In this document: piece after piece, positions 1-64,000 of the stretch
How positions within the stretch are numbered: position 1 is the stretch's first letter
How the letters are laid out: each line of letters opens with the position of its first letter
Source of the DNA: Bryoerythrophyllum caledonicum
Lineage: Eukaryota; Streptophyta; Bryopsida; Pottiales; Pottiaceae
Assembly (NCBI GenBank): GCA_963971425.1
Contig: OZ020523.1
Span: 19,139,105 to 19,203,104, forward strand
DNA length: 64,000 nt
Direction of reading: 5' to 3'
Notes under the pieces: generated by a model
The model's input: only the letters and a program-made list of their open reading frames with translations
Databases searched by the model: none
What the model was told of the DNA's origin: nothing
Translations under genes and position numbers: made by a program

Positions 1-82
1 CATATTAGAATAGTTAGCTTGTATTAGAATAGCAATTAGAAGTATTTCGTAGTGGTTTAGGTTTGTTTAAAACATTGTCACC

Positions 83-715
83 ATGCATAGCGGTGGTGGA
101 GGTGGTGGAGATGGTGGGGGGAGGAGGAATTTAAATGTGCCACACTTGGGCTCGGGTCCTTCAAAAAGAGCCAAGAAGGCTCCGGATTTGGAGCTAGATA
201 TTTACGGGGACGTTAATCATTTGGCATATAGAGGATGGGAGGATTTACCGGAGCCATGGACTTGTCAACAGGCGTATGAACACATTGGTTTTGCTCACCT
301 CGACCGATGGTATACTCCAGAAGCACACGAGGACCACTGTCGATTAAAGCAATTGACATATTCAAATGTTACCTCCATTGAGATAAAATGGAGGTTTTTA
401 GAGGTTTTACGAGCCATCTCCCACGAAACACGTTATGGATCAAATAACATTCCGAGAAGAATTGGAGCAATGATGTACGCAGAATGTGAGTTGGGCAAGC
501 AGGTTGATTGGTCGACGCTTGATCAACCTTTGTACACTATTGGTAACCTTGGCGTTCATCTAGGCAAAGCACTTTCTTCAAAGCTACCTGTGCTATCGAT
601 TCCTAGAAACCCTGTGCCGGAGTGGTTTATGCGCGATAGTACTTTGGTTGACCCACCTAACGAAGAGTTGCCAGCGGATCGAGCAAAACCAAAGCCCCGT
701 ATTCGAAGGAGGTGA
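83..715 (+). pseudogene. Truncated RING-H2 mobile gene, N-terminal domain only
   Basis: This open frame of 210 codons starts with the same Met-His-Ser-Gly8 run as the 646-residue minus-strand copy. It carries the family's N-terminal domain (residues about 35-190): a Leu-Pro-Glu-Pro-Trp-Thr motif, a Phe-Ala-His-Leu-Asp-Arg-Trp-Tyr motif, a Val-Asp-Trp-Ser-Thr motif and Arg-Asn-Pro-Val-Pro-Glu-Trp-Phe. The coiled coil and RING finger are absent because of an internal deletion. The short protein could still be made. It would be a domain-only version lacking the ubiquitin-ligase-like part. Function is unknown. I treat it as a deletion derivative and not as an independent gene. Confidence 0.7.
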
Positions 716-960
716 AGGTGCCTCCTCGTCGTGCTCCGGATACGGAATGTAAATAGTGCGTACTAATTCAGCGTATGTGTTTCATGAGGCGGATATCTAA
801 TAGTTTAGGTGCCTAAAGTCGCAAAATCAATTAAATATTTAGTAGAAAAGAATGATGTTGTGTACATGTGTACAAATTTCTACTTGATTTTGAGAAAACA
901 AATATAGAGAACTTCCATTTACTGGAGGCACATTTTCCAAACCTCTCTACGTGTTCTTAA

Positions 961-1904
961 CCCCTAAAGGACCAAGCGTCCAAAACGGGCTTTTTGAAAA
1001 TTCGATCAGGTTCCTATGCTGTCAATTTCAAACATTCATCTTTGAAATTCTTACCATAGAAGGGCATTACCAAGACCTTAGTGGGAAAATAATTTTTTCC
1101 TAAATTGGACATTTGATGAAAAAGTTATAGGGTTTTTAATTTCAAATGGGGAGGGCGGGCACCTCGAGCACCTCCAAAAACTTTTGATAGGACACTCTAT
1201 TGAAAGTGAGATTTTCAGTACTGGCAAGTAATATTATTTCCCTGCATGTTGTCAAATAAAAGTTCTTGTCTTTAGTGAAAAATAGCATACCAACCCAAGT
1301 CAAACATTTTCACACATTGTCACTCATTGTCGGGCAAGGTACCAAAAAAACTTCTTCTTTTCCACATAAAACCTAGAGATCTTCATAATTTTCACTTTTT
1401 ATTTTTCCCACAACAATATGTAATGTAAACCTTCTTATTAACCATTCGGATTATCAATCAAAAACACATTAAGTTAAAAAAAAATTAAAAGTGTGAATTA
1501 ACAAATTTTGAGCCTCCACTCCTTGCACACTTGTTTTGAATATGCTACACCCTGTCTCTACCTCTAAAAATTGGTGTGTAAGGAGCTAACATCATGCTTA
1601 ACAAGATGGTAATAGATTTAGACCTTGTGTAGTGAATTTTTTTGACACCAAGTGAAGTCAAAGTCTGCTGATCCACTAAACGTAGGGAAGAAAATGAACC
1701 ATTTGCTTGACTTGAAACACTATAATCTTTCAATCCGTGCGGTCATAGTTTATGAAATTTTGTTCATGTATTACTTAATAAGCCTTTATTGAGATCCTAC
1801 GGTCAGAACTAAAAATAATTTTTTTTTACCTTCTTTATTCATTGCACTAGAATCCATTAATTTTGAAGTGTTTTTGGTGTAAAACTGCCTTGGTACCTTA
1901 GGGG
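961..1904. mobile_element. piggyBac-like non-autonomous element, 944 bp, TTAA target sites
   Basis: The left end reads CCCCTAAAGGACCAAG and the right end is its imperfect inverted repeat (CTTGGTACCTTAGGGG). Each end abuts a TTAA (957-960 and 1905-1908), the target duplication of piggyBac transposons. The homologous region downstream of the third RING copy (reverse strand near 16110-16150) reads straight through this point without the insert, which provides an empty site. No transposase frame is visible inside, so it would need help in trans. The interior is AT-rich. Confidence 0.65.
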
Positions 1905-1919
1905 TTAAAAAAACCTTCT

Positions 1920-2075
1920 GAGTTCTTCTAGAGCACAGAAGAAGAAGAAGAACACAAGACCCCTATGGGATGGCGTGAATATAGTGTCCGTTCGACCTAC
2001 CCTTGATGATATGCCCACATGACATAACAACAGTGGTATAGGACTACGAACCACTCTCAGGGTGGACATTGTATA
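1920..2075 (-). repeat. LINE/SINE-like 3' end with (TTC)n tail
   Basis: Read on the minus strand, this segment has a GTGGGCAT motif, then GAACGGACACTATATTCACGC, and ends in a (TTC)n run, as short retroposons often do. The same order of motifs recurs in the 93-bp insert at 23546-23638, which has a 12-bp flanking duplication. The repeat is therefore mobile or was mobile. The 5' limit is not resolved. Confidence 0.45.
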
Positions 2076-2169
2076 ACAGAAACCAAGAACCAGTACACTG
2101 TAAAGTGGTTGTCTGGGGTGTATTTTGTTGTATAAAAGTAGAAGGTTGGTTTTGTTGGTCGTCACATTG

Positions 2170-3160
2170 TTGACATTGCTAGGTTGTTTGGAAAATACAT
2201 GGTTGTGTTGTAGCGGTGGTCCGGGTTCGGTTCCCGTTGTTCTCGTTTGAGCATCTTACGATCATCTGGCGCTATCGAGCTAGAGGGGTAGGAAATTCCA
2301 ACAACTTGGGCCCCTATATTGTGACAAGGTTATTATTATAAATAAAGGTGGTTATATTTCACTACTTTTTTGAATAGTTGGATTTATGGTGGTTGTACGC
2401 CTGTTGGTAGTGGCTCTCCACTTTCTATTTTTCTTTTGAGTAATATTATGGACATGGCATGGTGTATAGCAATTGTGTTTATTTCTCTTAATGTATTTTT
2501 TATAAGTTTCTTTAGTATTTTGAGTTTGGTTTTTAGGATTTTCATAGGAGGGATGTATGTAGATGCTCTGGCACCTGCTGTAATTACTATTAGTGGTTCA
2601 ACTATCCAACCTTTGTTGATAATATCGTTGACGAGAGGTTGGTATTTTTTCTATCTTTCTGTCAATGGTATCTGGTGAGAATCTGTCGTTACAATATGTG
2701 AATTCTATAAATTGTACCTATAAATTGATGTTGGGAGATGTAGGGGGGTTTGATTGGTAGGGTAGTCCTTTTATGCATAGTAGGTATGGTTTTAGTCGTG
2801 CATTACATTGGCATCTTTGTTGTACGCGTGTACATGGTAATAGCCATGGAGGGACTGTATTCACTGGTGGTTTATCATTACATGTGCCTGCATTCATGAG
2901 GGTATAGCATCTTGAATTTTTTGATGAGACTAGTAAATTTTGAATTTCCCAAATTGCTGTATTGTGTCTTTTTGTTCTAAGCGCATGTATATGGTGTTGC
3001 TTGCATTTTAGCAGTACATGTAACCATGTCTTCTAGATATTACAACCATGTAAAAAAGGAAGTTTGATGTGCAAGTATTGTTTTAAAGGCTTACTTTCTT
3101 GTATTCATTATCGGCTTTTTTTTGTTTTTGTTTCGTTTTTGATGTATTTATTTCCTTGAA
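2170..3160. other. No gene recognised
   Basis: AT-rich sequence with no convincing coding frame. A tRNA B-box-like GGTTCGGTTCC sits at about 2224-2234, but there is no cloverleaf or A box. The 102-codon frame at 2370-2678 is hydrophobic low-complexity and I do not support it. Confidence 0.5.
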
Positions 3161-3164
3161 GACT

Positions 3165-3385
3165 ACACCGTTCCTTGAATATAGTGTTGAATATAGTGCA
3201 GACAAGACTATTTGAAATTTCCTACACTAATTGAAAATTTACATGCAATTGTTGAGTGACACACACTTGCTTGAGAACAAATACCCAATCAGAACTTGGC
3301 ATGCACATGCTTTTATGGAAATTAGTGTGAGTGATCTACATCAATAATCCCTCTACACTATATTCAGTGTTTAGTGTACTGGACT
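3165..3385. repeat. Short inverted-repeat element, CACTA-like ends
   Basis: CTACACCGTTCCTTGAATATAG at the left is answered by an inverted CTACACTATATTCAG near 3349-3364. The left part is repeated at 13482-13550, where it begins CACTACACC. A small CACTA-type or other MITE remnant is the simplest reading. No flanking duplication was identified. Confidence 0.4.
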
Positions 3386-3672
3386 GGGCGCGCGGACTAG
3401 GGGTTAGTGGCAAGTAGGCTAGGACTGGGCACGCTGACGGGTTGCGGACTGAGCGAGGACAGTTCGCAGACTGGGCGCGAGCTGGGAGCGGACAGTTTAG
3501 ACAAACTGGGAGCGGACAGTTTAGACAAACTGGGAGCGGACGGGGATCGGATTGGGAGCGGACTGCCCGCGGACGGGACGCGGATTGTTCGCGGACCGGA
3601 CGCGGGCAGTCCGCGCCCCGTCCGCGGGCTGGGCAGGGAATGTCCGCGGACGTGGCGCGGACGGGGTGCACA
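3384..3672 (+). repeat. GC-rich GCGGAC array upstream of RING copy B
   Basis: About 290 bp of irregular short repeats built on GCGGAC with an 11-24-bp period, including two adjacent 24-bp copies around 3490-3540. The G-rich strand is the coding strand of the downstream RING gene, as at the 18.9-kb array. A weak TATA-like ATGTTATAGAAA lies at 3672-3683. By analogy with the other arrays this is the promoter-proximal region of copy B. Confidence 0.6.
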
Positions 3673-3790
3673 TGTTATAGAAAGCGGAAGGGGTCCCCAT
3701 TGTTTGACACTTCCTTAGTCCTAGAAAGCCTTGACGCACTTGCCTCCACGTTGACGGCGGTGTGCGGGGCTTCAAAGGGGGAAAGTGCTC

Positions 3791-3838
3791 CTTTTGAGGA
3801 CCTTCATTTTCCCAAGGGGAGATGTTTGTCCTCGGAAG
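3791..3838 (+). promoter_or_regulatory. Conserved leader hairpin (RING copy B)
   Basis: CTTTTGAGGAC at 3791-3801 pairs with GTCCTCGGAAG at 3828-3838 (one G-U pair). An inverted repeat at the equivalent place precedes the minus-strand copy (18740-18788), although the loops have diverged. This suggests a folded RNA leader or a paired protein-binding site in the transcript. Confidence 0.45.
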
Positions 3839-4107
3839 CATCTGTTTTTTCACTATTATAGGCGATGGTTATGCCAACGGTGGGGTTTCAGCAATCTACC
3901 CAAGCATAGCAACATTATTTTGAAGTGCATGCTTCAATTTGTAGCCTAGACAACACTATTTTGAAGTGCAGGTAGTCTTCGGATTGTTGGAATAGAGCAG
4001 TTGTTCTAGAATCCTTGTACGATAATAGATAATGTGGAAAGTAAATATATATTATTGTAAGTAACTTTTGTGATACGGGAATTTGTAGAAGACTTTAGAA
4101 GAATTTC

Positions 4108-6339
4108 ATGATGGTAAGCGAAGGTGGCAATGAAGGAGCACGGAGGATGATAATTGACAAACCAAGCAAGGAGGGTTTTACAGTGAAAAGGACCAAGAGA
4201 TACCCAACAGATTTGGAGATGGAGGTATACGCAAACCGTGATCTTCAAGCAAAGGAGGGTTGGGAATCAGTGCGTGAGCCATGGACAACCGACAGTGCAT
4301 TGGAGTACATCAAGTTTGCGCATCTCGACAGATGGTGGCCTACGGAGCTCCACCCTTAACATTGTGCAGCGAAAGCAGTCACGTATAGACAGATCATGAT
4401 GTGCATGTGAAGTGGAGTTCCTCAAGATCCTACGTGCTCTTTCTAACTTGAAGAAATGGCCAAAAAATAATATTCCTAGATCCATTGCAGCATTGATGTA
4501 TGCCGAATATCAATTAGAAAAGCAAGTGGATTGGTCAACGATTCACGACCCCTTTTCAGGTGGTCGGAGACTTGGACGCCATCTTTCAGCAAAGAAACCT
4601 CGAGAGATTCTAAGAATCAATGCCCTTCAATGGTTCTTTGATAACCCTACCTTGTATGACGATCCAAATGATGAAGTGCCGTTCAATTGAGAAATAATGT
4701 TTCACCAAGGAAGAGTAGCGGTCGAAAGCGTAGAGGAAGGAAGGTTGAGGCCACACATCGCAAAGAATTGGACAAGCATGCTCAAACGAGATTGAGGAGG
4801 GGTCAGTCAAACCCACTTTCAGCAACTTTGGAGATGGCCAATGCTATTCAAAGCAAAGCCGCTGACGCCCCGAAGAAGTTTGATGAAGATAAGTATGGTG
4901 AGTTATAGGCACAATTGGAAGTGCTTAGTGTGGAAATACAGAGGTTGCAACATGGACGAGACGATGATGTGGATATGGTGTCAAAAGTACGTGCGCTAGA
5001 GATAGAAAAGAACTTGCTTATTGAAGTGACCCATCTACGCAATCAAGTCAATGAAGTCAACAATAGCAATGAAAAGTACATGATTGAAGTTGCAGACTTA
5101 AAGAGAGAGCTACAAGAAATCAAGGCACAACATGTAGCAGTGGAGATGAAGCATGCAGGTTTGCAGCAAGAGTTGGATGAATTAAAAGAATATCGGGAGA
5201 ACGAGTAATCAGCCCGAAACAATCTTAAATTGTTGGTTTCAACAATAATCGATGAGCGCGAAGAGATGATGCTCACAACAATATTTGCCGTGGCACGGAC
5301 ACGACAATACGAGGCGGAATTACAGAGTATATGCGTTGAATGGACATCGGAGAAGAAGTTAAGGACCCTTTTGCTCACATCTTGGCCTCGTGATGAAACC
5401 ATGTATCCAATCAGCTGGGACGATAGTGATCCGTCGCTACTATTGAACAACAACAGTATTGATTGGAGGCTTGTGATAGAAGAGGATCACTATTGGGACA
5501 TTGGAGAAATGCATGATCATCCAACTGAAATGATTGGAAAACCATTGTGGCAAAGACCACACCCCATGACATCCGACGGATCATCATGTCCTATCTGCGA
5601 TAATCCTTGGGGTCCGGAAGGGTGTTATATGATTGGATCGTGTGGCCATTCGTTCCATCCGCATTGTCTTATCAAGAGTATGATTCGTTCGCGTACTTGT
5701 GGTGTATGTAGGGCGCCATTACATCCACGTTTGTATCTTCAATTTGGCCTACGGGATATCATGCCAAGTCACTGGGTGTATCGTCAAGATGATTATGACT
5801 TTGCACTTGAAGACTTCAATGGGAACCCTGTTGAGTGGAGTTGGAGACATAATATGTCCAAGGCACAACTGTGGCATACCTTTCAAGGGGAAGAATTGTT
5901 AGATGATCTAGACAAACTAGTACATGCAGCAAATGAGATGTATCCTGACAAACCGGCACATTACGGCATGAAGATGTTTTTTTACCAGACTCTAGGGTGG
6001 CATTGGAATCATCAAAGAAACGAATTGGTGCACGGCTTAGGACCGCCACCATATTACAACTCATCTGGCGAGCGAGCTGTGGGGGATCTAGAATTACGAA
6101 GGGCTTATCGTGATACAACACTTCCTGCAACAACTGGAACGGAGGAATTGTATTGGGAAGAATGCTACCTTAAAAAACGACTACTTGTGGCGGCGCTTGA
6201 TGCCATTTTGGAAGACGTCGCCCCGGAGGTGAAGGAATGGCTTAATGGTGGGGAGATACCTCGATATCGGCAAGGTCATGGACGTCATGGATATCGAACG
6301 CGGAGTAATGTTCGTGCAAGAGATGCTGCAAGAGCTTAG
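4108..6339 (+). pseudogene. RING-H2 mobile gene, copy B (full length, frameshifted)
   Basis: The parts of a protein of about 740 residues are in order but in two frames. The N-terminal domain spans 4108-4690 (Glu-Pro-Trp-Thr, Lys-Phe-Ala-His-Leu-Asp-Arg-Trp, Val-Asp-Trp-Ser-Thr). A basic linker and long coiled coil follow at 4690-5208. The RING-H2 finger lies at 5588-5720, with zinc ligands in the order Cys-x2-Cys, Cys-x-His-x2-His-x2-Cys and Cys-x2-Cys. A C-terminal domain runs to 6339 and ends in an Arg-rich tail. Breaks are a stop near 4357, a frame change between about 4357 and 4412, another at about 4688, TAG at 4906 and TAA at 5206. The RING region onward (5230-6339) is open for 369 codons. 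RING-H2 proteins are usually E3 ubiquitin ligases; that role here is inference. Confidence 0.75.
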
Positions 6340-6667
6340 AGCATCACATTAATTTGCGGAAGTTAAGGATTAAAGATTCAGTAAACTATGACCAAGTCTA
6401 ATTTCCCGATTGAATTAGTGTAACCAAAGCTCTTGTATTCTTATCTTTGACATTACGAATATAGAATTCACAGTGAGTTGTACACAACAGGATATTTTTT
6501 GCCCATTTTGAATGCATTTATATCGAGGTTCAAAGCAAATTTGGACATTACCGTTCTCACATTGCCAAAACTTGTAGTTACACAGCGACCTTGTTGTCTC
6601 CCCCAAACCCCACCACCCCTACAACAACGGCAATTGCAAAGAGCAATTCAAAGGAGAAAAACGACGC

Positions 6668-6850
6668 CCATTCAGCGGACAGGCCGCGAGCAGTCCGCGG
6701 TCTCTGGGGGCCAGTCCGCGGGCAGTCCGCTGCCAGTCCGCGGCCAGTCCGCTGCCAGTCCGCGGGCAATCCGCTGCCAGTCCGCGGGCAATCCGTTGCC
6801 AGTCCGCGGGCTCTTCCAACCTAGTCCGCGCCCCGTCCGCTCCCCGACCG
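6668..6850 (+). repeat. CAGTCCGCGG array upstream of the kinase-like gene
   Basis: Tandem 11-12-bp units (CAGTCCGCGGC, CAGTCCGCTGC, CAATCCGCTGC variants) start about 330 bp after RING copy B and end about 50 bp before a TATA-like box. The C-rich strand is the coding strand, as for the hAT array. Confidence 0.75.
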
Positions 6851-6902
6851 CGCTGTTATCCAGGTTCCCAACCCTATCCGCAATGTTCCCGACCCCTTGC
6901 AG

Positions 6903-6914
6903 CCTATATGAAGG
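6903..6914 (+). promoter_or_regulatory. TATA-like box of the kinase-like gene
   Basis: CCTATATGAAGG lies between the CAGTCCGCGG array and the kinase-like frame, about 270 bp before the frame opens. The array-TATA-gene order matches that at 18.9 kb and 30.5 kb. Confidence 0.4.
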
Positions 6915-7179
6915 CGGATAGGCCATTGACGTCCTCATTTTTTTCCCTCCATTTCCTTGCCCAATAGGAACCCGAGACCTTGTTGCGCAAGCACCATTGC
7001 ACGGGTTTCGAGGGTATAGGAGTTGGGAGAGACGAATGCGGGGGAATCCTTGTCAGTTTTTTCGAGACTCACTCACTTTCGCACTGCACTTTAAGTGACC
7101 GGTTAATTATTTTACAAGAATGGCCGATAGCAGGGTGCATTATCGAGACGCAGACATGCAACTCCACGAGGCTCATTAG

Positions 7180-9072
7180 GTGGAAATTCAATCAAACACT
7201 GCTGCAGCCGATCTTGTGAGCGGTGGTATGCTGGCGAGAGGACAAGGTAGTGGAAGTGGGCGAAGTGACAGGGGTCGCAAGCACGGCATGGAACAACTGC
7301 ACCAAGAATTTCATGCACTTGGACGAAATAATTCTCGAGGGCCGCAATCACATTCACGAGGCACAATAGGATCTTGAGGGGTTCTACGAGGATCAGCGCG
7401 GGGGACCAGTGAAGCTGGGCGGTCACGAGGATCACAAAGTTTGAGTGGATTTCGACACCCGGGAGCTCGCAGTTTAGGCGGATCAAGTGGTGAGCCTGCA
7501 GCAGGAGAGCCATCGTTGAGGGCTGTTCAACATGGTGCGATACCATCTGCAACAAATTCCTTGGTTCCAAGCGAACCTTCAGTTGGAGCGGGACGAGGGC
7601 GGGGTAAACAGCCAGCTTTTTCAAAAGACTCAGAGCCCTACAAGAAAAGAGCAAGGACAAGCCATTTGGATGCAATGAGCAAGGAATTTAAGTTCAAGGT
7701 TGTAGCAGATATATTATTTTGGATGATAGAGAAAGGTCTATCCAGGTTGGAGAAATGGTACTTGTGTAACGGCGCTACAAGATTAGAAGCTATGGAGGCA
7801 AGAGTGGTACTCATTATCCAAAATATTGCCAATGTAGAAAAATTCCGCGAAGATAAAATGAGACATTCAATGGACACATGGCCCATATTGTTTGCCAAAC
7901 AAGCTATTCACAACCCCGTGAAGACTATTTGGGATGTCTATTATAAGGAAGATGTAAGCAAATAGGCAATGGATGTGAAGTTATTGTTTGAGAGACTCAA
8001 AGAGGGGGTAGAAGCAATCAAGCCGAAAGGGAGATCAAACATCGCTATTCCTTGGATTGATCAAGATTTGGTTGCACGGGTTGCGAGTAGAGGTCGCGAA
8101 GGTGTAGTTTGGCTTCCAATGCATGCGGAGGTAAAGGCGTTGGATACTAGAAATTATGAAGGAGGCTTTGGAGTTGTCCGACGTGTGAGTATTGACGGTG
8201 TAAGTTGCATTCCAGCACACATGGAATTTGCGGGGAAAACAATGAAGGAAGGTAGTCGTGGAAAAAACCGGGAGAAACATTCAATTGAGGCGCTAGCGTG
8301 TCCAGTGGACCATGCAGGGGTTATCAAAATCCAGTATCTAGATAGAAGAACATACGAGTCGTATACTCTATGGTGGAACGGTGGCTCACTAGCATCCATT
8401 TGGGGGATCGATTCAAAATATGACGAGGAATACGAGGATGATATTCTAAAAACAGCTGGAATCGACCTTGAGGCTCGTATGGAACTATACGTGTATCGTA
8501 AAAATCGGGCCTATTTAGCGTGGGCACTAATGTGCATCATGGATGTGATACATTCCCAGCGCCTATTGCACAACGACTTGAGCTCCAACAATGTTATGCT
8601 TCATTTTCCGCCAGAGAAAAAAGATGTAGTATACATCGGGGTGTGTGATTGGGGAATGGCATCATGGGATGGCGAAGACAAGATGTCAAACTACGGCCGA
8701 CCCTCCAGTACAGAGCTAGGTGCTTACCGAGTTAAGTATCGTCATGCTGCCCCCGAGCTATTCCATGTGTATGGGAAGCCCGGAACACCAACATCACCGA
8801 GGAGAATGGAAATTAAGCATAAGCACAACCACAGATATGAGGCGTATGCAGTGGGGTACTTGGCAAGGAGGATCTACAAGCGCGATTGCTCTTCAAGCTT
8901 GTTCCAAAAGAACAAAGATCCGAGTTCATTGTCCAAGCGATTTGAGCAAGCCATGGACAAGTTGTTGAAACCCGATCCACTAGAGAGATCAACCGTCACG
9001 CATGTAGTAGACTTGTTGAAAGGACCGCCCTACAACCTAGCTACACCATGGGATTTCTTCCGCAATGAGTAG
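7180..9072 (+). pseudogene. Protein-kinase-like mobile gene (two in-frame stops)
   Basis: One frame of about 630 codons is interrupted only by TGA at 7375 and TAG at 7963. The first third is Gly/Arg/Ser-rich and ends in a basic Lys-Lys-Arg-Ala-Arg stretch. A helical domain follows (7670-7960), then a divergent kinase fold. In that fold a Phe-Ala-Gly-Lys segment may supply the ATP-binding Lys. The catalytic loop reads His-Asn-Asp-Leu-Ser-Ser-Asn-Asn (8569-8592), the DFG equivalent is Asp-Trp-Gly (8647-8655), and an Ala-Pro-Glu motif lies near 8751. The HRD arginine is replaced by Asn and the DFG phenylalanine by Trp, but the catalytic Asp and metal-binding Asp remain. It follows RING copy B on the same strand behind its own GC array. 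Both stops are one C-to-T change from Arg (CGA) or Gln (CAG) codons, so the damage may be recent. The substrate is unknown. Confidence 0.65.
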
Positions 9073-9349
9073 TATATAGTATATTGTGATTTCATAGTCC
9101 TTAGATATTGTAGGGTATGTAGCATCTTCTCTATGTTGTGAAGTGTTGTCTAATTTGTATTCGGTTATTTGCAAGAAGAGGATGCCTTTTTGGACTTCCC
9201 TGTAATTTTGAATGAAGAACAACTTTGTACAAATTGCTTTGATTTGGTCTCCCAGTCCGGCCTTTTGTATCTTCAGAAATAAAAATGGAATAACGAAATT
9301 CAAAAATATCCTAACTACCTATCTGCGCTCCCCCACTCCCAATCTGCGT

Positions 9350-9965
9350 TGCATTGGCGCCCCCACATAGGCCGGTGCGAGTCCGCGATCAGTCCGCAGA
9401 AGTGTCTGCAGCCAGTCTGCGGTGTATCCGCGGCAGTGTCCGCGGCCAGTCCGCAGCAACATTGGCAGCCTGTCCGCAGGTCAATTCTCAATCAGCGGGT
9501 CCCCATTCAGTCCGCTGCGTATCCGCAGCCAGTCCGCGGGTCCCCATCCAGTCCGCTGCGTATTCGCGGCAGTGTCCGCGGCCAGTCCGCGATTAGTCTG
9601 CAGCCAGTCCGCGGGACCCCATCCAGTCCGCTGCATATCCGAACCAGTCCGCGGGTCCACATCCAGTCCGCTACGTATCCGAGGCAGTGTCCACGGCCGG
9701 TCCGCGATTAGTCCGCAGCCAGTCCGTGGGACCCCATCTAGTCTACTGCGTATCCGAACCAGTCCGCGGGTCCACATCGAGTCCGCTACGTATCCGCGGC
9801 CAGTCCGCAGCAGCATTTGCAGCCAGTCCGCGGGTCTGCACTCAGTCCACGGGTCCAAGTTCAGTTCCCTGCGTATCTGCATCCAGTGCGCAACAATGTC
9901 CGCACGCAGTCCGCGCCATGTCAGCGGACGGTCATTGCATGTCCGCGTGCAGTCCGCTCCTAAAC
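9350..9965. repeat. Long TCCGCGG array with higher-order units
   Basis: About 600 bp of CAGTCCGCGG-type units arranged in longer blocks that repeat GGTCCCCATCCAGTCCGCTG and CGTATCCG segments. It is the largest array of this type here. No clear TATA box and no intact gene follows directly; a hAT-tail-like remnant begins at 10239. It may be the promoter array of a gene now mostly deleted. Confidence 0.7.
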
Positions 9966-10139
9966 CGCTCCCTCTGAAAAACCCCCCAATTTAATTAATT
10001 TTCACTGAAAGGTTAATACAACACAGCAAAAGGTAAAAATGGTGAGATAGACGTAGGATGTCAGTGCCACATAGGACGGCGACGTCGACGCCGAGGTAAC
10101 ATATGTACCATACATAGGGGTAAAGTTCATCTTTGACCC

Positions 10140-10235
10140 TAGGTTGACTCTATTGTGTCGTGACGAGAGGGTCCGTCACGACATGTCACGTCATGACGAC
10201 ACGTCACTGTCACAATGTCTCGATAGACAACCCTG
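10140..10235. repeat. hAT-type terminal inverted repeats with GTCACGAC subterminal motifs
   Basis: The right end, read inward on the minus strand, is CAGGGTTGTCTATCGAGAC. The left end (TAGGTTGACTCTATTGTGTC) resembles the hAT terminus at 31006, CAGGGTTGTCTATTGTGTCG. Between them are GTCACGACA-type repeats like those at 30890-31000. This may be a 95-bp miniature element or two fused termini. No 8-bp target duplication was found. Confidence 0.5.
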
Positions 10236-10238
10236 AAT

Positions 10239-11643
10239 ATGGCAGCTCTCCGCACTCCGCTGGAGTACCGTGGACACCCTAATCTTTGGGCGGAAGGTGC
10301 CGATCATCTTGAGGAAACGAGAAACTATTACGGAGATGATGACGATGTAGAAGAAGAATTGGCTCAAGGTCGTTGGGGACCTTGGAATCAAAGTCCTTGT
10401 CGCAGTCCTTCGCCTCATCTTCCTCAAAATGAGGGCATTCATGAAGTGCAACCTTTGTCTACTTCCTTAGAGAGCGACATCCCGAATGTGACTAACCTTG
10501 AAGAGCCTGAAACGGGGGGGGGGGGGCAATGTCGGGAATGTTCGCGACGAGGACAATTCTCCATCAGACTATGGTGGTAGAAATGGAGATGGCGACAACA
10601 ACGGAGCGGGAGAAAACGCAGTAAATACTGCGACTCGAAACAACCAAAGATCGGTTGAAAACCGGTATGGCCAAGAGAGCCCTATTGGAATGGGTGCATC
10701 ATTTCATAGCACTGGAGTCGTTCAAGGAGACTCTAACGCAAATGTTGTAAACACAACAATTATAGGGACGACTCGAAGAAATGAAAGGGTTGTTAATCAG
10801 CGTCGGCGTTTTGACCCGGAATATGTAGACCCCGATGATGCTTTTGCATTCACAGAGGACCTTGAGCCACAACCATCTCCGGTTGTGGTGTTGCCTGCGG
10901 TTATCAATGACCAGAATGTACCAACGCCGCCTTCCCGGAATTCCTCTTCTCCTAGAACGGCGAATGCCATGTATGGACCTTTCCAACGAAGTGTAGGCGT
11001 TGAGGGGATGGGTCTAAAACACTTCCGCTACTACTACCAGAAATGGCAGACCCCCTTTGGCCGCTACAAGGACGCCTCTTCATCCAATGGGTCAATATAT
11101 ACAACCGAGTGCAAGGGCTAATGCTCGTGGAGGGTCTAGAGGCCGTGGAGTGGCTAGAGGCCGTGAAGGAAGAAACAACGGCGAAGCATCCTCCTCAAGG
11201 CATCGTAGACGTCCCCTCCTTGGAATAGGGGCACGAGATCCGAACGTGGTTGTACAATCGTTTTTGGACACGTAAGTTCCAGGACGCTCTTCAACAACTC
11301 TGGCGTTTGTTGTTCCGAATCGAGCAATTCGTCCTACCAGCGGCCCAACCATAAATTCCGACGGTGATGATCCTCACGCACATCGACCAAAAAGATTCAG
11401 ACGCTCGCGTTACGATGGTGAAACAGTCGTAGAGCTTCGCAATGACAACTCTGAAATAGAGGGCTTTTGGACTACGGATGGTAGCAATGGAGAATTCTCA
11501 GATGAGAGGGGTGAAAGAGCTGATGATGACAACCGTCCAGATTGCGATGACGCACCCGATGATGATGATATCGTCCTTCGAGATGCGGTTATGGGTGGCC
11601 CGTCCACCGAAGGAGTGCGCAGATCGGGCCGTTTGAATAATTA
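10239..11643 (+). pseudogene. Remnant resembling the acidic/RG-rich tail of the hAT protein
   Basis: Open stretches in different frames (10239-10530, 10498-11121, 11057-11275 and about 11277-11643) join into one plausible low-complexity protein. It has an acidic Asp/Glu region, Asn/Asp-rich repeats, a Gly-Arg repeat segment near 11120-11170, an acidic end, and a terminal Arg-Arg-Ser-Gly-Arg-Leu. The same order (acidic, Arg-Gly-rich, Ser/Thr-rich, acidic end) is seen in the C-terminal extension of the hAT gene at 19305-20002. A run of 14 G at about 10513-10526 marks one frame break. A polyadenylation-like AATAAA lies near 11810. Function is unknown; relation to hAT is by architecture only. Confidence 0.4.
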
Positions 11644-11867
11644 AAGGACAAGAAAAGTAACTACATATATTTATGCGAAATCAAGAGAGTTGTGATAATT
11701 CATAGTAGAAGCTAGGAGAGAAAAAGGTTTCTTAGATAACTACAAGATATTACTTTGTTTGGAAGTATGAGATTAGGGAATTGTTGTTTTATCGTGAAAC
11801 TTTTTAATGTAATAAACATATTTTGCTTCCAGACATTAAGGTCTCTCCGCTCAATGATGCAGGGGCG

Positions 11868-12025
11868 TGGACGCCTACATGAGGGGCGGGGACGTCCCCG
11901 CCCCTAGGGAGTAGATGTCCCCGCCCTAGGGGAGGCGTCTCCGCTAGGGAGTAGACGTCCCCGCCCCCAAGGGAGGCGTCTCCGCCCCTCATGGTGACGT
12001 CCCCGCCCCTCATGGAGACGTCGCC
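11868..12025. repeat. GTCCCCGCCCCT array
   Basis: Direct and inverted copies of a GGCGGGGACGTCCCCGCC palindrome, with GTAGA and GGAGGCGTCTCCGC spacers. It is a third type of GC-rich short-repeat array, distinct in sequence from the TCCGCGG type, and lies just after the hAT-tail-like remnant. Confidence 0.65.
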
Positions 12026-12114
12026 GCCCTAGTGCCACGGTGGCGTGACACGTCCGTATGTGACATGGCGATCACAGTAAAAATTTCTTACTTGCAACAA
12101 ATTATTAGGCGCTC

Positions 12115-12211
12115 TTCGCGCAATCCGTCCGAACCGTCCGTCCGTGCCGTCCGGACCGCCCGTCCAGTTGTCTCGTCTGATCACCTCAACCCGTCCGTTA
12201 TGACAACCCTG
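12115..12211 (-). repeat. hAT-like terminus CAGGGTTGTC with CGGACGG subterminal repeats
   Basis: Read inward on the minus strand from 12211 the sequence begins CAGGGTTGTCATAACGG, followed by GGACGGGCGGTCCGGACGG-type repeats. The ten terminal bases equal those of the hAT terminus at 31006, but the subterminal motif differs. Confidence 0.5.
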
Positions 12212-12274
12212 GTTAGAGCACCATGGTAGAATTGTATTCTTTCAAATTCTGTAAACCTCAGCCCTTTTGAGGGG

Positions 12275-12650
12275 CAAATGCAGTATTCGACCGCGCACGC
12301 CCGGCCCCTAACCGCGCGCCCGATAGGCAGGTGCGCGCGCGACCCACAATGGTACGTGCCAGGCCCGTGACACTGCGCGCCCGGCCCCTAACGGTACATG
12401 CCCGACCTTGACGGTACGCGCTCGGCCCTGAGTGCTACGCGCCCGGCCCTGACCCGGACGCGCCCGGCCCTAATATGCACGCGCCCGACCCTTAGGGTTA
12501 TGCGCCCGGCCCTAAATCGTACGCGCCCGGCCCTAATTGGAACGTGCCCGACCCTACATGAACGCGCCCGGTGTAGATTGGTATGCACCCGGCCCCAAAT
12601 GCTGCGCGCGCGGTCCGCAGGCACGCGCCCGCCCCTTGATGTGACGTGGA
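12275..12650. repeat. CGCGCCCGGCCCT array
   Basis: About 15 irregular units of roughly 22-25 bp around a GCGCCCGGCCCTAA core. The spacers vary and the core is conserved, as expected of binding-site arrays more than of a homogenised satellite. No gene is attached on either side. Confidence 0.7.
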
Positions 12651-12757
12651 AAGCCGTCTGACGTGTCGTGCACACGTGTTTTACCAGGGGGTAAGTTGAA
12701 AATTTGATTTTAGGATTTGTAATTTTTTTTTACACGCAACTGTCCGCCAAAAAGTAT

Positions 12758-12885
12758 TGTCCGTCCTGTCCGTCCGTCCGACTGTCCGTCCTGTCCGTCC
12801 GTCCGACTGTCCGTCCTGTCCGTCCGTCCGACTGTCCGTCCGTCCGCTGTCTTTGGGCCCCTGTCCGTCTCTGTAGACAATCCTG
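12758..12885 (-). repeat. 25-bp GTCCGTCC tandem array ending in a hAT-like terminus
   Basis: Three to four near-perfect copies of a 25-bp unit (ACTGTCCGTCCTGTCCGTCC plus GTCCG) run from 12758 to about 12850. The block ends at 12885 with a terminus that reads CAGGATTGTCTACAGAGACG inward on the minus strand. It is the fourth CAGG(G/A)TTGTC end in the window and has yet another subterminal repeat. Confidence 0.6.
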
Positions 12886-13481
12886 ATACTGCGTGTGATT
12901 TTTTAATTAAAAATAATTTCTTGAAATGCGAGTGGTAGCATGAGCACGTTAGAGAGTATATCCTTGGAGGAAGTGGAGTGTCCGCCCTTGTTTCCGAGAC
13001 CGATGCAAGACTCTTCTTGTGTAGTTCCACCACACCACGTAGGAAGACGAGGAGGGGAGGATTAAGGTTTTTGTCACATTAAGCTTTACTTCGGTCTAAG
13101 ATGAGGTGAAGCAAGAGATATGAGGGTATCTTAGAAGTAGCATGTACGCTAGAGTTTGACGTAGATGAGCAGCCATCACAGACACGTTCCTTGGAAATTG
13201 GTACAGATAAATCTCAGAGAGATGGGAGGGGTCTTGGGAGAGGAAAGAGTGCCCAGAGTGCAACAAGTGTGGATATAGAGGACAAGGAAGATAGAGGAGC
13301 AGACGGGACGAGTGGTAGTAATCACATTTGAAAAAGAATTCCTTCTCTCTCGAGTCTCCACAGTTGGGAGAGTGGCTGAAAGAGTAGAACTGGTGGGTGG
13401 CTGGAAGGGAGTGGGTGGAAGGGGAGGCCGGATAGGCCCCACATGGGAGGTAAAGAACTTCATAAAACAGCCAAGGTCTCT
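12886..13481. other. No gene recognised
   Basis: Mixed-composition sequence with no convincing coding frame. The 67-codon frame at 13312 is Gly/Val-rich and has no recognisable domain. Confidence 0.5.
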
Positions 13482-13550
13482 TTATTCACTACACCATTCC
13501 CTGAATATAGTGTAGACTAGACTATTTGAAATTTCCTACAGTAATTTCAT
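13482..13550. repeat. Second copy of the CACTACACC repeat
   Basis: CACTACACCATTCCCTGAAT and the following GACTATTTGAAATTTCCTAC match 3168-3230. This supports a dispersed small element with CACTA-like termini. Confidence 0.45.
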
Positions 13551-13804
13551 TAAACGCAAATTAAAGTGGTCCACTTGAATTTTCCATCCACATCAAATCA
13601 TGTCCATCAGATATAGTGTGGCTTGTTTCAAAATAAAAGACACGAGAATTGATGTGGATAAGTTTTTACAAGTTGTACTCAAATATAATAACGTAATCTA
13701 TATATATAAAAGAATACAGGGTGAGAAATGGGCGTGCCGGATGGATGAACGCGCCGATGAAAGTGGACTATCTGTCCGTCCACCGCTCTCGGTCATGTGA
13801 CCTT

Positions 13805-13934
13805 TGGAATTGCCATTTGAATCAAATGTGCCTTTTAAATTGAATGTGAACTTTGAAAGAATCCTCCATATGTGCCTTTTGGAGGAATCCTTTATAGTGC
13901 CCATTGGAGGAATCCTTTATAGTGCCCTTTGGAG
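13805..13934. repeat. Tandem repeat of about 28 bp adjoining the gap
   Basis: GGAGGAATCCTTTATAGTGC is repeated and stops exactly at the run of N. More degenerate units extend left to about 13805. The assembly probably collapsed or broke inside this tandem array. Confidence 0.7.
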
Positions 13935-14134
13935 NNNNNNNNNNNNNNNNNNNNNNNNNNNNNNNNNNNNNNNNNNNNNNNNNNNNNNNNNNNNNNNNNN
14001 NNNNNNNNNNNNNNNNNNNNNNNNNNNNNNNNNNNNNNNNNNNNNNNNNNNNNNNNNNNNNNNNNNNNNNNNNNNNNNNNNNNNNNNNNNNNNNNNNNNN
14101 NNNNNNNNNNNNNNNNNNNNNNNNNNNNNNNNNN
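13935..14134. other. Assembly gap (200 N)
   Basis: Exactly 200 undetermined bases, a conventional gap size, so the true length is unknown. Confidence 0.99.
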
Positions 14135-14487
14135 AATGCAAAAAATCTAAAACTTAATTAATTTTTTCCTATTCTATTCTATTACATTATAAAAATTCAT
14201 GCATGGGTTTCAAAGATATATTTATATTTTATGTAGATTGTTGTTACCTTTCTTTTTTATATTTTCTGATATTAAAACTACATTAAAATGGTTGAACTAA
14301 TGCGTTGCAAAGCAAGCGCCAACTGCTAGTCCTCCTCTAAAAATATAACATAAATTGTTATATTTTTTTCTGTTGTTGTCCATGTTTTTTTTAGCATGGC
14401 ATTATATATCTATATTTACCGGGTTTAGAAAGTGCCTGTACTGAGATACCAAGTGTTTTGATGTATTCCTTATTTTTTAAAACCTCT

Positions 14488-14937
14488 TCATAAATGTCCC
14501 CTGAGCACGTCTTCACCATGACGGGTATAGCCCTTGATATCATATCTCTTCTTGAAATTTTGCACACATCCATGAGAAAATAGAAGCTCCTTCTCGTTAG
14601 CACCTCTTGGAAGTAATGCGCAAAATCTCTTTGCAGCAGCCACCAAAAGGTCATCAAATAGAACTACATTATATTTCTGCATTGTCGTAAACCAAGTAAA
14701 AGTGGCTTCCTCCACTTCAGGGCATTGAGACTCTTGTAAGTGCTTGGAATCACCGAGGTGCCCAACATCAAGACAACCGAAGTGTTCTTTTTGCACTATT
14801 GTTATTCCAATATTAATCTCAGTCACGTTTATTTGAAAGTGTGCAATGGCCCACTTAGTTAATGCTCTATTGGTAAACTTTCCACTAGTAGCTAACAGTC
14901 TCACGATACTGAATAATCTATTGTTTATGTGTAACAC
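14488..14937 (-). pseudogene. Tigger/pogo-like transposase, CENP-B DNA-binding domain fragment
   Basis: A 149-codon frame contains a CENP-B-type helix-turn-helix region: Cys-Pro-Glu-Val-Glu-Glu-Ala followed by a Trp-Phe, a Lys-Arg-Phe-Cys helix, and the closing motif Gly-Cys-Val-Gln-Asn-Phe-Lys-Lys-Arg-Tyr-Asp-Ile. These residues are typical of Tc1/mariner-superfamily Tigger/pogo transposases and CENP-B-related proteins. The catalytic DDE domain is absent; the frame runs into stops and AT-rich DNA toward 14391. It is a 5' gene fragment. No terminal repeats could be assigned, partly because of the nearby gap. Confidence 0.6.
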
Positions 14938-16099
14938 TTAACACCTAACACTTACTAGTCTTAATTTGAAGGAATCGGAAATCTCCATAAAGTAAGAGTA
15001 TTTTGTGAAACATATGAAAAACATAAAGAATGGATATCAATATAATTGTTTACTTGGGTTTAGGGTTTAGGATTTAGGTTTTGGATTCATACAGAAGTAT
15101 ATTTCAAGACCTTACGATTGAGAATCCAAAATTTTGCTCTAAATATGATTTTAATGTCTCTTTATGGGAGTGGTTGATTGAACTAGTCTTTGAGCGGGTT
15201 GGGGAATTATTTTGGTCATGGGAGTGACCCACCCTTGTCAAAGATTGCAGGACGGGCCAAGTAAGGGATCTTGCCATTAGGGGTAATAGATCCCAATTGA
15301 ATTGGAAGGAGAATGAACATGGAACGAAGGATCAAGGGACAATAATGAATAATATCTGAATAAAATTAGAAGGGGAGGGAATGGAAGACGGTTAATCGCA
15401 GATGACTATCTAAACTAAATTAGAATGAGCAGGAGGACGAGATTTATGACTAAAGCATTCAATTAAAATAGAATGAGAGGGAACCAAAGGAACAAGGTTC
15501 TCATTTCAAATTTTTTTAATTCCTTCTCATTCTATTTCAATGAAGTTCTTCATTTGCAACAATACATTTTCAGGTGTGTCATTTCCAACATCGAAAATCA
15601 TATATTGTCTATACAAAAGAAGAGCATTTCATGTAAAGTCATGGATTTAGGGAAAATGGCACACAATGTTAACTAGGGAATTAATAGAAGGGTTTCATTT
15701 CCTACTAATGGTAAGTCTGAATTTGTAATTTGCCAGCCTTCCACTGCTTCTACCAATTTCTGAGATATGCGTTGCCTTTTCTTTACCTCGTCTAATTCGT
15801 TACAACACCTTAGAAATGATGATAACGATGTTACATAGAAAAGTCTTACTTGAATGTTAAACGTTAAATCTAAGTTATAGGGAGAGAAATCCAAGCCGAA
15901 CAAAGATGAAGAAAAAAACGATGAAATATTCAAAGAATTGTCCGCAATAAACAACAAATATTGTATTTATTGGAATTATTTTACATCCATTTCAAGTCTT
16001 ACTTTCCAGGATTTTTTTAAAATAATAAGCGGATAAATAATACAAGGAAATATGATTTTGATATGCAACTTGCGCATCAATATTCTTTTTTTACAAAGG
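14938..16099. other. No gene recognised; short telomere-like stretch
   Basis: AT-rich intergenic sequence. At about 15056-15085 there are degenerate TTTAGGG units (GGGTTTAGGGTTTAGGATTT), which are interstitial telomere-like repeats of the plant type. Bases 14985-15050 resemble 19203-19262, which may be a shared 3' flank of related elements. Confidence 0.5.
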
Positions 16100-16332
16100 T
16101 CTACTCTAGAAGAAATTAGAAAGTTTCTAGAAGAACATGTAGCGAGAATTGGAAAATGTGCTTCCGGTAGATGGAAGTTTTCTAAATTTGTTTTCTCAAA
16201 ACTAAGAAGGAATTTGTACACATGTACATTACATCTCTCTTTTCTACTAAATATTTAATAGATTTTGCGATTCTAGGAACCTAAACTATTCGATATCTGC
16301 CTAAAGAAAAAAATACGCTGAATTAGTACGCA

Positions 16333-18507
16333 CTATTTATCTTCTATACCCTTAGCACGACGAGGAGGCACATCAGTACGGCGCGTTTGATGTCTATAAG
16401 AAGCTCGCGGCACCTCTGTTTCCGGTCTCTGTCTATTCCGTAGACCATCGAGGATAGCCTTGACTTCTGGGGAAACATCATTCAAGATAAAGTCAAGGGC
16501 CAAACTATGTAGCTGGGGTTGATGATACGTTCTTTCCGCAACCAAGTCCACCGATGCATTGCGTGGTTATGAGACTTCTTCCACCGCGCGATACATACGC
16601 CTGAATTCCGCACCAGTGATCGCCAGCACTCCAGATGAGTTGTAATGTGGTGTAGGCCCAAGGCCATGCAATATTGTCTGTGTCTCATGATCAAAATGCC
16701 ACCCCATTACATTGTAGAAAAACATCTTCAAACCGTAATCTGGTGGTTGGTTAGGATACAACCCCTCCGCCGCCCGTAGTATGTTCGTTGGATCTTTTAA
16801 GGTGCCATATGCCTTGTTTGCTGCAACCAGCTCTACATGTGATACGTTGAATCTCCAATTCCATTTAATGGGTTTCCCTTCATCAGTGCCTACGTCAAAA
16901 TTTGGAAAGTATTCTTGACGATACTCCCAGTGTGTCGGCATGGAATCTCTCAAGCCAAATTGCAAATATAGACGGGCATGATATGGCGAATGACAGATGA
17001 TGCATAAGCGACTTTGGATCATATGCTGAATGAGACATTGTGGATGGAATGAATGTCCACATGCTCCGAGCGTATAACACCCTTCCGGGCCCCATGGATA
17101 CTGACAAATGGGACAAGTTTGACCCTCTGTGGTCATTGTCCCAGCATTTGCCCATATTTTATGTTGCCCATCTCTGCCCTTCTCATGGATATCAAAACGG
17201 TGATCTTCTTCTTGAATGCACGCCCAATCGATGCTACCATTGGCAGTATTCACTTCTTGGTCCAAGTCATCCCATCTACTTGGATGCATTTTTTCCAACG
17301 TCGGCCAAGATGTAAGTATGAAGGCTCTCAGCTTGTGGTTGGATGTCCACTCTTCAGCAATCTTTGCTATCTCAGCCTCACATTGTCTCGCCCGTGATGC
17401 CGCCAACACCGTGCCCAACATCATGGTTTCCCTATCAGTATGGAGTTGGAATATGTCGTTTTGCATTGCGGAAATACTTGCTTCACATTTCATATTACAA
17501 TTGCGGGCTTCTTCTAATTCAATCCGCAATTGGGCCATGCTAGCAACCATCTTGTTCTTCTCCACTTCCAAACATTCCGTTTTTTGAGCTGCTTCTTTCG
17601 CACGTTCTTCTGCTTCAGCCTTGTACGCTTCATACTCCCCGCGTAACTGATCGTGTTGTTCTGCCGTCACATGTCCGATAGTAAGATCCCCCAATCTTGG
17701 ACTACATTGATTCCATATCTCGTCAACAATTTGTTGATCCACATCTTGTTGGACGAGGGGGACTTCCGGAGGATGTTGAACGAGGGCCACATTCTGGGGG
17801 CCTTGTTGGGAACCACCATCACGAGGCGCTTCACCAGCCGGCACAATATTATTCCTTCGATTGCGGGGCTTTGGTATCGCTCGATCCGCTGGCAACTGTT
17901 GGCTTGGTGGATCAACCAAACTACTCTTTTTGCTAAACCACTCCGGCACCGGATTTCTAGGAATTGATAGTATAGGCAACCTCGATGTAAGTGCGTCGCC
18001 TAAATGCTTCTCAACATTGCTAGGGAGGTCCAAAGCTTGAATAAGCGTCCACCAATCAACCCGCTTGTGCAACACACACTCCGCGTATACCATCGCAGCT
18101 ATTCTTCTAGGAATGGTATTCTTTGGCCAACGTGTTTCGTGGGAGATGGCTCGTAAGATCTCCAAAAACCTCCATTTTACCTCTACGGAAGTAATGTTGG
18201 CATACATCAATTGCTTCGTTCGACAATGATCCTCGTCAACTTCCGGAGTATACCATCGGTCGAGGTGAGCAAAACCAATGTGCTCATACGCCTGCTGGCA
18301 TGTCCATGGCTCCGGTAGACTTTCCCATCCGAAGTACGCCAGGAGATTAAGGTCTCTGTAAATTTCTAGCTCCAAATCCGCAGCCTTCTTAGCTCTTTTT
18401 GAAGGACCCGCGCCTAAATCTGGCGCATTTAAATTCCTCCTCCCTCCACCATCTCCACCACCTCCACCACCTCCACCACCTCCACCACCGCTATGCATGG
18501 TTGCCAT
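16333..18507 (-). CDS. RING-H2 finger protein of a mobile gene family (646 aa, or about 725 with read-through)
   Basis: The frame is open from 18507 to a TAA at 16567, giving 646 residues. The same frame continues for 78 codons to 16333 with sequence that is C-terminal in copy B (Val-Ser-Pro-Glu-Val-Lys region, then an Arg-rich tail), so the TAA is probably a late truncation. Domains are: Gly-rich start (residues 4-20); N-terminal domain (about 40-200) with Glu-Pro-Trp-Thr, Ala-His-Leu-Asp-Arg-Trp-Tyr and Val-Asp-Trp; a linker; a Glu/Lys-rich coiled coil (about 270-360); a RING-H2 finger (about 464-508) with all eight ligands; then a conserved C-terminal domain. RING-H2 fingers usually recruit E2 enzymes, so ubiquitin-ligase activity is plausible but not shown. 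The N-terminal domain faintly recalls retroelement gag-like domains. The host-gene alternative is less likely given three copies with transposon-like flanks here. Confidence 0.75.
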
Positions 18508-18739
18508 GCTTTAAACAACCCTAAACCACTACGAAATACTTCTAATTGCTATTCTAATACTAGCTAACTATTCTAATATGATTATGCCGCCTATAACTAA
18601 TTGCACTTCAAAATAGTGCTACAATTAATCCCATGCAAGCACTTCAAAATAGTGCTGATGAGAGATTGTTAAAAAGTATCACAGACTCGGCTTCTTCAAA
18701 TCTCTGACAACTTCAACAGCTTCTGTACGTGTGCTTATG

Positions 18740-18788
18740 CTTTTGAGGACTAAAAATTCCCCTTTTGGGTAATCTCCGTCCTCAAAAG
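18740..18788 (-). promoter_or_regulatory. Conserved leader hairpin (RING copy C)
   Basis: CTTTTGAGGAC (18740-18750) and GTCCTCAAAAG (18778-18788) form a perfect 11-bp inverted repeat in the presumed 5' leader. The element at 3791-3838 keeps the pairing in copy B. Both leaders also contain two copies of a GCACTTCAAAATAGTG-type motif. Confidence 0.5.
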
Positions 18789-18897
18789 GACCACTTTTCC
18801 ACCCTGAAAACCCCGCACACCGCCGTCAACGTGGAGGCAAGTGCGTCAGGGCGTCCAGGATTCGCGAGAAGGTGTGCAAAAAACATTTCATCCCTCC

Positions 18898-18907
18898 CCT
18901 TTTATAC
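18898..18907 (-). promoter_or_regulatory. TATA box of RING copy C
   Basis: On the minus strand GTATAAAAGG lies immediately after the GC array and about 390 bp before the start codon. It is the best TATA match of the RING family. Confidence 0.6.
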
Positions 18908-18909
18908 CC

Positions 18910-19105
18910 CCTGTCTACCCTTGTCCGCTCATGTCCGCGCTTGTCCGCGGCCGTAGGGTCGCACCTGTCCGTGCCCTGTCCACGTCTCGTCCACGCCTCG
19001 TCCACGCCCTGTCCGCTCCCTGTCCGCGGGCAGTCCGCGGGGAGTCTGCGTCCAGTCCGCCACCATTCCGCGACCTGTCCGCGCCAGTCCGATGCAATAT
19101 CTGTG
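18910..19105 (-). repeat. GCGGAC array upstream of RING copy C
   Basis: About 200 bp of short units built on GCGGAC and ACGAGGCGTGGACGAG. The G-rich strand is the coding strand, as in copy B, and the array directly abuts the TATA box. Confidence 0.75.
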
Positions 19106-19304
19106 GGCACTGCACTCCATGTTCTCTAACTCCTAAATATTTTTCGCATTCAATTTACTGGGTACCTTATTGTGCGAGATGAATGTCGTGAAATAATAAT
19201 GACATTAAAAAGTAAGAGTATATTATGAAACATATGGAAAACATACACAAAGAATATCAATAGACCTCGTAGTATGCATAATGGGAAATTTAATAAACAT
19301 CCAC
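19106..19304 (-). other. hAT 3' flank / spacer to the RING unit
   Basis: AT-rich 200 bp between the end of the hAT frame and the GC array of the next gene on the same strand. I could not find the expected second hAT terminus (CAGGGTTGTC) here, so either the element continues leftward or the end is lost. Confidence 0.4.
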
Positions 19305-20002
19305 TCAAGATCGCACTCGAACTGTTGGGTCATTCTCTTCTATGCACCGTGGATCCACATCAGATTCATCCGTGCTCTCTTCATCATCGGACTGTGGAGT
19401 AGCACTTCTCAATTGCAAGTTATCGTCTCGACCAATAACCAACCTCCTTGTTGGACGAGAGCCGTCGATGTCACGTATTCCATTGTCATCCATATTGGGT
19501 CTTCCGTCAGATGGGTCGTAAGCTTCACCAACAAATGGCATTAGTATTCATTGATCCCTTCGACGTCTCTTCCTCCCTCGTGTAGTCCTTCGTCGACCAC
19601 TAGCACTTGCGGTGCTTGTAGAAGCCTCCCCACAATAAGGAAGTGCTCTACCTACATCAACAATTGCATTGATGTCTACATCTAAGGACGAAACTATCCC
19701 TCTTCCACTTGTTACAAACACCCTTCCACCCCTGCGTACAGAATGACCTCGCTCACTTGCTGGAGTGAAAGGTTGCCTTCGAACAGTTGGACTATGAACA
19801 TTATTCGTCCAAATGGATTGCCGGCAATTTCGTCCTTGTCCAATGTTTGGGGGATTGTTTTGAAGTGCTACCAATGAAGCACCGACCCCCCGTGTGGTCG
19901 CTCCACCGAATCTCCCCGCAACTACATGACTACGGGTGATCGGCCGATTTTGTATTCCAACTTGGGGAGGTATATCAACCTCCGTGGCTGACACATTCAC
20001 TA
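19305..20002 (-). pseudogene. hAT transposase gene, C-terminal part (separated by MULE insertion)
   Basis: On the minus strand this segment enters from the MULE at a Val-Asn-Val that duplicates the Val-Asn-Val ending the N-terminal part at 27717-27727, in the same frame. The coding sequence is Arg/Gly/Ser-rich and ends in a block of Arg-Gly-Arg-Lys-Arg4. A TGA follows at 19548, then the frame reopens for an acidic tail (Asp-Asp-Glu-Glu) ending at 19305. Such a tail is not part of the usual hAT transposase and may be a lineage-specific extension for nuclear localisation or protein contacts. The TGA is one C-to-T change from CGA. Confidence 0.7.
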
Positions 20003-20110
20003 GGGGAAAGTTATTTTGCGAGCGTAGAGTTGCAAGCGGAGAGCGGCGAGCCTTGGTTCGCGAGCCCAGAGTGCAAAAAGTAGAGAGTTTAAGGAAAAAA
20101 AGATAAAGTT
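20003..20110 (+). repeat. Left terminal inverted repeat of MULE element 1
   Basis: Starts GGGGAAAGTTATTTTGCGAG. It matches the left end of element 2 (from about 32467) and, in reverse, the end at 27610-27717. Confidence 0.75.
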
Positions 20111-20689
20111 TATGGAAATTTAAAATTAAAGTTAAAGGAAAAGTAAAAGTGAACATTTAAGGGTAGGGTCCTATAGCCGTGAAAATTGGACTAGATCAGA
20201 GATTGAAGTGCTATTAAGATGTACTAAATTGCCACTAGAAGTGAAATTAGAGCAGGGACTGACCGATGAAATGGGTATTACTACCCTATGACCGTGGATG
20301 AATTGTGTTTTGATGAAAACAATTCTTTGCACAAATAGAGGAGAGAAAAGTTGGATTCCAAATACAATTTCAACTAGTTATTCATCAAAACTTATAAAAA
20401 TCCAATGGGTAAGTGAGATTAAAAGAGGGAGACCCTAAATTTGAATTAAGTGGAGATTTTAATTGTGATTTTTGTCGACTGAGGAACTCCAACCATGTAT
20501 GTGGAACTAATATTGGTATTTAAATAATTTTCCTAAGAAGAACTCAAGAAGCAATATATCTTTAATGGACGTAGTGAGGGACTACATACTGGACTGCTAT
20601 AGCAGATTTCCATATGAACCAATGTAGAGTGATTTTAAAGGTTGCTTGGAGGGGAAGACCATGTTTAGTAGTACGAGAGTAGTGTTTAT

Positions 20690-21200
20690 ATTTTCCATAG
20701 TGGATATTCTATCCGTTGTAGAGTTTGAATAGGATGAAGAGAAGAGCTTGAAATCAACGACTCTGAAACATTGCAGTGATGCAATGTAATCAAAATGACG
20801 ACATCAAGTAAGAAATGCAGTGGCAATCTAAAGTCATCACTTCCTTCAATCAATGTCAATTTTGGCACTCTCTTTACTGAGGTGGTGATTCGCAATGCAA
20901 CACCTTTGTGGGACCAATGAGAATGTGGCCACACTCTCCACAGAGGTATTTTGTTCATTGGCAACAGCGACATGGATTTCAGGAACGAAGACAAAAGAAT
21001 GAGTAAATTAACATAAGTGCAAAGAGTGGGAAAATAAATTGAATTTGAAAGACAAAGTTGTTCAGATTCGGTACACAAACTTGAATACCAAACAATACTT
21101 CCATTATCTTCTTGATACTCGTAGGCTCAACAAAGATTGAAGCAGGATGTGACAAAATGAAGCGGGAAGCACATCTACTTTCTACTTCAATTTCCATGTA
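20690..21200 (-). pseudogene. Decayed coding-like segment in the MULE, part 1
   Basis: Minus-strand frames at 21197-20979 and 20940-20690 read as protein-like sequence without a recognisable domain. The block is well conserved in the second MULE copy (33180-33660), including lengths and most bases. It may be the 3' end of the same gene as 21350-22560 or captured host sequence. I do not assign a function. Confidence 0.3.
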
Positions 21201-21349
21201 AGGAAAGAGAGAGGACTTTATCCATCCTCTTTTAACGATAGTGGGCCAGAGTAATGGCTCTAAGGAGTAACCGCAATAGTTAGGATAATGTGGACTAGAT
21301 CAATGATATATGTGTCGACACCTAAATCATCTACCGCGAGGGTCTCATT

Positions 21350-22560
21350 ATGAGCCGCCTACTTTGTTGTCATCTCAGCAATAGCAACCTCAGCAAAGAG
21401 CTTCATGTTTGCTTCGGCCTTGGTAACCACAACCTTCAAATTCATAAAACCTTCAGCCTCTGTGGCTGTTTTTTCCTCCACCGCTGCTTTCTCTTTATTT
21501 GCTTTCTCAGCTTCAGCTCCCTTCTTCTGCGTTCCTCTTGTCCGCTTTGTAGGCGCCGCAACATCTAGCGGTTTAACCATAATCTCAGTGCCAACTTAAT
21601 CGGGCTAGATGCCATTTCTGAGTTTGATGTCAAGGATAGGGGCTTGATCACTAGGGAGTCGAAGTATCACCCGCATTTATGCTAGTGCAGATGGGCCCAC
21701 TTTTTGGGATGTTTTCAGCTAGAATACACTTGTTGCCATCACGATCTAGATAACTTTCAAAGTATGCACGCATCTTTAACGCCGCCTTCCTTGTATACAA
21801 GATGTAGAAAAGTATTTGTATAAGACCTAAGTCATGGCCTATGAAAGTCCGACGCCCAACTCTACAATGCGATTCTTATGCACACCCTTCACATCCAACT
21901 TGTCCACAACCACCAAGTTCCATAACTAAATGTGCATCTACTCTATGTGATCCTGAATCAATAGAATGAGACACTCTCTAAAAGCCTGAATGATGAAAGT
22001 CAATCGCCTCTCTAGGTTCAGATAATGTAGAATCAAATAAGACCACCATCTCAATTGAAAGCTGTAGAAGCATCTCTAGTGAGATCATATGAATTAGTTT
22101 GGAATCAAGATTATTCAAGGTATTGAAACAAACATGTACTTACCTTTTTGACTTCATCAGCTATCTAAGAAAAGAATGGTCTGCAAGTTTTTCCATTGGA
22201 AATTTCAGTAAAACACTCAAAGAAGCTAGCTTATTCTCGCACTTCAGCCACTTGACCTTTCTGGCAACATCCATTGCAGAGATTGAAGGATAAATAAAAA
22301 AAAATTGAGACATATTTGGATAATCTTTCAGACTCTGATTATGTAGCCTGATTTGTTCAAGGGACTGTGGAGTATACTTAGGGTCCGCAATGGAGAGCAG
22401 CTTCTTCAACATAAGTGTCATTTTTTTTCACTTTCATCACAACTTTGCTGACATCATTGTGGAGTTTCTCCGTTGTCCACTCAATTGACTTATCTAGAAA
22501 ATTGCTCTTGAAACATCCGAGTTGCATTGGAACGACATTATTAAACTGTTTCTGAATTAA
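21350..22560 (-). pseudogene. Second MULE gene, decayed (Lys/Ala/Glu-rich C-terminus)
   Basis: On the minus strand several open stretches in different frames join in order: 22550-22161 (Asn-Val-Val-Pro-Met-Gln-Leu start, later Ala-Asp-Pro-Lys-Tyr-Thr-Pro-Gln), 22090-21660 (Asp-Lys-Leu-Asp-Val-Lys-Gly-Val-His-Lys-Asn-Arg-Ile-Val; Arg-Ala-Tyr-Phe-Glu-Ser-Tyr-Leu-Asp-Arg-Asp), and 21580-21359, a Lys/Ala/Glu-rich segment that could form a coiled coil. The same set occurs at 33720-34890 in element 2 with different breaks. It lies opposite in orientation to the transposase. It may be a second element gene or a captured host gene. The family is not recognised. Confidence 0.45.
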
Positions 22561-22879
22561 AAAAATACGATTGCATGAGCAAAGGATGCAATGAAGGATA
22601 GGTGAGAGTGCACTAATGTTCTAAACTACGATAATAGTACGTCACGATATGGAGGCAATCAATATCGATAGACCCCAGATAGAGATTTGGAACATGTCTT
22701 ACGGTCTCCGCTTAACGGCAGCCGCTTAGCTGCAAGAATCTCCTAGACTGTAGTTTACTTAAACTAGCAACTGGTAATATCAGCTACCTACAAAGTGAAG
22801 GTTGAATTTGAATGTCTGCTTGGAAGTTTGCTATTTCAGCAACCCATGGAGACAATCATACCTTTCTAAAGAGCCCTCT

Positions 22880-23744
22880 TATTTTTATTAGAGAACTTCA
22901 AAGAAGATGTCAACATCTACACTTATGTAGATGCCAGTTCTAAGGTTTTAAAAAGGAACCTCTAAAGGAGCTGCCAACATTGGCACCCTTCTAGATGGCC
23001 TCTTCAATTTTCATTAAAGAAACCTCCAAAAGTAGAGCCGACATTGGTGCCCCTTAAGAGGTCCCTTTATATATATATTAGAGGAACCTCCAAAAGGGCA
23101 GCCAACATCGGCGCCTTCATAAAAGACCCCTTAAATGTATATTAAGGAACCTTCAAAAGAATCGCCGACATCTTCCCTCTCCAGGAGGACCCCCTAAATG
23201 TATATCAAGTGAACCTCCAACATGGCAGCCGACATCGGCGCCCCTCATGAGAATCCCATCAATATAAATTAAGGGAACCTCCAAAAGAGCTATTGATATT
23301 AGCACTCTTTTAAAGAGCCCCATAAATGTATATTGAAGGAACCTCCAAAAGGGCTGCTGATATTAGCATTTTTCTAAAGGGCCCCGTAAATGTATATTAA
23401 GGGAAGCAAAAAAAGGGTAGCCGACATCGACGCCCCTCTAGATGACGATCCTCTAGAGGACCTCTTAAATGTATACCAAGGAAATTTCTAAAACGGCAGC
23501 CGACATCGGTTGCCTCTAGAAGACCTCTTAAATGTATACCAAGGATGATGATAAAGAACGCCGGTCCCGGAGGGACCAGCGTGAATAAAGTGTCTGTTCG
23601 CACCACTACTAAGACTATGCCCACCAGGCAAGGAATTAGTATACCAAGGAAATCTCTAATAGGGCAGCCGACATCGGCTGCCTCTAGAGGACCTCTTAAA
23701 TGTATACCAAGGAAATCTCTAAAAGGGCAGCCGACATCGGCTGC
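22880..23744 (+). repeat. Left arm of the giant inverted array (GCCGACATCGGC units)
   Basis: About 13 tandem units of roughly 60-65 bp, each with GGAACCTCCAAAAGGGCAGC, then a palindromic GCCGACATCGGC core, then GGACCTCTTAAATGTATA. Units are degenerate at the outer edge and nearly identical next to the centre, consistent with homogenisation near the symmetry axis. Confidence 0.8.
23546..23638. mobile_element. 93-bp retroposon-like insertion with 12-bp duplication
   Basis: GTATACCAAGGA at 23534-23545 and again at 23639-23650 flanks a segment unrelated to the array unit. On the minus strand the segment ends TTCTTTATCATCA and resembles 1920-2075. It lies in the left arm only, so it breaks the local symmetry of the inverted array. 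Confidence 0.55.
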
Positions 23745-23964
23745 CTCTAGAATGTGCAACACGCTCTGGAAAATTTGAAGATATTTCCAAAATGGTATTA
23801 CACTTTATTTTTGGACATTGTACGGATGAGTTATCAATGGATGAAGTTCTGAATCTCATAACTTCATCCGCAAATAACTCATTCGTACAATGTCCAATAA
23901 TAAAGTGTAGTACCATTTTGGAAATATCTTCAAATTTCAAGAGCGTGTTGCACATTCTAGAGGC
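23745..23964. repeat. Central palindrome of MULE element 1, about 220 bp
   Basis: Two arms of about 100 bp mirror each other about position 23854: GTGCAACACGCTCTGGAAAA on the left returns as TTTCAAGAGCGTGTTGCAC on the right, with few mismatches. The axis lies between GAAGTTCTGAATCTC and ATAACTTC. A matching palindrome is at 39880-40094 in element 2. Confidence 0.85.
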
Positions 23965-24850
23965 AGCCGATGTCGGCTGCCCTTTTGGAGGTTCCCTTAT
24001 TATTCATTGAAGGGGTCTTGTAGAAGGGTGCCCATGTCGGCTACCGTTTTGGAGGTTTCCATAATATACATTTAAAGGGTCCTCTAAGAAGTCGCCGATG
24101 TTGGCTGCCCTATTGGAGATTCCCTTCATATACATTTTAAAGGTCCTCTTTGTAGGCGCCGCTGTCGGCTGCTCTTTTGGAGGTTTCCTTGATATACATT
24201 TGGGGGTCTTTTGAAGGGCACCAATGTTGTCTGCCTTATTGGAGGTTTTCTTGATAAAAACTGGACGGGCTCTCTAAAGGGATGCCATTGTTGATAGCCT
24301 TTTCGGAGGTTTGCTCCAAATATTTGGACGAGGGGCTTTTGGAGGGATGCCGATGTTGGCATCTCTTGTGGAGGTTCCCTTAATAAATATTTGAAGGGCC
24401 TTGCAGTATAGTTTTGTTGTTGGTACCATTTTTAAAGATGTTTTTTTAAATATTGGAGGAAGATTTCTTTTAAGAGGTACTAATGTTGGCACCTATTTTG
24501 AAGATTCTCTTTCTAAACGTTGAAGGGGCCACCTAAAGAGGTACCAATGTCGAGATTCCTTTCTGAAGTTTCATTAATAAACATTAAGAATCATGTAATG
24601 GGATTTTGATATTAGCGCCTCTTGTAGAGGTTCCGCTTTTAATATTGGACAAGTGCTCTGGAGCAGTATCGATGTCGGCACCTTTTATGTAGGTTTCTTT
24701 TTTAAACAATGTAAGGCCCTTTTTAGGATTGTCCATGTGGCCATCCGCTCTGAAGGTTTCATTTTTAAACATTGAAAGGGCTCCTTGGAGGAATGTTGAT
24801 GTTAGTACCCTTTAGAAAGTTCCTTTTTCAAATATATGAAGGGCCCTCAA
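23965..24850 (-). repeat. Right arm of the giant inverted array
   Basis: The same 60-65-bp units as the left arm, in reverse orientation (GCAGCCGATGTCGGCTGCCC, then TTTTGGAGGTTCCCT), decaying outward. Together with the left arm this makes a foldback of about 2 kb. Confidence 0.8.
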
Positions 24851-25339
24851 GAAAAGTATCAATATTAGAGACTTCTTCTAGAGATTCCTTCTACAATTAA
24901 AGAAGTCTATCTTCTAGTAAGGTCAAAATTTTGTGCTCGTCAACATTGATAATGCAATCTATTCTATTAATGATTTTCCCTTTTTGTTCTACGATGACGC
25001 ACTGCCAATATCGGCAGCGCATTTTTTAATTATTTTTTTCTATTTTTTTCCATGATTTTTTGGGAGTTTTCATTTCGTTGAATTTTTCCCTATCCTGATT
25101 ATAAGCCGCCGATATCGGCTGCCTCTTCATAGTGTCACTACAAATGTATTTTGCTTTGTTAATTGAACGTATCCGGCATCGGCAACGTTCTTGCTTGTAG
25201 TGTCCACTCTATCAATTGCCAGTATCAATGCTTTCAAAAATATATTCCTTAGCATTTATTGGGTAGTATAATATTTCCATGGAAGCTTGTTGTGATGCCG
25301 ACGTCGACTGCGTTTATGAGCCTGGCAGGATATAACATT

Positions 25340-26050
25340 CATCCTTGATGGCAACAAATGGTTTTGTTTGGTTCCAATTCTTAAGTATGGCCAACATCAG
25401 CGACGTTGTACGACGTCTTCCCCTATACTTATGTAGTAACTTTCAGTCTTTGTTTGCACTTCCAACTTCACCTGCCAAGTCATTGTTAATAAAACTTCTT
25501 CATGGCAAGTTCTGTTTGATATTAAGATGGCGGAAATGTTGTCATGTAATTTTACATAGACGGTTCACAACAAATGAGTGCAATAGTCCGGCAAAAAAAT
25601 AGACGATTTGTATGTCGCCATTGTAGATGACATGGTGTACATTCATGCAAGTTATTGTCTATTACCAATTTATCAAGAGTGGGAAGCTGAGAACTGGTCT
25701 TGACAAAAAAGATCTGCGACTTTGTAGTCTCTATCATACCGCTCAGTACATTAGAAATGCGAAGGTTCTTTGTGCCGCTCTTGCCACAATGCCTAGTGCC
25801 GACAAATCCCGCATATGAGATCCTCACTTGGAAAGTAAAGAAGAATTTGTCTCGTTGAATCGAAAAGCAAAACTCCCTCTGTGTTCTCAATTTGACTCCC
25901 ATTGCCTAGATAAGATCCGTTTCTTTCATCCACGGCTTAGAAGATGGCATAATGATATGAAATTTACTGATCTTATAGTTGATGATTTTGAAATGCCCTT
26001 TGAATGCAGACATCTACCAATCGAGTTTGATTTGTCCTATGCAATACGTT
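25340..26050 (+). pseudogene. MULE transposase remnant, C-terminal part (element 1)
   Basis: Bases 25000-25830 align with 41850-42590 of element 2 through the upstream non-coding part (GCCGATATCGGCTGCC) and the coding part (Trp-Leu-Gln-Gln-Ser-Gly-like region; Asp-Asp-Met-Val; Ala-Phe-Met-Gln-Val). After 25830 this copy continues with Lys-Ala-Lys-Leu-Pro and a Phe-His-Pro-Arg segment that element 2 has lost. Many stops and frame changes are present. The catalytic exon is absent. Confidence 0.5.
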
Positions 26051-27610
26051 AAATCTATTCAAGAGATTGATCGTGACAAGGAGCAAGGGCACATCGCAAG
26101 ACTTTCCAAGACCTCAGGAAAAGCTTGCATTGTCATGTAGGGCAAGAAGTATTGTGTAGCAAAGATTGTGTAGAATAGGCTACCTACAGCTACTCCAACT
26201 TATATTGACCTCATGGGAATTTATAAAAAGAGCAGACTGGAGAAGATGCAATTTTTCTTTTACAAAGATAATAACTATCGATGTGTCCACAATCCTCAAC
26301 GACCGTGAGTGGTTTCAAAACCCCATGTTCCAGACGTCTGGCCGGTGAAGATGGGCACTAACCTTAGCAGGTCCAAAATACTTCCTCTCGAGTGCGGCGA
26401 CTTGAGACTTGCCAAGTTTGTAGAGATTTATCTTCAAAAGCTATTCGACAGAAAGGCATTTCAGTGAATCTCGCGTACTATCCTCCTCCTTCCAATCCTT
26501 CGGACCACTCTACTAAGAAATTTGGAAAGAACATCCGCATGAATCCTAAAGCTCCGATTACTAAACACTATAACAATTTTGCCTTTGCACTATCAATAGC
26601 TGCGAAAATCTACGATATCCTTATCGTACCGCTTGCAACTCTTGGCTGCATTATTACTTTACAATCCAATAGCATTTCAAAGGTTTCAGGCTATGTGTTG
26701 ACAATGGGCCAATTCTTGTCCATATTTTACAGATATGTCAAACAAGTCACTTGGCAAGCGCGGTGTGTGGACCTACTTCAAGCACCTCTACTACATCTTT
26801 ACCATAGTATATGGATTTGACTAGGACCTAGATGTCTTCATGCATACTCCTAGTTTCATATGGAATGAGATTAAATGATTCCTTTAGATTTTGCTTCTAA
26901 AACACTACAGTGCTTAAAATATATGGTACGATTTTCTTTCAATTCTACAAAAATTGCGGTAAGACAAAAAATGCCACTTCAGTATTTCATTCATGAGCAA
27001 TTTCTTGTATACCACATGAGAATGACGAGATGGATGTTTATTGCACATGTGTTCTACACTTGTAGAATTTTTTTGTTCTCCCTACACCTCTATGCATTCC
27101 TTCAACCCTAGTTGTCCCTTTCACAAACATCATGTCCTAACTTGATCTCCATCAAAATTCCCCTAAATCGTATTTCTATCCTAAACTAACATTTTCCATC
27201 TCTAAACCGTTTCTTTCTCACTCTCCTTATTTATCACCATTTTCCCATATGAACTCCTTTATCGATACGACTAATAGTCCCTCCATAACAATTCTTTTCA
27301 CCGTCATTTTTTTTTATCCACCTCAGGTGTGTTCGTGCTACCAACTTTCTATTTGCTCTCTCACTATTCACCCATTTATCGTTACTTCTCTCTTATCTTT
27401 CTAACCTCCAAAAGCATATATTTTCATCATTTGATAAAATTATCACCACGGTCATAGGCCTTCTTCATGATGACTTGCAATTTTTTCCTCTTGAAGTCTT
27501 TTTATTGTCAAAAACTATTTTGGCTTGCCCAATGTTTCAGCCACCTACTCAACGGTAATAGGGCCAGTGACATAATAAATTTAGTGTTTTTTTCCCAAAA
27601 TAATCTAGTA
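26051..27610 (+). other. Decayed, unidentified MULE interior
   Basis: Scattered short coding-like stretches (26050-26820) contain Cys/His/Tyr-rich segments and many stops, then AT-rich sequence up to the right terminal repeat. I recognise no domain. Confidence 0.35.
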
Positions 27611-27717
27611 AACTTTTACTTTTTCTTCAAAATTCTCTACTTTTTGTATTTTAGGCTCGTGAACCAAGGCTCGCCGCTCTCGGCTCGCATGTCTACGCTC
27701 GCAAAATAGCCTCGTCC
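27610..27717 (-). repeat. Right terminal inverted repeat of MULE element 1
   Basis: On the minus strand the end reads GGCTATTTTGCGAGCGTAG, then AGAGCGGCGAGCCTTGGTTC. The hAT frame runs a few codons into it before stopping, which gives that fragment an artificial C-terminus. Confidence 0.75.
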
Positions 27718-30320
27718 ACATTCACTACAACGTCTTCAATAGGCGTGGATAACCCTTGAACATTTGAAGTCGTAATACATGGCAGATTGAAATTGCCATT
27801 GCAAACCACCCTCAATGACACCAGAGACGTATCACCCGTCGGTGTAGTGGCCTCCTCATCCCTGTGATCCGGGATATGTTGTCTTTCTCCACCAAATGAT
27901 AACGAATCACTTTCAGGCTGGTATGGCAAGTCAACGTTTACGTGGACGGCCTGGTGGTCAACGCCCCCTTCTTGTTCACGCCAGAGTCCTTGTCTTGCAC
28001 AAAGTTGTCCAAATGACGGCCCATCATCATCCCCGCGAAGGTTAGATGGCAATTGAACATGTTGTGGTTTTTCACCTTTGGTAAACTCAAAAACACCAAT
28101 ATCTCCAGTTCTACGATTACCATGAAAGTGAAGACCGTCATAATCTGAATTGTTATCCCCATCACGGTGACCCTCACCACCGTCACCATCTGAATCTTCA
28201 TTGTCCGAATCAAAAGTACCAACGTCCATGTCAAAATCACCAAGTCCATCATGATCGACATGATGGCCATCATCATTTGCATCATCAGAATCATCTCCAT
28301 TGCTTTCATCATCGGAATGCACACCATTCAACTCAAGCCACTGGGCAACCCTCGTTCCTCTTCGATGCCTAAGGAGCCTAGAATTGGTGTAAATGTAAAC
28401 GAGGTCCTCCGCCCGACTATGTTGTAGGCGATTGCGGGATTTGTTGTGAACATAAGAGTACATGCTCCAATTGCGTTCGCATGCCGAAGCAGAACATACT
28501 TGAACAAGGATACGTCTTGCTATAATCTGAAATTGCTTTGCCCCGCCTCCCATGGCATCCCACCATTCATGGGGCGATATATTCAAGACATTTGGTTGCA
28601 TGGAATCTGCAAATGTCCCTCTGTTCTCAATGAAATCTTGGTACTGATTGAGGACCAAACCTAGATCATCCTCCCTCGTAACTAGGTTCCGAAGAACACC
28701 ATTCAAGATTGGTCTCGCAAGCTTGTGCTCGTGCAGTGGGGCCCATCCACGCAAAGAAAGATTCAACATAGCCCCCGCCCAATGAAGGTCGGTAATCATG
28801 AGCCTCCACCTTGCGTTAAAGGCATCTAATGCCCTTGTTGCCAAATCTTGTTCCAAGCAAAACGGGGCATTGCGAAATCCTTGAACATGGATCCCTAATT
28901 CATGCATGACCTTCCATGCATGACACATAGCGGGAGCATTGCCGTCAAACACACAAAGAGCACGTACCACCGGTAACACCATGTACTCGAAATTCACACA
29001 AACGTCCCAAAATCCATCCGAGCGTATAACGCGACGTGCATAAAGGCCTTTTGCATGTGCCCTTGTATTTTGAGTCCGCAATTCTGCTAGAAAAGCATGC
29101 CATTCTTCATCAACCACCATTCGCTCCAATGCCTGGCGAACTTGGAGGAGGCGTTGTATCGTGAGAAAGTTTGTTGCAAACCGTGTTTCATTGGGCAAAC
29201 GAATAGAAAGATCGGGTGATAACCTTCGAAATATTGCTTGTGGGACATGGTGGTTTTTGATGAATAAACAAACAACCCTTGCCTTCTTAACAATCCTTTG
29301 TACCCACGCTTCTTTGCCCCAATCTTCCAGTAAAAGATCCAAGCAATGGGCAGCGCATCCTTAAACATAGAGATGTGGAATTTCTTGCATGATGTCACGA
29401 CATGTGGCCGCCATGACTGGAGCATTGTCCGTGCATACTTGGACAACATTTGCATGTCCAACCATTTGCAGAAACGGTCGGATTTGAGAAGCAACATAAA
29501 AGTGGTCTTTATAATTTCTCGATGTATCAATGGTGCCTATGAAAACATCCCCTTTTGTGCATGACTGAACAACATTTAGCAAAGGTCGGTTCTGAACGTT
29601 GTCCCAGCCATCACTACATATTGTAACGCCATACTTTGATATAGCATTACCCATGGCTAGATTGACAGCCGTTTGTACATCAGTTTTTTTATTTGTCAAC
29701 AACTTTGTACGTATGGCATTGTAGGTCGGTGGATGGTAGGCGGGCATTCGTGCGCGTGCAGTTTCCTGAACCGCTTTTACAAACGTAGGGTGCCTAATGA
29801 TATTGAATGGAATGTTCGCTTCATAGAAAGCACTAGACCAAGCCTTGTCCAAGAGTTGCCTTTTGGAAATGTTGAAGCCCTCAGGCAAGGTCGCTTGACG
29901 TAGCTCTCGAGGTTCCCTATCTAAGTGTACGGATTCCACGCCACGACTTGTTTGGGAGTTTTGAATCTGCTCCACGTCATCCACTACGGATTGTGTCAAT
30001 AAGTGTTCCACTCCAATCCCATTCTCGTCATCAACACGTTGTTGGGGACAAGGTCCATCGTTGGCAGCATCAGGACGATTAGGAACAATCCCATCACAAC
30101 CATGAAACAACACACGCACATGTAGAGGCACCATGCTACACAGTTGGGCGTCACGACCTAGATTACTAGGATGACGGTACCCCATGTGCGACAACATCCT
30201 GTTGGCTCTATAAACCATGGAATGAGAACAAAACCGACACTTCACTTGTCGTGCTGCTCTTGAAGGAGTGTTGCCCATGTTTTTGTACCATAGATCCCAT
30301 ATAGAATTTCGACGCAGCAT
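27717..30320 (-). pseudogene. hAT transposase gene, N-terminal and catalytic part (DUF659 type)
   Basis: From Met at 30320 the frame contains a BED-like zinc finger (Cys-x2-Cys about residues 24-27, then His-x4-His about residue 45). A DUF659-type RNase-H-fold region follows, with Cys-Ser-Asp-Gly-Trp (29620-29600) and Thr-Asp-Asn-Ala-Pro-Val (near 29430). One in-frame TAA at 29361 sits directly before the conserved Gly-Cys-Ala-Ala-His-Cys motif. The frame then continues through the hAT dimerisation region (Ser-Ala-Cys-Glu-Arg-Asn-Trp-Ser, near 28490) and a long Asp-rich extension (28330-28140). It is cut at 27717-27727 by the MULE and resumes at 20002. Promoter array, TATA box and terminus lie just upstream in normal order. 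Apart from one stop in this part, the domains are preserved. Confidence 0.85.
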
Positions 30321-30463
30321 GGCGTCGCACTTGATTCAGAGCCAACTAGGGGTCAACAATTCCCTCCTCAGCAATGGGATTTCGAGAAATGCATTCTTGT
30401 ACAAAGAATCCAAGGTCTTGAAAGCCACTATGCAGGATTAAGCACCATCGCCTTGGATTGGCA

Positions 30464-30474
30464 CTATTTTATAC
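30464..30474 (-). promoter_or_regulatory. TATA box of the hAT gene
   Basis: GTATAAAATAG on the minus strand, directly after the CCGCGGAC array and about 145 bp before the start codon. Confidence 0.65.
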
Positions 30475-30484
30475 TGAAATTCAA

Positions 30485-30755
30485 ATGGAGCAAGCGCGGT
30501 TGGGGCGCGGACTAGCAGCGGTCGTAGCGACGGACAGCCCCGGACAGCCCGCGTACAGCCGCGGACTGCCGCGGACTGCCTGCGGACTACAAGCGACATT
30601 GGTTCGGACTGGCCGCGGACTGAGCGCGGAATGGCCGCAGACAGAGCGCGGAATGGCCGCAGACAGAGCGCGGAATGGCCGCAGACAGAGCACGGAATGG
30701 CCGCGGATAGCCTTCGATAACGGAATGAGGTGCGGATTGGCGCGGACACTTCTTC
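30485..30755 (-). repeat. GTCCGCGG-type array upstream of the hAT gene
   Basis: Units such as GCGGAATGGCCGCAGACAGA repeat with a 20-bp period around 30625-30690, and less regular GCGGACTGC units occupy 30485-30600. The C-rich strand is the coding strand, as at the kinase-like gene. The array lies between the element terminus and the TATA box. Confidence 0.75.
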
Positions 30756-30889
30756 AACCCATGTTGAAAATTAGTACGACATGAATTTACCGCAGTTGAT
30801 GACATGTCTGCACATGTGGCATGCAAATTTCTTTCTGAATCCAACGTGTCTCTCGAAAGGTAAATGTGAAAATTGTGTTCTCTGCCGTC

Positions 30890-31006
30890 AAAATGGCCCC
30901 GTCACAGTAAAGTCACGATCCGTCACAATGTCATGCCGTCATTGTGTCGTGACATCCTGACATTGTGACGGAAATTGTCCCCGTCACGACACAATAGACA
31001 ACCCTG
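30890..31006 (-). repeat. hAT 5' terminus with GTCACGA subterminal repeats
   Basis: The end at 31006 reads inward CAGGGTTGTCTATTGTGTCG, a typical hAT-style terminus, followed by repeated CGTGAC/GTCACAATG motifs of both orientations. The distal copy of the terminus and the 8-bp duplication were not found (right flank CTAGACAC). Confidence 0.65.
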
Positions 31007-31462
31007 CTAGACACAAGGTACGGCAATACATCCACATGGAGAGTAGTTTGGCAGTCAACCGTGTCGCTCACCATCACATTCAGTGTCTTCAAGCCTTGTA
31101 TCCAAAGTGTTACGAGACGTGGTATCGAGGACCTCTTCATATCGTAGTTTTAGCGTTTATTAGTTTGTTACTAATCTACCTCTGTTGTGGGGCAAACAAC
31201 GGCGCACCGCATTCAAAAGTGGATGATTTCCATCCACATAGGATTGTATGCGTGTGCGTGTAGCGCCACACACATCCTTGACTTGACGTCTTTGTCAAGT
31301 CAAACTTTGTTGAGTGAGCTAGAGAGTGTTTAGTGATTGCCTTAGTTTGTAAATGATTTTTTATCAGTAGAAATGGCTCCGCGTTCTCTTATACAACTTG
31401 TACCAGTTGATTCTCCCTTCATGGAATGCGAGACGCTTGACTACGTGAGTGATTTCATACTT
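31007..31462 (+). mobile_element. Deletion derivative of the methyltransferase retroelement (motif-I region fused to LTR)
   Basis: Bases 31018-31108 match the retroelement just after methyltransferase motif I: Val-Ala-His-His-His-Ile-Gln-Cys-Leu-Gln-Ala is nearly that at 43850-43890. The match breaks near 31108, and 31110-31462 matches the retroelement LTR (53097-53438), with GACTTGACGTCTTTGTCAAG and an LTR-like end near GTGATTTCA. About 9 kb is missing between the parts. The hAT end at 31006 abuts this fragment. Confidence 0.6.
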
Positions 31463-32463
31463 GTTCACTTGACATAGACATCCCCACATATCCCTCTCAA
31501 ACTATAAATCAGAGCTTAGAAAGATGGAATTTTTTTGTGGATACTTAGACTGATGTTATTGTGGGCGTTCAAACAACTCCAACGCAACAAACGGTGCGTG
31601 ATTTAGACAATTTTTGAAGAAACTAAGGGCGGTGAAAGTTTGGATTGAAAATAGACACCTGCTGAACCTGCTGCCAACAGTTTCATCCATTTTGCAAAAT
31701 TTCATTTGTCGGTCGATTTTTCATCCATTGGACAAAATTTCATTTATCATGCGATTTTTCATCAGGGGCCGCAGTTTTCATTCACTGAGGGTAAAATTGT
31801 AATTTAGAGCAGGTTCATTTAACCGTGACTTAATATCTTCCAAAATAATTACTATTTTTGGATTTTGACTTCGGATATGAGCTTTTTAGGGATATTTCTA
31901 CATAGAGAGAATGAGAAACATTTGGTTAAAAAGTTTTTCAAAAACCAAATTTTTGTGAGTGTCAAAAAAAAATAGTCTAATCTTTGAAGTTCATTTATGG
32001 AGGCAATTTAGCTCGGATCTGATAAACATTTGTGCTCGCTTTATGTGAAATTTGCCAAGAAAACCATTTAAATTATTGGATTGGCATTCGGAATTCATCT
32101 TCAACCCTAAATGATGATTTTTAAGGGCTGAGTTGTGTTTTTAAACACCAACTTCCATAAATTTCCATAGAACTTCAAGTTTTGAGACTTGATGAAACAT
32201 TTAAAAGTGTTTCTCTTTGTATTGCAGGTTTGTAACTCGGGCCATCCACCACAGGCGTGTGCCAGTGGCTCTGACCCCTTGTCTTTTCTACTTTTATGTT
32301 GTTGCAGGCGCAGGTTGCACGTTCGTACCCTTACCCTTTAAATAGTAGCCGTAGATAGAACTTGAAGTGGTTGTGTTTATGGTGACTACACGGAGTCGGT
32401 ATTACCGCTCCGCCTCACCAGGCCACTCGGAGAATGTTTTCACCACAGACTTTGGACCAGGGT
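31463..32463. other. No gene recognised
   Basis: AT-rich sequence without a convincing frame. TTTCATCCATT/GCGATTTTTCATC is repeated a few times at 31680-31765. It ends in a run of G at the left end of MULE element 2. Confidence 0.5.
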
Positions 32464-33719
32464 GGGGGGGAAAGCTATTTTGCGAGCGTAGCATTGCGAG
32501 CGGAGAGCGGCGAGCCTTCGTTCGCGAGCCCAGAGCGCAAAAAGTAGAGAGTTTAAGGAAAAAAAAGTAACGTTTACGGAAATTTAAAGTTGAAGTTAAA
32601 GGAAAAGTAAAAGTGTATATTTAGGGTAGGGTCCTATAGCCGTGAAAATTGGACTAGATCTAAGATTGAAGTGCTATTAAGATGTACTAAATTGCCACTA
32701 GAAGTGAAATTAGAGTAAGGACTGACCGATGAAATGGGTATTACTACCCTATGACCATGGATGAATTGTGTTTTGATGAAAACAATTCTTTGTACAGAAA
32801 GTGGAGAGGAAAGTTGGATTCCAAATACAATTTCAACTAGTTATTCATCAAGATTCATAAATATCCAACGAGTAAGTGAGATTTAAAGAGGGAGACTCTG
32901 AATTTGAATTAAGTAAAACTTTTAACCGTGATTTCTGTCGACTGAGGGACTCCAACCACGTATGTGGAACTAATATTGGTATTTAAATAATTTTCTTAAG
33001 AAGAACTCAAGAAGCAATATATCTTCAATGGACATAGTGAGGGACCACATACTCGACTGCTATAGTAGATTTCCATATGAACTAATGTAGAGTAATTTTA
33101 AAGGTTGCTTGGAGGGGAAGACCATGTTTAGTAGTACGAGAGTAGTGTTTATATTTTCCATAGTGGATACTCTATCCGCTGTAGAGTTTGAATAGGATGA
33201 AGAAAAGAGCTTGAAATCAACGACTCTAAAACATTGCAGTGATGCAATGTAATCAAAACAACGGCATCAAATTAGAAATTTAGTGGCAATCTAAAGTCAT
33301 CACTTCCTTCAATCAATGTCAATTTTGGCACTCTCTTTACTGAGGTGCTGATGTGCAATGCAACACCTTTGTGGGTCCAATGAGAATGTGGCTACACTCT
33401 CCAGAGAGGTATTTTGTTCATTGGCAACAACGATATGGATTTCAGGAATGAAGACTAAAGAATGAGTAAATTAACATAAGTGCGAAGAGTGGGAAAATAA
33501 ATTGAATTTGAAAGACAAAGTTGTTCAGATTTGGTACACAAGCATGAACACCAGACAATACTTCCATTATCTTCTTGATACTTGTGGGCTCAACAAAGAT
33601 TGAAGCAGGATGTGACAAAATGAAGCGGGAAGCACATCTACTTTCTACTTCAATTTATGTGTAATAAAGGAGAGGGGACTTTATTCATCCTCTCTTAACG
33701 GTAGTGGGCCAGAGTAATG

Positions 33720-34890
33720 GCTCTAAGCAGTAACTGCAACAGTTAGGATAATGTGGACTAGATCAATGATATATATGTCGACACTTAAATCCACTACCGC
33801 GAGGGTCTCATTATGAGCCGCATGCTTTGTTGTCATCTCAGCAATAGCAACCTCAGCAAAGAGCTTCATGCTTGCTTCGGCCTTGGAAGCCACAACCTTC
33901 AACTTCATAACAACTTCAGCCTCCACGACTGTTTTTGCCTCCACCATTGCTTTCTCTTTCTTTGCCTTCTCAGATTCAGCCGCCTTCTTCTGCGTTCCTC
34001 TTGTCTGCTTTATAGGCGCCGCAGCATCTAGCAGAGGAACCATAATCTCAGTGCCAACTTAATCGGGCTAGATGCCATTTATGATTTTGATGTTAAGGAT
34101 AGGGGCTTGGTTACTGGGGAGTCGAAGTATCACCCGCATTTATGCTAGTGTAGATGGACCTACTTTTTGGGATGTTTTCAGCTAGAATGCACCTGTTGCC
34201 ATTACAATCTAGATAATTTTCAAAGTATGCACGCATCTTTAATGCCACCTTCCTTGTATACTAGATGTAGAAAAGTATCTGTATAAGACCTAGGTCATGG
34301 CCTATGAAAGTCCGACGCCCAACTCTGCAATGCGGTTCTTGTGCACACCCTTCACATCCAACTTGTCCACAACCGCCAAGTTCCATAGCCAAAAGGCAAA
34401 TGCGCATCCACTCTACGTAATCCTGAATCAATAGAATGAGACACTCTCTAAAAGCCTAAATGATGAAAGTCAATCGCCTCTCCAAGTTCAGATAATGTAG
34501 AATCAAATAGACCACCACCTCAATTGAAAGCTGCAGAAGCATCTCTAGTGAGATCATATGTATTAGTTTCAAATCAAGATTGTTAAAGGTATTGAAACAA
34601 ACATGTGCTTACCAATTTATCTTCATTAGCTATCCAAGAAAAGAATGGTCTGCAAGTTTTCCCATTGGAAATTTTAGTAAAACACGCAAAGAAGCTAGCT
34701 TATTCTCGCACTCTAACCACTTGACCTTTTTGGCAACCTCCATTGTAGAGGTTGAGGGATAAATCAAACTTTTTTGAGACATCGTTGGATAATCTTTTAG
34801 ACTCTGATTATGTAGCCTGATTTGTTCAAGGGACTATGGAGTATACTTAGGGTCGGCAATGGGCAGCAGCTTCTTCAACATAGATGTCAT
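33720..34890 (-). pseudogene. Second MULE gene, copy in element 2
   Basis: The counterpart of 21350-22560. The Lys/Ala/Glu-rich C-terminal stretch (34043-33723) is open for 106 codons here and runs past the point where the other copy stops. The upstream stretches (34890-34580) are broken. Independent breaks in the two copies indicate that both descend from an intact gene. The Lys-Ala-Glu pattern suggests a coiled coil or a nucleic-acid-binding tail; no family is recognised. Confidence 0.4.
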
Positions 34891-35339
34891 CTTTTTTTCA
34901 CTTTCATCACAACTTTGCTGACCACCTTGTGGAATTCCTCCATTGTCCACTCAATTGACTTATCTAGAAAATTGCTCTTGAAACATCCGAGTTACATTCG
35001 AACGACATTATCAAACTGTTTCTGAATTAAAAAAAACACGATTACATTAATAAAGGATGCAATGAATGATAGGTGAGAGTGCACTAATGTTGAAAACTAT
35101 GATAAGAGCACGTCACGATATGGAGGCAATCAGTATTGGCAGACCCCAGATAGAGACTTGGAACATGCCTTACGGTCTCCGCTTGACGGCAGCCGCTTAG
35201 CTACGAGAATCTCCTAGACTGTAATTTATTTAAACTAACAACTGGTAGTATCAGCTACCTACAAAGGGAAGGTTGAATTTGAATGTCCTCTTGGAAGTCT
35301 GCTACTTCAGCAACCCATGGAAACAATCATACCTTTCTA

Positions 35340-35549
35340 AAGAGCCTTTTTTTTTTTTTTTAGAGAACTTCAAAGAAAATGTCAACATCTACACCTATGT
35401 AGACGCCAGTTCTAAGGTTTTAAAAAGGAACCTCTGAAGGAGCTGCCAACATTGGCACCCTTCTAGACGGCCTCTCCAATTTTTATTAAAAAAACCTCCA
35501 AAAGTAGAGCCGACATTGGTGCCCCTTAAAAGATCCCTTTATATGTATA
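35340..35549 (+). repeat. Start of left array arm, element 2
   Basis: GGAACCTCTGAAGGAGCTGC-type units matching 22870-23070, interrupted at 35549 by the TG...CA unit and resumed at 39396. Confidence 0.7.
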
Positions 35550-38500
35550 TGTGGGAATCCGTTCCCACAAGGTTCCGGAAGTTAACCTGAAAATCCGGCA
35601 AAAACAAAAAAAATTTAGTGTTAGAATGTTAGAATGATAGGTTTGAACCATAGAATAGATAAATAAGAAATAAGACAACCTAGGGGTACCCAAGATCCTT
35701 AAAAGCGCTTAGGAATTACCATAAATCCAAGGGATCCGGAACCGGAGGCAACACTCACATCCGGAACCTGCCAGAAGCATCCGGAACCGGAAATAAATCG
35801 GAGCCGGAAGGCACCCGGATCTGGAACCGGTCACGAGCCGGAACCGCCATTATGACCGTAACGGCCGTCCGTACACTGCCGAGAGTATTAAAGCAAGAAG
35901 TTAGGTCTGACTCCCCACACTTCTTGGCTTACTCTTTTCCCTTCGCTCTTGCGTCTTGCTTTCTTGATTTCCCTAGAACGGAAGTGTTCCCAGTAGAGAG
36001 AGTGTGTGGTGAGGTTAGTGCGTGCAGGTGGTACCGGAGAGACTATGAGAAATTTCTGCAGAAATGGTGGAGGGAGAACCTTCCCGGGCTACTCGAGGTA
36101 CGACAACGCAACCGGCAGTTCAGCGGGTAGTCCCGATTATACCGACAGACCCGGAGGACAAAGCCGTCCTCAAACACTACCTCACCAACATGGGCTGCCG
36201 TGGGCTTCTCGACGTTGCGTGGGGTGCGAAGGAGGCGAAGCTGGTGGTGGAATTACTCGGTGCACCGGACAACCAGTACGACGGCACCATACGAGCTCAC
36301 CCCGAGACATGGGGTATTCCGAAGTGGCAGCGTACCTACTCTTTCAGTAGCAGAACCGTCAAGACAGCAGAGCAGAACGACGACATCCTCGGGGACGAGT
36401 TCACAAAGCAAGCCGACCCCAAGGAAGGCTACAGTAGCGACGACCTCCGGCATCAAGACGCGCAAATTGTGGTAAGATTCTTGAACCCGATCTTTCACCC
36501 GGAGAAACCTAAACGGGTGGTGTCTAAATGGGCCACCACCATACTAGGTTCGATGAGGGAGAAATTTAGTGTAGATTGGGCCTCGCTTGTGAGCGAGATG
36601 ATCAACCGGATGGTGAGAGGGCTCCAGAAATCGAAGAGGGCCGGCACCCCTCTTCCCTCGTACCTCACTCACCTCTACGCGCAACACGATGTGCTTGCCC
36701 CGGATGAGCAAGATGCATACGAGCTGCTGCTGGAGATCCAGAACTATGGTGATCCGGAACCAGGAGACGATAACGAGGTTGCGGAGGACGTGGAGACTTC
36801 CTTGCCTGAGACAATTCCCCAAACCCAGAAGCGGAGCAGAGCTGTACCGCGGGAGTCGACACCGGGACCATCTACATCAATTCAGCCAACGGGTGAGCAA
36901 CCTCCGCAAGACCCCAGGTCCGCTCCACGTGAAGGTCGCATTCCTCCGGCGGAGCCCCCGCACCTTGTTGGACTCGACGGGCCCGACCTACTGGAGCTCA
37001 TTCAACATGCAGGTTGGCGTGCGGCGATCGTGTGCCAATCCGAAGCACGATTACGAGAAGTCTTGGACGGCATCCGGCGGGAGCTAGAGGTGGAGAGGGT
37101 CGTGGAGATACCGACAGCGATCCAAGAACTACAGAAGAACATGCTCCGACTCCAAGCCTTGGAGATCCAGCAGGCTACTATCATCCGGAGTCGAGACAAG
37201 TTTGCAGCCACATGCGACAAGACGTTTACGGCATTGACAGCATCCGGGAAGAAGCTGAAGGAAGCTGAAGAGCGAGCAGACGTTGCCGCACAGGCCTTGA
37301 CAGAGGTACGCGCAGCATTGACCTTTCTGGTTGACACTGTCAACCGAAGTCTTCTCTTCACATATCAGCTCGAGAAGGAAGGCAAACTGAACCGGATCCA
37401 GATCATACGGTTCTTGCACGACCACGGCAAGAAGATGGAGAAGACATGGACTTGGATGCAGGAACTCGTGGCCAACCTGCCCACTTGAGGACCGGAGAAC
37501 CGGAGCACCCAAGCACCGGAGGACATAACAGTTCGGGTCCGTATCCGGACGTCTCCGGACGAACTCGAACCTTCAAGCGTACACCCGGAGGCTTCCGGGA
37601 AGCAGACGGAGACCCCGACTTCGTCGAAGCCTACTGCACCCATGACCGGCAGTCCTCTCTACAACCCGAGCCCCGGTACTGGAAGGCACTGGACGGAGTT
37701 ACTACCGGAGGTAAGTCAGGGCGAAACCCCTTCGTCCATCCGGCCTGCACCTACTCCTCCCTCATTAGGCCGCCGGAAGTCCACTCCACCACTCGCTAGG
37801 CATTTACGACGGATCTTCCTAGTCTCGGAGCCGAATTCCAAGGCTTTGCTGAAGCTCCAGAGACCATTGTGGTGGATTCCACCTCCGAGCCCCCTCCACT
37901 GGCAACATCACAGCCTCCAACTTCCAGAGCCGGATCACAAGACCTTCCGGCAGCTTCTACTCCCCAGCGGAGGAGGGTCAGCAAGGCCAAGGCAGAGGCA
38001 TCTACGAGGCGTAGCAGTCCTAGATTCAAGAACGTTGGATCACCCCCTTAGATAGGTTAGATTTAGGAGTAGTAACAACTTGGGGATCGGAATTAGGTAG
38101 CGATTAACGATGGGGCCCAGAGTTGCACCCGGCTGCTTAAAACCGGAAACTAAGTCTTCCAGAAACTTGGAACAATTCCGGAATTTTGCGTACTTTACGG
38201 ATGTCCGGAATCCGGACCCGGGAAAATAGGATCTGAGATTCACTTTTCCGGATTTTTCGGGATAAGATCCTTAATTTTAGGGATAAGATTCCCCGGATTT
38301 CTCGTAGATAGGATAAGCTTTAATTTAGGAAGAGTTCTAAGTACTTAGTAGATGGGTTTTGGAAAACTCATCACCTTGTTTCTTTTCCTTTACGTTGAAT
38401 ATATTTCAGAGCTTTCACCGGATTTGCTACCTAGTACTTGTGAAGAGAGTTATTTTACGTGTGAGGTTCAAGATCCGTCACTGTAGTACGTATTTGTGCA

Positions 38501-39390
38501 AGTTTCTTCGAAGAGAAGGCTGTTTTGTTAAGCTAAGGAGTGAACCGGCTTGGATCTTCATCAGGGGAGTGTCCGGAATAACTGGAGGAGGTTGCAAAGG
38601 TGTTCCTGGTCACCTTCTGAAGTCTGGAAGAACCAGGAGGAGAAGAGATCTATTGCAGAGGTGTTCCTGGTAGTCTCTAGGGCACGGAATAGTCCGTGTG
38701 AACCCGGATTCCGGTCCAAAACCGGAGTTTACCCCCACGATAGGAAAAGCCTGCTATGTGAGTCTAGAAGGAGTCCTTTCTAGTGAAACTACATCACTAT
38801 CTTCGTAGGGCTACAAAAGTGCTACCGGAACATCGTTGTAGTCGGGACATATCTTTGTGTGACCGCATCCGGAAGGCCTTCCGGATGTCGTGAGAGTTAC
38901 GTCTAGGAGCAACACCATACCACCGGTGAGTAGATTAGGGGGAAAGTAATTGTCCGGTCACTATAAACACCGGGGCAGTGGGTGTCTAGCCACTTAAAGT
39001 CACAAGGCAGTGGGGAATCCGGCCACTTACACAAAATAGGATCAGTGGCCTTCCGGTCACTCATTTAAACCTTCCGGAAGCCGCTCTGCGGAGGAACAGA
39101 GGTAAATCAAACTACCCTCCTGGTTTCCGGAAACCATTTCCGGGAACAACTGTATATACCTTCCGGAAACTAGTTCCGGAAAGTTTTGCTTAAGTTTCGG
39201 AATCCAGAAGGATCCGGAACTATTACGGAATAGATTAACTAACCTAGGTGATGAATAGACTAATGGTTTTGGGATAATTTGAAAGGATAAATAGATCTCT
39301 GTGGGAACGAAACCAGAGTGGTTTACTTTGGAAGCACTTAGTGACAATTGAGTGCATTCCGGAGGAATATTGACTCTACAAACTACGACA
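35550..39390 (+). mobile_element. TG...CA LTR-like unit with gag-like gene, copy 1 (3,841 bp)
   Basis: It begins TGTGGGAATCCGTTCCCACA (an 8-bp inverted repeat around 4 bases) and ends CTACGACA. GTATA flanks both sides (35545-35549, 39391-39395). The empty site is visible in MULE element 1 near 23063-23080. TG...CA ends with a 5-bp duplication are the hallmarks of an LTR retrotransposon integration product. No internal direct repeat marks two LTRs, however, and no pol gene is present. It may be a very long solo LTR that carries a gene, or an unusual gag-only element. TCCGGA/CCGGAA motifs are strikingly dense throughout. Confidence 0.75.
36064..37488 (+). CDS. Gag-like protein of the TG...CA unit, copy 1 (474 aa)
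   Basis: An open frame of 474 codons. Residues about 25-240 form a conserved domain with Arg-Ala-His-Pro-Glu-Thr-Trp-Gly-Ile-Pro, Ala-Asp-Pro-Lys-Glu-Gly-Tyr, Phe-Leu-Asn-Pro-Ile-Phe-His-Pro-Glu-Lys, Val-Asp-Trp and a Tyr-Leu-Thr-His-Leu-Tyr-Ala motif. A Pro/Ser-rich linker follows, then a coiled coil (about 325-420) and a helical end. The copy at 48787 shares this layout at roughly half identity by eye, yet both are open, suggesting selection on the protein. The domain resembles plant transposon-type gag-like domains (Transposase_32-like pattern), an inference from motif order only. A Pro-rich and basic tail continues in another frame to about 38051, so the original protein was probably longer. 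Confidence 0.65.
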   Translation: MVEGEPSRATRGTTTQPAVQRVVPIIPTDPEDKAVLKHYLTNMGCRGLLDVAWGAKEAKLVVELLGAPDNQYDGTIRAHPETWGIPKWQRTYSFSSRTVKTAEQNDDILGDEFTKQADPKEGYSSDDLRHQDAQIVVRFLNPIFHPEKPKRVVSKWATTILGSMREKFSVDWASLVSEMINRMVRGLQKSKRAGTPLPSYLTHLYAQHDVLAPDEQDAYELLLEIQNYGDPEPGDDNEVAEDVETSLPETIPQTQKRSRAVPRESTPGPSTSIQPTGEQPPQDPRSAPREGRIPPAEPPHLVGLDGPDLLELIQHAGWRAAIVCQSEARLREVLDGIRRELEVERVVEIPTAIQELQKNMLRLQALEIQQATIIRSRDKFAATCDKTFTALTASGKKLKEAEERADVAAQALTEVRAALTFLVDTVNRSLLFTYQLEKEGKLNRIQIIRFLHDHGKKMEKTWTWMQELVANLPT

Positions 39391-39879
39391 GTATATTAGA
39401 GGAACCTCCAAAAGAGCAGCCGACATTGGCATCCCTCAAGAGAACCCTTTAAATGTATATTAAAAAACCTCCAAAAGGGTAGCCAACATCGGCGCCTTCC
39501 TAGAAGACCCCTTAAATGTACATTAAAGAACCTTCAAAAGGATTGCCGACATCTTCTCTCTCCAAGAGGACCCCCTAAATGCATATTAAGTGAACCTCCA
39601 ACATGGCAGCCGACATCGGCGACCCTCATGAGAATCCCTTCAATATATATTAAGGGAGCCTCCAAAAGGGTTGTTGACATTAGCGCTCTTCTAATGGGCC
39701 CTGTAAATGTATATTAAGAGAACCATAAAAGGGTAGCCGACATCGGCGCCCCTCCAGAAGACCCTTTAAATTTATGTTAAGGAACCTCCAAAAAGGCAAC
39801 GGACATTGGCGATCCTCTACATGACCTCTTAAATGTATACTAAGGAAGCTTCTAAAAGGGCAGCCGACATTGGCTGCCT
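39391..39879 (+). repeat. Left array arm, element 2 (continued)
   Basis: Units of 60-65 bp with GCAGCCGACATCGGC cores, equivalent to 23070-23744 of element 1 but without the 93-bp insert. Confidence 0.75.
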
Positions 39880-40094
39880 CTAGAATGTGCAACACGCTCT
39901 GGAAAATTTGAAGATATTTCCGAAATGGTACTACACTTTATTATTGGACATTGTACAGATGAGTTATCAATGGATGAAGTTCTGAATCTCAGAACTTCAT
40001 CCGCAAATAACTCATTCGTACAATGTCCAATGATAAAATATAATACCATTTCAAAAATATCTTCAAATTTTCCAGAGCGTGTTGCACATTCTAG
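39880..40094. repeat. Central palindrome of MULE element 2
   Basis: The arms mirror about position 39987 (AATGTGCAACACGCTCTGGA on the left; CCAGAGCGTGTTGCACATT on the right). It is the same core as 23745-23964. The pairing is kept despite point changes. Confidence 0.85.
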
Positions 40095-40370
40095 AGGCAG
40101 CCAATGTTTGCTGCCCTTTTGAAGGTTCCCCTATTATACATTGAAGGGGTCCTGTAGGAGGGTGCCGATGTCGGCTACCTTTTTGGAGGTTTCCATAATA
40201 TACATTTAAGGGGTCCTCTAAGAAGTCACCGATGTTGGCTGTCATATTGGAGGTTCCCTTCATATACATTTAGAAGGTCCTCTTTGTAGGTGCCGATGTC
40301 GACTGCTCTTTTAAAGGTTTCCTTGATATACATTTAAGGGGGTCTTTTGAAAAGCACCAATGTTGTCTCC
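40095..40370 (-). repeat. Right array arm, element 2 (truncated)
   Basis: About four inverted units, then an abrupt join at about 40370 to a fragment resembling the element's Lys/Ala/Glu gene. In element 1 this arm is about 880 bp long. Confidence 0.7.
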
Positions 40371-40709
40371 ACGGCTGTTTTTGCCTCCACCTGCAGTTTC
40401 TTCGTGCGAGAAAAAATCTGGAAAGCTTTCAGACCAATCAAATTCACTGAGCATGGTCGGCCTGCAATGTAGCGTCTTGAGGTCAATCCAAGGAAAGGAA
40501 AAGACAAATCTAGCATCAAACTCTCGAGATATTATCACTTACACCGAGAATTGGATATTGCTGAGAGGACTACTGTGCGCCTCTAAAACATCTTCTTCGG
40601 CAATTGCCCTTTCTGCTGCTTCTCTGCCTTCACCTGCAAAGACAACGGCCATGGTGAGGAGGTTTGGCCCCCTTCCTCGCCATGGCCGTCATTTTGGCCG
40701 ACGACGGCC

Positions 40710-41672
40710 ATGGCGAGGAGGGCAACCGACAAGGAGTGCCTAGGAGAATTACTATTATGCCCAGAAGGTGTTCCTCAGAAGGTTCTTCCATTTGATGAAC
40801 TCATTCCAGTTCCGGACAAGTTCAAGCAGATGTCCTCCCCAAATATTTGGAATGAAGTAACCACTTTCCGATACGTGCGACGATTTGGAGTTATGGATAG
40901 TATAACAAAGTTGAGGGGCTCCAGTAGCTGGGCATTCATCCAGGAGAACCGCTTTCCTGGACAAGGAACAGAGACGAAGAAAGTTTATATTTTCAAGATG
41001 TCCGAGGTTGGTCCTCGATGCGGGGTTGATTTAGTAAAGCAAATGCATCCTGGAGGCGATTTGGAAGAGGCGTGGATGATGTTTGACCACGTGAAACGCG
41101 TTAAGGAGTGGACCACCATGCCCTGTCATGTTTACGATTTGACATTCTGTTGTGTTATGACAGTTGTTGTGTGCGATATGCAGTCAGAGGACGTTGATGC
41201 CCAACAACTTTTTTGGAAGATTCTCAATAATGTTGCAAAGAGGCATGGAATCTCTTACCCAAATTTTAAAGGATTCATGGCGGATAGCGCTCAGGCAAAT
41301 TGGAATGCGGTGCGTATTTTGTATGGTTTGGGCGACTCTGCAGTGCCAATGGACAATTGCGAGAGGACTTGCCTATTTCATTGGATGCAATTACACGAAA
41401 AGCACACTAAGGTAGACATTAGGGCCGACCTTCAGGACCAACACCGCCATCTGTGCAAGCAACACAAGGACTCCATCTCTTTGGAAGATGCCCAAAGTCC
41501 ATATTTGGAAATCCGAGAATGGTGGTTGTCTTCTGGTGCCGCAACAGAGGAGGCACTTCCAAGACTTGACTTGTGGCTTGCATTCTGGCATTTCAGATAT
41601 CGGCAATGGGGCGGATTCATGCAGCTAGAAAGTTCCTTTAGAATCATGTTTCTTTATATTTCTTTATTCTAA
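40710..41672 (+). CDS. MULE-like transposase, catalytic exon
   Basis: An open frame of 320 codons. Features fitting an RNase-H-fold transposase are a hydrophobic strand followed by Cys-Asp-Met-Gln-Ser-Glu-Asp, a Gly-Phe-Met-Ala-Asp-Ser-Ala-Gln-Ala-Asn-Trp motif, an Arg-Thr-Cys-Leu-Phe-His-Trp motif and a C-terminal Phe-Trp-His-Phe-Arg-Tyr-Arg-Gln-Trp-Gly. The last codons run into AT-rich sequence, so the true exon probably ends near 41620 and is spliced to about 42190. The 5' part before 40740 is Arg-rich and may be non-coding: it holds three copies of ACGGCCATGG, two in inverted orientation. Assignment to MULE rests on these motifs plus the TIR and duplication of the sister element. No stop codon interrupts it. 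Confidence 0.55.
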   Translation: MARRATDKECLGELLLCPEGVPQKVLPFDELIPVPDKFKQMSSPNIWNEVTTFRYVRRFGVMDSITKLRGSSSWAFIQENRFPGQGTETKKVYIFKMSEVGPRCGVDLVKQMHPGGDLEEAWMMFDHVKRVKEWTTMPCHVYDLTFCCVMTVVVCDMQSEDVDAQQLFWKILNNVAKRHGISYPNFKGFMADSAQANWNAVRILYGLGDSAVPMDNCERTCLFHWMQLHEKHTKVDIRADLQDQHRHLCKQHKDSISLEDAQSPYLEIREWWLSSGAATEEALPRLDLWLAFWHFRYRQWGGFMQLESSFRIMFLYISLF

Positions 41673-42189
41673 AAAGAGTTGATGGGCTTTAGCAGTGTAC
41701 ATTGCTTTGTACTCGGTTAGTTCATTTTACATTCTACAGTACTAAAACCCGCGTCGTTAATTCCTTTCACCAAATTCTAGTAGTGTCTCTGGCAACGTCA
41801 GTCTTACAATCTATTCTATACAAAATTAAACCTTTTCATTCTTTGTTGCCGGTATGTTTACATTGACAATTCATTATTTTTTATTGATTGTTTTTTGTAT
41901 TTCCCGGTTTTTTCCATCTTCTTTCCATTTCTTTTGGTTTTTGTCCCTTTCATTTCTTTTTTCTTTTTTTCTTTTCTTTTGGGCAGTTCATGTTCCCCAG
42001 GTTTTTCTCTATCCTTATTATAGGTCGCCGATATCGGCTGCCCTCCCATAGTAATACAATTGGAGTCATCTATTGTGGGAACTGAACGTAGCCGACATCG
42101 CCTGCTCACATGAGCAACGAAGTGCTTGTCATTCATTCGTATCCGCGACGAAGGTGTTTGTTCTTGACTAGTCTCGAGGCGTTTTCGCC
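41673..42189 (+). other. Probable intron and upstream part of transposase exon 2
   Basis: T-rich sequence (41840-41980), as in a plant intron, followed by a GCCGATATCGGCTGCC block. Its equivalent in element 1 is 25000-25340. No separate gene is seen. Confidence 0.4.
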
Positions 42190-42590
42190 ATTGCCCTCTG
42201 CTGAACCACGTCTTCCCTTGCAGTGTTGTTATCACTTTGAGTCTTTGACTGCACTTCGAACTCCAACTGCCAAATCATGCCTACTGAATCTTTCTCATTG
42301 CAGGATCTATCCGACGTCGAACTTGCGGAAAGGCCCTCGTGTAATTTGGCCAAGAGAGTCCACAGTAAATGGCTGCAACAGTCCGGCAAAAGACGGAATG
42401 ATCTCTATGTCGCCGCCGTTGATGACATGGTCCGCGCATTCATGCAGGTTGTTGCCTACTATTAGTTTCTTAAGGGTGAAAGACCGGAACTGGTCCTGAC
42501 AAGGAGGAACTCCGACTCCGTACTGCCCATCGAACCGCTCAGCGCATTGGAAATACCTCTTTCTTTCAATATCGCGGATGCGGCGACTTC
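42190..42590 (+). pseudogene. MULE transposase, C-terminal exon (truncated, element 2)
   Basis: The coding sequence includes Asn-Leu-Ala-Lys-Arg-Val-His-Ser-Lys-Trp-Leu-Gln-Gln-Ser-Gly, then Val-Asp-Asp-Met-Val-Arg-Ala-Phe-Met-Gln-Val, with TAG at 42463. It aligns with 25380-25830 in element 1. Similarity ends at about 42590, where the next retroelement starts. The frame happens to stay open into the retroelement, which could mislead automatic gene models into fusing the two. Confidence 0.5.
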
Positions 42591-42679
42591 TACTGCCGCT
42601 CCAACTACGACCTTGGTCCCACCGATTTCATCTACTTGTGGAAATACCATACACACTTTGGCGTATAAGGTGTTGTAGT

Positions 42680-43760
42680 TGCCAGTGTTTTCCGGTGTGG
42701 ACTTTCTAACACCGAGTTTTCAACCAATTGGTCTATTCCACTTGGCCGATAGTATGTTGGAGGGCAAGGTGCCCATGCCATTGTTGGAGGTATCGCAAGC
42801 AATGACGACACCACTCACCGTGGAGGATTTGGTGGCAATGCGGGCAAAGTTGGCGGCAGGGGCCATTTCCGCGTTTGAGGCCAATGCTACTTCCACACTT
42901 ATGGAGAAATCCTCCGGGGATCATTCCTTGATCTCAGGAGTGGCTTATTTGTTTGCCATTGCGGCCCGGTCGGCAGAGGAGCAACGCATTGTACGACCGG
43001 AGGTGGTACGCTTGGTAAACGATGACGGAGTCATGGTGGTTGATCGTACAAACAGCAACCCCATCCCAGCTACTCCCCTCTATATTATGTTGGACTCCGG
43101 AGCTGAGCCAGTAATGATTGACAATCAACTAGCCCAGGATTTGGGTTTAGTTGCTTTGGACCTCGAGCCTTGCCCATTTACGATAGATACATCGGTGGGG
43201 GAGAAGGCCATGGGCTATACCCGACACCTGTTGCAGTTGATGTTCGGTGTGGGATCTGGTCCATTGTTCTCCCACGTATCTCTCTAGTGCGCTCTGATTG
43301 GTGCCACCAACTACGACATTTTAGTGGGTCAGCAGGCGCTTTATTTCCTTGGTTTTGAGGTGGATAATTGGACGGAGGAGGTGTGGGTTAGGCCTAGGTG
43401 GTCTGCCGGTGATGGCAGAAAAGAGCTAATTCATGTTGTCTTCGTAGCTAGGGCGATGACTTCTACGGCGGATGCTATGTTTGGGTACAGTGCCTTGGCA
43501 TCATATTTGCCATGTGGTTCTACGCTTTTGGAGACATATGCTGTTATGTCGAGGGTAGCAAAATTACGTGAGCACCGACTAGTGGAGATTCCTGCACGTC
43601 ATTGCAAGGTTCCACTTCCTCCATGGGGAACTAAGTTGGAGTTGACATGTCGCACTCGGAAGATTGGAGACGCTCTTGATGCTCCACAACTTTTAGTGGA
43701 CTCTTCCACTCCGTTGTTGGCTCGCACTATTCAAAGGCGACCACCGGATGAGGGTATAAC
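42680..43760 (+). pseudogene. Retroelement protease region
   Basis: One frame, interrupted by TAG at 42676 and 43285. An aspartic protease motif Leu-Asp-Ser-Gly-Ala lies at about 43090-43104, followed by a hydrophobic Ile-Leu-Val-Gly flap-like segment near 43315. The preceding 130 codons are Ala/Thr/Glu-rich and may be the end of gag. No zinc knuckle is visible. Confidence 0.6.
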
Positions 43761-43761
43761 C

Positions 43762-44700
43762 CTCGTGAAGCTATTTGCCGGTATCAATACGGGGCTCACG
43801 GCTGTCTTAGAGGCCGAGCTCAAGGTATCCACGTGGATAGCCAATTGTGTCGCTCACCATCACATTCAGCGTCTTCTTGCGTCGTATCCAGAGCAATTAC
43901 CACCTTTTGCGATTTGAGGGTATTTTGGCAAGTTGTGACGTGATGTGACGTTGATCAGTGAGGATGATCTTTGCCGGTTAGGTCACGTGGACTTGGTGAT
44001 TGCCGGATGGCCTTGCCAAGGCTATTTACGGGCGGGCAGTGGACGTGGCTTAGATGATCCCGGGTCGGGTCTCTTTGCAGATTTGCTCAAGCTCATTCGA
44101 TGGTGGACTACCTACCAATCGACGCCACCGGGGTACATTTTTGAGAATGTACCCCCATTGGGAGATACACGGACGAAGGTGCGTGAGGATGGGGCATACA
44201 TCCATCACCTTCTTGGTCCCCCACGTTTGTAGATGCCGGGGCGTTGGGCTCTTCCGCCCATCAGTCACGTTGGATTTGGACCGACATTGCATCATCGGCG
44301 ACGCTCACCTCCGCACTTGCTCAAGTGCAACGGCCCATGCTCCGTGAGGTCAATGATATCTTGGACAATCACCGTGTTTCCATGGAGGTCTCTAAGGATG
44401 ATGAGCCACTATTGGCGGTGGTGGACCGTATTGGTTTCACTCGGGAGGCATTTCCCACGTTGATATGCTATCCAGGGTCTTTTGTCTTTAGGACACGTGG
44501 TCCAGGGATGGTTTAAGATTCTTCTTCCCAAACTTACGAGGAGCCTTGTGCCGATGAGAAGGAGCGGGCGATGGGCTTTTTGACAGGCACCACCGCCCCA
44601 CCGGATCTCTCTAAGGGCGAGCGTTGTTATTTGTTGGCTCAAGCCATTGACCTCAACATCCTCGGGTGGGTTTGTGGCCTCTGTTTTGTTGTGTAGCACC
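43762..44700 (+). pseudogene. Cytosine-5 DNA methyltransferase domain in the retroelement
   Basis: Conserved methyltransferase motifs occur in order. Motif I is Leu-Phe-Ala-Gly-Ile-Asn-Thr-Gly-Leu (43771-43797), the S-adenosylmethionine site. Motif IV is Ala-Gly-Trp-Pro-Cys-Gln-Gly (44002-44022), with the catalytic Cys codon at 44014. Motif VI is Glu-Asn-Val (44143-44151). Next comes a Ser-Arg-Trp-Ile-Trp-Thr-Asp segment as in motif VIII (about 44260-44285). A target-recognition-like Pro-Thr-Leu-Ile-Cys-Tyr-Pro-Gly follows near 44460, then an Arg-Ala-Met-Gly-Phe segment (44566-44580) and a closing Leu-Ala-Gln-Ala-Ile-Asp-Leu-Asn. Breaks are TGA at 43915 and 43936, a frame change near 44230, TAA at 44514 and TAG at 44694. 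All key residues are retained, so it was active not long before decay. It presumably methylated element DNA; that role is inference. Confidence 0.85.
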
Positions 44701-46030
44701 GTTTGAGTGACCATCCATACGCGTTGGGGCAAGACTCTAATGGTCAGGGGACAGCGGTGCGACATTTCACAGAGATCGAGGAAGCGGAGTTGCTATATTA
44801 ATTTGAAGAGGCATGCAACTGAGGAGCTTTGTGCTCACTGTCTCTTTGCAACCTTGGCCGAGGACTTTGATCGAGAGGATGTCCGGGATATCTTTGCCCG
44901 GTTGTATTATCACCACATGGGATTTCCTATAAATCTCGTGAGTGAGGAGTCTAAGGGCATCAATGCCCTCTCTACTACCAACTAGCAATCACCGGCCGTG
45001 CCGGTAAGCGGTAAGTCTTCAACAGTGGAGAAGGAGACCACAAAGCTTGATGATTGGCCTTTGGATTTGGGGCCACATCTTTCCGGTGTCGAGGCACAAA
45101 GGATACGAGCATTTAGCGGCGGTTTACACTATGGACCAAGAGCCGTGACCAAGAAAAATGGATTAATTCCATGGTCACACTTCATGGTCGCACTTTCATG
45201 GTCACACTTCAAAAAAATGTCACTTTTAAAGCCCTTGGGCTTTTCACTAAGTGTAAACCGAACTTGGACTCGGAGGATTGACCATGTACTAAAAAGTGGA
45301 CGTGCTGATTTTTTTAATGAATGCCTTAAAAAGGCAGTATTGCCTAAAATAACAAAGAAAATAAAACAAGCCAAAAAGATAAAAAGGGGTGGCTGCCATT
45401 GTATCTACAGTAACGTTGGGCCCCTCCAAAATGCAACCAATTTTTTTTTTAAATAATAAATAAATTTAAAAATAATAATAATAATCAATTTTAAAATAAT
45501 AAAACGGCATTTCGGGCCCATGGTCTCCTCGTTTCAGCAACGAGAGAACCCATTTAGCCTCTCTCACCGCAAAATCCGGGGAACCCTTCAACATTATCTA
45601 TTAGACCTATTTCTAGGCCTTTTGAGGACCTCAACTCCTTTGGTCACTTTTCTTTTTTCCTCGTAGTGTAAATCCAAGTCATCCCGGGACGAGTTCATGG
45701 AGCCAATCACAGATTTTAGAGGGTCATGGGACGAGTTCTTGGTCCGTAGTGTAAACCGCCTTTTATACGTTCGTACTGTAGTTGTTTTGCCTTTAATCTC
45801 CATAATTTGGAGGGCTACAAAGGCAAACCGATCACTTCCAATTGGAAGACAACCACCCGATCTTTTGATGACCATAGAAGCTCAGTGTCTTTGAGAAAGT
45901 TGGGGTTCAGACTCCTTGTCACGAGTTGTTGGCCGCCAGCTTGATTAAGCTCTTTAATAACAAGTATGCTTGTGCCACAGTAATGCCATCAAAAAAGAAT
46001 ATCTTTGGCAACTGGACAGAGAAGCGGATG
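44701..46030 (+). other. Linker between methyltransferase and reverse transcriptase, with insertion
   Basis: Bases 44707-44985 form an open stretch (Cys-Ala-His-Cys motif near 44825) without an assigned domain. After TAG at 44983 come a Thr/Ser-rich linker and a Leu-Asp-Leu-Gly-Pro segment at 45060-45075. The inverted-repeat insertion follows, and coding-like sequence returns after about 45870. Confidence 0.5.
45117..45755. mobile_element. Inverted-repeat element, about 640 bp (MITE-like)
   Basis: The left end GGCGGTTTACACTATGGACC is mirrored by the right end (minus strand GGCGGTTTACACTACGGACC), with similarity for about 33 bp. Inner copies of the GTGTAAACC motif at about 45253 and 45667 give each end a nested structure. 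The interior is AT-rich with no transposase. The flanking duplication is unresolved. Confidence 0.6.
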
Positions 46031-48260
46031 TGTGGGGATTATAGGCCGGTCAATCGCAAGACAAAGTCAGACTAGTATCCCATGCCCACATCGAAGGAGT
46101 TGTTTGATGCGGTGGGCCACGCTAGAGTATTTAGTACTTTAGATTTGCGGTCTGGTTATCACCAGTTACCATTGATGGTGGATGACCGGGGGAAGAGTGC
46201 ATTTTGGGGAGTTGATCAAGATAGGAGAGATCAACTCTATCATTGGAAGTTTCTTCCATTTGGCCTCAAGAACGCACATGTTGAGTTTTAGAGGGTGATG
46301 GACCGGAAGTTGACCGGTTTACCATTTGCCCAATGCTACAGTGATGATGTTATCATCTTTAGTAGCAGCCCACAGGAGCATGTAAGGCATCTTGAGGCAG
46401 TATTCAGGAGGTTACGGAAGTGTAAATTGCGCTTGCACCATAGCAAGTGCAAGTTCTTCCACGACCGGTTGCCATAGTTGGAACATATGATTGTTCCAAG
46501 GGGTCTTGGCGTGCAGCAGGCCAAGGTAGATGCGTTGTAGAAGATCCTTGCCCCAATCGACGTGTCACGACTTCGAGCTTTTCTTGGCTTGGCAAATTAC
46601 TATTACCGGTTTGTAAAGAACTTTAGCTTGATTGCTAGGCCATTAACTATTCTCACAGGAAAATATCAACCATGGACTTGGGGACGGGAGCAGCAGCAGG
46701 CGATTGCTACTTTGAAGCTAAAGCTCGATTTAGAGCCTGTGCTACGGCGTTCAGATGCTACACAACCCTTTCAGGTGCACACAGACTGGAGTGCTGTGGG
46801 ACTGGAGGTTGTATTGGCTTAGAAAGAGGATGAAAGACAGGAGTACGTTGTGGCGTTTGCTTCTAGGAGCAACAATAATGCGGAGTCCAACTATTTGTCC
46901 TCAATGGGAGGGCTTTGGCTGCGGTTTGGGCCATAGTCTATTTTAGGCCCTTTTGTATGGGAAACGTTTTACGTTGGTGACCGACCAATAGCCTTTGAAG
47001 TGGCTCATGGAGTCGGACAACCTTACTGGCAAGCTTGCCAGGTAGGCTTTGTTGCTTCAGGACTATGACTTTGAGGTTGTACATCGCGCCGGCAACAAAC
47101 TTGGATGCGGATGATCTATCTCGCAACCCAAGTCCTTTGGAGGAGGATTTGACTGGTACGAGGTGGCATGGAGACTGTGGCAGGGAGTCAGTCTCGGGGT
47201 GGCATACAATTGCTTACCTTATGTTGATGTCTGGGTCCGCATCCACGTCGCCTAATGTAGTAACGGATGAGAAACCGGATAGGGCCCAAGTTGTTAGCGA
47301 TGTGTTGGAAGATGGTCCAGTCTTGCACAAGCTACAACATGCGATACTTCCCCGAGCTCTTTCTGCAATGAAGGGTGATTGGATTGGTCGCAGAATAGCA
47401 AGATTCTGGACGTTGGGAGAACGGCCTTCTATTTTGGGTGTGGCTACATAGGATTAGGCACATAGTTCCAAGGCCTAATCAGAGGTCTTCATTGGTACGG
47501 CAAGTACAGAAAGACCTAGGACATTTTGGTGTACGACGGACTGATTCTATGTTGCGCAGCCAGTACTGGTGGATTGGCATGTATCAACAGGTCGCCATAT
47601 ATATTTATTGGTGTGAAGTATACGATCATGTTAGATCCAGCTTCAACACCTTGTCACCGCAGTTGCAGCCTTTGCCCATTATGGGGCTAGGATACTCGTG
47701 GTCTTTGGACTTTGTTGGTCCGCTTGTCATGACTCTACGCGGAGCCAAGTTTGTCTTGGTGATGGTGGTGCATTTCAGCAAGTGGATTGAGCTCATGGCT
47801 CTTCCGCAGAGATCTTTAGAGTTGGCTGCCATGGAAATCCTCGATCGGGTGTTGGCTCATTTTGGAGCCCGAACTAAGATTTTAACTAATCAGAGGTGTG
47901 AGTTCCTTGGGGCTTTTGAAGCTTTGTGTACCAAGGCTTAGATTGACCATTGTACCACTTCTCGGGATCACCCGGAAGTAGTCGGTTTGGCAGAGTTTGT
48001 GGTTTAGACCGTGAAGCGGGGTCTACGGAAGTGTGGATTATTTCACAGTGGCCACCGTGATTGAAATCTGATGATATCATATATCGCAATGCATTACCAA
48101 TTTAGCCGGCTAACTTCATTGGCTGCTTCCAGTCCGCATCCGTTGTTGTATAGGCAGGAGTCAATTTCACCAAGTTCCGTTTGGAAAAAGTTGGCTTTGA
48201 TTGTGGATTTGGATGATCCAGAGGTGTTTGCCCAATGTTTACGGGATTGAGCAAAGTTCT
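46030..48260 (+). pseudogene. Reverse transcriptase, RNase H and integrase region of the retroelement
   Basis: RT: Cys-Gly-Asp-Tyr-Arg-Pro-Val-Asn (about 46035), Leu-Asp-Leu-Arg-Ser-Gly-Tyr-His-Gln (46140), Leu-Pro-Phe-Gly-Leu-Lys-Asn (46255) and the catalytic Tyr-Ser-Asp-Asp box (about 46338). The Leu-Arg-Ala-Phe-Leu-Gly-Leu-Ala-Asn-Tyr-Tyr connection is at 46567. The RNase H starts with His-Thr-Asp-Trp-Ser (about 46783). The integrase has Leu-Gly-His-Phe-Gly-Val, Trp-Ser-Leu-Asp-Phe-Val-Gly-Pro (47700) and Leu-Thr-Asn-Gln-Arg-Cys-Glu-Phe (47881), where the expected second catalytic Asp is Asn. In-frame TAG occurs at 46073, 46289, 46475, 46538, 46820, 46989, 47043, 47939 and 48005. The frame is cut at 48261 by the TG...CA unit and resumes at 52150 in phase. 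Confidence 0.85.
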
Positions 48261-48261
48261 T

Positions 48262-51200
48262 TGTGGAACTTCGTTCCCACATGGTGCCGGAAGTTAACCT
48301 TAAATTCCGGCCAAAACAAAAAAATTAGTTAATTAGTTACAATAGTGCGTGCTAGGATACAGCCTATAGTCGTCATGTAATAATAAAGTCGGATGGATCT
48401 GACTGCAAACCCTAATTAAGCCTAAGCTGCTAAAAACGAAGCCGGAGCAGTTATCGGAATTCCGGGTCAGTCAGTTATCCGGAATCGTCAGCCGGAACTG
48501 TCACCGTCAGCTGTCATCATGATGCCATACTAACGGCCAGACTACTTATGGCAGGGATTTGGTGGGATACTCTTTCTTCTCACTTCGTCTTCACGTGTCT
48601 AGGTTTTCTCTCTCTCTTTCTTCCTCTCTCGCTTCCTCTCTTACTCTTACGGTTTTTCGAACCGCTTGCCGTTAGGATTTGAAACTTAGACGGTTAGAAC
48701 GGACGTGCGTTCGTTAGAGAGGATTTTTGGGAGGTTGGTGCGTGTAGGGACAACCTTGAGAGAGTGTAAGGTGATAGGCAGGTTTCATGAAGTCTGTGCC
48801 GATGGCAAAGAAGAAGAGGACGGATAGGGATGGGCACGGCCGGAGAGACGAGGAGCCGGCAGTTGCACTCCCTCCCTTAACCCGCGTTCTCCCAGAAATC
48901 CCAGAAGACGTGGACGAACTCAGCATGCTAAAGGATAGCCTGAAGTATATGGGTTGTGAGGGTTTACTCGAAGTTCTTTGGGGCATCCGGGAGGAGGTCT
49001 ACGTCCGGGAACTGATAGGCACCCCGGACGAGAAGTACAAGGGGTTGATGAGAGCCCATCCGGAAGTCTGGGGAGTCCCGGAGTGGTCTCAGGCGTACAA
49101 TTTTCGGGCCGGCCGTACTAAGGTGGTGGAAAGGCGGGACGAATTTCTGGCGAAGGAATTCGGAGGACCAGCGGACCCTAAGGATGGCTACAACCTCCAA
49201 GACCTTCAGCACTTGGATGCCGAGCTCGTGCTAGGATTTTTAAACCCTATCTTCCATCCGGAAAAGTCGAAACGGGTAGTGGCGAAGTGGATTTGCACTT
49301 TCCTCGGAGCACTCCGGGGGAAGATCGTCGTCGACTGGGAAACATTGATGATCGACCTAATCAACCGTCTCGTGGCCAATCTCCATAAGGTGAAGAAATC
49401 AGCAACACCTCTGGCCTCGTATGTGATGCACCTCTATGCTCACCACCAGCAGCTAACTCAGGCGGAAATCCGGAAGTACGACGAAGTCCTTAACTTCCAA
49501 AGGTATGGAGGGGACGAGTCGGAGGAAGAAGAGTCCAGAGGGAAGGAGCCTGTGCCGGAAGCAGCAACAACAGGCACTCCAGAAGGCTGGAAGGCTCCAA
49601 AGAGACCTCAAGGGAAGGAGCTCGAGGCGGAGAATCCAGGCATCCGCAACTCCTCCGCATCATCCGGAGAAGACGAGTCCGGACCCTCAGGAGGGACCAG
49701 CCAGAAGAGGAGGAAGATTGACCAGGACGGCTGCAAGGGTGAGCTCAAACTAATGGATGAGCTCACACGCGATATTGGCTGGAGAGTTGGGCTCCTTAAG
49801 GAGACCAACTACATCATCACCACTACTGTGGAGCAAATCTTTCGGAGTCTGGATGTCGACCGACTGGAGGACACCATCAACAAGGTGGAGGAACTCTGGA
49901 GCCGGGAGATCGGCACCAAGGCGATGCACACCCAGATATCTTCCCTGTACAAGGCCACTAACGATATGGAGAAGAAAGTGAAGCAATACCTCGCAAAGGC
50001 AGCTCTAGCGGTGACGGCCCAGAAACTGGCTGAGGCAAAGGCCAACGCTTCCACGGCTGCCTTGATAGAGGTCCGGGCGGCCTTGGAGTTTTCCGGTTGA
50101 TGTAATCAACCGAAGTTGGCTCTTCACCGAATTGGTGGAGAAGAAGGAGAAGGTCACCAGGGCCAACATCATCCGGTTCTTCCTTGATCCAGTGGAGAAG
50201 ATGGGTCGGACCTGGGAGCAGATGAAGCTGTTGGTCGACAACATCACCGAGGAGCTTCCAGAAGACCCAGCAGCACTTGGATTGGAAGGCACCCCGACGC
50301 CAACACGAACTACGGCCCCTCCAGAACCACCTACCAAGACCACTCCAACTCCGGGCACCTCAGCGAATCCAGAATCTCTCGACACTCCGTCGCCACGGAC
50401 CCCCACGGAGCATATCGTACCTCCCAATCCAAGTACGAGTGAGATCCTGAAGAAGCTTCCGGATCTATTGTCGCCGCCCAACATGCGTCTGCCAGATCCT
50501 CCGGTGGAAGGCGACCTCCCAGCTCCACCCAGGTCCGTGTCCCGGAGATTGGCGTCCTGACCAAAGAGTCCGTCCGAAAGCTACAGGGACTTGGTCCAGG
50601 AGACGAGGTCAACTTCCGCGACGGAACTGCGAGCACCTCTCATTCCGACAGGATCACCGGAACAGCCCCCACCACCGCCGGATGCCCGGACTCCGGTGGC
50701 TAGTATTACTCCAGCGACCGGACCATCGACCCGGAAGACCAACCTTACGCCTACAACGTCAAAGAAGGCGAAAGGCAAGCAGCGTGCTCCAGTGGAGATC
50801 TCTCCATCCCGCAGGAGTGGGAGAAATCGGGGCCCAAGTGCTCCGACTTAGGTTAGTTAGGATTTGTATTTCTTTTCAGGCTTAGATTCCGGATCAACAG
50901 CGATTAACGATGGGGCCCCAAGTGCACCCGGTTGCTGACGGAATCAACGGCCAGTTTTGTAATTAGAGTAGGAATTCCGGAGACGGAACTATTCCGAGAT
51001 TTTAGGATCTGTGATCCGATCTGAAACTTTTCCGGATTTCTCGGATCTTTTAGATAAGATCCAGCGGATTTCTCGTAGGATAGCTAGGAGGAAGGTTAAG
51101 TTAGTAGGGACTTAGTTAGTACTTAGTAGAGAGGGGTTGGGAAAAACCTTTTCATCTTGTTCTTCTGACTTGGAAATATACATTACCTATTTGTACTAGA

Positions 51201-52149
51201 CTTGCTACCTTGTGTCTTGGTGTGATGTGTGGAACTTGTGAGCGACGGATCCATTCTTGTGGGTGCGGTTGTATAAGTGATTCTTCCGGAACAGTGTAAC
51301 TCAATTGTTTTGCCGGAGGGGGAAGCTATCTAGGTCGGTGTCAGGAGATCGTCTAGGAGAGCTGGAGAGAGCTATTGCAGAAGTGTTCCTGGTAGTCTCT
51401 AGGGTTCGGAAGTAGCCAGGAGGGGAAGAGATGAACTGCAAAGGTGTTCCTGGTAATCTCTAATTCACGGAAGAATTCGTATTAAACTGGATTCCGATCA
51501 TTACCGGAGTTCACCCCTAAGATAGGAAAAAGCCTGACACCAATATCTAGACGGAATACCCATAGTGAGCGGTGAGCCTTTGTTCCGGAGAATTGCAACC
51601 GTACCCACCGGAATGTCGTTGTAGTCCGGACTTGTCTCTGTGTGACCGCATCCGGAAGGCCTTCCGGATGTCGTGAGAGTCTACGTCTGGCATCAACAAT
51701 CAAATCACCAGTTAGCAGAATAGGGAGAGTGGTGTTCGGTCACTATAAGTTCCGGACAGTGGGTGCCTAGCTACTTTAAGTCACAGGGCAGTGGAAAATC
51801 CAGCCATTTATACAAAACAGGATCAGTGGACTCCGGCCACTCATTTAAAAACTCTAGGAGACTCTCTAAGGAGGAACAGAGATAAATCAAACTACCCTTT
51901 AACGTTCGAGAAAGTACATTCCGGATACGGCGGTACCACATCCGGCTCCGGAAGGATCCGGATCTAACCTACGAAAGTTTAGACGATAGCTAACTCGTAA
52001 ACAAATTGTTGTGATAAGTTTAGTAATCCGGAGTATTTGGAAAAGAACATTAGGTCTCTGTGGGAACGAAACCGGAGCGGTTACTTTGAAAAGCACTTAG
52101 TGACGATTGGGTGCATTCCGGAGGGATACTGTCTCTACGAACTGCAACA
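48262..52149 (+). mobile_element. TG...CA LTR-like unit, copy 2 (3,888 bp)
   Basis: It starts TGTGGAACTTCGTTCCCACA and ends CTGCAACA. TTCTT flanks both sides (48257-48261 and 52150-52154). Removing the unit and one TTCTT restores the retroelement frame across Ala-Lys-Phe-Phe-Lys-Arg. The end segments match copy 1: the first 50 bases, GTCGTTGTAGTCCGGAC-like blocks, and the last 90 bases from TGTGGGAACGAAACC. Again there is no second LTR and no pol gene. Confidence 0.8.
48787..50560 (+). pseudogene. Gag-like protein of the TG...CA unit, copy 2 (one frameshift)
   Basis: Open for 437 codons to 50100. An extra base near 50090 shifts the frame, and the frame opposite 50100-50560 continues the homology (Ile-Arg-Phe segment, then Pro/Thr-rich). 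The N-terminal domain keeps the motifs of copy 1: Arg-Ala-His-Pro-Glu-Val-Trp-Gly-Val-Pro, Ala-Asp-Pro-Lys-Asp-Gly-Tyr, Phe-Leu-Asn-Pro-Ile-Phe-His-Pro-Glu-Lys, Val-Asp-Trp-Glu-Thr-Leu and His-Leu-Tyr-Ala. An Asp/Glu/Lys-rich linker and a coiled coil follow. A basic Arg-Arg-Ser-Gly-Arg tail is in yet another frame near 50805-50850. Apart from these shifts the gene is intact. Confidence 0.6.
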
Positions 52150-52154
52150 TTCTT

Positions 52155-52700
52155 CAAGCGGGCTATGACCATGGCCATGGAGAACTTATCCATGGCTCAG
52201 CACCGTGACACCTTACGGTACGCTTGTATTCGTAGCGGTGCCTACCAACCTTAGTTGCGACGTTCCCTACGGAGGATTATGTTTATCTATAGTGTAAGGC
52301 CCCCACGACGTTGGACGTCAAGGTTGGGCGCATTATTCTTTGCGTGATGGATGTATTGCCCTGTAGCATCTTGTTGCTAGAAGGCAAAGATGACCGGGAG
52401 TGTCGAGAGCACTCCAAGAATTGCGTTTCCTGTCATTTATCCATTGATGGCTCTATTCATCCGGGGTTGGCCGTTGTGCCAGACGGTCTTCCGTGTTTTG
52501 TGTGTGGTGAGAAGAAGAGCGCGGCTACCATGTTGCTATAGACCATTGTCAGCATGGTTGGCATATGGCTTGCTTGACGATGCCTCTTTCTACTCTACCG
52601 TCCGAGGATTGAACTTGCCCTTATTGTCAGAGGTCTTTGAGCCACGTTTCATCCGATGAAACGGCTTGAATTCCTCGTGGACTTGTCACTGTGTAGTGCA
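52155..52700 (+). pseudogene. Retroelement C-terminus with PHD-finger remnant
   Basis: After the TG...CA unit the integrase frame ends, and a Cys-rich region follows: Cys-x2-Cys at about 52435 (His-Ser-Lys-Asn-Cys-Val-Ser-Cys), then Pro-Cys-Phe-Val-Cys-Gly-Glu at 52493. After a one-base frame change near 52535 comes Asp-His-Cys-Gln-His-Gly-Trp-His-Met-Ala-Cys, then a stop where Trp is expected (TGA), Thr-Cys-Pro-Tyr-Cys. The Cys/His spacing and the Gly-Trp-His-x2-Cys motif are those of a PHD finger, a histone-tail reader in other proteins. Its role in the element is unknown; guiding integration or chromatin targeting is one possibility. Confidence 0.6.
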
Positions 52701-52992
52701 TTGCCATCCAGTTGAAGTTCTTGGTTTTAATTCAGGGATAGGCAATGTGAAGATTGATCAAGGAATTGGCAACAAAGTTGCTTAAGGCAATTAAAGATGG
52801 GGCTCACATTACACCCGGCCTATCTTCTCTTTGTTACTTCTTCATATGCTTATTGATTTGGCTACGGTAACAGATCTAACTAATTGCGTACAGTTGTTGT
52901 AGCAACATCACGGTGGAGTTTAGTTTTGTTAGTGTTGTTTGGTCCAAGCTCAATAGAAGGTATTTTAATCCACTAGGGGAGGCACTTGAGGG

Positions 52993-53438
52993 TGTATTAT
53001 ATATACTTGTTGAAGTATATGTTTTTTCTATTATTTGATGTTGGTTTGGACTCTCGATCTGTTGTGGTTATCGATCTTTCTTTACACGACAGCTGTCACG
53101 GGACGTGGCGCCGAGGGCCTCTATGTATTGTAGTTTTAGCGTAGATTAGTTTGTTACTATTCTATAGGTGTTTAGGGACGTATGGCGGGCACCGCATTCA
53201 TCCGTGGATGTTTTTCATCCACTTAGGGTTGTATGCGCATACGTATAGCGCCGCACACGTTTTTGACTTGACGTCTTTGTCAAGCCAAGCTTGTGAATGA
53301 GTTTGAGAGTGTTAGTGATTACTTTTGCTTGTAACTGATTGTTTATCATTATTAAAGGCTCCGCATTCTCTTATATTACTTGCACTCGTTGATTATCCCT
53401 TTGTGGAATACGAGATGCTTGACTACGCGTGTGATTCA
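52993..53438 (+). repeat. Retroelement LTR (probable 3' LTR)
   Basis: It starts TGTATTATATATACTTG after a purine stretch (CTTGAGGG) and ends near GTGATTCA. It shares with 31110-31462 the segments TTGACTTGACGTCTTTGTCA and GGCTCCGCATTCTCTTATA. The exact ends are tentative. Confidence 0.55.
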
Positions 53439-53449
53439 CTATTATTCTT

Positions 53450-53570
53450 TGAGGGTATACTACATATATTTGTTTTAGTGTATGTTTTTTGTTTATTTAA
53501 TGTTGATTAGGACTCTTGATCTGTGGTGGTGATGGATCTTCTTTACACGACACTCCGGTTACATTCTCCA
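53450..53570 (+). repeat. Second, partial LTR start
   Basis: TTTGAGGGTATACTACATATATTTG onward resembles 52985-53100 for about 115 bp, including the CTTTACACGACA block, offset by about 465 bp. This tandem LTR remnant is consistent with recombination or a nested insertion. Confidence 0.5.
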
Positions 53571-54599
53571 AAAGTTCATCTTGGCAATTTTTAATCGAGG
53601 GAGTGGAAGTTTCTCTAGAATGCTTGGTTTTTTTAGGGTTGAATGAATGGTGGAATTGGAACTTCTCATAGGGGATTGGGACTTTTACAATGAGTGAACT
53701 GATTTGTTTATTGGATACTACAGGTTTCTGAATTGTTTCTTTGTGATGACTCTTTTTCATTCATGTATGATGATATCACATAATCCACTTCGTGACAAAT
53801 ACACCTTGGGGGAAAATGTGTATAGCTTGTTGGTTGTAGGGGGACCAATGAAATGTGAGTTAATTATGAATTTTCAAGCTGTGCTACCAAGTTTAGTTGG
53901 TCACCACCAATACATACCCCCCATAAGCAGCGACCAAAAGCAAAGGGTCTTGACTATTGTATCGGGGGGTCGGATTTGGCAAAAAAAAAGGTTTCCTAAA
54001 AATAGCTACCAAAGTTCTCAGAATTTTTTTTTCAAAATATCATTTCCTAACGGTGAAAAACGGATATTCAAATATTCTCTAATTTTATTAATAAATAATA
54101 ATCGGCACAAGGGTGCCAAATCCAATCCTTGGGTACAGTAATATAGCAAACCTCCATTTGGATGGATGAATCGGTGATAATGGGATGGAAGTAGATTGGA
54201 CATACCCAATTTTGTACGATTCAATATTGTGAGGCCTCTTTGTGCAAACCCCAATACAGTATACTTAAGCGCTTGGCCATTGACATTCTACCTCTTAGTG
54301 ACATCCAACCTCCAACCTCTTGTAGTAAAGCTAATCACCCACTCCCATCGTGATAATATCCAAAATCATGTGAACTTGCAAGCTACACCACCGACAATCA
54401 AACGCAAAGACAAAGGCGCCTCATCCTCCAGAAATCAAATCACCAAAATTATTTCACAAAATCGATCAAACTCTGCTCCAATCTGTTTCCAGTACAAACT
54501 TGGCTAGTTCACGTGCATGGCGGCAACGATGCTCCAATTTTGTGGCAAATTGGAAGTGATCATGGGAGCCAGACCTTGGAGGCCATCGCGTACAACGGA
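53571..54599. other. No gene recognised
   Basis: AT-rich spacer between the transposon cluster and the host genes. The 145-codon frame at 53704 shows no domain. Confidence 0.5.
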
Positions 54600-55090
54600 C
54601 GCTCCTATCATCGGATTTGCCGCACTTCATCAAAGTCATCAGTAAGAACGCTACTCGAAATTCTCATCCCTATCACCTGGTAAGCAGTTCAGAGTAAGCA
54701 TCAGAAATGTGATCGTTCCAAGCTCATGTGAATTTGAACTTGATGTAAACGTCCCTGAATGCTTGGATTGAACTGGAACATCAGGTAGTGCCATCGCCGT
54801 TCACGAGGGAGCACTTCAGGGATCTACAAGGAGTGGTAACCCTCGAGAACAACGAGGGCAAATCCTTGAGGGTAGCGTTCTGGATCTGGCGCCGGCGCAA
54901 GGGAACCACGGTTGCTGCAGAAATGGAAGCAGCTCGCCGCCGACAACGACCTCCTCCCTGGCGACGTCGCCGTGTTCGTCCTGATGGCGAACTCCCGCTT
55001 CCGCTTCACGCGCTTCGACCAACAGAGCAGCGCAATCACTGGGATGAAAACAGAGGATAAGCGGTTTGGTAAGAAACGGAGGTAGTGCAC
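54600..55090 (+). pseudogene. B3 DNA-binding domain remnant
   Basis: An opening segment Leu-Pro-His-Phe-Ile-Lys-Val-Ile (about 54615) is followed after a break by Val-Val-Pro-Ser-Pro-Phe-Thr-Arg-Glu-His-Phe and Val-Thr-Leu-Glu-Asn-Asn-Glu-Gly-Lys-Ser-Leu-Arg-Val (54785-54880). After a frame change near 54925 come Lys-Gln-Leu-Ala-Ala-Asp-Asn-Asp-Leu-Leu-Pro-Gly-Asp-Val-Ala-Val-Phe. This order matches the B3 fold of plant transcription factors (REM-like). It is broken and lacks a start and other domains. It could be a pseudogene or an exon of a mis-assembled or partly decayed gene that lies tail-to-tail with the receptor kinase. Confidence 0.5.
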
Positions 55091-55222
55091 ACTGGGAGAG
55101 GTCAGTGAAACCAATCCAGTGGCGCCACTGATGCGTCGACTCTTGCGATAGATCATGAGAGGCCGCATGTTTGTGAAGAGGTGGGAGCACTTCCACTCGG
55201 TGACAGTCAAAGCACCACACTA

Positions 55223-58200
55223 CTACAAGATGTCGACGCCCTCGTCGCTTCCGTGAAGCTTCTCTTTGACAACACCTCTGATGGCGACCAGCTCCGCCGC
55301 CACTTCCTTCATGGACGGCCGGTCGTGCCGGCGACTGGCCAAGCACCTGGACGCAAGCTCCGCCACTCCGTGGATCTCCTTCATGGTCCTCTCATCCTCA
55401 TCGCCAAGCTGAGCGTCCATGATCGCTTCCACGCTCCCCTTGCGGATGAAAGGCAACGCCATGGCCGCCAGGTTGACGTCCTCCGCGGCCCGCGCGAAGT
55501 CGAGTGGCTTCAGGGACGTGATGAGCTCTAATAAAACGATTCCGAAGCTGTAGACGTCGCTCTTGTCGGTCAAGTGGTAGCTGTGGAAGTACTCCGGGTC
55601 CAGGTACCCCGGCGTCCCCTGCACCGCCGTGGAAACGTGGGTGGCGTCCGGCTTCACCAGCCGTGAGATTCCGAAGTCCGCGACCTTCACGTTGAAGTTG
55701 TCGTCCAGGAGAATGTTGGAGGTCTTCATGTCGCGGTGGTAAATGGGCGGGTTTGCTGCAGAATGCAGGTATCTGCATCAGGCCACGGAAGACAAGGTTA
55801 TAAAGGCTGCTATGATGCTCTTCTTTTGTGACCCATCATTAATCTTTGATCCAACCAGTCAGTTGTGAAGTCACCCGAAGTTTGCGTAAGATACCCCTCT
55901 TTTATTCCATCTCACGGAAATTCTTTCTTCTCTCTCAAAGACGGCTAAAACTACTTTGACTTGAGAGCTCTTCCACACTTAATTGAAAAACCCCGAGATC
56001 TTCTTTTGATCTTATAACTATTCAGAGTGAGGATACAGCAGTAAAAAGAAGGGGTGTCTTAATGAAACGTTAGGCGACTACTGTGTCCGGTAATGTGCAA
56101 GCAGAGCTCAGATTATGGACATAATTTGTCTCGCTACTCGATAAGGTTATTTCTCGTAACTGCTTGCACATCACCCAGACCACAATGAAAGCAACGCCCT
56201 GCATTGGACACGAAAAGCAGGAGAATGTCTTACCGCAAAGCTTCGGCGGTCTCCATGGCGATCTGCAGCCTCTTCTCCCACTTCAAGTGTCGCTTTCCTT
56301 GCAAATGCTGCAACAGGTCCCCGTTGGCCACATACTCGTACACCAGCATGGGCACCTCAATCTCCAGGCAGCACCCGTGCAGCCTCACCAGGTTGCGGTG
56401 GTTCACCTGCGACAGCACCGACACCTCGTTCAGGAACTGCTGCGAGCCGTTCACGTCCACCTTGTTCGTCTTCTTGATGGCCACTTCCAGCCCACCATCA
56501 AGAGTGCCCTTGTAGACCGTGCCGAAGCCGCCCGCGCCGAGCTTTAGGTCCTCTGAGAAGTTTCTGGTGGCCCTCTCCAGCTCTCTCAGGGTGTACATCA
56601 AAGGTTGCTGTGACAAGGTTGAGAAGAAGGCCAGCGCTTGGATGTTCCTCCGTGCGAGCCGCTGTGTTTTCCTTCTCCTTTGCGCTCTGCAGCACCATGC
56701 GCTTGTGCAAATTCCTAGAAGAAAAAGGACTAGACTCGCGGAGGAAATGCCTGTTCAAGAGCTTGTTAATTAGATGGAGCTTTTCATTATTGATTGACAG
56801 TTCAGAGAGCTCTCTTCAGAAACATGTTAGGTATTTTGAAACTCAAAATCTCATTTCGGCACCCATAGAACTGCTTAAGTAAGGAATTATCTCCATATGA
56901 ACTATACTGGTTTTCATGTTGGCTATTTCCTCTGAGAGGGATAGAGTGACGTACTACATAGCAAGTTCCCATGAAGAGACTGACAAAGAGCAGCAAAACT
57001 AATTGGGTTTATATAGAGCTAGTAAGGAACTATGAGTTACCTGCAATCATCGCCACGTGAGTGTCATGTCTAGTGCACCTTGTTCCATTTTTGTATCCGT
57101 CTCCGATAAACCCCGGAGGACAAGAGCAGCCGTAAGCGCCTGGTGTGTTGGTGCAGATGGCATTTGCAGCACAAGAATTTGATGTGGCATTCATTCCACA
57201 TTCGTTTATTTCTGCACCATCAGATTGTGTGAGTACATCCTACAACTGGCAGAGAACATTTTTATAGAAACAAGGGAAAACCAAAAACTATTTCGTTGAT
57301 CATGAAAACAGCTGCGACAAAAGGGATATTCGTGAAGTCACCCAAAGCTCGAATAAGATACTCCTTCCGTTATCATTTTGAAATACCCTCTAAAAAGTTC
57401 TCAGATAATCTAAAATCAGCTCAGAGTAGAGAAAGGCAGCTGACATTCACAGCATCTCATGCAAACTCTTTCTTCACCCTCAAACACAGCTAAAACGACT
57501 CTGACTTGAAAATAGAGACCACCAAGCTCTCCTACATCTACAGGGAACAGATAGTAGTACGATAAATCAAAAAGGTGATTTTACGAATAACTTCGAGTGA
57601 CTTCACGAATAACTTTTAAATGACCAGAACTTCATTGAAAAAAGTTCCTTGGTGTCCATGCCATAAATGAACAGGACAGAATGTTAGCGTACCAAAGCAA
57701 CCAGTGCCATTGCGGTAGCCATCACCTTCGTACCCTTGATTGCAATGGCAGGTGTGCCCAAGTTCGCCGTTGTCCAAGCACCGAGAATTCTCAGAACATG
57801 TGCTACTCTTGTTGCAGGAACCTCCAACATACCACAACAGCTTCACGCCCCAACTGCCCAACCCAAACCAATCAAGATCTCTTGTGACATAGGTCTCAGG
57901 GTAAATGATGCTCCCAAAGCCCATTTCCAAAGGGGGGTTGAAGGGGTTCACAATATTGTGAGTGACGTTGATGCCGATCCTCTTGTGATTGCCTAAGATA
58001 TTCCTGCTACAACAGGGGTAAATATCACAATAACGTTGTGCATTCGTCGAAACAATGTCACAACCGTTGGTGCAGCTACTCCCCACGCTTACTTCCAGAG
58101 TGAAAGTTGCTGTCACGTTGCAACCGTAGCCAAACATGGTATTCTCTCCAGACACCACAAAAGGTGAAGCTTCAGCAATTTCGAAACTCACCGCTGAGCC

Positions 58201-58527
58201 GCTGACATTGGCTCTCAGATTGGCCCCGGCACTGATGATCAGGGAAGACGACCTGACTTCCAAGACCTGGTACTGCCCAGAAAGAGTGGACAGAAGTAAC
58301 ACTGGGTGGCTCGCATCACTGGTGCAGTTGAGGCGATACTGCGGAAGCCCACACCCTGAGGTGAACCCAAATGGGTGCTGGACTGTCACATTTCCACATC
58401 TGCTTGAACACCCCAAGGAAACTACAGGATGAGCTGTAAGTATCAACAGAGCAGAAAAGACGGCCAGATTCTCATACCTCCTGCAGAGGATTTGTTGTCC
58501 AATCCTATGAACAAAAAAGCCAGCCAT
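55223..58527 (-). CDS. Wall-associated receptor kinase-like protein, WAKL14-like (678 aa, 4 exons)
   Basis: Exons 58527-57693, 57211-57041, 56714-56234 and 55772-55223 join in phase across GT-AG junctions into 678 codons without stops. A hydrophobic N-terminus (about 20-38) is the signal peptide. A galacturonan-binding-like region starts Cys-Ser-Ser-Arg-Cys-Gly-Asn-Val. EGF-like repeats lie at about 237-278 and 281-328. A short hydrophobic stretch is at about 330-343. The kinase domain begins near 390 with Leu-Gly-Ala-Gly-Gly-Phe-Gly, Val-Ala-Ile-Lys, His-Arg-Asp-Met-Lys (RD type), Ala-Asp-Phe-Gly and [10 protein letters not shown]. Family role: cell-wall pectin sensing and kinase signalling at the plasma membrane. 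The membrane segment is shorter than usual; another exon in intron 2 (near 56990-56950, Leu-rich) is possible but breaks the phase. Confidence 0.85.
55870..55985. repeat. Intron 3 repeat (pair with intron 1)
   Basis: GAAGTCACCCGAAGTTTGCG...TTCTTCTCTCTCAAAGACGG resembles 57330-57515 in intron 1 of the same gene, including GGCTAAAACTACTTTGACTTG. It is a small dispersed repeat or an old intron duplication. Confidence 0.45.
57330..57515. repeat. Intron 1 repeat (pair with intron 3)
   Basis: Carries GAAGTCACCCAAAGCTCGAA and CTCAAACACAGCTAAAACGA, related to the intron 3 block. No coding potential. Confidence 0.45.
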
Positions 58528-59393
58528 TGAACTGAATTCCTAATCAAGCTTTAACTGGAAGATAACACGCCGCCACAGTCTTGTAAGCGACGGATGAGAA
58601 TTGCACCAAAAGCATGAATACGCTCTGAGAGATCCGATATATGACCTGAGGGATCTTGACATGAAGAAAGAGTCCCGGCGCATATCTTGCCCTCCAGGTT
58701 GAATGCATGTGAAACCAACTTCCAGCCTTCATGAGTAGCAAGCTGAGACCATCCTTGATGCGTGAGCTGTACGGAACTCCAAAAACGGCTGGTAATCTCC
58801 TTAGAATATTGCTGTACGAGTTGACATACCCTGGAGACAGGTACTTGTAAGGAAACTCGAAGCTCGGGGTTGTAGTACTGAACTTCTAGAACAACTAACC
58901 GATCAGGTAATCAGCTGCTTGGTGAAGAAATGGCATCCTGTCGCTTTTCTTACCGCGACAACTGTACAGCCATGCACGTTAGCTGGAGTACAAAAGTCCT
59001 CGTTTGTGCCAAGGTTTTCCAGTCACTGTCTATCTTAAAATCCTCCTGGTAAAATCTGGAATTCTAAGATGTGAGAACACTCGTTTGATCTAGAATATCC
59101 TTCCGCATGTAAGCCTCAGAGCTGTGTCTTACAAAAATGTGATCGAATAGTTCATTGATGCTCTCGATCTGCTACTACACATAGACACACGTTGACAATC
59201 GTTTCATGATATTCATCAGGGGTAAATTTCAATACCATGAGTGCAACTCGCTCATTCACATACAAGTTACGCAATATACAAAATGTGCTCACCACATTCC
59301 AAGCAGGCGCAAGTTTAGTTTCTCTCGCTCAGGTCAAGGGAGAGGTAGAACCTGGCTAGGACAGTGATTTTGCGTCTGCTGCTCCTTCCTAAC
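58528..59393. other. Intergenic region between the two host genes
   Basis: About 870 bp upstream of the receptor kinase and downstream of the next gene, both on the minus strand. No gene seen. It should hold the receptor kinase promoter, but I could not place a clear TATA box. Confidence 0.5.
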
Positions 59394-60515
59394 TCACGAG
59401 GTATCGTTGCGCTTGGGAATAACTATCTTTCCACCGGACATATTCACCATAGCTTTGAACTGGTTCATCGCGGCTGCCTCTCGTTCCTCAAACGCGGACC
59501 GCTTCTCCATGTAAGAATCGGACTTCGCCGCCGCTTTCTTCTCTTTCCACGCGCGCTCTCTCGCCAGTCGTTGCTGGAAGTCGTCTCCTCCGCCCATCAC
59601 GTCCTTCTCTCTGAAGACCTCCGGGCTATCTTCACGAGCGCGCGCCTGCTCCCGACGCAGAGCCTTCTTCTCCAACATCGCCTCCCGACCTGTAGCTTTC
59701 GGAAGGAGCTCATCCATCACAACTTCCTGATCTTTCTTGAACTTCTTCCGCTCCAGCTTCTGCAGCTTCTTCTCGTATAGAATGTCATCCTCGTCCTTGC
59801 CCAGAAGAGCGTTCTCCTTGCTGTCCAGCTTAATCCCCCACTTGTGTGTGCTGCGCGGTGCAGCTGTGATGCCCTGGTAGTACTTGGCGCTCAACTTCCC
59901 GGCGTTCCAAACTTCCACGAACGCAGCGAACAGCTTGTGCGTCTCCTCTGAAGTTAAATTGGAGAAGAACAATCCTCGTGCTTCCTTCAACCACATCGCA
60001 AACTCATTGCTCTTGGCAAAATAGTCCTCCTCGGAGATGTTATCCCCCTTCAACCCTGCAGGCGCAGGCTCCATGGGCACAATCTTCGTCTTGGACTTCT
60101 GCTTCTTCAGTAACTTCTTGGCCTCCTTCTGCAACCGCCTCTTCTTCTTGTAGTCGCTACTGGTCTCAGAGTCTGACGCATCCTCATCATCGTCACTGGA
60201 ATGCTTGCTCCTGTGCTTCCTCTTCTTCTCGTCCCGTCCTCTCTTGGACGACTTCTCTTTGTGTCTATGTAACTTCTTCTCCTTGTCTTTGCTCTTTCGT
60301 TTCTTCCGTCTCCGCTCTGCATCGCTGCTGTCCTCGTCTGAAGAGCAGGAGATGGCGGAACGAGGAGCACGTGCGCTGGGAATGGGGGAGCGAGAATCCC
60401 TGCTGTCGCGGCGACGCTCTCCCTGGCGCGCGACGCGGTTGTCATCGTCGTCCCGGTCTCGGTGACGACCTCGTTCACGATCACGATCACGCCCCGGACC
60501 GTCGCCCCTGCCCAT
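59394..60515 (-). CDS. Conserved Lys/Arg-rich nuclear protein (373 aa), single exon
   Basis: The frame runs from Met at 60515 to a stop at 59394. Residues 1-150 are Arg/Asp/Ser- and Lys-rich (several nuclear localisation-type runs and acidic Ser-Asp clusters), as in splicing-associated proteins. Residues about 160-235 form a conserved block: Asp-Tyr-Phe-Ala-Lys-Ser-Asn-Glu-Phe, Trp-Leu-Lys-Glu-Ala, Phe-Val-Glu-Val-Trp-Asn, Lys-Tyr-Tyr-Gln-Gly-Ile. The C-terminal third is a long charged helix with Pro-Lys-Ala-Thr-Gly-Arg-Glu-Ala-Met-Leu-Glu-Lys-Lys and ends Gly-Gly-Lys-Ile-Val-Ile-Pro-Lys-Arg. The block resembles the plant SCI1 (style cell-cycle inhibitor)-type nuclear proteins and related eukaryotic proteins of unclear function. 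A nuclear, RNA-related role is likely; a cell-cycle role is unproven. Its upstream region holds a (CT)n tract and a tandem duplication. Confidence 0.7.
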   Translation of the reverse strand: MGRGDGPGRDRDRERGRHRDRDDDDNRVARQGERRRDSRDSRSPIPSARAPRSAISCSSDEDSSDAERRRKKRKSKDKEKKLHRHKEKSSKRGRDEKKRKHRSKHSSDDDEDASDSETSSDYKKKRRLQKEAKKLLKKQKSKTKIVPMEPAPAGLKGDNISEEDYFAKSNEFAMWLKEARGLFFSNLTSEETHKLFAAFVEVWNAGKLSAKYYQGITAAPRSTHKWGIKLDSKENALLGKDEDDILYEKKLQKLERKKFKKDQEVVMDELLPKATGREAMLEKKALRREQARAREDSPEVFREKDVMGGGDDFQQRLARERAWKEKKAAAKSDSYMEKRSAFEEREAAAMNQFKAMVNMSGGKIVIPKRNDTS

Positions 60516-60544
60516 AGCTGCTACACGTTAGCAATTCTCCCATC

Positions 60545-61370
60545 CAAAATCCACGTAACAAAACCAGAGCTATCGTCTCCATGATCCTCCCAACACGAAG
60601 AAATCTGTGCTCCTTTAACAGTCCAAATGCAGATTGTCTAAACACTGAACCCTAATCCCTAAACCATACATAACTGAAAACCCATCTTTGCAGAATATTC
60701 ATATTATACATGACCAATAACATAGATAAATCGAGAACAGCACTGGTATACCGTCGACGTCAAAATTAATCAGCATCATGAAACCCGAAGTACTTCAATC
60801 AAAACCATAATTACTCCCATCGAACCATAGTTACTTCAACCAAGCCCTAATTACTGCTATCGAACACTAATTTCTTCCTTCCACCAAAATTTCCTCCCTC
60901 TGCAGCTACAGAGAGCCTCAACATCTCGCTCGCCTTCCATCTACACAAAACCAGAGCTATCATCTCCATGATCCTCTCACAAAGGAGGAAACTGTGCTCC
61001 TATAACACTCCAAATGCAGATTGTCTAAACACTGAACCCTAATCCCTACACCATACATAATTGAAAATCTTTGCAAAATATTCATGTTCCAACATAATAC
61101 ATGACCAATAATATACAAAAATCGAGAACCTGCAGTGGTATACCGTCGACGTCAAAATTTAAATTCTCCAATTTCTGCATCATGAAACCCTAATTACTTC
61201 CATCGAACCATAGTTACTTCGACTAAACCCTAACTCCTTCAATCGAGCCCTAATTACTGCTATCAAACCCGAATTTCTTCCTTCCACCAGAATTTCCTCT
61301 TTCTGCAGCTACAGAGAGCCTCACTAACGCTTCAACATATCGCTCTCCTTCCATCTACATCAAACCAATC
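60545..61370. repeat. Tandem duplication of about 392 bp upstream of the nuclear-protein gene
   Basis: ACCAGAGCTATC(G/A)TCTCCATGATCCTC and the following 350 bases occur twice, offset by about 392 bp (CCGTCGACGTCAAAATT at 60751 and 61143). Both units contain several telo-box-like AACCCTAA motifs, which occur in promoters of plant growth and translation genes. The region is probably promoter or 5' leader with an intron. Confidence 0.75.
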
Positions 61371-61504
61371 GCTCCACACCATAGAAAACTCCCTTAAAAC
61401 ATTAGAAAACAGAAGAACTACACGTTCAAGTCAAAAATTACGAATCCGGCAGTGAAACCTCACCTGAACAGACCTCAACTTACTTGCTTCGCGAATTCGC
61501 AGTC

Positions 61505-64000
<2,496 letters not shown>

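Follow-up and report, generated by a model that had tools for sequence, protein, structure and literature searches.

Genomes methylate transposons to silence them, and chromoviruses (Ty3/Gypsy) carry a chromodomain behind the integrase C-terminal domain. The closest published relative of the element described here is KnitGypsy-Dnmt3 of Klebsormidium nitens (de Mendoza et al. 2018; PMC5890265), which has, like ours, a Dnmt3-type methylase in the gag/pol region upstream of the reverse transcriptase (RT) and, according to the legend of Fig. 4 of that paper, DIRS-like repeats. Its methylase is under purifying selection (Ka/Ks < 0.2), and the domain produced no methylation in yeast, a result that the authors judged inconclusive (PMC5890265). 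In SymbioDIRS-Dnmt3 of dinoflagellates, the Dnmt3 lies in Pol, more than one domain order occurs and the repeats are arranged A-coding-B-A-B, as here, but a tyrosine recombinase takes the place of a DDE integrase, and the main text mentions no PHD (PMC5890265). In a search for Ty3 elements with both domains, judged by titles and the openings of abstracts in sources other than bioRxiv and most subscription journals, PMC5890265 was the only one listed on the subject. Another paper states that land plants have no methylase transposons (PMC6338049).

The window (the whole 64,000-nucleotide stretch of Bryoerythrophyllum caledonicum DNA that was analysed) encodes a protease, a C5 methyltransferase, an RT, an RNase H and an integrase, in this order, between 42.55 and 48.26 kb, and the pol of this copy closes with a PHD finger at 52.46-52.63 kb. 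With gag and the pol order PR-RT-RNase H-integrase, including rve and H2C2 domains, it has the Ty3/Gypsy (Metaviridae) layout. We consider it an old, dead member of a Ty3-type (metavirid-like), KnitGypsy-Dnmt3-like family, and we put the probability of this reading, including the mechanism proposed below, at roughly 0.7. In its broad features the kind was already known from a single green alga; further traits found here have no published description among the sources covered. The first-pass annotation had recognised a pol of Ty3 type in which a C5 methyltransferase separates protease from RT and a PHD follows integrase, and this anatomy was confirmed, as were the methylase motifs that it named (I-like LVKLFAGINTG, IV WPCQG, VI FENV); the charophyte and dinoflagellate methylase retrotransposons that it gave as precedents are indeed described (PMC5890265). 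It also suggested that such an element could methylate its own cDNA or choose its target chromatin; the window copy itself is no working element but a dead one, with many stops, frameshifts and inserts.

Coordinates are window positions; coding parts, repeats and the 3.9-kb insert are on the plus strand, and the foreign sequence, the MITE-like insert and the repeat junction carry no strand assignment. Pfam was run on frame translations of the window, with X in place of stops. The end of gag and the aspartic protease occupy 42554..43422, the protease part (43027-43422) being placed by tblastn and scoring below the cut-off (PF13650 E=0.0019). The methyltransferase, interrupted by stops and frameshifts, lies at 43729..44708 (tblastn with the domain of sister copy L009; PF00145 E=2.4e-8, 34.2 bits against a cut-off of 22, about 43768-44175), and a conserved in-frame TAG (AAC TAG CAA TCA) at 44983..44985 precedes a 0.65-kb MITE-like insert with inverted ends and a TTTA duplication (45116..45761). 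The RT (45836..46537; RVT_1 E=1.2e-23) and RNase H (46667..47078; RT_RNaseH_2, PF17919, 2.9e-15) are both above the Pfam cut-off, and so is Integrase_H2C2 (1.1e-9 to 4.9e-11) within the integrase segment at 47438..48261, which comprises the zinc-binding and catalytic (rve) domains and the start of the C-terminal domain. A 3.9-kb foreign insert (48262..52149), with a 437-aa ORF (48787-50100), TGT..ACA ends and a 5-bp duplication (TTCTT), separates the integrase from the PHD; the remaining integrase C-terminal domain, recognised by comparison with sister copies, lies at 52150..52439 and the PHD finger, which ends pol in two frames with stops, at 52455..52627. The profile searches proposed earlier thus supported DNA_methylase and RVT, whereas in the window itself rve (1.8e-4 to 6.1e-6, 26.9 bits against 32.6) and PHD (PF00628 E=0.14, weak by itself) stayed below the cut-off. 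Two frames of the window (52455-52538 and 52532-52627) nevertheless align to the sister-copy PHD, for which the Pfam E-values are 2.3e-9 and 1.3e-9.

The methylase domain has at least 116 scored matches in the same 437-Mb genome, where each of two families also accounts for at least 150 integrase-PHD tails. Among the matches listed, a PHD tail follows the methylase on the same strand, at a distance of 2-20 kb downstream, at 93 of 116 places, and in 84 of these 93 paired places the methylase-to-tail distance is 3029-3072 bp. That unrelated methylase, Ty3 and PHD fragments came together by chance in a repeat-rich window could be imagined from a broken, insert-interrupted copy whose PHD alone falls under the Pfam cut-off, but it is refuted by this spacing and by the full, ordered set of domains in 18 of the 20 sister copies fetched, which reduces its probability to almost nothing. 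The same 18 copies show that the domain order is conserved beyond the window, so that the refutation proposed in the first-pass annotation (other copies lacking the methylase at this place) failed. Many sister copies in the genome carry open reading frames. In them the methylase lies within the gag-protease reading frame, upstream of the conserved stop, and not in the RT frame. This stop splits gag-protease-methylase from RT-integrase-PHD; TAG-CAA-YCA is in frame in 24 of the 25 copies aligned there, from two families, and in the window too, and its sequence is of the leaky type, suggesting readthrough. For KnitGypsy-Dnmt3 the main text of PMC5890265 mentions no PHD, and neither a leaky stop nor 4-bp target duplications (see below) are known to us from that paper.

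By sequence, the methylase is Dnmt3-like: its best PDB match is DNMT3A (E=2.2e-15), followed by DRM2 (3e-9), HhaI (3e-8) and DNMT2 (0.003), and neither DNMT1 nor a chromomethylase is among the 51 PDB chains that match it at E<=0.01. No cellular Dnmt3 sequence, by name, was among the protein-search matches. Both the methylase and the PHD are under purifying selection between subfamilies, dN/dS between L009 and L013 being 0.057 for DNMT, 0.125 for PHD and 0.029 for RT, so that the methylase value lies within the Ka/Ks < 0.2 published for KnitGypsy-Dnmt3 (PMC5890265). Within families, DNMT values are 0.18-0.25, partly exceeding the published bound, and PHD values are high in small samples (0.66 for 15 pairs, 1.25 for one pair). 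Catalytic and zinc residues are at least 90% conserved (45 and 25 aligned sequences).

Relatives were found in Marchantia, Sphagnum, Closterium, Cymbomonas, Volvox and metagenomes; the matches to Marchantia and Sphagnum proteins run contrary to the statement on land plants in PMC6338049. The K. nitens protein P0228 (KFL_009030040) has the order PR-DNMT-RT-RH-INT, as here; it is partial and stops where a PHD would begin, and a PHD is present in P0102, its nearest relative on the pol tree. The methylase occupies two positions, before RT or after RNase H, with one change on the pol tree, by a move inside the element or a second capture, and in the Volvox protein P0150 it stands ahead of the integrase. 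P0120, P0165 and Haematococcus P0072 have an integrase-PHD pol as here with no methylase seen, P0072 being partial; in P0120 and P0165, neither the protease-RT interval nor the RNase H-integrase interval is wide enough for one. As the Closterium proteins P0190, P0191 and P0211 are without PHD, neither domain seems indispensable, and these relatives favour the view that both are passengers of an old capture, tolerated as parts of a polyprotein. We think this improbable in the light of the low dN/dS between subfamilies, the conserved catalytic and zinc residues and the presence of the domains in liverwort, moss, charophyte, prasinophyte and Volvox relatives.

At their ends, the elements do not have two identical direct LTRs; in 5/5 copies the repeats are split, in the order A-coding-B-A-B (A1...B1A2B2). 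In the window, B1 (52986..53091) follows a G-rich, polypurine-like run, A2 lies at 53090..53438 and B2 at 53449..53552, where it forms the right end of the element (...CACGACA); the palindromic B1/A2 junction GACAGCTGTC (53088..53097) occurs nowhere else in the window. As to a tRNA primer site behind the 5' repeat, inspection by eye of the contexts displayed showed no TGG motif immediately downstream of A1. Split direct repeats of this A-B-A-B form, similar to those of SymbioDIRS-Dnmt3, might suggest a DIRS-type element with a tyrosine recombinase, of which the integrase-like part would have decayed or been borrowed. DIRS/PAT elements are not known to produce a target-site duplication, whereas 4-bp duplications flank 9/9 copies with both ends read, of ten examined, and together with the termini TGTC/GACA they resemble those of LTR elements. 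Since, moreover, L009 and L016 carry an open-frame rve integrase (E=3.5e-13 and 7.9e-14) and their ORFs give no Pfam match to a tyrosine recombinase at E<=0.5, a DIRS-type origin is very improbable, if slightly less so than chance assembly.

As in chromoviruses, a chromatin-reader module stands behind the integrase C-terminal domain, but it is a PHD and not a chromodomain (no Pfam match to the latter at E<=0.5), and the methylase and split repeats are further differences. By sequence, the closest PDB chains to the PHD include PHF12, MLL3, KDM5B, CHD4, KDM5A, UHRF1 and ATXR5. A structure model of the integrase C-terminus with the PHD (mean pLDDT 67.5, pTM 0.37, PHD blocks 69-84) ranked highest with the PHF1 and UHRF1 tudor-plus-PHD chains, at an rmsd of 12-13, a match that we do not take for whole-length homology; PHD fingers alone come next, and the 50 best fold matches include PHD parts of UHRF1, ATXR5 and BAZ2A entries whose titles name unmodified or plain H3 as the ligand. 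Of 153 PHD segments (137 homologs, 16 own), 151 fit the pattern, and in these Trp is never found at the position which we take to hold the cage Trp of H3K4me3 readers. In some readers of unmodified H3K4 the loop that precedes the third Cys carries an acidic residue; 63 of the 151 have none there, which makes the ligand uncertain. H3 tails without K4 trimethylation are the most likely candidate from sequence and fold class, with odds a shade under even.

We propose that gag-protease-methylase would be made in bulk and that the leaky UAG would add RT-RNase H-integrase-PHD in a minority of products, so that the DNA-methylation writer would come with the Gag part and the chromatin reader with the Pol part. 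Once reverse transcription is complete, CG sites may be methylated by the Dnmt3-like enzyme, either in the new cDNA or in the freshly inserted copy. The integrase would act on a presumably circular, or repeat-joined, cDNA and cut it at its palindromic B/A junction (GACA-GC-TGTC), leaving recessed CA-3'OH ends that would be joined to DNA with a 4-bp stagger (the ends, the junction and the 4-bp duplications are observed), and the PHD, in the place of the chromodomain of chromoviruses, could tether the integration complex to nucleosomes. Action of the methylase on the cDNA itself is a tentative part of this scheme, which we hold to be somewhat less probable than its opposite. The enzyme might instead work after integration, with a mark that silences or camouflages the inserted copy and lessens harm to the host, a self-restraint that is among the options named in PMC5890265. 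The decay footprint in the window, with transitions at 121/566 CG and 79/395 CHG cytosines against 102/2501 A/T sites, agrees with such marking, but it is also expected from ordinary host silencing and has no tie to the element's enzyme; we regard post-integration action as plausible and rather unlikely. CG depletion was dropped as a sign of self-methylation, observed/expected ratios being 0.54-0.84 in eight sister loci and 0.80 in the whole window, an uninformative comparison in which family-specific depletion is not seen.

Taken across the green lineage, these elements could form a Ty3 clade in which writer and reader make a matched pair divided by a leaky stop, the Dnmt3 going with Gag and the PHD with Pol. 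Integrase cleavage of a palindromic circle junction would then lie between the LTR and DIRS routes, and the writer, having changed place in pol once, would have been retained, a few losses apart, in lineages ranging from prasinophytes and Volvox to liverworts; as a whole we hold this to be doubtful. If true, self-methylation and choice of chromatin would be an old, selected strategy and no oddity of K. nitens. In any case transposons here bring their own methylating enzyme and histone reader, both selected between subfamilies, and the open-frame copies and wide distribution turn an isolated report from an alga into a family open to testing, for the gain of the parasite from DNA methylation, the steering of integration by the PHD and the handling of split-repeat cDNA by a DDE integrase.

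Concerning the extent of the window copy, the limits first given (42600-53438) are replaced, by comparison with L016, by a span probably reaching from 31108, with the 5' repeat and gag start, to 53552. The probable 5' repeat, A1 (31108..31487), was found by blastn with L016, L017, L018 and L023 and is 79-83% identical to sister A repeats, and the gag frame starts at 32302..32466 (blastn L016:1622-1787, 85%). This repeat, the left flank of which adjoins a 94-bp methylase fragment, and the 3' part probably derive from one copy. The copy shows no target duplication, and for about 1.5 kb of gag the comparison with sister copies found no counterpart in the window. Between the gag start and the remainder lies about 10 kb of foreign sequence (32467..42553), consisting of a 3.08-kb repeat, copy 1 of the 3.9-kb element and 64-bp tandem repeats. 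Segments 38561-39390 and 51341-52149, considered as LTRs of an element that would leave the PHD outside, are the ends of the two inserted 3.9-kb copies, as the comparison with L016 shows. Separately, 20003-23078 and 32467-35550 are candidate LTRs and may belong to one larger element.

Translation of the window gives, on the + strand (42.4-48.2 kb), a protease followed by a C5 methyltransferase, a reverse transcriptase, an RNase H and an integrase. Pfam recovers the methylase (PF00145, E=2.4e-8) and the reverse transcriptase (E=1.2e-23), so that the domain pattern proposed in the first-pass annotation, with a methylase between protease and reverse transcriptase, is real. The coding parts are spread over several frames with many stops, and this copy is broken; over them it is 82-86% identical to four loci elsewhere in the genome (L016, L017, L018 and L023). 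The PHD finger proposed after the integrase is weak on its own in the window translation (about 52.5 kb, Pfam E=0.14). Comparison with L016 shows pol split at 48262-52149 by a 3.9-kb element with TTCTT duplications on both sides and continuing at 52150-52627 with the integrase C-terminal domain and the PHD, which is therefore part of pol, as had been proposed. A second copy of the 3.9-kb element (35549-39390) is flanked by GTATA; both have TGT..ACA ends, 5-bp duplications and ORFs of 437-474 aa (48787-50100 and 36064-37488) that are mutually 34% identical and gave nothing above the Pfam cut-off, and this is perhaps a non-autonomous LTR-like element. A MITE-like insert with inverted ends and a TTTA duplication (45116-45761) also lies inside the dead element. 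The 3' part probably forms one element with a 5' repeat and the beginning of gag at 31108-32466; this is unproved because the two outer flanks carry no target duplication and a 94-bp methylase-domain fragment (31014-31107) abuts the 5' repeat A1, with no continuation at the element's other side. Counted at positions on which four relatives agree, transitions affect 121/566 CG, 79/395 CHG and 153/1565 CHH cytosines and 102/2501 A/T sites; the CG and CHG values would be the trace of methylation in these two contexts, expected from plant-type silencing.

Searching the 437-Mb assembly that contains the window with PF00145, we obtained 123 scored places among the matches listed; one of these, L001 (218 bits, 370-aa frame), differs from the others. 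Twenty copies of 9-9.5 kb were taken from this list, mostly for their long open frames and so as a non-random sample. In a typical copy, ORF1 (about 1,360 aa) encodes gag, a zinc knuckle, protease and methylase, and ORF2 (about 1,041 aa) encodes reverse transcriptase, RNase H, integrase and the PHD. With eight domains of the copy L009 as queries, all eight were found in order in 18 of the 20, the methylase lying between protease and reverse transcriptase as first annotated; L020 is without reverse transcriptase and RNase H, and in L026 no domain was detected past RNase H. Among the matches listed, a PHD tail lies 2-20 kb downstream on the same strand for 93 of 116 methylase places (at 3029-3072 bp in 84 of the 93), and a methylase lies upstream for 113 of 150 PHD tails; the absent partners may be copies outside these matches or, in some cases, may truly have been lost. 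The tail of L016 gave at least 150 further matches. Because identity to the query is 90% or more for the L009-tail matches and 81% or more for the L016-tail matches, while the L009 and L016 tails share about 60%, the lists can hardly name the same places.

The junction between the ORFs was inspected in 27 loci (L002-L028), 25 of which align there, and a single in-frame TAG parts ORF1 from ORF2 in 24 of these, in both families, in the context CAA/CAG/AAG-TAG-CAA-(C/T)CA; L014 has CAG instead. Of the remaining two loci, L002 is short, and L015 seems to have had its stop deleted, since its methylase and reverse transcriptase lie nearer each other in a single open frame of 1517 aa. The window retains AAC-TAG-CAA-TCA (44980-44991). 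UAG-CAR-YYA is the leaky stop of the tobacco mosaic virus type. The context has been conserved across families that share only about 54% identity in their methylases; this suggests function, readthrough itself being a prediction.

By sequence, the solved chain closest to the methylase is DNMT3A (2.2e-15), then DNMT3C/3B, followed further off by DRM2 (3e-9), HhaI (3e-8) and DNMT2 (0.003); DNMT1 and chromomethylases are absent among the 51 PDB chains at E<=0.01. An alignment of 45 relatives shows no variation at the motif VI Glu and conservation of 90% or more at the motif IV Cys and Gln; Glu replaces Pro before the catalytic Cys (ECQ) in 19 of 102 segments (for example P0033, P0034 and P0147), a count made with a pattern that missed 22 segments. 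Comparison of the L009 and L013 subfamilies gives dN/dS values of 0.057 for the methylase (96 pairs, taken from open-frame copies and thus biased to intact ones), 0.029 for reverse transcriptase (48 pairs) and 0.125 for the PHD (36 pairs); the methylase value within families is 0.18-0.25. Across 25 aligned sequences the PHD finger keeps six of its eight zinc ligands without exception, and the other two are conserved in 90% or more. PHF12, MLL3, KDM5B, CHD4, KDM5A, UHRF1 and ATXR5, several of which are readers of unmodified H3 tails, are among its closest solved chains by sequence. A structure model of the integrase C-terminus and PHD, of modest confidence (mean pLDDT 67.5), resembles the PHD fingers of UHRF1, ATXR5 and BAZ2A (E near 1e-3 to 1e-4); some matching PDB entries are titled as complexes with unmodified H3, and the acyl-lysine readers DPF3 and MOZ also match. 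The residue two before the His, which is Trp in H3K4me3 readers, is Gly in almost all and Trp in none of 151 pattern-fitting segments (of 153). Any functions of the methylase and PHD in the element are putative.

Terminal split repeats, arranged A1-coding-B1-A2-B2, were found in all five copies examined (94-100% identity within a copy), with GACAGCTGTC at the B1/A2 junction and TGTC and GACA at the outer ends. Identical 4-bp duplications flank all nine copies with both ends, of ten examined; in the tenth, L024, no left end turned up within the fetched piece. A G-rich run stands immediately 5' of B1 in 5/5 copies and in the window. Plus-strand priming at this run would place a B-A repeat on each cDNA end; joining of the ends and cutting at the palindrome would then yield exactly A-coding-B-A-B, with recessed CA ends. 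Integrase cleavage of palindromic two-LTR circle junctions has been described in spumaviruses.

Three protein searches gave 68, 388 (best 120 of 388 listed) and 46 proteins, the first and last scoring only the roughly 8,000 candidates that share most words. Relatives occur in Marchantia, Riccia, Sphagnum, Closterium, K. nitens, Cymbomonas, Haematococcus and Volvox and in many metagenome proteins; precomputed Pfam places PF00145 and PF00628 together in 14 of the 68. Eight-domain profiles distinguish three layouts: type I, with the methylase before reverse transcriptase (this genome, Marchantia, Closterium, K. nitens); type II, with it between RNase H and integrase (30 rows spanning reverse transcriptase to PHD, plus shorter ones such as Cymbomonas P0067, reverse transcriptase-RNase H-methylase, and Volvox P0150, methylase-integrase-PHD); and Ty3-PHD proteins without room for a methylase (P0120, P0165). 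We built quick pol and methylase trees, rooted by choice on Closterium and including no cellular enzyme. The pol tree, which has 84 rows after thinning of the copies from this genome, unites the 31 type II rows with P0120, P0165 and P0182 in one group of 34 (SH-aLRT 99, inner forks partly open); P0120 and P0165, nested in this methylase-bearing clade, have apparently lost the methylase. Methylase position changes once on it (39 typed rows scored under a simpler model, three long-branched rows left out) and the PHD six times, perhaps in part through partial proteins. The methylase tree was made after thinning the rows of Closterium, Marchantia and this genome and then dropping segments <250 aa; its 52 rows that are of type II, or probably so, group together (SH-aLRT 99).

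The element is real and belongs with already known methylase-bearing retrotransposons. According to PMC5890265, KnitGypsy-Dnmt3 has DIRS-like repeats and carries a Dnmt3 within Pol, resembling the split repeats and Ty3 pol methylase found here; purifying selection was noted, cDNA self-methylation proposed, and the enzyme's lack of activity in yeast reported as inconclusive. That some DNMT3 sit in retrotransposons is restated in a passage of PMC12344493, and a passage of PMC6338049 holds that land plants lack these elements. Titles and abstract openings yielded no published pairing of PHD and methylase (Fig. 4c of PMC5890265 may show one), and we found no print of a PHD as the methylase's partner, of the leaky stop, of split repeats with 4-bp duplications or of the two Ty3 methylase positions.

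The window also holds a 3.08-kb sequence repeated at 20003-23078 and 32467-35550 (91.5% identity), with partly inverted arrays of 63-64-bp repeats (22.9-24.5 kb and 39.4-40.4 kb) no more than about 4 kb from its right ends. Pieces of a hAT-type transposase lie at 27693-30320 on the - strand (Dimer_Tnp_hAT 1.1e-9, DUF659 1.7e-23). Two RING-finger ORFs, 67% identical in part, and one GUB_WAK_bind/EGF ORF (5230-6339, +; 16567-18507, -; 57616-58527, -) are plant-type genes close to the repeats.
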